From the NCBI RefSeq assembly GCF_019175385.1, contig NC_083341.1, forward strand, positions 86,268,321 to 86,332,320: a stretch of 64,000 bases of DNA, read 5' to 3'. The position numbers were made by a program, and so were the translations under genes. The first letter of the stretch is position 1. The number at the start of each line of letters is the position of its first letter. Below are positions 1 to 64,000 of the stretch, one piece after another. A model generated the notes under the pieces. That model did no database searches, was not told the origin of the DNA, and saw nothing but the letters and a program-made list of their open reading frames with translations. This DNA is from Lycium barbarum (taxonomy: Eukaryota > Streptophyta > Magnoliopsida > Solanales > Solanaceae).

Positions 1-59
1 GCTCGAATCTCAACATACGAAACTACGGGATGTAGCACATTAACTGTACTACAATCACA

Positions 60-476
60 CTAGTGCCAAAGGTAACTAATCCCAACTTTGTAAAGGAATT
101 AAGACCTATTGCTTGCTGTTCTACAGTATAAAAGTTGATAAGATTATTACTTCTAAACTGAAAACAGTTGTGGATCAGATAGTAGGACCCTCCCAATATG
201 CCTTTATAGAAGGAAGAAGCATTCTAGACAATGTTGTAATTGCTCATGAGTTAGTTAAAGGATAAAATAAAAAACATATGTCCCCTAGATGCTGCATTAA
301 AATAGACATTAGGAAGGCTTATGACTCTGTAGAATGGGGGTCTCAAAGATGGTGCTGCTAGAATTTGGGTTTCTATTCAAGAAAGTTAATCTAATCATGA
401 TTGGTGTCATAACTGTGAGTTACTCACTCATACTGAATGGGAATCTTCTAGAAAGCAGAGTGTGCAACAATGCCTA
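60..476 (+). pseudogene. LINE (non-LTR) reverse transcriptase fragment
   Basis: Conceptual translation in shifting frames gives pieces typical of plant L1-type reverse transcriptase: FVKELRPIACC, then VDQIVGPSQYAFIEGRSILD, then CCIKIDIRKAYDSVEW, then SYSLILNGNL. These correspond to the finger and palm blocks before the catalytic YADD box, which is not reached. At least two frameshifts (about 132 and 340) and a stop (about 265) break it. The fragment stops where the LTR of element E begins at 477, so the LINE looks like the oldest layer here, cut by that insertion. Its other half is not visible in the window. Bases 1-59 show nothing I recognise. Confidence 0.85.
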
Positions 477-833
477 TGTCACGACCCATTTTGGATGATA
501 CTGATCCAACATTAAGTAAAGACATAATAAATAAATCAAGCCAGCGGACAATGATAATTACGTAAGTCTCGCAATGCTGTATAATAGAAATAGTGCAGAA
601 TAAGGAAAATACCCCCAGGGTCTAGTCTAAGTCATACAAAAGCCTCTAATGAAAATTATACAATTCTGGAATAATATTACAAAAATCTTTCTATGTCTCA
701 GAATAGCAATAGTAAGACATAAGATAGGAAGGGTCTCCAAGGTAGCAAACATCTGTGCTCACCCTGAAAACTTGCAACAATGCTGATGATGACGATCAGC
801 CACGAGAGATGGAAGCAGACCCAACCTGATACT

Positions 834-887
834 CTGCATTCATAAAGGAATGCAGCAAGAGCAGGTCAGTATAAAACAACGGTACTG
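834..887 (-). other. Double hairpin in E LTR
   Basis: Two inverted repeats lie side by side: CAGTA/TACTG at 867-871 and 883-887, and CTGCATTC/GAATGCAG at 834-841 and 848-855 with a 6-nt loop. On the minus strand the second stem ends in CAG, at the place where LTR families A-C carry a predicted 3' splice site. The stem sequence differs completely from the other families, but the arrangement is the same. Confidence 0.5.
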
Positions 888-1515
888 GTAGGTATCATTA
901 GCCGACTAAGCATAGCTAACATAACTCAGACAATAGAGCAAGATAGGCAGATAAAACAACAAGTATAAGTCAAACATAATCAAAGCCAAGTACACCACAT
1001 CGCCTAAGTAGATCATCGAATCCCAAATATGCCAAGTCTCAAAATATTAAATCCAAATCCAACATCACAAGTACAACACCAAATCATATCAATGTAAGCC
1101 ATTATGCAACCCAATGCAATAATGTATAGATGCAATGCAATGCCATGCAAATGTCATGTACACATGTAATTCGAACGAAAATATCAACATCTCGGTAGCA
1201 CAACCTAAGGTGACTTGCGAAGTCTAAGTGTCACTCGTCCCAGATCTTTTCCCAACAGACAGACGAGACCCCGGATCTTTGCCCACAGGGGGTTCTCACC
1301 GGCACAACCCTAGGGGTCCCGCGAAGTCCATGCACTCCCTCAATCAACGATTCCAAAACTAACATCGGATATCGGACTCTCACGTCACATTCATTTAAAA
1401 ATCGAGCCCAACTCATCAAAGTGTTTCATCAAGTACCAACAGTGTCTCAACAGTATATCATGAGATTGAGAGTGCGTGCAATGCATGTATCAACATCAAT
1501 AATCATGCTCAATAT

Positions 1516-1640
1516 CACAAGTACCAACAATGGGTACGCCAACAATATAACAGAATCACAAGTACCAACAGTGGGTACGCCAACAATATATCAGAGTCAC
1601 AAGTACCAACAGTTGGTACGCCAAAAAATCACAATCAAGA
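1516..1640. repeat. 41-bp tandem repeat, three copies, in E LTR
   Basis: Copies start at 1516, 1557 and 1598, each opening with CACAAGTACCAACA and containing GGTACGCC. The third copy contains a perfect odd palindrome, GTACCAACAGTTGGTAC, at 1603-1619. A decayed further unit lies near 1429. An open reading frame across the repeat is low-complexity and not credible as a gene. Confidence 0.75.
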
Positions 1641-2520
1641 TGGTACAACAGATTCCAGTATCTACTAACAACACGTGGCATCAAGCCAACACAATAAAAC
1701 AATCAAATCACAACAAAACGGGGTGGCTAGCCCCAATCACGCAACAGGGCCCAACCTAAGATAATATCCAACCCAACTTTAGACCAGAAGGTTTACATGC
1801 TTTCTCCAATGATATAATCTAAATATATGCTTCGCTATATGAAGTCTCACCAAAGGTAAGCCACAACCAACCTGGATGGCCGAATAGCAAACACCAACAA
1901 TCACTCTATCACTTTCTCCTTCTGCTGAGCCTCAAGATCCAAGAAGTCTAGGCATATTTGAAATCTAGATTAGAAATTATGAAGAATGATACTAATATTG
2001 CTACCATTCAATTTAGGTCAAATCCAAACCTAGAATTTGGAAAAACGGGGCCACAAGGTCAAAACGGGAAATTCGGGAGTAAAATATCAAATTAAGCACT
2101 AGGCGATCATAACCCAATAACTAATTGCTAATTTAACTCATTGAATCCCGTAATTTCAAAAATTGAAGCAAAACCCCTAAATTTGGGTATAAACCCAAAC
2201 TCTTTGATTCAAGAATTCAACTCCAATAATGGAAGATAAATGATTAATAACCTTAGATTCATCAAAATCTAGTATAAACTCCATCACTTTCATCATTAAT
2301 AAGCCTAGATATGAAATTCATCAAAACCTACTTTTAAACTTCCATTACTAAGGAATTGATAGGGAAAGAGAGATTCTAAGATGATAAGGATTAATGAAAT
2401 AGCAAGAGGATTAGGGAAACTTACCACCAAGAACCTTCACCAATAATCTCCAAGAATAGATCCCAAGAGCTCTATTTTCGTATTGGTATTAAATGAGAGA
2501 TTAATGGCTTATAACACTTC

Positions 2521-2531
2521 ATTAAATATAC
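2521..2531 (-). promoter_or_regulatory. TATA-like box of E LTR
   Basis: On the minus strand the sequence reads GTATATTTAAT. It lies about 30 bp downstream of the palindromic boxes and about 90 bp upstream of a GTAAGT donor-like site. The layout matches the U3/R region of the other LTR families here. Confidence 0.45.
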
Positions 2532-2563
2532 TCACTGCCTGTCACCCGCTTTGGCGATGATGT

Positions 2564-2664
2564 GGCCGCTCCAGCGGTGCCTTGACCGCTTCAGCGGTCA
2601 AGCCCAATTAGCTTGGACTGCCCCAGCGGCAGGGTGACCGCTCCAGCGGTACCGCTTCCACGGT
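2564..2664. promoter_or_regulatory. Palindromic box array, CCGCTnnAGCGG type
   Basis: Several palindromes follow in about 100 bp: the core CCGCTCCAGCGG at 2566, TGACCGCTTCAGCGGTCA at 2583, CTGCC/GGCAG near 2617, ACCGCTCCAGCGGT at 2637, and a decayed ACCGCTTCCACGGT at 2651. They lie just upstream of the TATA-like box on the minus strand. This resembles repeated dimeric transcription-factor sites in a U3 enhancer, but the factor is unknown. Confidence 0.55.
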
Positions 2665-3080
2665 TCGGTGGCACCAGACACCAGAAATTCACACCAAGTT
2701 TCACATTTCAATCCGATTTTCTGACTAATTTTTTAGGCCATCTGCTCACATACCACACACACAAACACATAAAAATACACTACGAACGCGCTCGTGGCCT
2801 CGGTTTTTCCAACGGAGGTCTCGTTGACCAAGTCAACCCTTGATACCTTAATTTCAATTTCCCAACACAAGTCCCAAAATGCATCTGAGTGCATTGGGAA
2901 CTGAACCAGATAGGCACATAAGTTCTAAATGACCACCCGAACCTCTCAAAATTGATGGATTTCTGAAAAAGGTCTGTTTAGCCAAAAACCAACTTTAGGT
3001 CAACTCTTTTTCACTTTAAGCCCATATTTCATAAAACATTATCTGAATCAGGTCTAGACACCTTGGAAGCATGTCAATAG

Positions 3081-6000
3081 TGTTATATCCTGTATTTTGC
3101 GCATTCGGGTATTTTGAGATAATTGCGACAAGTTAAAGACAAGACTATATTTTGATCTTGTTTGGTATATAAATTGGTTATAAAAAAAATTGATGTGGAA
3201 ATATTAAGAAAGGCTAGGGGTAAAAAGGGAAATTCGCAAGATGACTAATGGAAATATGGAGGAAGGCTAAGGGCAAATTTGGAATTTGAAAATTGAAAAA
3301 TAAATCTTCATGAAGTGCAAAAAAAAAAAAAAATTGGGCTAGGTGAAAATTGGGCCAAGTGGCCGGCCATGTGGGGTGGTCCAAGGCCCACATGGAGGCC
3401 TAATATACATTCATAAAAGATGACCATTTAGTCACATTTTTCATTCTTAACATTTGGAAGATAGAAGAAACTTGGAGAAGACCCCAAACAAAGGGACTAT
3501 TCGGCCAAGTGAAGAAACAAATTGAGCCTTCAATTTTGATCCAAAAAAATATTTTCTTCTAGTATTCCTACTAATTTGAAGGTCCTCTTTAACGTGGTAT
3601 AATTGTTAGAGCAAGAAGATCTCTATTTGTTGCAAGTTCATGATTCTAGCCAAGTGGGAAATTGAGGGGAAAAGGTAACAATTAATCTTCTTTTATATGT
3701 TATGAATGGTTTGGGTATGTTGTAGTATGTAGAAATGAATGAAAACCATGAATTTAGTGTGTTGGAGTGGTGGCCGTGTGGTGTGGAGTTTGGCCGTGTG
3801 TGTGTGTTGTGTTGTATTGGGATGATGAACTAATTTTATCTAGTATTTTGGTTGTTGTTGCAATGAATTCTATGATGAAAATGAAGGTGTAATGATTCTA
3901 GTGAAGTTGTAATGGTTGGAGAGTTGTTTTAGAAGTTAATGTGATTTGAATATAGTCTTCTTGTATTCATGGAAAATAATGTTGTTAGTGTGTGAATTGT
4001 AGGTATAATTCATGAACTTGAAAGAAGGAAATGTGTCGCTATTGTTCTTGTTGAATTTGGAGGGTTTCAGATGAAATAATATGTTGATTGGGTTGTTGGA
4101 ATATTATGTGAATTGTTAGAAGTATTCTTGAATCATGTTAGAAAGATTTCGGATTAATACTTGAATGTGGGATCATTGGTGTTAGCTTGAATATATGTGA
4201 TTAAATTGGATATAAATGAAATGCCGTGAATTGTGTGACAACAGTTGTTGATGTTAGAATATGTTTTGGGATTGATTGTTGAAGTTGTTAGTATGATTGT
4301 TGGTAATGTTGTTAATAATTTGGCCGAGTTGAATTCTCGGATTGTTGATTTGGTCGAGTTAGATTCTCGGGGATGGTGTATTTACAGGGGAAATGCTGCC
4401 GAAATTTCGGCAGATTATAAGTGAATTTACTTGAAAGATTAAGACAAGTGTGTGACAATATGTCTGATGATTATGTAAATCTCCTTGAATGTAGACTAAC
4501 GAGCTTGGGCGAATAAACGTAGCTAATAGGACATGGAGCAGGTATGTAAGGCTTACCCTTTCTTTCTTTTGGCATGATCTTTACGAAACGAGCTAATGAC
4601 GTATATGTATGGTTTCAACGAAATTTCCTATTCTTAGAGCCACTAGGATGGCTAATATTCGTGACTTCCATAAGTTGTTCCAGATGATTTTGATGCATAT
4701 CTATGATGTCCAAAGTTTGTTGATATGTTGCCAAATGGCATTCGATATGACTAAAGTTTTGATTTTCAAATGCTAGCACGTTCGATTATTCCATCGAGTC
4801 TTTGATATTTTGATACGTGCGTATGGTTCCAAAAGTTCTATTTGATTTGATCCATAACGATATCCGAAAGATACTTGACATGATTATGGCTTTGATTTTC
4901 CAAAAAATGACTTCTGAAACGCTTGTAGAACGTTCTGTACTTCAAACGCTCATAATTCTTTTATACTAATTCGGATTGACCCGAAACTTGTTTTTGAGCC
5001 TTCAGGGGTCGGTAAGTATACTTATCCATCGAGTCTTGATTTATGTGCATATGGTTTCTCACTATTCTGCTCGTGCATACTACTATTATATCATTCTCCG
5101 AGTCCCGGGCCGGTATATATCGTGCAAATGGTTCGCCGGGTCCCTTGCTTGAGGGTCGGGTGCCATATATGTATTCCGGAGTATGATGTGTTACGGTGTT
5201 ATGATGTGTTCATGGTTCGCCGAACCATATATGTGTATATGTATATTCTGATCTTATGATGTGATATTATGATGTGTGACGGAGAGTACGGAGCAAACCT
5301 TCTGGAGTATGATGTGTGTGGCGCTATAGGCATGGTGGCGCCACGTTCCTCGGGTCCCGCAAGGGGCCGGATACCGTTCCTGGCATGCATGATTCGTGTT
5401 TCCAGTAAGTTTTTTTGTTATTCTGCACATCGTGCTTATTGTCTGTACTAACCTGCTGCACGTGCCACAAAAATATGATATATGTATATGAATCGGGCTG
5501 CACGTTCCGCAGCAAATACATTTGTGGATCGGGCCGAATATTCCTCGGCACTAATATGTTATATATAAGGATCGGGCCGTACGTTCCTCGGCACTATTAT
5601 ATTACATATGAATCAGTTATGTGTATATGTATATGATGACATACGATGTTGGCACGCACGGTCTGTGTTTGGAAAGTACGCATTTTGGCACTCTGAATGA
5701 TCTACTTATTTTCTGTACTTCTTCTGACACATGACATCGGTATACATGATTTGCATTCTAAAAAATAAGTATTTGGTATTCTGAAAATGTACTTACTTTT
5801 GTACTGTTTGTTTCGATTATGGTTCTGTTTTCTGTATTCCATGCTTTACATACTCAGTACATATTCCGTACTAACCCACTTTTATTCGAGTGCTACGTTT
5901 CATGCCACGCAGGTACATCCAGATGAGTAAAGGACATTGCTAGAAGATGCTTCAGCTGGATTGGCAACTCCATTTGCTCCTGGAGTGTTGTCGAGTCAGA

Positions 6001-6365
6001 GTATATGTGCTATGATGTTTTGTTCAAAGTTAGAGACTTTGCAGACAGAGTCGTGGGTATAGGATGTCAGTTTTGTAAGCGGCCCCATCAGCCGATGTGT
6101 CATTTTATGTTATGTTACAAATTCCGTGTGATTACAGATTTGACTTGTTTCTGAAAGTTTCCAAAAGCATTTATTATGTTTGTCATTTTCACTGATTAAC
6201 AGAATCAAACGATAAAAGAAAGATTTTGAAAGCTTACTATGTATTTCACTTTTATTTGATTTAGAGTCTGAAGAGATTATGTAGGTAATAAGAGTCTGTG
6301 GGTTCGCTCAGCTCCGGATATGGGGTTGGGTGCCCATCACACCCTAGGGAGATTAGGGTGTGACA
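3081..6365 (+). mobile_element. Solo LTR F1 (3.3 kb)
   Basis: The element starts TGTTATATCC and ends GGGTGTGACA. It is flanked by exact 5-bp target-site duplications AATAG (3076-3080 and 6366-6370). It has no primer-binding site, polypurine tract or coding region, so it is a solo LTR left by LTR-LTR recombination. It contains donor-like AAAG|GTAACA at 3674/3675, CAG|GTATGTAAGG at 4541/4542, a perfect 18-bp palindrome at 4396-4413, and TCAGTAC...GTACT followed by a second small stem and CAG|GT at 5910-5912. It is related to F2 and, in reverse orientation, to the D LTR. Small reading frames at 5199-5636 overlap on both strands and show no protein signature. Confidence 0.93.
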
Positions 6366-6916
6366 AATAGTCCTCTCGGGTCAAAAGTGAGCTAACCAAT
6401 GCTCGAAAAGGGGCAAAAATGCCGAAAAGACTATAACGACTAAACGAGTTGTTAGATCAGATAACAATTAAACCATCGCTCGTCCTCGAGCGAAGAAAAG
6501 GAAAGAAAGGGGAAATACCTAAATCGGTGAACAACTGGGGATATCGGCTTCGCATGTCGGACTCGGTCTCCTAAGTAGCCTCCTCAACAGGGCGGTGCTT
6601 CCATTGTACTTTCACAGAAGCAATCTTCTTGGACCTCAACTTTCGAACCTACCAATCTAAGATCGCAATAGGATCCTCCTCATAAGTCAAATTCTCATCA
6701 AGTAATACAGAATCCCAACGAACAATGTGGGTACCGTCGGCATGGTACTTCTTCAGCATCAAAACATGGAAAATCGGATGAACTCCCGCCAAGCCTGGCG
6801 CAATGCCAACTCATAAGTAATATCTCCCACACGGTTAACAATCTCAAATGGGCCAATAAACCGGGGCACAACATGCCCCTCTTACCAAACCTCATAACAC
6901 CCGTCATGGGTAAACC
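6366..6916 (-). pseudogene. Element E pol tail: integrase C-terminus plus chromodomain
   Basis: Minus-strand translation, with frameshifts, gives VMRFGKRG, RFIGPFEIVNRVGDITYEL, then FHVLMLKKYHADGTHIV, ENLTYEEDPIAILD and KIASVKVQWKHRPVEEAT. This is the GPY/F-like end of a gypsy integrase followed by the chromodomain that tethers chromoviral integrase to chromatin. Two stops and a frameshift lie in this short piece. Sequence such as HRPVEEAT differs from the A, B and C families, so E is a separate lineage. The 3' part, near 6480, has a GAGGACGA-type tail seen before chromovirus polypurine tracts. It is cut at 6916 by the C array. Confidence 0.8.
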
Positions 6917-7256
6917 TGTTACACCTCGAAAAATTCCATGTCATTGCATAGTAAATAGACAAACGCAGGGTAAGAAGTATATGATATTTCTATAAGTAAG
7001 GAAGGTTATTTAACGATTCTAATTAAGATTCCAAAGACGTTGGAAGTAAGAGGAGAAAGTTCTTTAAGAAAGGCAAAGTATATGTTGTGTTTTGGAAAAG
7101 CTCTGCAAAGTACCGAGCCAATGTTGACTTAATGATGTCTTAAAAAAAGAGTTATAATGCTCCTGAGATATCTAATGAAGTTTTAAACAAGTGTTAAGAA
7201 GGTTCCATAAGGATTGGAGATCAAACGAATGACAGAAACAATTTCAGAGAAGTGGG

Positions 7257-7410
7257 GTTATACGACTGCTTATACGGTCCGTATAACATTATACAGTCTG
7301 TATAAGGGTCCGTATAACACCCAACAGGAAGATGTTTTCCATGATGGTGAACCACGATCACTTATACGGACCATACGATGTTATACCGATTGTATAAGTG
7401 TCCGTAGAAC
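7257..7410. promoter_or_regulatory. TATACGGWCCGTATA palindromes in C LTR 1
   Basis: Several boxes of the form TTATACGGTCCGTATAA and decayed versions (TATACAGTCTGTATA, TATACGGACCATACG) occur within 150 bp, directly upstream of the TATA box. They are probably repeated binding sites for a dimeric regulator in U3. The same core is found in the A and B LTRs. Confidence 0.6.
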
Positions 7411-7436
7411 ACCTGACGGGCTGAGTTAAGTTCAAG

Positions 7437-7444
7437 TATTTAAA
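7437..7444 (+). promoter_or_regulatory. TATA box of C LTR 1
   Basis: TATTTAAA lies in a conserved context, followed by a C/T-rich start region (CCCACTCTTCTCCACTTCTC). The same box occurs at 27314-27321 in C LTR 2. It is the likely start of the retrotransposon genomic RNA. Confidence 0.55.
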
Positions 7445-7689
7445 TGCGATCCCACTTCATTATTTTAATTTCCCACTCTTCTCCACTTCTCTCCAAGACT
7501 CTAGAACATTCCACACATTTCATATACAAGAATTCAAGGGAAATAAAAGGTTCATATCATAAATTCAAGTGAATCAAGTGCAAGAAAGCTCTTGGGGTTG
7601 CTAGAGTCAAGAATTCTCTTGGAAGTGAAGCTAGGGTTTTTCTTCAAGTGGAGTATTGCTATCCAAAACTCATTCCTACTTAATCAAAG

Positions 7690-8148
7690 GTAAGTTTTTA
7701 TGATTATTTCATGTTATATGGACTATGGATAGGTTGAAAGACTTGGATTATAGAAGGAAATAGCAAATGGGTTACAAATATGAGAATAGTGACATTGTTA
7801 AGTAGTAGCTTACTATGAGTCATGATTCTTGATATGTTGTGATTATAATTATGCTATAAATGATATTAAGAACATGTGAGGAACATTATGTGAGGATGAA
7901 TGAAATATTGTATTATGACCATGGTTATGGATGCCCTTGAAATGGAAGTAGGAGGATCGAATAATGTATGGTTGATGAATATTGTTGGATATGATATTAG
8001 GAATGTTATTATTGATGATTGGGAGTTGTTTTTTTATGTTATGGAGGAAGTTTTATAAACGAAGGAAATGCTGCCCAATTTTCTCTAGCTTTAGTTAAAG
8101 CATGCTTATGTTAATGATTATCTAATATTAGTATGAACTCCCTTGAAG
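7690..8148 (+). other. Predicted leader intron 1 in C LTR 1
   Basis: The donor is AAAG|GTAAGT after 7689. The acceptor is CTTGAAG|GTAG after 8148, placed by homology to the B-family junction. The length is 459 bp, against 455 in C LTR 2 and 442-447 in families A and B. An intron is inferred from conserved GT...AG borders and from its exact absence in B2; no transcript has been seen. Confidence 0.6.
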
Positions 8149-8205
8149 GTAGAAACGCAAATATTGGAGAGGAACGTTCAAGCGATAGAGTAGCTAAACG
8201 AACAG
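8149..8205 (+). other. Predicted leader exon 2 (57 nt) in C LTR 1
   Basis: This short segment lies between acceptor GAAG| and donor ACAG|GTATGTAAGG. The equivalent is 57 nt in C LTR 2 and 56 nt in the A and B LTRs. Beginning GTAGAAACGC and ending in AG, it is one of the better conserved blocks between families, as expected for an exon. Confidence 0.5.
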
Positions 8206-8983
8206 GTATGTAAGGCTAGTCCCTTCTCTCTAAGGCATGATTCTTATGACATGATAATCCTTATCTCTTCATTACTTTCTTACATCCTGAAAACTATGAG
8301 TCAATATCGATAAAGAGCTTCATATGAGATAAGATAAGAGACACGCTACGAGTATGATAATGATGATGATGATGAGTCTAAGTCTAAAGATTATAAGGTC
8401 TATGATATGATGTTTATACAGAGCTAATGATCCCAATTATGATTCTGTGATGTTGTTCATTCTGCTACACTCACCTTATATGCTAATTCCTTCAAGGTGA
8501 GGTAGAATGCTTATGAAACTCCATAATGGAATCGGGGGTTCACGACCTTACGTAACCCTGATAGAGTATAGTCTGTCATGAGTTATTATGCATGATCCAT
8601 GATGAATATATGATGATGATATTACACCGCGCCTATATGGCCGGCCAGACGTCGCTAAGACGCGCAGCGTATACACCATGTCTAGATTGCATGGGCAGAC
8701 ACCACTAGTGGGCGGCATGAGATGGTTACCCCGGACATGGGAGGCCTGGATGCGGGCTAATGATTATCACACAGTACCTATATGGTCGGGCAGCTAATAC
8801 ATATATGCATACATGATATGATGATGTTTATGAAGTAAGTTAGCATGCATTATTTCAGTCTTAAGTGACAGTCAGTCATGTCTCTTTTCTTCATTGATGT
8901 ATTATTATTGTTCATGCCTTACATACTCAGTACAATGTTCGTACTAACGTCCTTTTCATTAGACGTTGTGTTCATGCCCACAG
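8206..8983 (+). other. Predicted leader intron 2 in C LTR 1
   Basis: The donor is CAG|GTATGTAAGG after 8205. The acceptor is CATGCCCACAG|GTAGACAG after 8983. The acceptor is preceded by the two conserved hairpins (8928-8965), which bring a T-rich stretch close to the CAG. The length is 778 bp, against 748 in B1 and 790 in C LTR 2. Confidence 0.5.
8928..8965 (+). other. Double hairpin before the predicted 3' splice site, C LTR 1
   Basis: CAGTAC pairs with the decayed GTACTA across a 7-nt loop. It is directly followed by ACGTC...GACGT. The intact version is in C LTR 2 at 28812-28849. Confidence 0.55.
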
Positions 8984-10280
8984 GTAGACAGGGAGGTGAC
9001 CCAGATTCATAGGAGCGATCAGCAGATTTACAGGAGCACTCCTTTACTCCGAAGATGCAATTTTGATGTCACGACCCAACTAGGGGCCGCGACGGGTACC
9101 CGGAGCTAGATACCGAGCACCGCTCAATCTACTACTCATTTTACTCATCTAATGACCTTTTCCCAGTTTTACGCATGAAAGTATAGGAAACATAATTTGT
9201 ATCAAACATAAGTACTTTATATAAATATGCCTCTTGCCCATCAAAACAATATATACATAATAATAGCATCTTTTGAGACCACCTGACCCACACTATGTAT
9301 CTACGAGGCTCTACTGTCATAATGAATACATAGACGGAACAAGACTCCGTCGTGCCCAAAAGATATATATATACATATATATACCAAAGAGAAATCATAA
9401 GCACCTCCGAACAATGGAGTGGTCCCAACAGCTGACAGCTCCTAAGTATCTGGATCAAGCTCGCCTCCCTGTCTACCTGTGGGCATGAACACAGCGTCCA
9501 AAGAAGGGACGTCAGTACGAATATTGTACTGAGTATGAGAGGCATGAACAATGAAGAAAGGCATCAATAATATAATGAGAGCATCAATATAAAGCATATG
9601 GATCTGTCCGATAATCATAAATGGAATAATGCATGTTGTCTTACTCATACTTATCATCGTAACATGTATGCATCATATGCAAGCTGCCCGCCCATGTCGG
9701 AATGGTGTGATAATCAATAATGTAAGCCTGCGTCCAGGCCTCCCGCGTCCGGGGTACCATATCATGCCGCCCACTAGTGGTGTCTGCCCACGCCCGAAGT
9801 TCGTGGTGTATCCGTATCGCCGCCCGCCGAAGCGGTATCTTCCCGGCCAACTAGGCCTGGTATGCAATGCTCATGCCATGCTTATCATAAAATAATCATA
9901 ATAATGTACTCATTGTAAAATACTTATCATATCATAGCACATGCGTAGGGTTTGAGAACAACTTTACTCTATCGGGGTGACGTAAGGTCGTGACCCCCCG
10001 ATTACCTTATGGAGCAATTATGGACATTCTGCCTCACCTTGAAAGGACTAGTACATAAGGTGAGTGTAGGCAAGGACTAACATCATCATCATCCTAGCAT
10101 CATCATATCGTATAACTTATCTTATATAGGCATTTAACTTTTTGGAATGTAGGAGCTCATGGAAAGATGGTAATTCGGACTATAAGATTCATGCCATTGG
10201 AAATAAAGGACTAGCCTCACATACCTTGCCGTTTAGCTAAGTTGTTGTCCACTTATTCTCCTTCGATACCACGTCGTCAC

Positions 10281-10727
10281 CTTCATGAGAGAATTCGTAC
10301 TTCATTAGTTAATTAACTACAAGAACAGATCGCTAGTTCTAGGAAAATTTGGGCAGTACTTCCTTCGTTTATACTACTTTTCCCATGTTCTATATCTACC
10401 CCCAACATTCACAATGCTATTCGCAATATCACAATCAAAATCATCATTTATGCACCATTAGCAAAATCCACCATTTTCCTCCAATTTTCCCATATTTCTC
10501 CCTATAGCTCACCTTAGTGCTTTCGTCAATTTACTACTTGTTTCACGTTATAAACATCATTTATATCGTATTTGTACTCTCAACACTTCATAATTTATGA
10601 TTCAATTCCACTATCATTCATTTATGTCACTATTAACTCAATAATGACCCATTCCTATGTTCTTCTACATTTTAAGTATCTAAGCCTTCGAATACCTTGA
10701 ATCATGTGGTATAGTCATGAAACATAC
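10281..10727 (-). other. Predicted leader intron 1, B1 3' LTR
   Basis: On the minus strand the exon ends TTTAAG at 10728 and the intron starts GTATGTTTCATG at 10727. It ends in CATGAAG at 10281, before GTGACGACG. The length is 447 bp, identical to the B1 5' LTR copy. Exactly this interval is absent from both LTRs of B2. Confidence 0.7.
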
Positions 10728-11035
10728 CTTAAATGATGATTGAACAGGCCTTGAGTTGAAATACTTCACTTAGCCAAAACCCTAGTGGCACCCTTTTAAG
10801 GATTTCTTGACTTAGATGATCCTTTGATGTGTTCTTACACTTGTTTTCATGAATTTAGTGGTGTTGATCTTGATGTTCCCTTTGATTCTCTTGAATTCTT
10901 ATGGAGGAAATATTTGGAGAGTTATAGAGCATTCTTGAGGTGTATGGATGAAAAATGAAGTGAAATGAGGCTTAAGTCCCTTTTAATGATCACAAAATCT
11001 GATTTTTAATGAACTTTCGTCGGGGAGAACAGTGG

Positions 11036-11315
11036 TCGTAAACCACAGTTTACGGACCGTATTGTGGTTTAAGGTCCGTCCTCCACGATCGTTTTTAAGC
11101 ATTTCAAAAACAGAAAGTTTGGCTAAGGGACATGGCAGTTTACGACCGAGGTTTACGGTCCGTAAACCAGTTTACGGGCCGTCCACCAAGTCGTATTTAG
11201 CCATTTCAACACTTGGCAGAAACTTTGAGATTTTGGAAGGCTGGAGGACGATTGCACTATACGGTCCGTAAATCACTTTACGGGCCGTATAGTGCCCTTT
11301 ACGACCACTGAGCTG
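11036..11315. promoter_or_regulatory. TTTACGGWCCGTAAA palindromes, B1 3' LTR
   Basis: Repeated boxes (TTTACGGACCGTA, TTTACGGTCCGTAAAC, TTTACGGGCCGT, TATACGGTCCGTAAAT and half sites TTTACGACC) occur over about 280 bp, upstream of the predicted start on the minus strand. Confidence 0.6.
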
Positions 11316-11535
11316 AAAATTCTCCGCCATTTCCATATTTCCAAAAATTCATAATTAGCCATTCCCGACTTAGTAAAACATCATACACTCAAGCCCTTCA
11401 TTGTTCTACACATCACACAAGTACGGACAAAATTCTGAGGTGTAATTTGACTCTACCAACCTGTTACAGCAACCCACAATATCATGGCCTTACAGGACTA
11501 TATCACACTATCAACACATCCATGGCCACACACGA

Positions 11536-14500
11536 CTAAAAGCATAATACTAAAGTGTACATACCATACATCTTCGACGTTTCATCTTGAATCCCTTCCG
11601 GGGGTTGGAATAAATGCGGGTATTTGGCTTTCATCGTTTCTTCCGCTTCCCAAGTCATTTCTTCCCGGTTGTTGTTTTGCCATCGAACCTTGACCGAAGC
11701 GACTTCTTTATTTCGGAGTCGTCGCACCTGTCTATCTAAAATGGCAATAGGTACTTCTTCATATGTCAGCTTCTCTATCACCTGCACATCGTCAACCGGG
11801 ACTATTCTTGTAGGATCCCTGATACACCTGCGGAGCATCGAAACCTGGAACACCGGATGGACTGATTCAAGCTCCGAAGGTAGGTCCAATTCATATGCTA
11901 CCTGTCCCACCTTACGGACAATTTTATAGGGTCCGACATATCTTGGACTTAGCTTCCCTTTCTTGCCAAATCTCATCACCCCTTTCATCGGTGATACTTT
12001 CAGGAATACCCAATCATTTACCCGAAATTCCAAATCTCGTCGGCGGTTGTCCGCATAAGACTTTTGGCGACTTTGGGCTGTTAACAGTCGGTCTCGAATC
12101 ACTTTAACTTTTTCAACTGCTTGTTGGATCAAGTCGGGGCCTATCAATTGTACTTCTCCGGTTTCAAACCATCCACTTGGGGATCTACCTTTTCTTCCGT
12201 ACAAAGCTTCATATGGGGCCATTTGAATACCGGAATGGTAGCTGTTGTTGTAGGCAAACTCAATTAATGGAAAATGGTCATCCCAACTATCGCCGAAGTC
12301 TAGTACACACGCTCGTAACATATCTTCTAAAGTTTGAATGGTACGTTCGGCTTGCCCGTCAGTTTGTGGGTGAAATGTCGTGCTGAATTTGACTTCAGTA
12401 CCTAACCCTTCTTGAAAAGATTTCCAAAACTTAGCTGTAAACTGGGCCTCTCTGTCTGTAATAATGGCTACAGGAATTCCAAGAAGTCGCACAATTTCTT
12501 TCAAGTACAACCTCGCATAATCTTCCGCCAAATACGTGGTTCTGCCTGGGAGGAAATGAGCTACTTTCGTGAGCCTGTCCAGGATCACCCATATAGAGTC
12601 ATATTTGCCTCGGGAACGGGGTAATCCCACAATAAAATCCATATTAATCTCTTCCCATTTCCAGGTAGGAATTTCCATTGCTTGCAATAAGCCCCCTGAC
12701 TTCTGATGTTCTGCTTTCACCTGTTGGCAGTTCGGACATTGCGCCACAAAATCTGCTATGTCTCGTTTCATGTCATCCCACCAATATAGCAATTTAAGGT
12801 CACGATACATTTTGGTCGTACCTGGATGGATGGAATACCGAGAATGGTGCGCTTCCTCTAAAATTCGCTGGCGTAATTTTGCCACATCCGGTACACACAG
12901 TCTGTCTCGGTATCTAAGAACCCCATCTATGGAAACTGCAAATGGAGACTTCTCTTTCCCACGGGATACATCCCTGTGATGACACATCTGTGGATCTTCG
13001 TACTGGCGTTCTTTTATCTCCGCATTCAAGGGCGAGACTGCAGGATCATTAACACTAATTCCTGCCTCACCCGAATCAATTACACGTACCCCAAGATTTG
13101 CTAGTTGATAGAGCTCACGAACCATTTCTTTCTTTTCTGAAGGGACTTCACTTAAACTGTCTCGACGCATATGCAATAACCTTGCCATGCTGCATCAGCA
13201 CACATCCTAGTCCCACATCGGAAGCGTCACAATACACGATATAACCATCCGACCCTTCTGGAAGTGTTAACACTGGAGCTGAGGTCAATCTATCTTTTAG
13301 CTCTTGGACACTACGCTCACAAGCATCATTCCACTGAAAGTTTGCTGACTTCTGGGTTAGCTTCGTTAATAGGGCTGAAATAGATGAAAATCCCTCTACG
13401 AACCTTCGGTAATAACCTTCCAAACCCAGAAAACTACGAACTTCTGTAGGCGTCGTAGGCCTTGGCCAAGTCTTCACAGCTTCTATTTTCTGAGTGTCGA
13501 CTCGGATGCCATCATCTGAAATAACATGGCCTAGAAATGCCACAGAATTTAGCCAAAACTCGCACTTTGAGAACTTAGCATATAATTCTCGGGCTCGGAG
13601 AACGCCAAGAACAATTCTTAGGTGGTCTGCATGTTCTGACTCTGTGCGAGAATATACCAGAACATCGTCGATAAATACTATCACGAAGAGATCCAAAAAT
13701 GGCCTGAACACATTATGCATTAAATTCATGAACACCGCCGGGGCATTTGTCAATCCAAACGACATCACTCAGAACTCGTAGTGACCATATCTTGTCCTGA
13801 AGGCAGTCTTAGGAATACCTGCTTCTCTAATTCTCACTTGATGATAACCCGATCTTAGATCTATCTTGGAAAACCACTTAGCGCCCTGTAACTGATCAAA
13901 CAAATCATCGATTCTGGGAAGAGGATATTTATTCTTTATTGTCACCTTATTCAGCTGCCTGTAGTCGATACATATTCGTAGAGATCCATCTTACTTCTTT
14001 ACGAACAAGACTGGTGCTGCCCACGGTGATGAACTGGGTCTTATAAACCCCTTCTCAAGTAAATCTTTTACCTATGCTTTTAGCTCTTTCAGTTCTGCCG
14101 GAGCCATTCGATAAGGGGGAATAGAAATAGGCTCGGTGTCTGGTAATACATCGATAGCAAAGTCAATTTACCTTTCTGGAGGAAGACCTGGAAGTTCATC
14201 CGGGAATACATCTTGAAATTCATTTACTACCGGGACAGATTGGAAAACTGGTGGCCTTGCCTCCGTATTATGAACCCGAACTAGATGATAAATATAGCCC
14301 TTGGCTATCATATTTCTCGCCTTGAGGTAGGAAATAAACCTACCCTTAGGGGATGCTGTATTACCCTTCCATTCAAGTACAGGCTCTCCCGGAAACTGGA
14401 ATCGAACCATTTTCGTTCGCCAATCAATATTTGCGTAACACGACGCTAACTAATCCATACCCATTATTACGTCGAAGTCTATCATTTCCAGTTCAATCAA

Positions 14501-16069
14501 ATCAGCCCTTGTTTGTCGGTCACATATAACGACTACACAATTCTTCTATACTTGCCTCGCTATTACGGGATCACTAACCGGGGTGAACACCTCGAAAGGT
14601 TTAATCGGCTCGGGTTCCACCCCGATAAAATTAGCAACATACGGGGTAATATAAGAGAAAGTAGAACCCGGATCAATCAAAGAAAATACCTCACGCGAAA
14701 ATATAGTCAAGGTACCTGTGACAACATCGGGGGAGGATTCAAGATCCTGTCGCCCTACCAAAGCATATACGCGGGGCTGAACCGCTCCTGAAGTAGATAC
14801 TCCCCCTCTGCCTCTGCCTCTACCTGTTGTAATCTGAGAAGTCTGTGTTGTCGGACGCACTGAAGAAGAACCCGCTGCTGAACCTGTGGGCTGAGTACCT
14901 GCTCTATCTCTCACCGAAGGGTAATCCCTCATTATGTGACCAACTTGCTCGCAGGCATAACAAGCATCGGTACCCTGACGACACTGTCCGGAATGTAATT
15001 TACCGCACTGGCTACACCGCGGTACTGGGGGTTTCCTCTGGCTAAAATCTCCCCTGAACTGAAAATCGGAGGCTCTCGAACTCTGGCCTTGTCCCGACTG
15101 AAAAGAACGATTGGACCTCCTGTCTGAGAACCTGGGAGGCGCACTGGTCGCTGACTGACCTGAGTGCCTAGAGTGCGTCTGCCTCGGTCCCCCTCTATAC
15201 TCGCTACTCGCTCCCATCGATCTAGCCCTCTTACCTTGTTTCCTATCACCGTCATGCTCACTCCTTTGCTGTTGTTGTCGTTCCTCAAGATTTTGAGCGT
15301 GAGCCTGTATCGAGGAAATATCCATCCCATCTTGCAAAGAGGCCATCAAACAATCTCTAAAAAAGTGGGGTCCTAAACCACTCACAAATCTGTAGACTCT
15401 ATCTCCCATGTCGGCTACCATAGTTGGAGCTTATCTGGCCAACGAATTAAACTGTATACTATACTTTTGAGCACTCATGCTTCCTTGCTTTAAATTCAAG
15501 AACCTGTCCGCTCTAGCTCGGCGGACCTCAGGCGGCAAGTAATGACGAATAAAGGCATCCACAAATTCTTGCCAAATGGGAGGTGGTGCATTCTCTCCTT
15601 TTGATATCATCCATTTTTTGTACCATAGCACCGCCACATCGCGGAGTCTATAAGAGGCCAACTCTACCGATTCGGTCTCAGAAGCATGCATAAGTTTCAG
15701 CGTCCTCAACATCTCATCAACAAAGCCTTGAGGGTCCTCATCCGGCTTCGACCCGAAATATTCTAGAGGATTTAAAGTCAAGAAATCACGGGCTCTCGTA
15801 CTGGCGGCACGGTCACTCGGGCCCGCATTCCGCCGCTGTGCCTGGGCGGCAACCAGTTGTGTCAGTAGGTGTATGGCCTCGGTCACTTGTTGACCCGAAG
15901 CAACTGGAGGAGGAATTGGGACTGAGGCTCCTCCCTGCTCTCCTACATTAGGCGGGGCCTCATTCTGTGATTCACTTTTCTCTACATTCGCCGGAGCCTC
16001 CCTTTCTGCCCGCTTCTTTGTCGTTGCTTTGTCTTTCTGGGCAGCTGTAGCTTTTCCTTTCGGCGGCAT
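11536..16069 (-). pseudogene. B1 gag-pol polyprotein with chromodomain
   Basis: The start ATG at 16069-16067 opens MPPKGKATAAQ, the family start. Order on the minus strand: gag capsid domain (about 15850-15430), knuckle CYACEQVGHIMRDY (about 14965-14921, last Cys changed to Tyr), protease [10 protein letters not shown] (about 14670), reverse transcriptase with an intact FIDD box (about 13680), truncated RNase H, integrase zinc finger ending CPNCQQVK (about 12720), DDE core (MDFIVGLP, ITDREAQF with Gly to Glu, GQAERTIQ) and chromodomain (about 11770-11590). Stops occur near 15430, 14170 and 13990. A 272-bp deletion removes most of RNase H and shifts the frame. The end runs past the usual stop to 11536. 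When intact it would supply capsid and replication enzymes for an RNA-mediated copy cycle. Confidence 0.92.
13160..13175 (-). other. Scar of 272-bp RNase H deletion in B1
   Basis: Sequence reads ...CACTTAAACTG|TCTCGACG here. In B2 the two sides are 272 bp apart (49774 to 50047), each ending in AACTG. The 5-bp repeat at both breakpoints indicates illegitimate recombination. The loss is not a multiple of three. Confidence 0.85.
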
Positions 16070-16257
16070 TCTGAAATCACAACGCACCTTTAGGGAAGGA
16101 TAAAATCCTATGCATGGCTCTATCGCACGATCTAGTAAAAAGAAAGATGGTCATTTTCCTAAATGCCCTGTAGCCGCTTGTTTATTGATGTGGCGCGCAA
16201 CACACCATAAACAAGACTCTACTAGACACGGCTTGTAGACACTTCCTAGGACGAACT

Positions 16258-16269
16258 GCTCTGATACCA
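16258..16269 (-). other. Primer-binding site, B1
   Basis: On the minus strand the sequence is TGGTATCAGAGC, complementary to the 3' end of initiator tRNA-Met. It lies 4 nt from the LTR edge, as in the other elements here. Confidence 0.92.
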
Positions 16270-16530
16270 CTTCTATCACGACCCAACTAGGCACCGCTCA
16301 CTCTACTACTCATTTTACTCATCTAATGACCTTTTGCCAGTTTTACGCATGAAAGTATAGGAAACATAATTTGTATCAAACATAAGTACTTTATATACAT
16401 ATGCCTCTCGGCCATCAAAATAATATATACATAATAATATCATCTTTTGAGACCACCTGACCCACACTACGTATCTACGAGCCTCTACTGTCATAATGAA
16501 TACATAGACGGAACAAGACTCCGTCGTGCC

Positions 16531-16533
<3 letters not shown>

Positions 16534-16592
<59 letters not shown>
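16534..16592. repeat. (AT)n microsatellite in B1 5' LTR
   Basis: About 59 bp of uninterrupted AT. The same position has short broken AT runs in the B1 left LTR (about 9362-9384) and in B2 (about 46718 and 53075), so it expanded in this copy. Confidence 0.95.
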
Positions 16593-16595
<3 letters not shown>

Positions 16596-17490
16596 AAACA
16601 GAAATCATAAGCACCTCCAAACAACGAAGTGCTCCCAAGAACTGACAGCTCCTAAGTATCTGGATCAAGCTCGCCTCCCTGTCTACCTGTGGGCATGAAC
16701 ACAGCGTCCAGAGAAGGGACGTCAGTACGAATATTGTACTGAGTATGAGAGGCATGAACAATGAAGAAAGGCATCAATAATATAATGAGAGCATAAATAT
16801 AAAGCATATGGATCTGTCCGATAATTATAAATAGAATAATGCATGCTGTCTTACTCATACTTATCATCGTAACATGTATGAATCATATGGAAGCTGCTCG
16901 CCCATGTCGGAACGATGTGATAATCAATAATGTAAGCCCGCGTCCAGGCCTCCCGCATCCGGGGTACCATCTCATGCCGCCCACTAGTGGTGTCTGCCCA
17001 CGCCCGAAGGTCGTGGTGTATCCGTATCCCCGCCCGCCGAAGCGGTGTCTGCCCGGCCAACTAGACCCGGTATGCAATGCTCATGCCATGCTTATCATAA
17101 AATAATCATAATAATGTACTCATTGTAAAATACTTATCTTATCATAGCACATGCGTAGGGTTTGAGAACAACTTTACTCTATCGGGGTGACGTAAGGTCG
17201 TGACCCCCCGATTACATTATGGAGCAATTACGGACATTCTGCCTCACCTTGAAAGGACTAGTACATAAGGTGAGTGTAGGCAAGGACTAACATCATCATC
17301 ATCCTAGCATCATCATATCATATAACTTATCTCATATAGGCATTTAACTTTTTGGAATGTAGGAGCTCATGGAAAGATGGTAATTCGGACTATAAGATTC
17401 ATGCCATTGGAAAGAAAGGAATAGCCTCACATACCTTTCCGTTTAGCTAAGTTGTTGTCCACTTATTCTCCTTCGATACCACGTCGTCAC

Positions 17491-17937
17491 CTTCATGAGA
17501 GAATTCGTACTTCATTAGTTAATTAACTACAAGAACAGATCGCTAGTTCTAGGAAAATTTGGGCAGTACTTCCTTCGTTTATACTACTTTACCAATGTTC
17601 TATATCTACCCCCAACATTCACAATGCTATTCGCAATATCGCAATCAAAATCATCATTTATGCACCATTAGCAAAATCCACCATTTTCCTCCAATTTTCA
17701 CATATTTTTCCCTATAGCTCACCTTAGTGCTTTCGTGCATTTACTACTTGTTTCACGTTATAAACATCATTTATATCGTATTTGTACTCTCAACACTTCA
17801 ACATTTATGATTCAATTCCACTATCATTCATTTATGTCACTATTCACTCAATAATGACCCATTCCTATGTTCTTCTACATTTTAAGTATCTAAGCCTTCC
17901 AATACCTTGAATCACATGGTATAGTCGTGAAACATAC
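17491..17937 (-). other. Predicted leader intron 1, B1 5' LTR
   Basis: Minus-strand borders are AAG|GTATGTTTCACG (17938/17937) and CATGAAG|GTGACGACG (17491/17490), 447 bp. Exon 2 then runs 17490-17435 (56 nt) to the donor AAG|GTATGTGAGG. Confidence 0.7.
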
Positions 17938-18237
17938 CTTAAATGATTATTGGACAGGACTTGAGTTAAAATACTTCACTTAGCCAAAACCCTAGTGCCA
18001 CCCTTTTAAGGATTTCTTGACTTAGATGATCCTTTGATGTGTTCTTACACTTGTTTTCATGAATTTTGTGGTGTTGATCTTGATGTTCCCTTTGATTCTC
18101 TTGAATTCTTATGGAGGAAATATTTGGAGAGTTCTAGAGCATTCTTGAGGTGTATGGATGAACAATGAAGTGAAATGAGGCTTAAGTCCCTTTTAATGAT
18201 CACAAAATCTGATTTTTAATGAACTTTCGTCGGGGTG

Positions 18238-18515
18238 AACAGTGGTCGTAAACCACAGTTTACGGACCGTATTGTGGTTTACGGTCCGTCCTCCGCGATC
18301 GTTTTTAAGCATTTCAAAAACAAAAGTTTGGCTAAGGGACATGGCAGTTTACGACCGAGGTTTACGGTCCGTAAACCAGTTTACGGGCCGTCCTCCAAGT
18401 CGTATTTAGCCATTTCAACACTTGGCAGAAACTTTGAGATTTTGGAAGGCTGGAGGACGATTGCACTATACGGTCCGTAAATCACTTTACGGGCCGTATA
18501 GTGCCCTTTACGACC
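18238..18515. promoter_or_regulatory. TTTACGGWCCGTAAA palindromes, B1 5' LTR
   Basis: Same array as in the B1 3' LTR: about six boxes or half boxes with the core ACGG(A/T/G)CCGT, just upstream of the minus-strand transcript start region. Confidence 0.6.
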
Positions 18516-18661
18516 ACTGAGCCGAAAATTCTCCGCCACTTCCTTATTTCCAAAAATTCATAATTAGCCATTCCCGACCTAGTAAAAAATCATACACTCA
18601 AGCCCTTCATTGTTCTACTCATCTCACAAGTACGGAAAAATTTCCGAGGTGTAACATTTGA

Positions 18662-18979
18662 GACATTATTTTTGTGTACATATTTGGGCACGACGAGGTC
18701 CTGTCCCGTCCTTTGTCTAGTACTCTAGTAGAGGCTCGTAGATACGTATGTGTGGGTAATATGGTCTCATGATTTTCCTTATTGTATATATATTATCTTG
18801 CTAGCCGAAGGGCTTATGTATATAAATGTAGATATGCTTGAAGTTGAAAATTGTTTTCCTTATGACTAGAAGTGTGGAGTAGTAGATAAATGCAGAATAA
18901 GTATGATGACTAAAAGTATGAGTGGTGCTCGATAGTCAGCTCCGGGTACCCGTCATGGCCCCCTAGTCGGGTCGTGGAA
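18662..18979 (+). mobile_element. Family C LTR 1, last part
   Basis: It resumes after the TTTGA duplication with GACATTATTTTTGTG, which continues 9061-9066 exactly as C LTR 2 does at 28949. The end reads GTCGTGGAA instead of GTCGTGACA, so the terminal CA has mutated. Confidence 0.9.
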
Positions 18980-18983
18980 AAAG

Positions 18984-18995
18984 TGGTATCAGAGC
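18984..18995 (+). other. Primer-binding site, C internal region 1
   Basis: TGGTATCAGAGC, a perfect match to the initiator tRNA-Met 3' end complement, 4 nt after the LTR. The segment 18996-19184 is an untranslated leader. Confidence 0.92.
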
Positions 18996-21900
18996 AGTTC
19001 AGTCCTGGGTTGTGTCTACGAGCCGTGTCCAGCAGTCTTATTTATGGTGTGTAGCACACCACGCTTATAAACAAAAAGTTGTGGGGCATTTAGGAAAAAC
19101 GACCATTCTTCTTCTTATGAGATCGTGCGATAGAGCCATGTCATAAGATTTTCTCCTACCTAATTGTGCATTATGATTTCAGTAATGCCGCCAAAGAGAC
19201 TACCGCTGCCCAGAAGGGCAAGGCTACTATAGCACAGCGAGTGGAAAGGGAGCCACCAACGAATATAGAAGAAGGTGAATCTTATAATGAGGCTCCATCT
19301 ATTACCTCCCCCATACCGCCTGTTCAAGAAGAACAAGAGGGGGCTTCAACTCCGGCTCTTATGCCTCTAGTTCCTCCACCGATTACTTCGGGTCAATAGA
19401 TGACCGAAGCTATTTAGCTACTGACACAGTTAGTTGCCACTCAGGCACAGCGGTAGAGTACAAGTTCAGGCGATAGGGCGACTAGCACTCGCGCTCGGGA
19501 TTTTATGAGCTTAAACCCTCCAGAATTTTTTAGGTCAAAGCCGGATGAGGACCCACAAAGTTTTATTGATGAGATGCTGAAAACATTGAAAATTATCCAT
19601 GCCTCCGAAACTGAATCTGTGGAGTTGACATCTTATAGACTCCGGGATGTAGCGGTCCTATGGTATAATAATTGGGTATCTTCAAGAAAAGAAAATGCAC
19701 CTCTCCCAGTTTGGCAAGAATTTATGGATGATTTTCTTTTTTACTATTTGCCACCCGAGGTTCGAAGGGCCAGAGCTTATACGTTTCTGAAATTAAAATA
19801 AGAAAACATAAGTGCCCAGGAGTATAGCCTTCACTTTAACTCATTGGCTAGATATGCTCTGACTATGGTGGCTGATATGGGAGATAGAGTGCATAGATTT
19901 GTGAGAGGCTTAGGGCCACATTAATTTAAAGATTGTTTGACAGCCTCATTGTAGGAGGGGATGGATATTTCCCGTATTCAGGCCCACGCCCAGAATTTAG
20001 AAGAGCAGTAACATCCGCAAAGAGGTGAACACGATATTGAAAGAGGGCAGAGTAAAAGGGCCAGATCTATGGGTGCCGGTAGAGACTATAGAGGGGGATC
20101 GGGGTAGTCATAATCTAGATATTCAGGCCAGTCAACGACTAGTGCACCTCCTCAATTTGCAGGCAGGATATTTGATCGCTCCATTCATTCAGGACAGGGT
20201 CAGAGTTCGAAGATCTCAGGTTCTCAATTTGGGGGTGATCCTAGCCAGCGGAGACCACCTGTACTGCGATGTAGCCAGTGCGGTAAATTACATTCTGGTC
20301 AGTGTCACTGAGGTTCAGATGCTTGCTATGCCTGTGGTCAGGTTGGACATATGATGCGAGATTGTCCATCAATTAGTGGTAGAGTTGGGGTTCAGCCCAT
20401 AGGATCAGCGGCTGGTTCTTCTTCTGTGCACCCAATAGGGCAGACTCTCCAGATTCCAGCAGGTCGAGGTAGGGAAAGAGGGGGAGCGTCCAGTTCAGGT
20501 GGCACTCAGCCCCGTATTTATGCCCTAGCCGGACGTCAGGATCTGGAGTCCTCCCTGGATATGGTTACAAGTATATTGACTATATTCTCTCATGATGTTT
20601 ATGCGTTGATAGATCTGGGTTCTATGTTATCTTACATTACTCCTTATATTTCTGGTCGTATTAGGGTGAAACCCGAGCTAATTAAATCTTTTAAGGTATC
20701 TACTCTGACTGGTGATCCCGTGATAGCTAGACAGGTATACAAGAACTGTGAAATTGTGTTGCGTGAACGCCAGACCAAAGTTGATTTGATTGAGCTAGAA
20801 ATGTTAGATTTTGATGTGATTATGGGTATGGATTGGTTGCCCTCATGTTATGCCAATGTTGATTGCCGAATCAATGTTGTTTGATTCCAATTTTCGGGAG
20901 AACCCGTGCTTGAATGGAAAGGTAATACAACATCTCCTAGAGGCAGTTTTATTTCCTACCTTAAGGCGAGGAAGATGATAGCTAAAGGCTATATTTATCA
21001 CTTATTCCAAGCCCATGACACTGAAGCAAAGCCATCGACTTTTCAATCCATCCCGATAGTGAATGAATTAGCGGATGTATTTCCAGATGAACTCCCAGGT
21101 TTTCCTCCGGAAAGAGAAATTGACTTTACTATTGATGTGTTGCCGGATAATAAACCAATCTCTATCCCTCCTTACCGAATGGCTCCTGCAGAATTGAAAG
21201 AGCTAAAGGCACAATTGAGAGATTTGCTTGAGAAGGGATTTATTAGGCCCAGTTCATCACCGTGGGGAGCACCTGTCCTATTTGTGAGAAATAAAGATGG
21301 TTCCTTACATATGTGTATTGACTATAGGCAGCTAAACAAGGTGACGATAAAGAACAAATATTCGCTCCCGAGAATCGATGATTTGTTTGGCCAATTACAG
21401 GGTGTCGAGTGGTTTTTCAAAATAGACCTGAGATCGGGTTATCATCAAGTGAGAGTCAGAGAAGAAGATATTCCTAAAACAGCTTTCAAAACAAGATATG
21501 GCCATGATGAATTTCGGGTGATGTCATTTGGGTTGACTAATGCTCCGGCGGTGTTTATGAATTTGATGAACAATGTATTCAGGCCTCTCTTAGATCTGTT
21601 CGTGATCGTGTTTATTGACGATATTCTGGTACACTCTCGGACAGAATTCGAGCATGCCGACCATTTGCGTATCGTCCTTGGGATTCTTTGGACTCGTGAA
21701 TTGTATGTTAAGTTTTCGAAATGTGAATTTTCGCTAAATTCTGTAACTTTTCTAGGCCATATTATTTCAGTTGATGGCATTCGAGTTGATACTCAGAAAA
21801 TAGAGGACGTGAAGACTTGGCCGAGGCTTACAACACCTACAAAAGTTCATAGTTTCCTTGGATTGGCAGGTTACTATAGAAGATTTGTGGAAGGGTTTTC

Positions 21901-23639
21901 CTGCATTTTAGCACCGCTGACAAAGCTAACTCAGAAATCAGCGAAATTTCAATGGACTGATACTTGTCAACACAGTTTCCAAGAATTGAAGGATAGATTA
22001 ACTTCAGCCCCAGTCTTGACACTTCCAGAAGGGCCGGATGGTTATGTTTTATATTGTGATGCCTCTGGTGTTGGGTTAGGTGGCATGTTGATATAGCACG
22101 GCAAAGTCCTTGCCTACGCTTCAAGGCAGTTGTGGAATCATAAGAAGAATTATCCAACCCATGACCTTGAGTTGGTTGTGGTTATTCATGTGTTAAAGAT
22201 GTGGAGGCACTACTTGTATGGTGTACATGTTAATAGTTATACGGATCACAAGAGTCTCCAGTACATTTTCAAAAAGAAGGAGTTGAATCTTCGACAGACA
22301 CGGTGGTTGGAATTATTGAAAGATTATGATGTGAGTATTTTATACCACCCCGGAAAAACGAATATAGTGGCTGATGCACTTAGCCGCAAATCAATGAGTA
22401 GTCTATGTGAGGTTCCTCCGGAGAAGAAAGAACTAATCCACGAGCTCCACCAACTAGCTAATCTTGGAGTTCGTCTAATTGACTCAGGCATTGCAGGAAT
22501 TGGTATTAATAATCCAACTATTTCATCCTTGGATGTGGAGGTGAAGGAACGCCAAAACGAAGATCCCCAGTTGAGTCACTATAGAGATATACTTCATGAA
22601 AAAGAGAAGTCGCCATTTGAAGTTTCTATAGATAGAGTTCTTAGATACCCAGACAGGCTATGTGTTCCGGATGTTGCGAAATTACGTCGTCGAATTCTAG
22701 AAGAGGCTCATTTCTGTTGGTATTCCATTCATCCAAGAGCGACAAAGATGTATCAGGATCTTAAACTAATATATTGGTGGGATGGAATGAAAAAGGACAT
22801 AGCAGAATTTGTAGCTCAATGTCCAAATTGCTAACAAGTGAAAATTGAACATAAAAAACCAGGAGGATTATTGCAAGCAATGGAAATTCTAACTAGGAAA
22901 TGAGGAGCGATAAACATGGATTTCATTGTAGTGTTACCTCATTCCCGAAGCAAGTATAATTCTATATGGTTGATTCTGGATAGATTGACAAAATCAGCCC
23001 ATATTCTTCCAGTCAAAACTACCAATTCAGCAGAGGATTATGCAAGGTTATATCTTAAGGAGATAGTGCGACTTCATGGTGTTCCGATGTCTATTATCAC
23101 AGACAGAGGAGCACAGTTTACTGCTAAATTTTGGAAGTCTTTCCAAGAAGGTTTGGGGACTCAGGTAAAGCTTACTACAACATTTCATCCACAAACTGAT
23201 GGGCAAGCTGAACGCACTATTCAGACTCTGGAAGATATGTTACGGGCATGTGTACTAGCTTTTGGTGGTAGCTGGGATGACCACTTACCTCTTATTGAGT
23301 TCTCTTACAACAATAGCTACCATTCCAGTATTCGAATAACCCCATATAAAGCTCTATATGGAAGAAAGTGCAGATCACCAATTGGGTAGTTTGAAGTCGG
23401 GGAGACACAATTAATAGGTCCAGAATTGTTACACCTCGGGAATTCCCCCGTGAACGTACAGGGAATAGACTAACGAAGAATACGAATATATGATGTTTTA
23501 ATAAGAAGGGAACGACGTTTGACAACCCTAAGTAAGATTTGAAAGGAAATTGCAATGAAAGGTAGGTTATGCTCCACAATGACTAATTATAGGTTTTGGA
23601 AATGTTAAAAGTTGCAGGTTTGCATTCTAGCCAGTTGGT

Positions 23640-23915
23640 CGTAAAATGAAATACGGACCGTAAAGTGGTATACGGTCCGTAAACTGCCATGTCGTATTTC
23701 AGCTTCCAAAAACTTTAACTTTCTGTCAAATGCTGGAATGGTTAAAAATGACTTGGAATACGGACCGTAAACTGAAATACGGCCCGTAAACCGAGTCGTA
23801 AACCACCATGTCCTCAGCCTGACTTTCTGTTTCTATTATCCTTAAATACGACCACGAAATACGATCCGTAAACTGGAATACGGACCGTAAACTGTGTTTA
23901 CGACCACTGTGTACT
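23640..23915. promoter_or_regulatory. ATACGGACCGTAAA palindromes, A solo LTR
   Basis: At least six boxes: ATACGGACCGTAAA, ATACGGTCCGTAAAC, ATACGGCCCGTAAAC, ATACGATCCGTAAAC and half sites GTTTACGACC. They end about 40 bp before the TATTAATAA box. Confidence 0.6.
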
Positions 23916-25113
23916 TTCGACGACTGTTCATTTAAGATCAGATTTTGGGTTATTAATAAGAGACCAAGTTCATTATTTCATTTCAACATGACACCCCCTT
24001 CTCTCTAAAACCTCTCTTTACATTTATTCCACAAGGATTCAAGGATTATTAGTGAAAAACAACATAAACTAAGTGAATCAAGTATAAGAAAACCCATTAA
24101 GGATCATACAAGTCAAGAAATCTCATTGCAGATAAACTAGGGTTTTGCTCAAGTGGAGTAATATCAACCAAGGCTTGTTCCTACGACATCTAAGGTAAGA
24201 TTTATGATGTTTCTATGTTGTTTAAGGTATTTAAGAGTTGAAATACTTGGATTGTAGAGAGGTATGGCAAAATGGGTCATGAATGTGGAATAGTGCCATT
24301 TTGAGAAATAGCTTGAATTGAGTTATGAGTCTTGATGTATTGTAATGTAAATGTGTTATAAATGATGTTGAGAACATAAGATGAGCAATGTACGTGAATG
24401 GACATAGTCGTGTGTTATGGCCATGGATATGGATGATTGAAAAGTGAGTCTAGAATATGGATAATGTGGATGAATAATGACTATTGTTGTAGTATTGTGA
24501 ATGTATTGTTGACGTTTGAGAGTTAAAATACACTATAGAGGAATGTCGTATAAATAGAGGAGACGTTGCCTGATTTTCTCTAGTTTAGTCATGTATGCTA
24601 GCTATCGATTCTAATGATAGTATGATTTTAATGAAGGTAGAAACATGAGCTTCGGAGGAGAACGTGCAAGTGGTAAATAGTTGAACGGAAAGGTATGTAA
24701 GGCTAACCCTTCTTTCATAAGGCATGGTTCTTTGGCCAAACATCTAAATCTTCCATAAGTCTATGATGTCTCATAAATGTTTCGATCTTCCGAGCTATTA
24801 AGCTCACGATTCTTAATATGCTACGATTGTACTAAGTTCCTCGTATGATGAGTAAGCCTATAAAGATAATTGTGAAGAATGATGATAATAGTGATAATTA
24901 TATTGATGAAGACTATAATGGTAATGGCAATGACGTTAACGATGACGATGATGATAGTGATGAATGTAGTAAAGATGCTTATGAGATGTATGTATGTGTG
25001 CCCATGTATGGCTACTATGAACCCCGAGCCTATATGGCCGGGTAGTATGTGTATAGATGTATATGTATGTATGCTTACGTAACGCGCGCACACCACTGCA
25101 GTTGGGTACGGAT

Positions 25114-25209
25114 AACACTGAGCCTTGGTAGGGCCAGGTATGTGTAACACTGATCCTTGGTAGGGCCAGGTATGTGTAACACTGAGCCTTGGTAGGGCCA
25201 GGTATGTAT
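25114..25209 (+). repeat. 32-bp tandem repeat, three copies
   Basis: Copies start at 25114, 25146 and 25178, with the unit beginning AACACTGAGCCTTGGTAGGG. Other A LTRs have only one good and one decayed unit (about 39291 and 56025), so this copy expanded. Confidence 0.9.
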
Positions 25210-26774
25210 GACCACCGAGCCTAGATGTGGTTGGGTACGTGAAACACCGAACCTTCGAGGTCGAGTATGTTATGTAAATGCTATGTATATGATATGATTA
25301 TGTATGTGATATGATTATGTATACAATATGAATGTGAATAAGGGTATGTATACGAATACGAGTACTAATATGGAACAGATACGAGTATGGATACAGATAT
25401 TGAGGCATGAGTAGAAACACACATTAGAATGGAAAGTTTCTATGAAAGGCAAGTAAGTGCCCATGGCGATAATATTACCATCTCCCATCTTGTGCTATTT
25501 CTTATGATGTTCATTATGCTTCTACATTGATATTGATCATACTTTACATACTCAGTACATTCTTCGTACTGACGTCCCTTTGTTTGTGGACGCCTGCGTC
25601 ATGCCTGCGGTATTCTCAGAGACCACCTAGCAGAGCTCCATTTCATTCGGAGCCATAGCTTTTGGGTACTTATTCTTTTATGTACATAATTATGGGCATA
25701 GCGGGGTCCTGTCCCGCTTATGTGATGTGTTATACTCTCCTTAGAGGTTCGTCGTCACGTGTATATGGTTAGATATGTCTGGCTTTGTTGGCCTATATTT
25801 TGTATATCATTTTATTAGCCTTGTCGGCTCATGTACATTGATGTGGCACAGATGCCAATTATGATATAAAGGCATTGTTGTCCAATGGGACTAGTATGAT
25901 GAATGAATAGAAGTATGTTAAATTATGTGTCTCACCTAGATGTAAGTATAAGTGTAAGCCAAGGGGCGCCCGGGTGGGCTAGCACCGGGCGCTCGTCGTG
26001 GCCCTCCAGACGGGTCGTGACAAGAATTGATTCAACAAGCAGTGGAAAAGGTCCAGGTTATCCGAGATCGATTGTTGACATCCCAAAGTCGCCAGAAATC
26101 CTACGTGGACAACCGTCGACGAGATTTAGGATTTCATGTTGATGATTGGGTCCTGAAGGTATCACCGATGAAAGGCGTGATGAGATTTGGTAAGAAAGGG
26201 AAATTGAGTCCTCGATACATTGGCCCTTACAAGATTGTCCGCAAGGTGGTCAAGTAGCTTATGAATTGGACCTACCCTCAGAACTTGAATCAGTCCATCC
26301 GGTTTTCCATGTCTCAATGCTCCGAAAATATGTTGGAGATCCTACTAGGATCGTGCCGGTAGATGATTTTCAAGTGACAGAAAAGTTGACCTATGAAGAG
26401 GTACCTATTACTATACTAGACAGGCAAGTACGGAGACCTAGAAATAAAGAAGTAGCTTCAGTCAAAGTCATATGAAGAAATAATAACCGAGAAGAAATGA
26501 CTTGGGAAGCGGAAGAAAATATGAAGTCTAAGTACCCACACTTATTTCAACCCCCGGAAGAGATTCAAGATGAAACATCAACATCATGAGGTATGTATGC
26601 TTTCTTTCCACGCTTTTGGTCGTGTGTGGCCATATTTTCTTTCCATCGTATTGTAGCCCTGTGAGGCATTGTTATTGTGGGCTATTGTGACAGGATGGTA
26701 GCACCATATTACAGGGGAAACTCCGGCGAAATATTTGTAGAATTCCTGAGAACTTAACATTCGAGGACGAATGT

Positions 26775-26792
26775 TTTTAAAGGGGGGAAGGA
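26775..26792 (+). other. Polypurine tract, C internal region 1
   Basis: TTTAAAGGGGGGAAGGA lies directly before LTR 2, after the conserved CATTCGAGGACGAATG box. It would prime plus-strand synthesis. The stretch 26590-26774 is untranslated tail, including ACAGGGGAAACTCCGGCG. Confidence 0.85.
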
Positions 26793-27145
26793 TGTTATAC
26801 CTCGAAAATTTCCATGTCGTTGCATAGAAAATAGACTAACACAGGGTAAGAATTATACGATGTTTCTATAAGTACAAAAGGTTATTTAACGATTCTAATT
26901 AAGATTCCAAAGACGTTGGAAGTAAGAGGAGAACGTTCCTTAAGAAAGGCAAAGTATATGTGGCGTTTTGGAAAAGTTTCGTAAAGTACCGAGCCAATGT
27001 TGACATAATGATGTCTTAAGAAAAATATTTATATCACTCCTTAGATTTCTAATGAAGTGTTAAACAAGTGTTAAGAAGGTTCCATAAGGATTGGAGATCA
27101 AACGAACGACGAAAACAATTTCAGAGAAGTAGGGTTATACGACCG

Positions 27146-27276
27146 CTTATACGGTCCGTATAACATTATACAGTCCATATAAGGGTCCGTATAACACCCA
27201 ACAGGAAGATGTTTTCCATGATGGTGAACCACGGTCACATATACGGACCGTACAATGTTATACGGACCGTATAAGT
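27146..27276. promoter_or_regulatory. TTATACGGWCCGTATAA palindromes, C LTR 2
   Basis: The odd 17-bp palindrome lies at 27148-27164. A second full box lies near 27259-27275, with intermediate decayed boxes. The TATA box follows about 40 bp later. Confidence 0.6.
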
Positions 27277-28811
27277 GTCAGTAGAACACCCGACGGGCTG
27301 AGTTAAGTTCAAGTATTTAAATGTGATCCCACTTCAATGTTTTCATTTCCCACTCTTCTCCACTTGTCTCCAAGACTCTAGAACATTCCACACATTTCAT
27401 ATACAAGAATTCAAGGGAAATCAAAGGTTCATATCATAAATTCAAGTGAATCAAGTGCAAGGAAGCTCTTGGGGTTGCTAAAGTCAAGAATTCTCTTGGA
27501 AGTGAAGCTAAGGTTTTTCTTCAAGTGGAGTATTGCTATCAAAAACGCATTCTACTTAATCAAAGGTAAGTTTTATGATTATTTCATGTTATTTGGACTA
27601 CGGAGAGGTTGAAAGACTTGGATTATAGAAGGAAATAGAAAATGGGTTACAAACATGAGAATAGTGACATTGTTGAGTGGTAGCTTTGTATGAGTCATGA
27701 TTCTTGATATGTTGTGATTATAATTATGCTATAAATGATATTAAGAACATGGGAGGAAAATTATTTGAGGATGAATGAAATGTTGCATTATGACCATGGT
27801 TATGGATGCCCATGAAATGGAAGTAGGATGATCGAATAATGTTTGGTTGATGAATATTGTTGGATATGATATTAGGAATGTTATTATTGATGATTGGGAG
27901 TTGTCATATGATATGAAGGAAGTTGTATAAATGAAGGAAATGCTGCCCAATTATCTCTAGCTTTAGTTCAAGCATGCTTATGTTACTGATTATCTAATAT
28001 TAGTATGAAGTCCCTTGAAGGTAGAAACGCGAATATTGGAGAGGAACGTTCAAGCGATAGAGTAGCTAAACGAAAAGGTATATGAGGCTAGTCCCTTCTT
28101 TCTCAGGCTTGATTCTTATGACATGATATTCCTTATCTCTTCATGACTTTATTACATCCCGAAAACTATGAGTCAATATTGATAAAGAGCATCATATGAG
28201 ATAAGATAAGAGACATGCTACGAGTATGATAATGATGATGATGAGTCTAAGTCTAAAGATTCTAAGGCCTATGATATGATGTTTCTACAGAGCTAATGAT
28301 CCCAATTATGATTCTGTGATGTTGTTCATTATGCTACACTCACCTTATATGCTAATTCCTTCAAGGTGAGGCAGAATGCTTAAGAAACTCTATAATGGAA
28401 TCGGGGGTTCACGACCTTACGTCACCCCGATAGAGTATAGTCTGTCTTGAGGTTTGATGCATAATCCATGATGAGTATATGATGATGATATTACACTGCG
28501 TATAATGGTCGGGCAGACACCGCTAAAGCGGGCAGCGTATACACCATGTCTAGATGGCATAGGCAGCCACCACTAGTGGGCGGCATGAAATGGTTACCCT
28601 GGACGTGGGAGGCCTGGACGCAGGCTAATTATCACGCCGTACCTATATGGTCGGGCAACTAATACATATATACATACGTGATATGGTGATGTTTATGAAG
28701 CAAGTTAGCATGCATTATTTCAGTCTTAAGTGACAGTCAGTTACAGGTTGTTCCTTACTTGATGTATCCTTGCTTCATTGATGTATTATTATTGTTCATG
28801 CCGTACATACT

Positions 28812-28849
28812 CAGTACAATGTTCGTACTGACGTCCTTTTCTTTGGACG
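28812..28849 (+). other. Double hairpin, best preserved copy
   Basis: CAGTAC (28812-28817) pairs with GTACTG (28825-28830) over a 7-nt loop. ACGTCC (28831-28836) pairs with GGACGT (28844-28849) over TTTTCTT. There is no spacer between the stems. The CAG|GT predicted acceptor is at 28865-28867. Confidence 0.65.
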
Positions 28850-29281
28850 TTGTGTTCATGCCCACAGGTAGACAGGGAGGTGACCCAGATTCATAGGACC
28901 TGTCAGCAGATTTACAGGAGCACTCCATTACTCCGGAGGTGCTATTTTGAGACATTATTTTTGTGTACATATTTGGGAATGACGGGGTCCTGTCCCGTCC
29001 TTATGTCTAGTTCTCTAGTAGAGGCTCGTAGATACGTATGTATGGGTAATGTGGTATCATGATTTTTCCTCATTGTATATATATTATATATTATCTTGAT
29101 AGCAGACGGGCTTATGTAAATAAATGTAGATATGCTTGAAATTGAAAATGGTTTTCCTTATGACTAGAAGTGTGGAGTAGTAGATAAATGCAGAATAAGT
29201 AAGATGACTAGCAGTATGAGTGGTGCTCGGTAGTCAGCTCCGGGTACCCGTCATGGCCCCCTAGTCGAGTCATGACAAAAG

Positions 29282-29293
29282 TGGTATCGGAGC
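29282..29293 (+). other. Primer-binding site, C internal region 2
   Basis: TGGTATCGGAGC has one mismatch to the initiator tRNA-Met complement (A to G at the eighth base). It follows LTR 2 directly; 29294-29484 is untranslated leader. Confidence 0.85.
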
Positions 29294-29484
29294 AGTTCGG
29301 TCCTAGGGTGTGTCTACAAGCCGTGTTCGGCAGAGTCTTGTTTATGGTGTGTAGCATGCCATGCTTATAAACAAGAAGCTGCGGGGCATTTAGGAAAAAT
29401 GACCATTCTTCTTCTGATGAGATTGTGTGATAGAGCCATGTCATAAGATTTTCTCCTCCCTAATAGTGCATTATGATTTCAGTA

Positions 29485-30285
29485 ATTCCACCAAAGAGAA
29501 AAGCTACCGCCGCCTAGAAGGGCAAGGCTACTACAGCACGGCGAGTGGAGAGGGAGCCACCAACGAATATAGAAGAAGGTGAATCTTATAATGAGGCTTC
29601 ATCTAATACCTCCCCCACTTCGCCAGTTCAAGAAAAACATGAGGGGGCTTCAGCTCCAGCTCCTATGCCTCCAGTTCATCCACCAGTTACTTCGAGTCAA
29701 CAAATGACCGAAGTTATTCAGCTACTGACACAGTTAGTTGCCACTCAGGCACAGTGGCAGAGTACAGGTTCAGCCAATAGGGCGAGCAGCGCGGGATTTT
29801 ATGAGTTTAAACCCTCCAGAATTTTTTGAGTCAAAGTCGAATGAGGACCCGTAAGGTTTTATTGATGAGATGCTGAGAACATTGAAAATTATCCATGCCT
29901 CTGAAACTGAATATGTGGAGTTGGCATCTTATAGACTCTGGGATGTAGCGGTCCTATGGTATAATAATTGGGTATCTTCAAGATAATAAAATGCACCTCC
30001 CCCGGTTTGGCAAGAATTTCTAGATGCTTTTCCTCGTCACTATTTTCCTCCCGAGGTTCGATGGGCTAGAGCTGATAGGTTTCTAAATTTAAAACAAGGA
30101 AACACGAGTACTCGGGAGTATAGCCTTCACTTTAACTCATTGGCTAGATAGTCTCCGACTATGCTGGCCGATATGAGAGATAGAGTGCATAGGTTTGTGA
30201 AAGGCTTAGGGCCACATTTGTTTAAAGATTGTTTGACAGCCTTATTGCAAAAGGGGATGGATATTTCCCGTATTCAGGCCCATGC
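29485..30285 (+). pseudogene. C internal 2 gag, 5' part
   Basis: It is colinear with C internal 1 gag, but the start codon has become ATT (29485-29487). A stop follows within the first 12 codons (AA then stop then KGK), and further stops lie near 29826, 29850 and 29985. The recognisable gag core runs 29800-30180 (EFLDAFPRHYFPPEVR-type block). The sequence stops in ISRIQAHA at 30285, where element D begins. The rest of this internal region must lie beyond the window. Confidence 0.9.
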
Positions 30286-30904
30286 TGTCACGCCCCAAAC
30301 TTGATAGGGCATGATGGGCACCCGACTCCTTACTCAGAGCTGAGCGAACCCGCTGGTTCTCATTATATTCATAACCTCACTGGACTCTTAAATCACGAAA
30401 TGAAATGCATAATGAAAGCTTTTCAAAAACATTTTTTTTATCGTTCTCAAATCAAGTAAAATCTGTAATCATATGAAATTTGTAACATAAGGCATAATGA
30501 TACGTCGGCTTGTAGAGCCGCTTGCAAGAATGACATGCTATATACGTGACTCTGTCTGCAAAGTATCTAACATAAATCAATATACCATAGCATAGATATT
30601 CTGACTCGGCAACACTCCGGAAGGAAATGGAGCTCGCCAATCTAGCTGGAACATCTTCTAGCAATACCCTCTACTCATCTGTATACACCTGCGTGGCATG
30701 AAACGCAGCTTCCACAAGAAGGGACGTCAGTACGAGTAATGTACTGAGTATGCAAGGCATGAATAATGCCATCAGATCATGGTAAGAGACGTAAAGCATA
30801 GCATAGAGTAAGGAAATAACCTGTACCTCTGTTTGCCTCTTAAGGCGGATATCATGCATGCTAACTTTACCTTTTGAAACAACGTATAAATACTTACAAG
30901 TAAA

Positions 30905-31180
30905 CTGCCCGACCATATAGGTACGGTGTAAGGCTGCCCGACTATATAGGTACGGTGTAATGCTGCCCGACCATTTAGGCACTGTGTGATCATCATTAGC
31001 CCGTGTCCAGGACTCCCGCGTCCGAGGTAATCATAAACATCCCACTGCAGTGGTGTGTCTGCCCAGCCGCCTATTGGACGGCGCGGTGTTATATTGCCCG
31101 GCCAAGTAGGCATGGTGCTATACTGCCCGGCCATGTAGGCACGTTGTTATACTGCCCGACCATGTAGGCACGGTGTTATT
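30905..31180 (-). repeat. 29-bp tandem repeats in D LTR
   Basis: Units CTGCCCGACCATATAGG... start at 30905, 30934 and 30963, and again at 31094, 31123 and 31152, an exact 29-bp step in each block. The core (reverse CCTATATGGTCGGGCAG) occurs singly in C LTRs (about 8778) and A LTRs (about 25026). Confidence 0.9.
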
Positions 31181-31643
31181 AAAATACATACATAATTATA
31201 CAGCATGCATGAGAGCCTAAGTGAAACCTACAACTCTATCGGAGTGACGTAAGGTCGGTAACCTCCGATTTATATTATTGAATAGTCATCATCGATTTAT
31301 CTCACCTCGAAGGAACAATTTATGAGGTGAGACCAACAACAATGAGCAATTCAAGGAAATCATGAAATAAATTCGATAATCTCATTAAAGCATTAAAATC
31401 ATAAGCTTTGAACTTCTAGAATCAAAATCATCGTCATCATGCGCATCATAGAAAACATCTCATCATAGAAAAATCTCATCTTATTTATCCTTATAAAGCA
31501 TACTCATCTTGAGCTTCATAAGAAACTCTTGGAATCATGAAACTTTAACTTTTGAGGATAAAGACATTATGGAAAACATCTCATCTTTAGTATCATAGGA
31601 AGCTTTTCAGAATCATGAGTTTCTAACTCTTGGAAATAAGAAG

Positions 31644-34600
31644 TGTTATAGCCCGTATCTTGTACGCTTGGAAATTCCAAAGTCGTCGTGGAAAATTTAG
31701 GGCGAGACCATTTTCAAAAATTATTTTAATGTACGAGTTGTCACAAATATTATTTATTACTATTATTAGTATGGAAATATTGAGAGAGGTTAAGGGCAAA
31801 AAGAGAAATTCACAAAATGACCAATGGAAATAATGTGGAATGTTAGGGGAAAAATGGTAATATTGAGGAAAGTCGAGGGGCGAAACGGGAATTTCACCTA
31901 GGGTTCAAGAAAGTTCCAAAAGGGGACCATATTGGTCATGTGAAAAACAAAAAAGAAGAAAAGAAGTGATGACAAAATAAGTCATCTTTTATTTTTGAGA
32001 AAATTCAAGGAAAAGGAAGAAAACTCTAGAAAAATGTATTATGGGAAGTTAGACATTTCATGAAGAATTTGGGGGCCAAAAGTGAAGTTTTGGAAGTCTT
32101 GTTTCATGAAAAAAATGCTCATGTGTCCTTGCATGTTACATGTGGGCCATAGGCCACATGTATTAATTATAAATGTATACATAAGATGACAATTTAGTCA
32201 TCTTCATCAATTGATCTCCTAGAAATTTCAAGAAGCTAGAAGAAAAAAATGAAGAAGGAGAAAAACGGCCAAGAGGGCTGGCAAACCAGCCCTATTATAT
32301 TGATCATGAAAAAAAATTGTTTCTTCAAGCTTTCATATCAATTGGAAGGTCCTCGTCAACGTGGAGTAGTTGTTAGAGCAAGAAAACCGCTCGTTGCGTT
32401 TCATCAAGCTAGCCGAGAGGAAAGGTTGGAGAAGAAGGTGAGGTTTAACCTTCTCTTTTATGTGTTATGAATGGTTTATGTATGTTATTGAATGTAGAAA
32501 TGATGGGAATTCATGAAATATTTCATGCTCAAGTTGAGCCGTGTGAAGTGTTGTTTGGCCGTTTGTTGTGTGTAATGTGTAGGAATGATGAACTAAGTGT
32601 ATTTAGCATGATTATGTGGTGTTGTAATGTGCAGAAAATGAATGAAAATCATGGGATGTGTGTGTTGTGGTGTTGGCCGAGAATGGGCTGATTTGGTGTA
32701 GGCATGTGGGACTAATGTGATGTAGTATTTTGGTTGTCGTCGTTGTGAGTTCTATGATGTAAAATGAAGTTTTAATAATCCAAGTTAAGGTTATAATTTT
32801 GTGGGCTGAACTGGAAGGTAATGTAATCTCGATGTGGTTTCTTGATTTTATGAAAATGAAGTTGTAAACGTATGTATTGTTGACATAATGTACGAATGTG
32901 GAAGAAAGAATTGTGTTAGCAACGTGCTTGTCGAATTGGAGCAATTTTGGGTAAGTGTGTGTGTGTGTAATTTGGCTTGTTTGATCATTGAGCGGATTGT
33001 TGGGAACGTTCTTGAATCTTAATGGAATGATCTTGGATTGGTATTTGAACTTGTGAGCATTGATATGAACTTGATCGTATGTAGTTTATTTGGATAATAA
33101 ATGAAATGTTGTCGAATGGTGTAGAAAGGCATTATTAATGTTAGAATACGTTTTGAATCACTTATGGATATTGATAGTATTGTTGTTGGTTTGGCCGAGT
33201 TGAATTCTCGGGTTTGTTGTTGTTGATTTGGGGCCGAGCCATATTCTCGGGGTTGGTATATTTACAGGGGAGGTGCTGCCGAAATTCTGGCAGAATATAA
33301 GTGAATGTGTTTGAAAGGTTAAGGCAAGTATATGATAATGAAACTAATGAATGGATGAACTCTTTTGAATGTAGACTAGCAAGTTTGGACGGAAAAGCGT
33401 AGCTCGTAAGGCGTGGCACAGGTATGTGAGGCTTACCCTTTCTTCCTTTTGGCATGTCCTAGAGCCAAGTAAGGTATGATCTGTATCTTGGGGTTATTCC
33501 ATTCTGTGATTCCAAGTTTGTCTATGATCCTTATTCGCTCTCGATAAGTTTCCAAAAGAGTTCTGTAAGTATGATAGCATGTCTGATGATTCCATCGAGT
33601 CTTTAATATACTTTGATACGTACATATGATTTCAAAAGTTCTATTTGATCTGATCCATAACGATATCCGAAAGGTACGTGACATGATTATGGCTTTGGAT
33701 TTTCCAAAAATGACTTCTGAAACACTTGTAGAATGTTCTGTACTTCAAACGCTCCTAACTTTCTCATACTAAGTCAGATTGATCTGAAACTCATTTCTGG
33801 GCCTTCAGGGGTCGGTAAGTATACTTATTCATCGAGTCTTGATTTATGTGCATTTAGTTTCTCATTTTCTGCTCGTGCATAGAGTCTACTTCCTTCACCG
33901 AGTCCCGGGCCGGTTTGTATCGTGCACACGGTTCCCGAGTTCCTCGCTTGAGGGCCGGGCGCCGTATATGAATTCCGAAGTATGATGTGTTACGAAGTAT
34001 GATGTGTTTGGTTCGCTGAACCGCCTATATGCATATGTACATTCTGATATTATGATGTGTGTCGGAGACAGGAGCAAATCTTCTGGAGTATGATGTGTGT
34101 GGTGCCTAAGGCCGGGAGGCGACCACGTTTCCCCGGGTCCCGCAAGGGGCCGGATACCGTTCTTGCATGCATGTTTGTCTTTGACATTCTTTCATTGTGC
34201 TTCCTTTCTGTACCTGCATTCTGTACTTTATTTTCTGTTTATGATTTTATCTATAGCATTCCATGCTTTACATACTCAGTACATATTCCGTACTGACCCC
34301 TCTTCTTCGGGGGCTGTGTTTCATGCCACGCAGGTACACAGATGATCAGAAGTTTCTGCTAGGAGGTGTTTCAGCGGGATTGGCGAGCTCCACCTTTCTC
34401 CGGGGTGTCGCAGAGTCTGAGTATTCATATGTTGTGCTTTCTGATTTGTGTTAGAGACTTTGCAGACAGAGTCGTGGGTATGAGAGTCAGTTCGTAAGCA
34501 GCCTCATATGTCTACAGATTCTGTTTGGTCCGGTCTGAGATCTGTGTCCTAAGCGGCCCTGTTTGCTATGATGGCCTAAATGGCCTATATGTTCATATAT

Positions 34601-34844
34601 GTATATATGTTCAGGGGATGTACATTCCGCCTGCTTACTGGATTTGATAAGATATGTTTGATACACGTGGCCGCTTAAGACAATGTATGTTCACAGTTTC
34701 TATTATAAGTCCTATTGTATGTTTCGTGTGATTAGATTCTGGAAATTTGGAAAGAGTATGCATGAACTCAGAGTCTGCGGGTTCGTTCGGCTCCGTATGC
34801 GGGGTCGGGTGCCCATCACACCCTAATAAGGTTAGGGTGTGACA
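31644..34844 (+). mobile_element. Solo LTR F2 (3.2 kb) inside D LTR
   Basis: It runs from TGTTATAGCC to GGGTGTGACA with exact TSD AGAAG (31639-31643 and 34845-34849). It is colinear with F1: AAG|GTGAGG at 32437/32438, CAG|GTATGTGAGG at 33421/33422, a near-palindrome CTGCCGAAATTCTGGCAG near 33276, and TCAGTAC...GTACTGA followed by CCCC/GGGG and CAG|GT at 34331-34333. No coding region is present: short frames at 32249-34454 are unrelated to any family I know. Confidence 0.94.
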
Positions 34845-36003
34845 AGAAGGTTATGGAAACGTATGTGGAATCACAACATAAGAATCATGCCTTTGAAAGA
34901 AGGGGACTATCCTTAACATACCTGGAAGCTCGCTTCTCCACTTTCCAACGTACCTCCTGTCTTGAAATCTACATATAAAACCATTCATTCTATTGTTAGG
35001 CTCGTTGTTATATACTTATCCAAAACCTCCAAATAAATCTTTCGAGAATCTGCCGAAATTTCGGCAGCATCACCTCTATTTATATGCCTAGCCCAAAATC
35101 TCAATTCAGCAGCCAACAACAACAACAACAATACCAACATCAATAACATCATTTCCATCACTAATATGTACCATAAAATAGCCCACACGTTGTTTTCCAA
35201 CTTCCATAACTAACCAACTTACTACACAATTATTTCACGACTTTATCTTCGGGAATAAACCGGTATCAACGTAATTAGAAGAAGTTTCATACCTTATTCT
35301 CGTTGATATAGCAAGATCTCCAATATCCTTTTTGATTCCATGCTAGAATCCACCACACCACAATGCTAGAATCACGACCATGCGCTATCAGAACCTAAAC
35401 TAATACTCCGTCGCTTAAAAATTGCTCACTTTTGGTTTCCCTCTCTCTCTCTCTCTCTTCAATTTCTGGAAATTTCAAGCAAAATATGGTTAAAAAAAGG
35501 GGTCCTTGTCCTTTGTATTCGGATCAAATTTGGGTCGGGGGCACTTTAGCATTTTACTGTATTAGCACTGTAGCAGCACTGCAGCAGCACTGTAGCACGC
35601 GTTTCTGCTCTGTCAGCTGAACTTGTAACGTCTATAATTCTCTACATCGAAGTCTAATTGATGAGCGGTTTGTTGCGTTGGAAACTATACCCGACGAACT
35701 TCATTTTAGGTTTTTTTTTTCACCTTAAAACACTTCATATGCTAAGGGATATACGTCCCCCAAGTTGGACCAAAATTTACACACAAAACATTACCCATCC
35801 TTTCTCCGAAGTCGTACTACTTCATTTCTTCCACTCATTTCCTTATAAAACCTTCCGGTATATCTTATATACATCCTTCACTTATTAAATATATACTTGA
35901 TAATTCTTGCTCCTTATATTCCAAAGTGATTTTACTTAACCCTAACTCAACGTACTTATGTTTCAAATTTGGTAAGTGCTCTTTGAAGATACGGGGTGTA
36001 ACA

Positions 36004-36020
36004 TCCTTCCCCCCTTAGAA
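36004..36020 (-). other. Polypurine tract of D
   Basis: On the minus strand it reads TTCTAAGGGGGGAAGGA, directly before the LTR, and is preceded by CATTCGAGGACGAATG. This fixes D as minus-strand. Confidence 0.85.
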
Positions 36021-37832
36021 ACATTCGTCCTCGAATGTTGAAACTAGTCTCGTACTCTGTCCATGATCCCATTCTCGGGTACATCCCTTCATCGGGTGAT
36101 TCTTCCTTTAATGCTATCATAATCGATGCACTATTACATCTATTTTCTACGACCTGATCATTTAGTTGTCCAGCTCGCACTGTTTTGTAGTCTCCCTTTA
36201 CTGGGTGATCAAACCATAGTAAGGATCGTAGTTATTCCAATATCTTTTCAATCTTTGTCCCTTTCACTGGAATATCGTTTAATTTATTTTCTTCTTCACA
36301 AATTAATTTCAGTCCAATCTCAGAAGATACCCTTCAATCACGCTATTCCTTTGCTGACTAACCCTTAGATCTTATTGAACTCGCTTCTACAAAAATTCTC
36401 ACTTCAAACTACATATATTTTTCATATCTGAGTGCGTTTAGAATCTTTGCACTCTATTCACTCGCCTTCTCCTTATGAGTCTTACCTTACGGTGCCTTCA
36501 AAACAAATCCACACTTCGATTCTCAATCCTTACTTTCAATTTTAAGCCTAATACGTTCCTTTCATCGATTCACTTAATGTCCATACTGAAATGTATAGCG
36601 ATAACAATTATATCATTTCCGTATAACTCTCACTTTTCGTCTTAGGGTCTATAGTTGTCACATCTTAGGATTCGTCATTTCAATCTCTACACTTATGCTT
36701 TCCTTACTTGCTTCCCCCCTTTTAGGGTCTTACTTATATCATTCGCAAATCCATTACCTCACCTCCAATCTTGAATTCATGTATCCCATTCCTCAATTCC
36801 CTTAAACCGCCATCTGTCTTATCAAGGATCTAAGTCTCATGCGCAACTAATACCCCTTGTACGTCATACTCTTTTATTCTTGTGTTGTACTCAGCATTGA
36901 TTTCAAAGACAACCATAATCATATCTTTACTTGTTATTGGTGATAGCCTTACTTTATCACTTTATCGTCATGTGGTGAACTCGTAACTCATAGCCACATT
37001 TTTCTTTCCAGCTTATTCCTTAATGTACTTTACTTGATCTGTCTTAGTATAGGGTATCCATTGGAGACGCATATTCCTTTTCTCATAATACGACTACTTC
37101 TTAAGCTTGTGTACTTCGTATGTTTCCTTTTCTTTCTATACCCATACTTACTCCGTTTTATAATTAATCCTTTATTCCTCGACAACGAACCCTATTCTTA
37201 GCTCAGTACCACTTTGTCCTTCAAAATATATTACTTCTATACAATCTATTCTTCGCTTCCAACACTTATCCTACTTATTCCCTCTCATCCTTATTATGTT
37301 GATCCTTTTCCTAACAATTGTTCTATTTAGTCATTCATCTTTCCATAGTCTTAGTCCTTTACATCCAGCCAAAATATCATTCTTGATCTCGATTCTCCGC
37401 CACTTCGCTCATGCTTTCTATCACTCCTGTCATTGCGAAACCTCTATGCTGAACTTTCCCTAACAAGGTCTTATAAGCTTTCTTATCCACTGCTTCCTGG
37501 CTCACTTATTGGTTTCACACTTGCATTCACTCTCTATTCACATAGAACATGTCACCTCTTTAGTCGTTTCCACGCTACACTTTACTTACTTTGTATTACA
37601 GTTCTTGCTACGTTCTCATTATATCCCAATCATAATCAATTCTATAGTGTACCACTTCTTGATCTCATTCGTAACACTGCTTATAAAATAGAATAAACCT
37701 CGTGGAGTAAGCATACTTAACCTATAACTCTTTCTGATTGACCTTATTACACTTACCACATAAGTTGTCTTACCAAGTTATTCACATTCGTTACAAACCT
37801 TCGTATTCTATGCCCCTGTCTCTGTCATGCTG
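36021..37832 (-). other. D internal region, no recognisable gag or pol
   Basis: On the plus strand this 1.8-kb stretch is C/T-rich, so purine-rich on the element strand. None of the reverse transcriptase, integrase or chromodomain motifs that sit next to the polypurine tract in A, B and C can be found in any frame. The longest frames are under 90 codons and unremarkable. It may be the non-coding interior of a large non-autonomous element, or badly decayed pol. It ends at the A array. Confidence 0.6.
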
Positions 37833-40183
37833 TGTTACACCTTGAAAATTTCCCCGCGAACGTACAGCGGATAGGATAACAAAAGGCATAGCGTGTACGA
37901 TGTTTTAATAAAAAGGGAACGACGTTTGACGACCCTAAGTAAGATTCCAAAGGCAATTGCAATAAGAGATAGGTTATGCTCCATAATGACTTAACTATAG
38001 GTTCTGAAAATGTGGAAAGTTGCATATTTGCACTTTGGCCAGTTGATCGTAAAATGAAATACGGACCGTAAAGTAGTTTACGGGCCTTAAACTGCCATGT
38101 CGTATTTCAACTTCCAAAACTTCAACTTTCTGTCAAATGCTTGAATGGTTAAAGACGACTTGAAATACGGACCGTAAACTGAAATATGGCCCGTAAACTG
38201 TGTTCGTAAATCACAATGTCTCAGCCTGAGTTTCTGGTTCTGTTATGATTAAATACGTCCAAGAAATATGACCCGTAAACTGGAATACAGATCGTAAATT
38301 GAGTTTACGACCACTGTTATACTTTCAACAACTGTTCATTCCAGATCAGATTTTGGGTTATTAAAAAGAGGACCAAGTTTATTATTTCATTTCCACATTT
38401 CACCCCTTCTCTCTGAAACATCTCTCTACACTTATTCCATAAGAATTAAAGGATTATTAGTTATCAACAACATAAACCAAGTGAATCAAGTGTAAGAAAA
38501 CCCATTAAAGATCATACAAGTCAAGAAATCTCATTAGAGATGAACTAGGGTTTTTGCTCAAGTGGACTATGAGAATGGACGTCATCGTGCGTTATAGCCA
38601 TGGATATGGATGATTGAAAGTAAGTCTAGAATATGGATAATGTGTATTAATAATGACTATCGTTATAGTATTGTGAATGTATTATTGGCGTTTGGGAGTT
38701 GATATACGCTATGGGGGAATGTCGTATAAATAAAGGAGATGCTGTCCGATTATTTCTAGTTTTAGTCATGTATGCTAGCTATCGATTTCTAATGATAGTA
38801 TGACTTTAATGAAGGTAGAAACGCAAGTGTTGAAGGAGAACGTGCAAGTGGTAAATAGTTGAACGAAAAGGTATGTAAGGCTAACCCTTCTTTCATAAGG
38901 CATGGTTCTTTGGCCAAACGTCTAGATCTTCTATAAGAAGATGATATCTTTCAAATGATTTGATCTTCTGAGCTTGTAAGCTCACGATTATGGATACGCT
39001 ACGATTGTACTAAGTTGCTCGTATGACGAGTAAGCCTATAAAGATAGATGTGATGAATGACGATAATAGTGACAATGATATGGAAGACGACTATAGTGGT
39101 AATAGCCATGACGATAATGATGACGGCGATGCTAGTAATTATAATAGTAACGATGCTTATGAGCTATTATGTATATGTATCTATGTATGACTTTTATGGA
39201 ACCCCGAGCTTATGAGGCCGGGTAGGATATGTAAATAAATTTGTATATGATTATGTAATGCGCGCACACCTCTGAAGATGGTACGGATAACCTTGACTCC
39301 TTGGTAGGGCCAGGTATGTGTAACTTTGAGCCTTGGTTGGCCAAGTATGTATGAAACACCGATCCGGCATGGTCGGGTATGCTATGTAAATGCCATGTAT
39401 ATGATATGATTATGTATATGATATAGATACGAGTACGAATACGGATATGATACGATATGAATGTGAATAATGGTATGTATACGAATACGAGTACAAATAT
39501 GGAACGGATACGATTATTGATACGGATATGGATGTATGTACACAATACGCATTAGAAATGGAAAGTTCCTATGAAAGGCAAGTAAGTGCCTATGACGATG
39601 ATATTACCATCTCCCATCCTGTGCTATTTTTCATGTTGCTTATTATGCTTCTACATTGATATTGATCATGCCTTACATACTCAGTACATTCTTCGTACTG
39701 ACGTCCTTTTATTTGTGGACGCTGTGTCATGCCCGCAGGTGCACAGGGAGACAGACTTGATCCATAGCCATATTCTCAAGGACTACATAGCGGAGCTCCA
39801 TTTATTTCGGAGCTATAGCTTTTGGGTACTTATTCTTTTGTGTATATAATTATGGGCATAGCGGGGTCTTGTCCCGCTTATGTGATATGACATACTCTCC
39901 TTAGAGGCTCGTAGACATATGTACGTGGTTAGACGTGTTTGGCCTTGTCGGCCAATATTTTGTATGTCATTTTGTTAGCCTTGTCGGCTCATGTACATTG
40001 ACGTGGTATAGATGCCAATGATGATATAATGGCATTGTTGTCCAATGGGACTAGTATGACTGATGAATAAAAATGTATGTTTAATTATGTGGCTCACCTA
40101 GATGTAAGTGTAAGTGCAAGCCAAGGGGTGCCTGGGTAGGCTAGCACCGGGCGCTCGTCGCGGCCCCCTAGACGGTCGTGACA
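37833..40183 (+). mobile_element. Family A LTR 1
   Basis: It runs from TGTTACACCTTG to GGTCGTGACA, 2351 bp. It contains palindromes (38048-38315), exon 2-like sequence and donor AAAG|GTATGTAAGG near 38869, GAT/GAC-rich low complexity near 39050-39150, the double hairpin (about 39680-39722) and acceptor GCCCGCAG|GT at 39736-39738. About 250 bp covering the first donor are deleted at about 38571 (CAAGTGGACTA joined to TGAGAATGG). The left flank is TGCTG; the matching right flank is outside the window. Confidence 0.92.
38048..38315. promoter_or_regulatory. ATACGGACCGTAAA palindromes, A LTR 1
   Basis: Same box array as in the A solo LTR, with more point decay (ATATGGCCCGTAAAC, ATACAGATCGTAAAT). 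Confidence 0.55.
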
Positions 40184-40187
40184 AAAG

Positions 40188-40199
40188 TGGTATCAGAGC
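40188..40199 (+). other. Primer-binding site, A internal region 1
   Basis: TGGTATCAGAGC, 4 nt after the LTR end. 40200-40393 is untranslated leader. Confidence 0.92.
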
Positions 40200-41299
40200 A
40201 GTTCAGTCCTAGGGTATGTCTACGAGCCGTGTCTAGTAGAGTCTTGGTTATGGGTGTGTTGTGCGCCAGACTTATAAACAAGAAGCTGCGGGCATTTTAG
40301 GAATGATTGACCTTCTTTCTTCATAAGAATCGTGCGATAGAGCTATGATATAAGAAATTCTTGTTCCTTAATCGTGTGTTGTGTATTTCAGAAATGCCTA
40401 TAAAGAGAAAGGCTACAGCAGCCCAAAAGGGCAAAACGGTGGCAGAAAAGTGAGCTGAAAGAGCACCGCCACCGGTAGTAGAGGAAAGTGAGTCCCAGAG
40501 TGCGGCTCAATCTCAGTCCTCCCGGTCAGTACCTATATTAGAGGAGCGTGAGGTAGCCTTAGCTTCAGCTCCTCCACCGGATGCGTCAAGCCAAGATGTG
40601 AAACAGGCCATACGTTTGCTTACTCAGTTGGTTGCTGCTCAGACTCAGCAGCAAAGTGCAAGGCAAGGTGATAGGGCTGTTAGTGCAAGGGCCCGTAACT
40701 TCATTACCTTAAAACCTCTGTAATTCTTTGGATCAAAGCCGGAAGAGGACCATTAGGATTTTATTGATGGTATGTTGAGGACGCTTCGACTGATACATGC
40801 TTCGAACACCGAATCGGTGGAGTTAGCATCGTATAGATTGAGAGATGTCTCGATCCAATGGTACACGATTTGGATGGCTTCACGGGGAGCCAATGCACCT
40901 CCCTCGGTATGGCAAAGGTTTGTTGATGATTTCCTCCGACACTATATGCCTCCAGATGTTCGGCGAGCTAGAGCCGATAAGTTCTTAAATTTGAGGCAAG
41001 GTAGCATGAGTGCTCTAGAGTATTGTCTCCACTTCAATTCCTTGGCTAGGTATGTTTCAGCCATGGTAGCGGATATGGGTGACCGAGTGCACCGATTTGT
41101 GAAAGGCCTAGGGCCGCATTTGATGGATAGGTGCTTGACTGCGTCCCTTCAGGAAAACATGGATATTGCGCGCATTCAGGCTCATGCTCAGAACTTAGAA
41201 GAAAGTTTACAACAACAGAGAAGTGAACGCGAGCAGGATAGGGGTCATAGCAAGAGGGCCAGATCTTCAGGTCCGATGAGTGAGTTCAGAGGTGGGCAC

Positions 41300-42477
41300 T
41301 GATAACGTCCATATCCACCCTATTAATTAGAATGAGCACGGTCGTATGCAAATATAATTTACCCAACTATGAGTCTATGTCGAATCCCACAAAGAACAAT
41401 ATATAGGCGATTAGGAAAAGTAGGAATTATCACCAATAATAGCTATGCCAAACAATAGATAATATTTTCATTTTTTTTTCGGAGAAAATTATAACTAATG
41501 CAAAAATGTAAACTAACCTAGAAAGCAAGTAAAATGATCAATGGCCACAAGCATGGATACAAGGGAAACTACGCTCAAGTAACGATCCAATGTACTTCAT
41601 GATTTACAAATAATGGTGAGTTTATATTACTTAGCCTCGGATAATGACTCGAAATTAGCTTCTTCCGAAGACTAACTAGACTACCTAATTAAATATCTCT
41701 AAAGCAATTAGGAGCATTAAGAACACCCGAATATGGCTACAAGTGGTGTAGCCTATCCCTAGGTCGATTTCCATTAGATGAGGGTTAACGCCCCAAATTC
41801 TTGTTAATTAATCTTTCCCAATCCCGAGTTTTCCTCTTCCAAGTTTAAATCGAAATAAATGGGCAAGTCTTAGGGTTAGCTACTCCCTTAAGAATCATTC
41901 AAAATGAGATTAATTAAAGAAACACTAACCCACTTCATTAGGAATAAAATCATTCAACACATAAGCAAAACAAGAGATTCAATCCAAACTTAAACAATGT
42001 ATACTTCCATAAACAAGGTTCAAGTATTGAAATGAAATACTACACACATAAATATTCAATACAAAACAAGGAATTGAAGAAAGGATTAAGAAATATCTCA
42101 TTAAAGTGCTTCCAATCTTCTCCTCCAATGGTGTTGGTGATGAAACCCTAGCCTCCAAGTTTATGTGTTATGCCAAAGATGATAATATTTTTGCCCTAAG
42201 CCACTCTTTTATGCCCCATATTTCAGATTTGCAATTCTACCCATTTTTGCGAATCTGTCCCGTTTTTGCAAAACTGTCCAGTTTTGACAGTTTTGCAAAT
42301 CTGTCCAATTTGGCCTCTTTTTGACTTTATTTTCACTTGGTTTCTTCTGATCACTTCTAAAACATATAAAACCTGTATAATAGATGTAAATGATATTAAA
42401 TGCACTATTTTCTCAAGCAAACATAGCAAAAATATAAGATTAAAGAAGAGATAAGTTGGTAAAATACCAACTTATCA
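41300..42477. mobile_element. Element G: small TG...CA insertion (probable solo LTR)
   Basis: 1178 bp, starting TGATAACGTCC and ending CCAACTTATCA, with exact TSD GGCAC (41295-41299 and 42478-42482) inside A gag. The 6-bp inverted ends (TGATAA/TTATCA), TG...CA termini and 5-bp duplication fit an LTR of another family, perhaps copia or a short non-autonomous one. No protein is recognisable. The 3' end carries a 12-bp-arm hairpin (42450-42476). Confidence 0.85.
42450..42476. repeat. Terminal hairpin of element G
   Basis: GATAAGTTGGTA is followed by AAA and then the exact reverse complement TACCAACTTATC, ending one base before the element terminus. Confidence 0.95.
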
Positions 42478-45400
42478 GGCACAGACAGCAGATTTCTAGG
42501 CCCTTAGGATATTCTATGACTAGTGCACCTCCCCAGTTTTCCGGCCAGAGATTCGATAGATCTATTCGTTCCGAGCCGAGTCAAAGTTATTCGGGGTCTC
42601 AGTTTAGAGATGATTCGGGTCAGGCAAGGCCACCCGCACTACGCTGTTCCTAGTGTAGGAAGCTGCATTTGGGTCGATGCCGATTGGGTTCAAATGTTTT
42701 CTATTCATGTGGTCGACCAGTCTATATCATGCGTGATTGCCCCTCAGTTCATGGTAGAGGTAGGACCCAGCCTTCAGGGTTGGCAGCCGGGTCTTCAGCA
42801 TCTGTACGCCCTATGGGGCCAGGTTCACATGCGCCAGTCGGCCATGGTAGAGGCAGAGGGAGAATTCCAGTTCTAGCGGTCCTCAGCACCGTGTTTATGC
42901 TTTGGCTGGACACCAAGATCTTGAGTCTTCTCCTGACGTGGTCATAGGTATATTATCGGTATTCTCTCATGATGTATATGCTTTGATTGATCCGGGTTCC
43001 ACATTGTCATATGTTACTCCATATATTGCGGGTCGATTTAGAGTTGAACCGGAGTCGATCAAACCTTTTGAGGTGTTTACACCCGTTGGTGAATCGGTAA
43101 TAGATAGCTGAGTATATAGAAATTGTGTAGTTGTGATGTGTGATCGTCGTACCATGATTGACTTGCATGAGTTAGAAATGGTGGATTTTGATGTTATTAT
43201 GAGCATGGATTGGTTGGCTTCTTGCTACGCCAACGTTGATTGTAGAATGAAAATGGTTCGTTTCCAATTTCCGGGAGAACCAGTTTTAGAATGGAAAGGA
43301 AATACGGCATCACCAAAAGGTAGGTTTATTTCCTATCTAAAGTCAAGGAAAATGATCACGAAAGGTTGCATTTACCATCTAGTCCAGGTTCAAGATGTAG
43401 AAGCTAAATCACCGACTCTTCAGTTAGTTCCTGTAGTAAATGAATTTCCGGATGTGTTCCCAGAAGAGCTTCCAGGCCTTCCTCCCAAGCGGGAGATTGA
43501 TTTTGCTATTGATGTGTTGCCAGGCACTAAGCCTATATCTATTCCTCCCTATAGAATGGCACCCCCAGAATTGAAAGAATTGAAGGAGCAGTTGAAAGAC
43601 TTGCTTGAGAAAGGCTTTATTAGGCCTAGTTCATCCCCATGGGGAGCACCCGTATTGTTGGTCCGAAAGAAAGATGGCTCCTTGAGAATGTGCATTGATT
43701 ATCGGCAATTGAATAAGGTGACGATTAAGAATAAATATCCTCTTCCGAGGATTGATGACTTGTTTGATCAATTGCAAGGCACCAAATGGTTTTTGAAGAT
43801 AAATTTGAGATCCGGATATCACCAAGTGAGAGTTAGGGAGAAAGATATCCCTAAGACAGCTTTCAGAACAAGATATGGTTATTTTGAGTTCCGGGTAATG
43901 TCATTTGGGCTAACTAATGCACCGGCAATGTTTATGGATTTCATGAACAATGTATTCAGTCCCTTTCTGGATTTATTTGTGATTGTATTCATCGATGATA
44001 TCTTTGTGTATTCTAGATCTGAGGCAGAACATGCGGATCATTTGCGTACTGTCCTTGGACTTCTTTGAACTTGAGAGTTGTTTGCAAAATTCTCCAAGCG
44101 TGAGTTTTGGTTGAACTCAGTGGCATTTCTGGGGCACATTGTTGCCGCAGATGGTATTCGAATGGATAGTCAAAAGATTGAGGCCGTAAAGACTTGGCCA
44201 AGGCACACAACTCCTACGGAGGTTCGTAGCTTTTTGGGCTTAGCAAGTTATTATAGGAGATTTGTGGAAGGTTTTTCTTATATTCTGCCCCGCTCACAAA
44301 GTTGACCCAGAAATCAGAAAAGCTTCAATGGACAGATGCTTGTGAACGTAGTTTCCAAGAGTTGAAAGGTAGATTGACTTCCGCCCCAGTCTTGACACTT
44401 CCAGAGGTATTGGAAGGATATGTTGTTTATTGCGATGCTTCAGATGTTGGGCTAGGCTGTGTATTGATGCAACATGGTAAGGTGATTGCGGAAACATGAG
44501 AGGAATTACCCTACCCATGATCTAGAATTGGCCGTAGTGGTTCATGCATTAAAGATATGGAGACATTATTTATATGGTGTCCATGTGGATATTTATACAG
44601 ATCATAAGAGTCTTCAGTATATCTTCAAACAGAAAGAGTTAAACTTGCGACAACGACGATGGTTGGAATTACTAAAAGACTACGATGTCGACATCATGTA
44701 TCACCCCGGAAAGGCAATTGTTGTGGCTGATGCCCTTAGCCGCAGATCTATGGGAAGTTTATGTGATGTATGACCAGAGAAACGAGAAATGGCTCGTGAG
44801 CTCCAGCAACTAGCTAGTCTAGGAGTTCGAGTAGGGGACTCGGGTAGCAAGGGAACTACTATTAAGAATTCAGCAGTCTCGTCGTTTGTAGCAGAAGTGA
44901 AGAAGCGACAATACGAAGATTCCATGCTAATGCATTACAGAGATACACTCCCTCAGAAAGAGGAGTCATCATTTGAGCTTTCAGGAGACGGAGTTCTCCG
45001 ATGTCGAGGCAGATTATGCGTTCCCAATATGGCAGATTTACGCCACCAAATTGTGAGAGAAGCTTATTTTTCCCGTTATTCTGTCCAACCCGGTGCGACG
45101 AAAATGTATCACGATCTTAAGTCCATATATTGGTGGAATGGAATGAAGAAAGATATAGCGGGATTCGTAGCTCAATGTCCCAACTGTCAGCAAGTGAAAA
45201 TCGAGCACCAAAAGTTGGGTGGATTGTTGCAAGCCATAGAAATTCCAACTTGGAAGTGGCAAGTAATTAACTTGGACTTCATTGCAGGCTTACCCCGTTT
45301 TCGACGTAAGTATTATTCTATATGGGTGATTGTGGATAAGCTCACAAAGTCAGCTCATTTCTTACCGGTCAGAACGACCTATATGGCAGAAGATTATGCA

Positions 45401-46419
45401 AGGCTTTATATTAAAGAGATAGTGAGACTCCATGGTATTCCCGCATCTATTATCTCTGATAGAGGGACTCAGTTTACAGCAAATTTTTGGAAGTCTTTCC
45501 AAGAGGGTTTAGGGACCCAAGTGAGCCTTAGCACGGCATTTCACCCGCAAACCGATGGGCAAGCTGACCGCACCATTCAGACTCTTGAAGATATGTTACG
45601 GGCATGAAATGCTAGATTTTGGAGGTAATTGGGATGACCATTTGCCGCTCCTTGAATTTGCTTACAATAATAGCTATCACTCTAGCATTCAAATGGCACT
45701 GTATGAAGCCCTATATGGGCGGAAGTGTAGATCCCCAATTGGGTGGTTTGAACTAGGAGAGACTAAGTTGGTAGGACCAGACTTGGTCCAGCAAGCCATA
45801 GAGAAATTCAAGCTCATACAAGATCGGTTATTAGCATCTCAAAGTCGTCAGAAGTCCTATGCGGATAAACGTCGAAGGGACTTAGAGTTCCAAGTGAAAG
45901 ATTGGGTATTCTTAAAAGTGTCACTGATGAAGGGTGTAATGAGATTTGGTAAGAAGGGGAAGCTTAGTCCCCGATACGTTGGGCCTTATGAGATTGTGCG
46001 CAAAGTGGGCAAGGTGGCCTATGAATTAGATCTACCTCCAGATTTGGAGTCAGTCCATCCAGTTTTCCATGTCTCGATGCTTCGAAAATGTGTTAGAGAT
46101 CCTACTAGGATCGTGCCAATAAGTGATGTGCAAGTGACAGAAAAGTTGACTTATGAAGAGGTACCCATTGCCATACTTGATAGGCAAGTACAGAGGCTTA
46201 GAAACAAAGAAGTGGCCTCAGTTAAGGTATTATGGAGAAGCAGTAAACGAGAAGAAATGACATGGGAAGCGGAAGAAAGTATGCAATCCAGATACCCGCA
46301 TTTATTTCAGCCCTTTGGAGAGATCCCAGATGAGATATGAAGATCATGAGGTATGTATGATTTCTTTTTCAAGCTTTTGGTCGTGTATGGCCATAGATAT
46401 GTTGATATCGTGATGTAGC

Positions 46420-47978
46420 TGTCACGACCCAGCTAGGGGTCGCGACGGGTACCTGGGGCTAACCGCCGAGCACCGCTCGCTCTATTACCCTCCTTACTCG
46501 ATTAATTCCTTATCATCATATTTATGCTTGAAACATAGAAAAAGATCACAACTTATATAGAAACATAAATACTTGTGTATATATAAAGGTTTGGTACATC
46601 AAAATAATGAGTGCACGTATACATGAAAGATGTGAGACCATGCTACCCACACTACGCATCTACGAGCCTCTACTGACATACTATACAATGGACGGAAACA
46701 GACTCCGTCATGCCCAAATATATATATATACATATGTACCAAAAGATAAATCACAAGCACCTCCGAACAATAGAGTGCTCTCGACAGCTGGCAGCTCCTA
46801 AGTATCTGGATCTAGCTCGCCTCCCTGTCTACCTGTGGGCATGAACACAGTGTCCAACGAAGGGACGTCAGTACGAATATTGTACTGAGTATGAGAGGCA
46901 TGAACAGTGAAGAAAGGCATCAATAATATAATGAGAGCATCAATATAAAGCATATGGATATGACCGATAATCAAAAATGGAATAATGCATGCTGTCTTAC
47001 TCATACTTATCATCGTAACATGTATACATCATATGCAAGCTGCCCGCCCATGTCGGGAAGGTGTGATAATCAATAATATAAGCCCACGTCCAGGCCTCCC
47101 GCGTCCGGGGTACCATCTCATGCCGCCCACTAGTGGTGTCTGCCCACACTCGAAGGTTGTGGTGTATCCGTATCGCCGCCCGCCGAAGAGGTGTCTGCCC
47201 GGCCAACTAGGCCCGGTATGCAATGCTCATGCCATTCTCCTTCGTTACCACGTCGTCACCTTAAATGATGATTGAATAGGCCTTGAGTTGAAATACGTCA
47301 CTTAGCCAAAACCCTAGTTCCACCCTTTTAAGGATTTCTTGACTTAGATGATCCTTTGATGTGTTCTTACACTTGTTTTAATGAATTTAGTGGTGTTGAT
47401 CTTGATGTTCCCTTTTATTCTCTTGAATTCTTATGGAGGAAATATTTGGAATGTTCTAGAGGTCTCTTGAGGTGTATGGATGAAAAATGAAATGAAATGA
47501 GGCTTAAGTCCCTTTTAGTGATCACCAAATCTGATCTTTAATGAAAAATTGTCGGGATGAACAGTGGTCGTAAACCACAGTTTACAGACCGTATTGTGGT
47601 TTACGGTCCGTCCTCCGCGATCGTTTTTAAGCATTTCAAAAATAGAAAGTTTGGCTAAGGGACATGGCAGTTTACGACCGAGGTTTACGGTCCGTAAACC
47701 AGTTTACGGGCCGTCCTCCAAGTCGTTTTTAGCCATTTCAACACTTGACAGAACTTGAAATTTTTTGACAGCTGGAGGACGATTGCACTATACGGTCCGT
47801 AAATCACTTTACGGGCCGTATAGTGCCCTTTACGACCACTGTGCTGAAAATTTTCCGCCACCTTCTTATTTCCAAAAATTTATAATTAGCCATTCCCGAC
47901 TTAATAAAACATCATACACTCAAGCCCTTCATTGTTCTACTCATCACACAAGTACGGAAAGATTTCCGAGGTGTAACA
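46420..47978 (-). repeat. B2 3' LTR (left)
   Basis: 1559 bp. Compared with B1 it lacks the 447-bp predicted intron 1 exactly (junction 47260/47259 reads TTTAAG|GTGACG). It also lacks about 350 bp from exon 2 into intron 2 (jump at about 47234, CATGCC to ATTCTCC). Palindromes are at 47566-47845. Reading frames at 46798-47275 are the usual LTR artefacts. Confidence 0.92.
47566..47845. promoter_or_regulatory. TTTACGGWCCGTAAA palindromes, B2 3' LTR
   Basis: Same array as in B1, well conserved (TTTACGGTCCGTAAACC, TATACGGTCCGTAAAT, TTTACGGGCCGTATA). Confidence 0.6.
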
Positions 47979-47997
47979 TTCTTCCCCCCCTTTGGAA
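47979..47997 (-). other. Polypurine tract of B2
   Basis: On the minus strand it reads CAAAGGGGGGGAAGAA, flanked by the CATTCGAGGACGAATG box at 47998-48015. The equivalent is deleted in B1. 48016-48182 is untranslated tail. Confidence 0.85.
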
Positions 47998-48182
47998 CAT
48001 TCGTCCTCGAATGTTCGACACTCGGGAATTCTAGAAATATTTTGCCAGAGTCTCCTTTGTAATTTGACTCTACCAACCTGTCACAGCAACCCACAATATC
48101 ATGGCCTTACAGGGCTATATCACACTATCCACACATCCATGGCCATACACGACTAAAATCATAATACTAAGGTGTACATACC

Positions 48183-51100
48183 TTACATCGTCGACGCTTC
48201 ACCTTGAATCTCCTCCGGGGACTGGAGCAAATGCGGGTACATGGATTTCATCTTCTCCTCCGCTTCCCAAGTCACTTCTTCTCGATTGCTGTTTCGCCGT
48301 AGGATTTTCACTGAAGCTACTTCTTTGTTCCGGAGCCTTCGCACTTGTCTATCTAAAATGGCAATAGGTACTTCTTCATATGTTAGCTTCTCTGTCACCT
48401 GCACATCGTCAACCGGGACTATTGTTGTAGGATCCCCGATACACTTGCGGAGCATCGAAACATGGAACACCGGATGGACTGATTCAAGCTCCGAAGGTAG
48501 GTCCAATTTATATGCTACCTGTCCCATCTTACGGACTATTTTATAAGGTCCGATGTATCTTGGACTCAATTTCCCCTTTTGCCAAATCTCATCACCCCTT
48601 TCATTGGCGATCCCTTCAGAAATACCCAGTCATTTTCCTGAAATTCTAAATCCCGTCGGCGGTTGTCTGCATAAGACTTTTGGCGACTTTGAGCTGTTAA
48701 CAGTCGGTCTCGAATCACTTTAACCTTTTCAACTGCTTGTTGGATCAAGTCGGGGCCTATAAATTGTACTTCTTTGGTTTCAAACCATCCAGTTGGAGAT
48801 CTGCATTTTCTTCCATATAAGGCTTCATACGGGGCCATTTGAATACCGGAATGGTAGCTATTGTTATAAGCAGATTTGATAAGGGGTAATACTCATCCCA
48901 ACTACCCCCAAAATCCAACACACACGCTCGGAGCATATCCTCCAAGGTCTGAATGGTGCGCTCGGCTTGTCCGTCCGTTTGGGGATAAAATGCTGTGCTG
49001 AATTTGACTTGGGTACCTAACCCTTCTTGAAAAGATTTCCAAAACATAGCTGTAAACTGGGCCCCTCTGTCTGTAATAATGGCCAAAGGGATCCCATGAA
49101 GGCGCACAATTTCCTTTAAATATAACTTGGCATAGTTTTCTGCTGAATACGTGGTTCTAACTGGGAGGAAATGAGCTGTTTTCGTGAGTCTGTCCACGAT
49201 CACCCATATAGAGTCATATTTTCCTCGGGAGCGGGCTAACCCTACAATAAAATCCATATTAATCTCCTCCCATTTCCAGGTAGGAATTTCCATTGCTTGC
49301 AATAAGCCCCCTGGCTTCTGATGTTCTGCTTTCACCTGTTGGCAGTTCAGACACTGCGCCACAAATGCCGCTATGTCTCATTTCATGCCATCCCACCAAT
49401 ATAACAATTTAAGATCGTGATACATTTTGGTCGTACCTGGATGAATGGAATACCGAGAATGATGCGCTTCTTCTAAAATTTGCTGGCTTAACTTTTCCAC
49501 ATCCGGGACACACAGTCTGTCTCAGTATCTAAGAACCCCATCTATGGAAACTGCAAATGGAGACTTCTCTTTCCCATGGGATACATCCCTGTGATGACAC
49601 ATCTGTGGATCTTCGTACTGGCGTTCTTTTATCTCCGCATTCAAGGGCGAGACCGCAGGATCATTAACACTAATTCCTGCCTTACCCGAATCAATTACAC
49701 GTACCCTAAGATTTGCTAGTTGATAGAGCTCACGGACTATTTCTTTCTTTTCTGAAGGGACTTCACTTAAACTGCCCGTTGATCGGCGGCTAAGCGCGTC
49801 TGCGACCACATTCGCTTTCCCGGGGTGGTATAAAATATTCACGTCATAATCCTTAAACAATTCCAACCACCGCCTCTGCCGTAGGTTCAACTCCTTCTGC
49901 TTAAAAATATGTTGAAGACTCTTGTGATCTGTAAAGATATCGATGTGCACACCGTACAGATAATGCCTCCATATCTTTAAGGCTTGAATAACCGCAGCCA
50001 ATTCGAGATCATGAGTCGGATAATTCTGTTCATGTTTCCGCAACTGTCTCGAAGCATATGCAATAACCTTGCCATGCTGCATCAGCACACATCCTAGTCC
50101 CACACCGGAAGCATCACAATACACGACATAACCATCCGGCCCTTCTGGAAGTGTTAACACTGGAGCCGAGGTCAATCTATCTTTTAGCTCTCGGAAACTA
50201 CGCTCACAAGCATCATTCCACTGAAATTTTGCGGACTTCTGGGTTAGCTTCGTTAATGGGGCTGAAATACATGAAAATCCCTTTACGAAACTTCGATAAT
50301 AACCTGCCAAACCCAGAAAACTACAAACTGCTGTAGGCGTCGTAGGCCTTGGCCAAGTCTTCACAGCTTCTATTTTCTGAGTGTCGACTCGAATGCCATC
50401 ATCTGAAATAACATGGCCTAAAAATGCCACAGAATTCAGCCAAACCTCGCACTTTGAGAACTTCGCATATAATTCTCGGGCTCGGAGAACGCCAAGAACA
50501 ATTCTTAGGTAGTCTGCATGTTCTGACTCTGTGCGAGAATATACCAGAATATGGTCGATAAATACTATCACGAAGAGATCCAAAAATGGCCTGAACACAT
50601 TGTTCATTAAATTCATGAACACCGCCGGGGCATTTGTCAATCCAAACGACATCACTCGGAACTCGTAGTGACCATATCTTGTCCTGAAGGCAGTCTTAGG
50701 AATATCTTCTTCTCTAATTCTCACCTGATGATAACCCGATCTCAGATCGATCTTGGAAAACCACTTAGCGCCCTGTAACTGATCAAACAAATCATCGATT
50801 CTGGGAAGAGGATATTTATTCTTTATTGTTACCTTGTTCAACTGTCTGTAATCGATACACATTCGTAGAGATCCATCCTTCTTCTTTACGAACAAGACTG
50901 GTGCTCCCCACGGCGATGAACTGGGTCTTATAAACCCCTTCTCAAGTAAATCTTTTAGCTATGCTTTTAGCTCTTTCAGTTCTACCGGAGCCATTCAATA
51001 AGGGGGAATAGAAATAGGCTCGGTGTCTGGTAATACATCGATAGCAAAGTCAATTTCCCTTTCTGGAGGAAGACCTGGAAGTTCATCCGGGAATACATCT

Positions 51101-52955
51101 GGAAATTCATTTACTACCGGGACAGATTGGAAAACTGGTGGCCATGCCTCCGTATCATGAACCCGAACTAGATGATAAATATAGCCCTTGGCTATCATCT
51201 TTCTCACCTTGAGGTAGGAAATAAACCTACCCTTAGGGGATGCTGTATTACCCTTCCATTCAAGTACGGGCTCTCCCGGAAACTGGAATCGAACCATTTT
51301 CGTCCGGCAATCAACATTTGCGTAACACGACGCTAACCAATCCATACCCATTACAACGTCGAAGTCTATCATTTCCAGCTCGATCAAATCAGCTTGAGTT
51401 TGGCTGTCACATATCACCACGACAGAGTTTTTATATACCTTCCTCGCTATCACGGGATCACCAACCGGAGTGAACACCTCGAAAGGTTTAATTGGTTCAG
51501 GCTTCACCCCAATACAATCAACAACATATGGGGTAACATAGGAGAAAGTAGAACCCGGATCAATCAAAGCATATACCTCACGGGAAAATATAGTCAAGGT
51601 ACCTGTGACAACATCGAGGGAGGATTCAAGATCCTGTCGCCTTGCTAAAGCATATACGCGGGGCTGAACAGCGCCGGAAGTAGATGCTCCCCCTCTGTCT
51701 CTGCCTCTACCTGCTGTAGTCTGGGAAGTCTGTATTGTCGGACGCACCGAAGAAGAACCCGCTGCTGAACCTGTGGGCTGAGTCCCTGCTCTATCTCTTA
51801 CCGAAGGGCAATCCCTCATCATGTGACCAACTTGCCCGCATGCATAACAAGCATTGGTACCCTGAAGACACTCTCCGGAATGTAATTTGCTGCACTGACT
51901 ACACCGCGGTACTGGGGTCTCCTCTGGCTAAAATCTCGCTTGAACTGAAAATCTGAGGCCCTCGAGCTCTGGCCCTGCCCTGATTGAAAAGAACGGTCAA
52001 ACCTCCTATCTGAGAACGGGGGAGGCGCACTAGTCGCTGACTGACCTGAGTGCCTAGAATGCATCTGTCTCGATCCCCCTCTATACTCACTGCTTGCCCC
52101 CGTAGATCTAGCTCTCTTACCTTGCCTTCGGTCATTATCCCGATCACTTCTTTGCTGCTGTCGTCGCTCCTCCATGTTCTGAGCATGTGCCTGTATTCGG
52201 GAAATATCCATCCCGTCTTGCTAGGAGGCTGTCAAGCAATCTCTAAATAGGTGTGGCCCCAAACCACTCACAAATCTATGAACCCGATCGCCCATATCAG
52301 CCACCATAGTCGGGGCATACCTGGCCAGAGAATTAAACTGCATACTATACTCTCGGGCACTCATACTTTCTTACTTTAAATTCAAGAACCTGTCTGCTCT
52401 AGCTCGGCGGACCTCAGGCGGCAAGTAATGACGAATAAAGGCATCCACAAATTCTTGCCAAACGGGAGGTGGTGCATTCTCTCCCCTTGATATCATCCAA
52501 TTTTTGTACCATAGCACCGCCACATCGCGGAGTCTATAAGAGGCCAACTCTACCGATTTGGTCTCAGAAGCATGCATAAGTTTCAGTGTCCTCGACATCT
52601 CATCAACAAAACCTTGGGGGTCCTCATCCGGCTTCGACCCAAAAAATTCCGGAGGATTTAAAGTCAAGAAATCACGGGCTCTCGTACTGGCCGATCGATC
52701 ACTTGGGCCCGCATTCTGTCGTTGTGCCTGAGCGGTGACCAACTGCGTTAATAAATGTATGGCCTCGGATACCTGTTGACCCGAAGCAACTGGCGGAGGA
52801 ATTGGGACTGAGGCTCCTCCCTGCTCTACTACATTAGGCGAGGCCTCATTCTGTGATTCACCTTCCTCTACATTTGCCGGAGGCTCCCTTTCTGCCCGCT
52901 TCTTCATCGTAGCTTTGCCTTTCTGGGCAGCTGTAGCTTTTCCTTTCGGCGGCAT
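48183..52955 (-). pseudogene. B2 gag-pol polyprotein with chromodomain
   Basis: The start ATG at 52955-52953 opens MPPKGKATAAQKGK. Gag domain 52720-52370. Knuckle [14 protein letters not shown] intact near 51860-51800. Protease [10 protein letters not shown] near 51575. The reverse transcriptase lies in one open frame of 457 codons (50895-49522), but its catalytic FIDD reads FIDH (His codon 50551-50553). RNase H is complete ([10 protein letters not shown] to DHKSLQHIF, 50130-49910). Integrase zinc finger about 49480-49330; core [24 protein letters not shown] (49260-48940); GPY/F and chromodomain (48380-48190) to the stop at 48183. Stops or frameshifts near 52370, 52230, 50960, 49520, 49380 and 48880. 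It is the least damaged polyprotein here. Confidence 0.93.
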
Positions 52956-53073
52956 TCTGAAATCACAACGCACTTTTAGGGGAGGATAAAATCCTATGCA
53001 TGGCTCTATCGCACGATCTAGTAAAAAGAAAGATGGTCATTTTCCTAAATGCCCTGTGGCTCCGTCATGGCCA

Positions 53074-53105
<32 letters not shown>

Positions 53106-53935
53106 TGTACCAAAAGAGAAATCACAAGCACCTCCGAACAATGGAGTACTCTCGACAGCTGGCAGCTCCTAAGTATCTGGATCAAGCTCGCCTCCCTGTC
53201 TACCTGTGGGCATGAACACAGCGTCCAACGAAGGGACGTCAGTACGAATACTGTACTGAGTATGAGAGGCATGAACAGTGAAGAAAGACATCAATAATAT
53301 AATGAGAGCATCAATATAAAGCATATGGATCTGACCGATAATCAAAAATGGAATAATGCATGCTGTCTTACTCATACTTATCATCGTAACATGTATGCAT
53401 CATATGCAAGCTGCCCGCCCATGTCGGGACGGTGTGATAATCAATAATATAAGCCCGCGTCCAGGCCTCCCGCGTCCGGGGTACCATCTCATGCCGCCCA
53501 CTAGTGGTGTTTGCCCACGCCCGAAGGTTGTGGTGTATCCGTATCGCCGCCTGCCGAAGCGGTGCCTGCCCGGCCAACTAGGCCCGGTATGCAATGCTCA
53601 TGCCATGCTAATCATAAAATAGTCATAATAATGCACTTATTGTAAAATATTTATCTTATCATAATCACATGCATAAGGTTTGAGATCAACTTTACTCTAT
53701 CAGGGTGACGTAAGGTCGTGACCCCCCGATTACTTTATGGAGCAATTACGGACATTCTGCCTCACCCTGAAAGGACTAGTACATAAGGTGAGTGTAGGCA
53801 AGGACTAACATCATCATATCGTATAACTTATCTCATATAGACATTTAACTTTTTGGAATGTAGGAGCATATGGAAAGATGGTAATTCGGACTATAAGATT
53901 CATGCCATTGGAAAGAAAGGACTAGCCTCACATAC

Positions 53936-53991
53936 CTTGTCGTTTAGCTAAGTTGTTGTCCACTTATTCTCCTTCGTTACCACGTCGTCAC
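53936..53991 (-). other. Leader exon 2 fused to exon 1 in B2
   Basis: On the minus strand exon 1 ends ATCATTTAAG at 53992 and is followed directly by GTGACGACGTGG, the start of exon 2. The exon ends at donor AAG|GTATGTGAGG (53936/53935). In B1 the same two sides are 447 bp apart with GT...AG borders. Confidence 0.8.
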
Positions 53992-54297
53992 CTTAAATGA
54001 TGATTGAACAGGCCTTGAGTTGAAATACTTCACTTAGCCAAAACCCCAGTTCCACCCTTTTAAGGATTTCTTGACTTAGATGATCCTTTGATGTGTTCTT
54101 ACACTTGTTTTCATGAATTTAGTGGTGTTGATCTTGATGTTGACTTTGATTCTCTTGAATTCTTATGGAGGAAATATTTGGAATGTTCTAGAGGTCTCTT
54201 GAGGTGTATGGTTGAAAAATGAATTGAAATGAGGCTTAAGTCCCTTTTAGTGATCACCAAATCTGATCTTTAATGAAAAATTGTCGGGATGAACAGT

Positions 54298-54575
54298 GGT
54301 CGTAAACCACAGTTTACGGACCGTATTGTGGTTTACGGTCCGTCCTCCGCGATCGTTTTTAAGCATTTCAAAAACAGAAAGTTTGGCTAAGGGACATGGC
54401 AGTTTACGACCGAGGTTTTACGGTCCATAAACCAGTTTACGGGCCGTCCTCCAAGTCGTTTTTAGCCATTTCAACACTTGACAGAACTTGAAATTTTTGG
54501 ACAGCTGGAGGATGATTGCACTATACGGTCCGTAAATCACTTTACGGGCGTATAGTGCCCTTTACGACCACTGTG
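54298..54575. promoter_or_regulatory. TTTACGGWCCGTAAA palindromes, B2 5' LTR
   Basis: Same box array as the B2 3' LTR, with two small differences (TTTTACGGTCCATAAAC, TTTACGGGCGTATAG). Confidence 0.6.
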
Positions 54576-54715
54576 CTAAAAATTTTCCGCCACCTTCTTA
54601 TTTCCAAAAATTCATAATTAGCCATACCCGACTTAATAAAACATCATACACTCAAGCCCTTCATTATTCTACTCATCACACAAGTACGGAAAGATTTCCG
54701 AGGTGTAACAGTAGC

Positions 54716-54827
54716 TCTGTGAGGCGATGATATTATGGGTTGTTGTGGCTAGTTGGTAGTGCCAAATTACAGGGGAAACTCTGGCGAAATTTTCGCAGGA
54801 TCCCGAGTGTTTAACATTCGAGGACGA
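54716..54827 (+). other. A internal 1 tail after the B2 insertion
   Basis: It continues the A 3' tail from 46419 (compare 61995-62106). It includes ACAGGGGAAACTCTGGCGAAATTTTCGCAGG and CATTCGAGGACGA, then stops. The polypurine tract is missing. Confidence 0.9.
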
Positions 54828-56909
54828 CTATTCATTCCAGTTCAGATTTTGGGTTATTAAAAAGGGGACCAAGTTTATTATTTCATTTCCACATTTCACC
54901 CCTTCTCTCTAAAACATCTCTCTACACTTATTCTACAAGAATTCAAGGATTATTAGTGATCAACAACATAAACCAAGTGAATCAAGTGTAAGAAAACCCA
55001 TTAAAGATTATACAAGTCAAGAAATCGCAGTGGAGATGAACTAGGGTTTTTGCTCAAGTGGAGTATTATCAACCAAGGCTTGTTCCTATGACATCTAAGG
55101 TAAGATTTATGATATTTCTATGTTGTGTAAGGTATTTGATAGTTGAAATACTCGGACTGTAGAAGGGTATAGAAAAAGGGGTCATGAATGTGGAGTAGTG
55201 CCATTTTGAGAAATAGCTTAACTTGAGTTACGATTCTTGATGTGTTGTGATGTAAATATGTTATAAATGATGTTGAGAACATGAGATGAGCAATTTATGA
55301 GAATGGACGTCGTCGTGCGTTATGGTCATGGATATGGATGATTGAAAGTAAGTCTAGAATATGGATAATGTGGATGAATAATGACTATCGTTATAGTATT
55401 GTGAATGTATTATTGACGTTTGGGAGTTGATATACGCTATGGGGGAATGTCGTATAAATGAAGGAGATGCTGTCTAATTTTCTCTAGTTTTAGTCATGTA
55501 TGCTAGCTATCGATTTCTAATGATAGTATGACTTTAATGAAGGTAGAAACGCGAGTGTTGAAGGATAACGTACAAGTGGTAAATAGTTGAACAGAAAGGT
55601 ATGTAAGGCTAACCCTTCTTTCATAAGGCATGGTTCTTTGGTCAAACGTATAAATCTTAAATAAGACGATGATATCTTTCAAATGATTTTGATCTTTCGA
55701 GCTCGTAAGCTCACGATTCTTGATACGCTACGATTGTACTAAGTTACTCGTATGACGAGTAAGCCTATAAAGATAGATGTGATGAATGACGATAATAGTG
55801 ACAATGATATGGAAGACTACTATAGTGGTAATAGCGATGCCGATAACGATGACGACAATGATAGTAATTATAATAGTAACGATGCTTATGAGATATTATG
55901 TATATGTATCTATGTATGACTATTATGGAACCCCGAGCTTATGAGGCCGGGTAGGATATGTAAATAAATATGTATATGATTATGTAATGCACGCACACCT
56001 CTGCAGATGGTACGGATAACCCTGACGCCTTGGTAGGGCCAGGTATGTGTAACCTTGAGCCTTGGTTGGCCAAGTATGTATGAAACACCGATCCGGCATG
56101 GTCGGGTATGCTATGTAAATGCTATGTATATGATATGATTATGTATATGATATAGATACGAGTATGAATACGGATACGATACGATATGAATGTGAATAAG
56201 GGTATGTATACGAATATGAGTACAAATATGGAACGGATACGATTATGGATACGGATATGGATGTATGTACAAAATACGCATTAGAAATGGAAAGTTCCTA
56301 TGAAAGGCAAGTGCCTATGACGATGATATTACCATCTCCCATCCTGTGCTATTTTTCATGTTGCTTATTATGCTTCTACATTGATATTGATCATGCCTTA
56401 AAAACTCAGTACATTCTTCGTACTGACGTTCTTTTACTTGTGGACGCTGCGTCATGCCCGCAGGTGCACAGGGAGACAGACTTGATCCATAGCCACATTC
56501 TTAGGGACTACATAGCGGAGCTCCATTTCATTCGGAGCTATAGCTTTTGGGTACTTATTCTTTTGTGTATATAATTATGGGCATAGCGGGGTCCTGTCCC
56601 GCTTATGTGATATGACATACTCTCCTTAGAGGCTCGTAGACATGTGTACGTGGTTATACATGTTTGGCCTTGTCGGCCTATATTTTGTATATCATTTTGT
56701 TAGCCTTGTTCGCTCATGTACATTGACGCGGTATAGATGCCAATGATGATATAAAGGCATTGTTGTCCTATGGGACTAGTATGACTGATGAATAGAAATG
56801 TATGTTTAATTATATGGCTCACCTAGATATAAGTGTAAGTGCAAGCCAAGGGGTGCCCGGGTGGGCTAGCACCGGGTGCTCGTCGCGGCCCCCTTGACGG
56901 GTAGTGACA
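54828..56909 (+). mobile_element. Family A LTR 2, 5'-truncated
   Basis: It starts inside U3 at CTATTCATTCCAG; compared with LTR 3 it lacks about 500 bp including the palindromic boxes. It ends GGGTAGTGACA. It has donor 1 (55099/55100), intron 1 (55100-55542), exon 2 (55543-55598), intron 2 (55599-56463) and hairpins (about 56405-56445). It is the middle LTR of the A array, followed by a new primer-binding site and gag. Without U3 it probably has no promoter. Confidence 0.92.
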
Positions 56910-56913
56910 AAAG

Positions 56914-56925
56914 TGGTATCAGAGC
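56914..56925 (+). other. Primer-binding site, A internal region 2
   Basis: TGGTATCAGAGC, 4 nt after the LTR. 56926-57118 is untranslated leader. Confidence 0.92.
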
Positions 56926-57118
56926 AGTTCAGTCTTAGGGTGTGTCTACGAGCAGTGTCTAGCAGAGTCTTGGTTATGGGTGTGTTGCGCGCCACACTTA
57001 TAAACAAGAAGCTGCGGGCATTTGAGGAATGATTGACCTTCTTTCTTCATAAGAATCGTGCGATAGAGCTATGATATAAGAAATTCTTGTTCCTTAATCG
57101 TGTGTTGTGTATTTCAGA

Positions 57119-60100
57119 AATGCTTGTAAAGAGAAAGGTTACAGCAGCCCAAAAGGGCAAGACGATGGCAGAAAAGCGGGCTAAAAGAGAACCGCTACCG
57201 GTAGTAGAGGAAAGTGAGTCCCAGAGTGCGGCTCAATCTCAGTCCTCCCGTTGCGTACCTATATTAGAGGAGCGTGAGGGAGCCTCAGCTCCAGCTCCAG
57301 CTCCAGCACCTCCGGCTCCTCCACCGGATCCTTCAGGCCAAGATGTGAAAGAGGCCATACGTTTGCTTCAGTTGGTTGCTGCTCAGACTCAACGGCAAAG
57401 TGCAGGGCAAGGTGATAGGGTTGTTAGTGCAAGGGCCCGTGACTTCATTACCTTAAACCCTCTGAAATTATTTGGATCAAAGCCGGAGGAGGACCCTCAG
57501 GATTTTATTGATGGTATGTTGAGGACGCTTCGACTGATACATGTTTCGGACACCGAATCGGTGGAGTTAGCGTCGTATAGATTGAGAGATGTCTCGATCC
57601 AATGGTACACGATTTGGATGGCTTCACGGGGAGCCAATACACCTCCCCCGGTATGGCAAGAGTTTGTTGATGCTTTCCTCCGACACTATATGCCTCCAGA
57701 AGTTCGGCGAGCTAGAGCCGATAAGTTCTTAAATTTGAGGCAAGGTAGCATGAGCTCTCTAGAGTATAGTCTCCGCTTCAATTCCTTGGCTAGGTATGCT
57801 TCAGCCATGGTAGCAGATATGGGTGACCGAGTGCACTAATTTGTGAAAGTCCTAGGGCCGCATTTAATGGATAGGTGCTTGACTGCGTCCCTTCAGGACA
57901 ACATGGATATTGCGCGCATTCAGGCTCATGCTCAGAACTTAAAAGAAAGTTTACAACAGCAGAGAAGTGAACGCGAGCAGGATAAGGGTAATAGCAAGAG
58001 GGCCAGATCTTCAGGTCCGATGAGTGAGTTCAGAGGTGGGCAGAGACAGCAGATTTCTAGGCCCTCAGGCTATTCTATGACTAGTGCACCTCCCCGGTTT
58101 TCGGGCCAAAGATTCGATATATCTATTTGTTCCGGGCCGAGTCAGAGTTATTCGGGGTCTCAGTTTAGAGATGATTCGGGTCAGGCAAGGCCACCCGCAC
58201 TACGATGTTCCCAGTGTGGGAAGCTGCATTGGGGTCGGTGCCGATTGGGTTCAAATGTTTTCTATTCATGTGGTCGACTAGGCCATATCATGCGTGATTG
58301 CCCCTCAGTTCATGGTAGAGGTAGGACCCAGCCTTCAGGGTCGGCAACCGGGTCTTCAGCATCTGTACGCCCTATGGGGCCAGGTTCATATGCGCTAGTC
58401 GGCCATGGTAGAGGCAGAGGGAGAATTCCAGTTCTAGCGGTCCTCAGCACCGTGTTTATGCTTTGGCTGGACGCCAAGATCTTGAGTCTTCTCCTGACGT
58501 GGTCACAGGTATATTATCGGTATTCTCTCATGAGTATATGCTTTGATTGATCCGGGTTCCACATTGTCATATGTTACTCCATATATTGCGGGTCGATTTA
58601 GAGTCCAACCGGAGTCGATCAAACCTTTTGAGGTGTTTACACCCGTTGGTGAATCGGTAATAGCTAGCTGAGTATATAGAAATTGTATAGTTTTGATTTG
58701 TGATCGTCGTACCATGATTGACTTGCATGAGTTAGAAATGGTGGATTTTGATGTTATTATGGGCATGGATTAGTTGGCTTCTTGCTACGCCAACGTTGAT
58801 TGTAGAATGAAAATGGTTCGTTTCCAATTTCCGGGAGAACCAGTTTTAGAATGGAAAGGAAATACGGCGTCACCAAAAGGTAGGTTTATTTCCTATCTAA
58901 AGGCAAGGAAAATGATCACGAAAGGTTGCATTTACCATCTAGTACGGGTTCAAGATGTAGAAGCTAAATCACCGACTCTTCAGTCAGTTCCTGTAGTAAA
59001 TGAATTTCCGGATGTGTTCCCAGAAAAGCTTCCAGGCCTTCCTCCCAAGCGGGAGATTGACTTTGCTATTGATGTGTTGCCAGGCACTAAGCCTATATCT
59101 ATTCCTCCCTATAGAATGTCACCCGCAGAATTGAAAGAATTGAAGGAGCAGTTGAAAGACTTGCTTGAGAAAGGCTTTATTAGGCCTAGTTCATCCCCGT
59201 GGGGAGCACCCGTATTGTTTGTCTGAAAGAAAGATGGCTCTTTGAGAATGTGCATTGATTATGGGCAATTGAATAAGGTGACGATTAAGAATAAATATCC
59301 TCTTCCGAGGATTGATGACTTGTTTGATCAATTGCAAGGCGCCAAATGGTTTTTGAAGATAAATTTGAGATCCGGATATCACCAAGTGAGAGTTAGGGAG
59401 AAAGATATCCCTAAGACAGCTTTCAGAACAAGATATGGTTATTTTGAGTTCCGGGTAATGTCATTTGGGCTAACTAATGCACCGGCAGTGTTTATGGATT
59501 TGATGAACAATGTATTCAGGCCCTTTCTGGATTAATTTGTGATTGTATTCATCGATGATATCTTGGTGTATTCTAGATCTGAGGCAGAACATGCGGATCA
59601 TTTGCGTACTATCCTTGGAGTTCTTCGAACTCGAGAGTTGTTTGCAAAATTCTCCAAGCGTGAGTTTTGGTTGAACTCAGTGGCATTTCTAGGGCACATT
59701 GTTGCCGCAGATGGTATTCGAGCGGATAGTCAAAAGATTGAGGCCGTGAAGACTTGGCCAAGGCCCACAACTACTACGGAGGGTCGTAGCTTTCTGGGCT
59801 TAGCAAGTTATTATAGGAGATTTGTTGAAGGTTTTTCTTCTATTTCTGCCCCGCTCACAAAGTTGACCCAGAAATCAGCAAAGTTTCAATGGACAGATGC
59901 TTGTGAACGTAGTTTCCAAGAGTTGAAAGGTAGATTGACTTCCGCCCCAGTCTTGACACTTCCAGAGGGATTGGAAGGATATGTCGTTTATTGCGATGCT
60001 TCAGGTGTTGGGCTAGGCTGTGTATTCATGCAACATGGTAATTATTGCGTATGCTTCAAGGCAATTGCGGAAACATGAGAGGAATTACCCTACCTATGAT

Positions 60101-61830
60101 CTAAAATTGGCCGCAGTGGTTCATGCATTAAAGATATGGAGACATTATTTATATGGTGTCCATGTGGATATTTATACAGATCATAAGAGTCTTCAGTATA
60201 TCTTCAAACAGAAAGAGTTAAATTTGCGACAACGACGATAGTTGGAATTACTAAAAGACTACGATGTCGACATCATGTATCACCCCGAAAAGGCAATTGT
60301 TGTGGCTGATGCCCTTAGCCGCAGATCAATGGGAAGTTTATGTGATGTACGACCAGAGAAATGAGAAATGGCTCGTGAGCTCCAGCAACTAGCTAGTCTA
60401 GGAATTCGAGTAGTGGACTCGGGTAGCAAGGGAACAACTATTAAGAATTCAGCAGTCTCGTCGTTGTAGCAGAAGTGAAGAAGCGACAATACGAAGATTC
60501 CATGCTAAAGCATTACAGAGATACATTCCCTCAGAAATAGGAGTGATCATTTGAGCTTTCAAGAGACGGAGTTCTCCGATGTCGAGGCAGATTATACGTT
60601 CCCAATGTGGCAGATTTATACCACCAAATTTTGAGAGAAGCTCATTGTTCCCGTTATTCTGTTCACCCCGGTGTGACGAAAATGTATCATGATCTTAAGT
60701 CTATATATTGGTGGAATGGAATGAAGAAAGATATAGCGGGATTCGTAGCTCAATGCCCCAACTATCAGCAAGTGAAAATCGAGCACCAAAAGTCGGGTGG
60801 ATTGTTGCAAGCCATAGAAATTCCAACTTGGAAGTGGGAAGTAATTAACATGGACTTCATTGCAGGCTTACCCCATTTTCGACGTAAGTATTATTCTATA
60901 TGGGTGATTATGGATAGGCTCACAAAGTCAGCTCATTTCTTACCGGTCAGAACGCCCTATGTGGCAGAAGATTATGCAAGGCTTTATATTAAAGAGATAG
61001 TGAGACTCCATGGTATTCCCGCATCTATTATCTCTGATAGAGAGACTTAGTTTACAGCAAATTTTTTGAAGTCTTTCCAACAGGGTTTAGGGACCCAAGT
61101 GAGCCTTAGCACGGCATTTCACCCGCAAATCGATGGGCAAGCTGAGCGCACCATTCAGACTCTTGAAGATATGTTACGGGCATGTATGCTAGATTTTGGA
61201 GGTAATTGGGATGACCATTTGTCGCTCATTGAATTTGCTTACAATAATAGCTATCACTCTAGCATTCAAATGGCACCGTATGAAGCCCTATATGGGCGGA
61301 AGTGTAGATCCCCAATTGGGTGGTTTGAACCAGGAGAGACTAAGTTGGTAGGACCAGACTTGGTCCAGCAAGCCATAAAGAAAGTCAAGCTCATACAAGA
61401 TCGGTTATTAGCAGCTCAAAGTCGTCAGAAGTCCTATACGGATAATCGTCGAAAGGACTTAGAGTTCCAAGTGAAAGATTGGATATTCTTAAAAGTGTCA
61501 CCGATGAAGGGTGTAATGAGATTTGGTAAGAAGGGGAATCTTAGTCCCCGATACGTTGGGCCTTATGAGATTGTGCGCAAAGTGGGCAAGGTGGCCTATG
61601 AATTAGATCTAGCTCCGAATTTGGAGTCAGTCCATCCAGTTTTCCATGTCTCGATGCTTCGAAAATGTGTTGGAGATCCTACTAGGATCGTGCCAATAAG
61701 TGATGTGCAAGTGACAGAAAAGTTGACTTATAAAGAGGTACCCATTGCCATACTGGATAGGCAAATACGGAGGCTTAGAAACAAAGAAGTGGCCTCAGTT
61801 AAGGTTTTATGGAGAAGCAGTAAATGAGAA
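57119..61830 (+). pseudogene. A internal 2 gag-pol polyprotein
   Basis: The start ATG at 57119 opens MLVKRKVTAAQKGK. Gag is open to 57838, where a stop interrupts RVH-FVK. Knuckle at 58260-58301 reads FYSCGRLGHIMRDC, first Cys replaced by Phe. Protease is in another frame (about 58545, with a 1-bp loss in DVYALID). Reverse transcriptase has FIDD at 59548-59559 and a stop just before it (59533). RNase H has 2 bp missing at about 60041 and a stop at 60239. The integrase zinc finger has Cys to Tyr (CPNYQQVK, about 60765). DDE core includes IISDRET then a stop (61050), and GQAERTIQ (61140). GPY/F and chromodomain follow; an internal stop at 61825 truncates it, and recognisable chromodomain sequence runs on to about 61890. 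Confidence 0.92.
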
Positions 61831-62118
61831 GAAATGACATGGGAAGCAGAAGAAAGTATGTGATCCAAATACCCGCATTTATTTCAGCCCTTGGGAGAGA
61901 TCCCAGACTAGATATCAAGATCATAAGTTATGTATGATTTCCTTTTCATACTTTTGGTCGTGTATGGCCATAGATATGTTGATATCATGATGTAGCCCTA
62001 TGAGGCGATGATATTATGGGTTGTTGTGGCAGGTTGGTAGTGCCAAATTACAGGGGAAACTCTGGCAAAATTTTCGCAGGATCCCGAGTGTTTAACATTC
62101 GAAGATGAATGTTCCAAA
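61831..62118 (+). other. A internal 2 untranslated tail
   Basis: It holds the decayed chromodomain end (WEAEES, then KYPHLFQPL), then the non-coding tail with ACAGGGGAAACTCTGGC and CATTCGAAGATGAATG. Confidence 0.85.
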
Positions 62119-62148
62119 GGGGGGGGGGGGGGGGGGGGGGGGGGAGAA
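62119..62148 (+). other. Polypurine tract expanded to 26 G, A internal region 2
   Basis: AAA is followed by 26 consecutive G (62119-62144), then AGAA and the LTR. Other tracts here have 6-7 G. This is either replication slippage, or an assembly or polishing artefact. Confidence 0.9.
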
Positions 62149-64000
62149 TGTTACACCTTGAAAATTTTCCCGCGAACGTACAGTGGATAGACTAACAAAG
62201 GGCTTAGCGTGTATAATGATTTAATAAGAAGGGAACGACGTTTGACGACCCTAAGTAAGATTCCAAAGGCAATTGCAATAAGAGATAGGTTATGCTCCAT
62301 AATGACTAACTATAGGTTCTGAAAATGTGGAAAGTTGCAGATTTGCACTTTGGCCAATTGATCGTAAAATGAAATACGGACCGTAAAGTAGTTTACGGGC
62401 CGTAAACTGCCATGTCGTATTTCAACTTCCAAAACTTCAACTTTCTGTCAAATTCCTTAATGGTTAAAGACGACTTGAAATACGGACCGTAAACTGCAAT
62501 ACGGCCCGTAAACTTTGTTCGTAAATCACCATGTCTCAGCCTGATTTTCTGGTTCTGTTATGATTAAATACGTCCTCGAAATACAGCCCGTAAACTGGAA
62601 TACGGACCGTAAACTGAGTTTACGACCACTGCTGTACTTTCAACGACTATTCATTCCAAATCAGATTTTGGGTTATTAAAAAGGGACCAAGTTTATTATT
62701 TCATTTCCACATTTCACCCCTTCTCTCTAAAACATCTCTCTACACTTATTCCACAAGAATTCAAGGATTATTAGTGATCAACAACATAAACCAAGTGAAT
62801 CAAGTGTAAGAAAACCCATTAAAGATCATACAAGTCAAGAAATCGCATTGGAGATGAACTAGGGTTTTTGCTCAAGTGGAGTATTATCAACCAAGGCTTG
62901 TTCCTACGACATCTACGGTAAGATTTATGATATTTCTATGTTGTGTAAGGTATTTGAGAGTTGAAATACTTGGATTGTAGAAGGGTATAGAAAAATGGGT
63001 CATGAATGTGGAGTAGTGCCATTTTGAGAAATAGCTTAACTTGAGTTACGATTCTTGATGTGTTGTGATGTAAATATGTTATAAATGATGTTGAGAACAT
63101 GAGATGAGCAATGTATGAGAATGGATGTCATCATGTGTTATGGCCATGGATATGGATGATTGAAAGTAAGTCTAGAATATGGATAATGTGGATGAATAAT
63201 GACTATCGTTATAGTACTGTGAATGTATTATTGACGTTTGGGAGTTGATATACGCTATGGGGGAATGTCGTATAAATGAAGGAGATGTTGTCTGATTTTC
63301 TATAGTTTTAGTCATGTATGCTAGCTATCGATTTCTAATGATAGTATGACTTTAATGAAGGTAGAAACGCGAGCGTTGAAGGAGAACGTACAAGTGGTAA
63401 ATAGTTGAACAAAAAGGTATGTAAGGCAAACCCTTCTTTCATAAGGCATGGTTCTTTGGCCAAACATCTAAATCTTCTATAAGACGATGATATCTTTCAA
63501 ATGATTTGATCTTCCGAGCTCATAAGCTCACGATTCTTGATACGCTACGATGTACTAAGTTCCTCGTATGACGAGTAAGCCTATAAAGATAGATGTGATG
63601 AATGACGATAATAGTGACAATGATATGGAAGACGACTATAGTGGTAATAGCGATGCCGATAACGATGACGACGATGATAGTAATTATAATAGTAACGATG
63701 CTTATGAGCTATTATGTATATGTATCTATGTATGACTATTATGGAACCCCGAGCTTATGAGGCCGGGTAGGATATGTAAATAAATATGTATATGATTATG
63801 TAATGCGCGCACACCTCTGCAGATGGGACGGATAACCCTGACGCCTTGGGAGGGCCAGGTATGTGTAACCTTGAGCCTTGGTTGGCCAAGTATGTATGAA
63901 ACACCAATCCGTCATGGTCGGGTATGCTATGTAAATGCTATGTATATGATATGATTATGTATATGATATAGATACGAGTACGAATACGAATATGATACGA
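62149..64000 (+). mobile_element. Family A LTR 3, cut by the window end
   Basis: It starts TGTTACACCTTGAAAATTTTCC. Palindromes at 62368-62628, first donor ACG|GTAAGA at 62917/62918, intron 1 62918-63360 (443 bp), exon 2 63361-63416 (56 nt), then donor AAG|GTATGTAAGG. The hairpin region and LTR end are beyond base 64000. Confidence 0.93.
62368..62628. promoter_or_regulatory. ATACGGACCGTAAA palindromes, A LTR 3
   Basis: About six boxes (ATACGGACCGTAAAG, TTTACGGGCCGTAAAC, ATACGGACCGTAAAC, ATACGGCCCGTAAAC), well conserved. Confidence 0.6.

Follow-up and report, generated by a model that had tools for sequence, protein, structure and literature searches.

A putative intron inside the LTRs of Ty3/gypsy elements of Lycium barbarum and its probable loss through spliced genomic RNA

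LTR elements of the window and the difference between B1 and B2

The analysed stretch of the Lycium barbarum genome, called the window throughout, comprises 64,000 nucleotides (C5:86268321-86332320) and contains LTR retrotransposons of three related families, A, B and C. Pfam matches in pieces of open reading frames follow the Ty3/gypsy domain order (gag, protease, RT, RNase H, integrase), gag being matched in B and C and pol in A, B and C; some rve matches are slightly below the curated cut-off, and the same holds for a chromodomain (PF00385) after SH3_Tf2-1, with E values of 5e-5 and 6.4e-5. We take the clade of these elements to be Tekay/Del. Two LTRs, a primer binding site (PBS) and a 5-bp target site duplication (TSD) were found, the PBS being present in B1, A and C and deleted in B2. 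Homologues in viral and bacterial sequence collections were not detected (longest match 26 nt), and Rfam and tRNA scans of the window gave no matches.

Several further arrangements were observed in the same stretch. An insertion of 1178 bp at 41300-42477, with TG..CA ends and a 5-bp duplication (GGCAC), lies in a C-family internal region and is probably a solo LTR of another family. The C24 solo LTR is situated within an A element (23427-26022) with AGAAT on either side, and LTR-internal-LTR-internal layouts, as after unequal recombination, occur at 6917-30285 (A) and 37833-64000 (C).

The features of the two B elements are the following:

9067..18656, minus strand: element B1, TSD TTTGA
10281..10727, minus strand: predicted intron 1 of the B1 3' LTR, 447 bp, GTATGT..CTAAT..GAAG
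17491..17937, minus strand: predicted intron 1 of the B1 5' LTR, 447 bp
46420..54710, minus strand: element B2, LTR to LTR, TSD GTAGC at 46415-46419 and 54711-54715
47248..47274, minus strand: exon 1/exon 2 junction of the B2 3' LTR, segment absent, between 47260 and 47259
53980..54006, minus strand: exon 1/exon 2 junction of the B2 5' LTR, segment absent, between 53992 and 53991

An earlier sequence-only reading of this DNA had claimed that a segment of the B1 LTRs is missing from both B2 LTRs at an exact AAG/GTG junction and that the flanks are joined without change. Reading of all four LTRs confirmed the absence and the junction. On the minus strand both B1 LTRs (10281-10727 and 17491-17937) read CATTTAAG, then a 447-nt segment beginning GTATGTTTC and ending CTCTCATGAAG, then GTGACGACG; in B2 CATTTAAG and GTGACGACG are joined directly, at 53992/53991 and 47260/47259. 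The flanks were likewise found unchanged: in 4 of 4 comparisons B1 and B2 are free of mismatches over 10 nt to the left and 14 nt to the right of the junction, the nearest mismatches being at -11 and +15.

The two B2 LTRs are sisters, as 41 sites support the split of B1 from B2 and none supports either alternative pairing. Kimura distances were 0.032 between B2a and B2b, 0.038 between B1a and B1b, and 0.067-0.070 between B1 and B2b (the B1-B2a values, 0.116-0.120, were set aside, the alignment around the B2a deletion being doubtful). The sisterhood and the distances together place the loss of the segment on the B2 lineage, before the insertion of B2. Deletion has removed further parts of B2, namely 377 bp of the 3' LTR, and the end of the 5' LTR together with the PBS. 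In its present form the element has no PBS, the missing 5' LTR end and PBS being located at 53054-53089.

The segment as a predicted intron and the structure of the leader

A homologous segment of 442-459 bp is present in the window families A (7200-8500, 27150-28420) and C (23900.., 54824.., 62640..). Altogether 7 of the 10 related LTR copies of the window carry it, in three families that are about 55-71% alike:

7690..8148, plus strand: homologue of predicted intron 1 in A7, an LTR of family A, 459 bp (coordinates inferred by alignment)
24195..24636, plus strand: homologue of predicted intron 1 in C24, a solo LTR of family C, 442 bp
27566..28020, plus strand: homologue of predicted intron 1 in A27, an LTR of family A, 455 bp, GTAAGT..GAAG
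38560..38575, plus strand: C38, an LTR of family C, in which an ordinary deletion of 232 bp spans donor 1, off the splice sites (comparison case)
55100..55542, plus strand: homologue of predicted intron 1 in C55, an LTR of family C, 443 bp, GTAAGA..GAAG
62918..63360, plus strand: homologue of predicted intron 1 in C63, an LTR of family C, 443 bp

Since families A and C have the homologous segment, its absence is, by sequence comparison, the derived state. The genome (1.67 Gb) was searched with a spliced-LTR query, and the best 40 of 7100 candidates were scored: two were the B2 LTRs, and the other 38 of 38 carry the segment. The reverse direction, in which the segment was inserted into B1 with AAGGT as a 5-bp TSD and B2 represents the empty site, could explain AAGGT on either side of the segment; its probability is negligible, as the homologues in A, C and all 38 other scored B copies refute it for B1 versus B2. 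The donor GT is intact in 36 and the acceptor AG in 37 of these 38 copies; L016 retains its donor and lacks 22 bp of exon 1. Among the sampled B copies the segment is mostly about 447 bp long, 287 bp in others, and 278, 334, 311 and 73 bp in single lineages.

At the sequence level the segment has GT..AG ends, a branch-like site and conservation, as spliceosomal introns do. Its donor reads AAG/GTATGT in B, AAG/GTAAGA in C and AAG/GTAAGT in A (the slash marks the splice position); a CTAAT branch-like site lies about 25 nt upstream of the acceptor, which reads GAAG/GT. Splice sites were scored with an approximate plant matrix, which underlies all donor and acceptor ranks given here. By this matrix donor 1 ranked 2 of 135 among the leader GT sites of B1, 3 of 167 in C55 and 1 of 146 in A27. 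Acceptor 1, with GAAG in place of GCAG, ranked 6 of 143, 3 of 143 and 38 of 164 respectively and is only moderately strong. The position of intron 1 downstream of a TATA-like element would place it wholly within the transcribed R-U5.

The ends of the segment share the 5-bp repeat AAGGT, so six placements of the junction are possible, and one alone reads GT..AG. Such a reading is allowed by 21 of the 1019 direct-repeat pairs (at least 5 bp, 200-700 bp apart) of the B1a LTR, and no pair other than the actual one (1 of 1019) equals or exceeds both of its site scores by the approximate matrix. The corresponding numbers for B1b were 17 of 1011 and, with the same matrix, 1 of 1011. Faster evolution of the intron than of its flanks was looked for between the families and was not seen; the intron body is conserved to the same degree as the flanks.

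Two candidate proofs of the intron were rejected. Base composition did not serve as an independent one, the best change point falling within exon 1, not at the donor, in each of the 7 copies. As for the depletion of ATG in the exons, counts as low occurred in 10 of 2108, 15 of 2240 and 16 of 2063 circular shifts (exon 1 of A27 was shortened), and dinucleotide shuffles account for the low exon counts.

A second donor-like site follows 56-57 nt downstream (GTATGTRAGGCTA, GTATAT in A27), with ranks of 1, 2 and 2 in B1, C55 and A27 by the same approximate matrix. The predicted downstream part of the B1 leader is organized as follows:

17435..17490, minus strand: predicted exon 2 of the B1 5' LTR, 56 nt, from intron 1 to donor 2
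16071..17434, minus strand: predicted intron 2 of B1, donor AAAG/GTATGTGAGG in U5, acceptor ATTTCAG/A-ATG at gag
16258..16269, minus strand: B1 PBS TGGTATCAGAGC, inside predicted intron 2
15434..16069, minus strand: B1 gag start, ATG at 16069, MPPKGKA.., partial gag (the frame 15434-16150 matches Retrotrans_gag)

The PBS is presumably of the initiator tRNA-Met type. An invariant ATTTCAG stands 1-2 nt upstream of the gag ATG in 6 of 6 aligned leaders (A27 has ATT for ATG), and this gag-proximal site ranked 7 of 143 in B1, 1 of 143 in C55 and 10 of 164 in A27, again with the approximate matrix. These signals suggest a leader with two introns, one confined to the LTR (intron 1) and another (intron 2) reaching from U5 across the LTR end and the PBS to gag. 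If a start site is assumed, removal of both predicted introns would shorten the B1 leader from 2108 to 297 nt and reduce its ATGs from 73 to 2, and the C55 leader from 2240 to 278 nt with a reduction from 108 ATGs to 2.

Recurrence of the exact junction and ordinary deletions

The sequence-only reading had proposed that B2, or its parent, came from a spliced genomic RNA, and that all genomic B LTRs should be tabulated to see whether copies lacking 447 bp always have this junction. A genome search for the junction of spliced B (29 nt, 3 mismatches allowed) gave 2 matches, both in B2, one in each LTR, and none for its reversed control; the pattern of the unspliced donor (25 nt, again with 3 mismatches allowed) gave 3182. 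In families A and C the form without the segment was sought with a gapped pattern of 24 exact letters, which gave 5 genome matches, and the slightly looser unspliced form (21 exact letters) gave 2276. In all 5 the spacing is the 29 nt of the exact splice junction, 15-45 being permitted, and the alignments skip precisely the intron; the junction repeat of these families is AAGGTA (6 bp).

Four of the five matches belong to two elements. A C element on C6 with the TSD ATTGG has L124 as its 5' LTR and L123 as its 3' LTR; L124 is followed by a PBS, the first LTR base being altered, and a G-rich tract precedes L123. An A-like element on C11 (TSD ATTTA) is bounded by L126 (5' LTR) and L127 (3' LTR). 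The fifth, L125 on C10, is the 5' LTR of another C subfamily, the partner LTR of which was not found. A tree of the 5 spliced and 5 intron-bearing window LTRs of A and C, built with the intron excluded, requires at least three changes on well-supported branches, which are read as losses because presence of the segment is ancestral. B2 is nested among intron-bearing B copies and represents an additional loss, the segment being present in L014 and the remaining sampled B copies. These comparisons give at least four separate precise losses, spread over three families; in B2, C6 and C11 both LTRs are affected. The marks by which a retrocopy of a spliced RNA is recognized, an exact exon-exon junction and independent recurrence, were both found, and loss from both LTRs was found in the B2, C6 and C11 elements.

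We consider it likely that an LTR intron was spliced out of genomic RNA, which was then reverse transcribed, and that B2 (or a recent parent) and the C6, C11 and C10 cases arose in this way. The proposal made for B2 has gained support from the recurrence of the junction in two further LTR families together with the zero count of the control. From these DNA data we infer that the RNA is spliced and that spliced RNA was the template.

As the earlier reading had itself pointed out, a deletion between the AAGGT repeats would leave the identical junction, and on the window sequence the two are indistinguishable. Such a deletion, by strand slippage or illegitimate recombination between AAGGT or AAGGTA repeats in the 5' LTR of a parent and subsequent copying into both LTRs, fits any single case, because suitable repeats of 5 bp (B) and 6 bp (A and C) stand at the segment ends. 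Ordinary deletions are also common; examples in the window elements are 272 bp lost in B1 at a 5-bp repeat, 377 bp in the B2 3' LTR (2-bp repeat) and 232 bp in C38 (3-bp repeat). Further ones, of 113, 136, 169, 374 and 1133 bp with repeats of 10, 4, 6, 3 and 0 bp, were found in the sampled B copies, a non-random set made up of the 38 best-scoring copies and of 30 and 40 copies that match the donor pattern exactly, taken from the first places of the listing. Deletion junctions were resolved in 6 of 11 copies, the other five being L079, L014, L075, L077 and L072. The 169-bp deletion (leaving a 278-bp segment) is common to L015 and L087, apparently both LTRs of one C3 element; loss from both LTRs was rejected as a proof of splicing, since this shared deletion means that it fails to separate splicing from deletion. 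Against deletion stands the recurrence of the junction: 1208 pairs of repeats of at least 5 bp would be able to remove at least 100 bp of intron 1, yet the GT..AG pair recurs in three families. A control pair in the same B LTR, an 8-bp repeat 474 bp apart that is also readable as GT..AG with a weaker donor, was not found collapsed (0 genome matches, the collapsed form alone being counted). On balance we regard deletion as an unlikely origin of these junctions. The earlier reading had also named many B copies with deletions of varied length as evidence that would refute splicing; taken literally, this situation does occur in B, in deletions that have other junctions.

One B copy, L099 (C4:53077650-53079150), has a 374-bp deletion that extends from within the intron to the exact start of exon 2 at an AGG repeat (3 bp); it is an imprecise look-alike of splicing.

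The length of the intron lost by B2 requires a correction. That B2 lost the segment holds; the lost length may differ from 447 bp, as the close relative L014 has a segment of 287 bp. This shorter version was observed in L014, L072, L075-L078, L080 and L081; the body is replaced or shortened and the splice sites and CTAAT are kept. Over the parts that align, the L014 segment agrees with the 447-bp one to about 74-81%, and its flanks are about 95-97% like B2b. The B trees were calculated without L019 and L050 (duplicates of L006 and L014), L079 (right part missing), B2a (downstream part deleted) and the 40 copies of the last B sample. L014 is the nearest sampled relative of B2b in the first tree (support 95/75), and the two are not grouped in the larger tree. 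Upstream of the junction B2b is of the long-intron type at 8 of 8 marker columns, and it shares this type at one further downstream insertion. Downstream it has several, not all, of the markers present in 7-8 of 8 short-intron versus 2-6 of 60 long-intron copies. From these markers B2 may have lost the 287-bp form.

The mixed character of B2b bears on another origin of the junction, in which reverse transcriptase jumped between AAGGT repeats or between co-packaged RNAs during strong-stop synthesis and splicing took no part. A crossover near the junction is possible for a copy that resembles the 447-bp type upstream and partly the 287-bp type downstream. Against it, 2 of the 8 copies with the 287-bp segment, having long-type letters at most upstream marker columns, show such a mosaic with the segment still present, and the same repeat pair recurs in the other families; we hold a template jump to be very improbable.

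Two LTRs on C4, L008 and L011, 7.6 kb apart and apparently belonging to one element, match B well before intron 1 and more poorly after it. Their LTR is perhaps a recombinant with the breakpoint near the intron end.

Replication of spliced RNA and comparison with known systems

The mechanism that we propose starts from LTRs that would hold a spliceosomal intron 1, about 440-460 bp long and shortened to 287 bp in certain B copies. Occasionally a genomic RNA without intron 1 and with the PBS would be packaged and reverse transcribed; as it would retain R, PBS and PPT, it should be replicable. By the established retroviral scheme the 5' end of a single genomic RNA supplies R-U5 to both LTRs of a new copy, so the daughter element would be intronless in both. 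The shortage of spliced forms (2 of 3184 and 5 of 2281 matches) indicates that the replicated RNA almost always kept intron 1, and slow splicing, export for translation without packaging, or poor intronless founders could each be the cause.

A more specific version, which we advance tentatively and with a little less than even confidence, is that splicing sorts the RNAs. RNA spliced at predicted intron 2 should be non-replicable by the usual route because its PBS is removed; together with intron 1 nearly the whole 2-kb leader with its 73-108 ATGs would be taken away, yielding an mRNA. The RNA that keeps intron 2 would be the genome, and the loss of intron 1 a rare half-spliced escape.

In retroviruses of the HTLV/BLV type a splice donor is situated in R, within the LTR-derived leader, and the genomic RNA must remain unspliced; they are not known to have a complete intron within the LTR. 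In plant LTR elements introns are exceptions, Ogre and EVADE being examples (PMC12786077). Ogre (Ty3/gypsy, Tat lineage) is similar to the present case in that a spliceosomal intron is removed from part of the RNA only (PMC6317226, PMC12786077). However, the intron of Ogre is placed between gag-prot and RT, while here one predicted intron is inside the LTR and the second crosses the PBS. For EVADE/ATCOPIA93 and BARE1 splicing is reported to yield a short-gag RNA for translation besides the full-length RNA (PMC12786077), which is the likeness; these are, however, Ty1/copia elements, and the EVADE splice removes the protease domain rather than an intron of the LTR leader. The artificial-intron reporters of Ty1 and L1, in which intron loss marks the passage through spliced RNA (PMC12786077), are engineered, whereas the marker proposed here is natural and lies in the LTR. 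Penelope-like elements also are retroelements that carry introns, according to PMC3846280, but they are not LTR retrotransposons and in that account their introns are kept, perhaps via an antisense template. The titles and beginnings of abstracts that we surveyed, mainly of open-access papers, describe neither an intron within plant LTRs nor an element whose origin from spliced genomic RNA was deduced from a lost LTR intron.

The LTR intron could serve as a natural splicing reporter, each precise loss marking a replication cycle that used spliced RNA. If spliced RNA replicated freely, the intron should vanish within one cycle; instead these searches gave thousands of unspliced and seven spliced matches. 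This suggests that spliced RNA is held back from replication, by the elements themselves or by their hosts, or that the intron is needed. How plant retrotransposons separate mRNA from genomic RNA becomes testable with genome and RNA data, and for these abundant repeats a concrete two-intron leader structure, with an acceptor at the gag ATG, is offered.

A minor observation concerns the gag-pol proteins themselves. Two proteins recorded under the name Corynebacterium sp. MC-13 (P0017 and P0054) closely match those of the present plant elements, and these records are probably plant contamination of a bacterial assembly.
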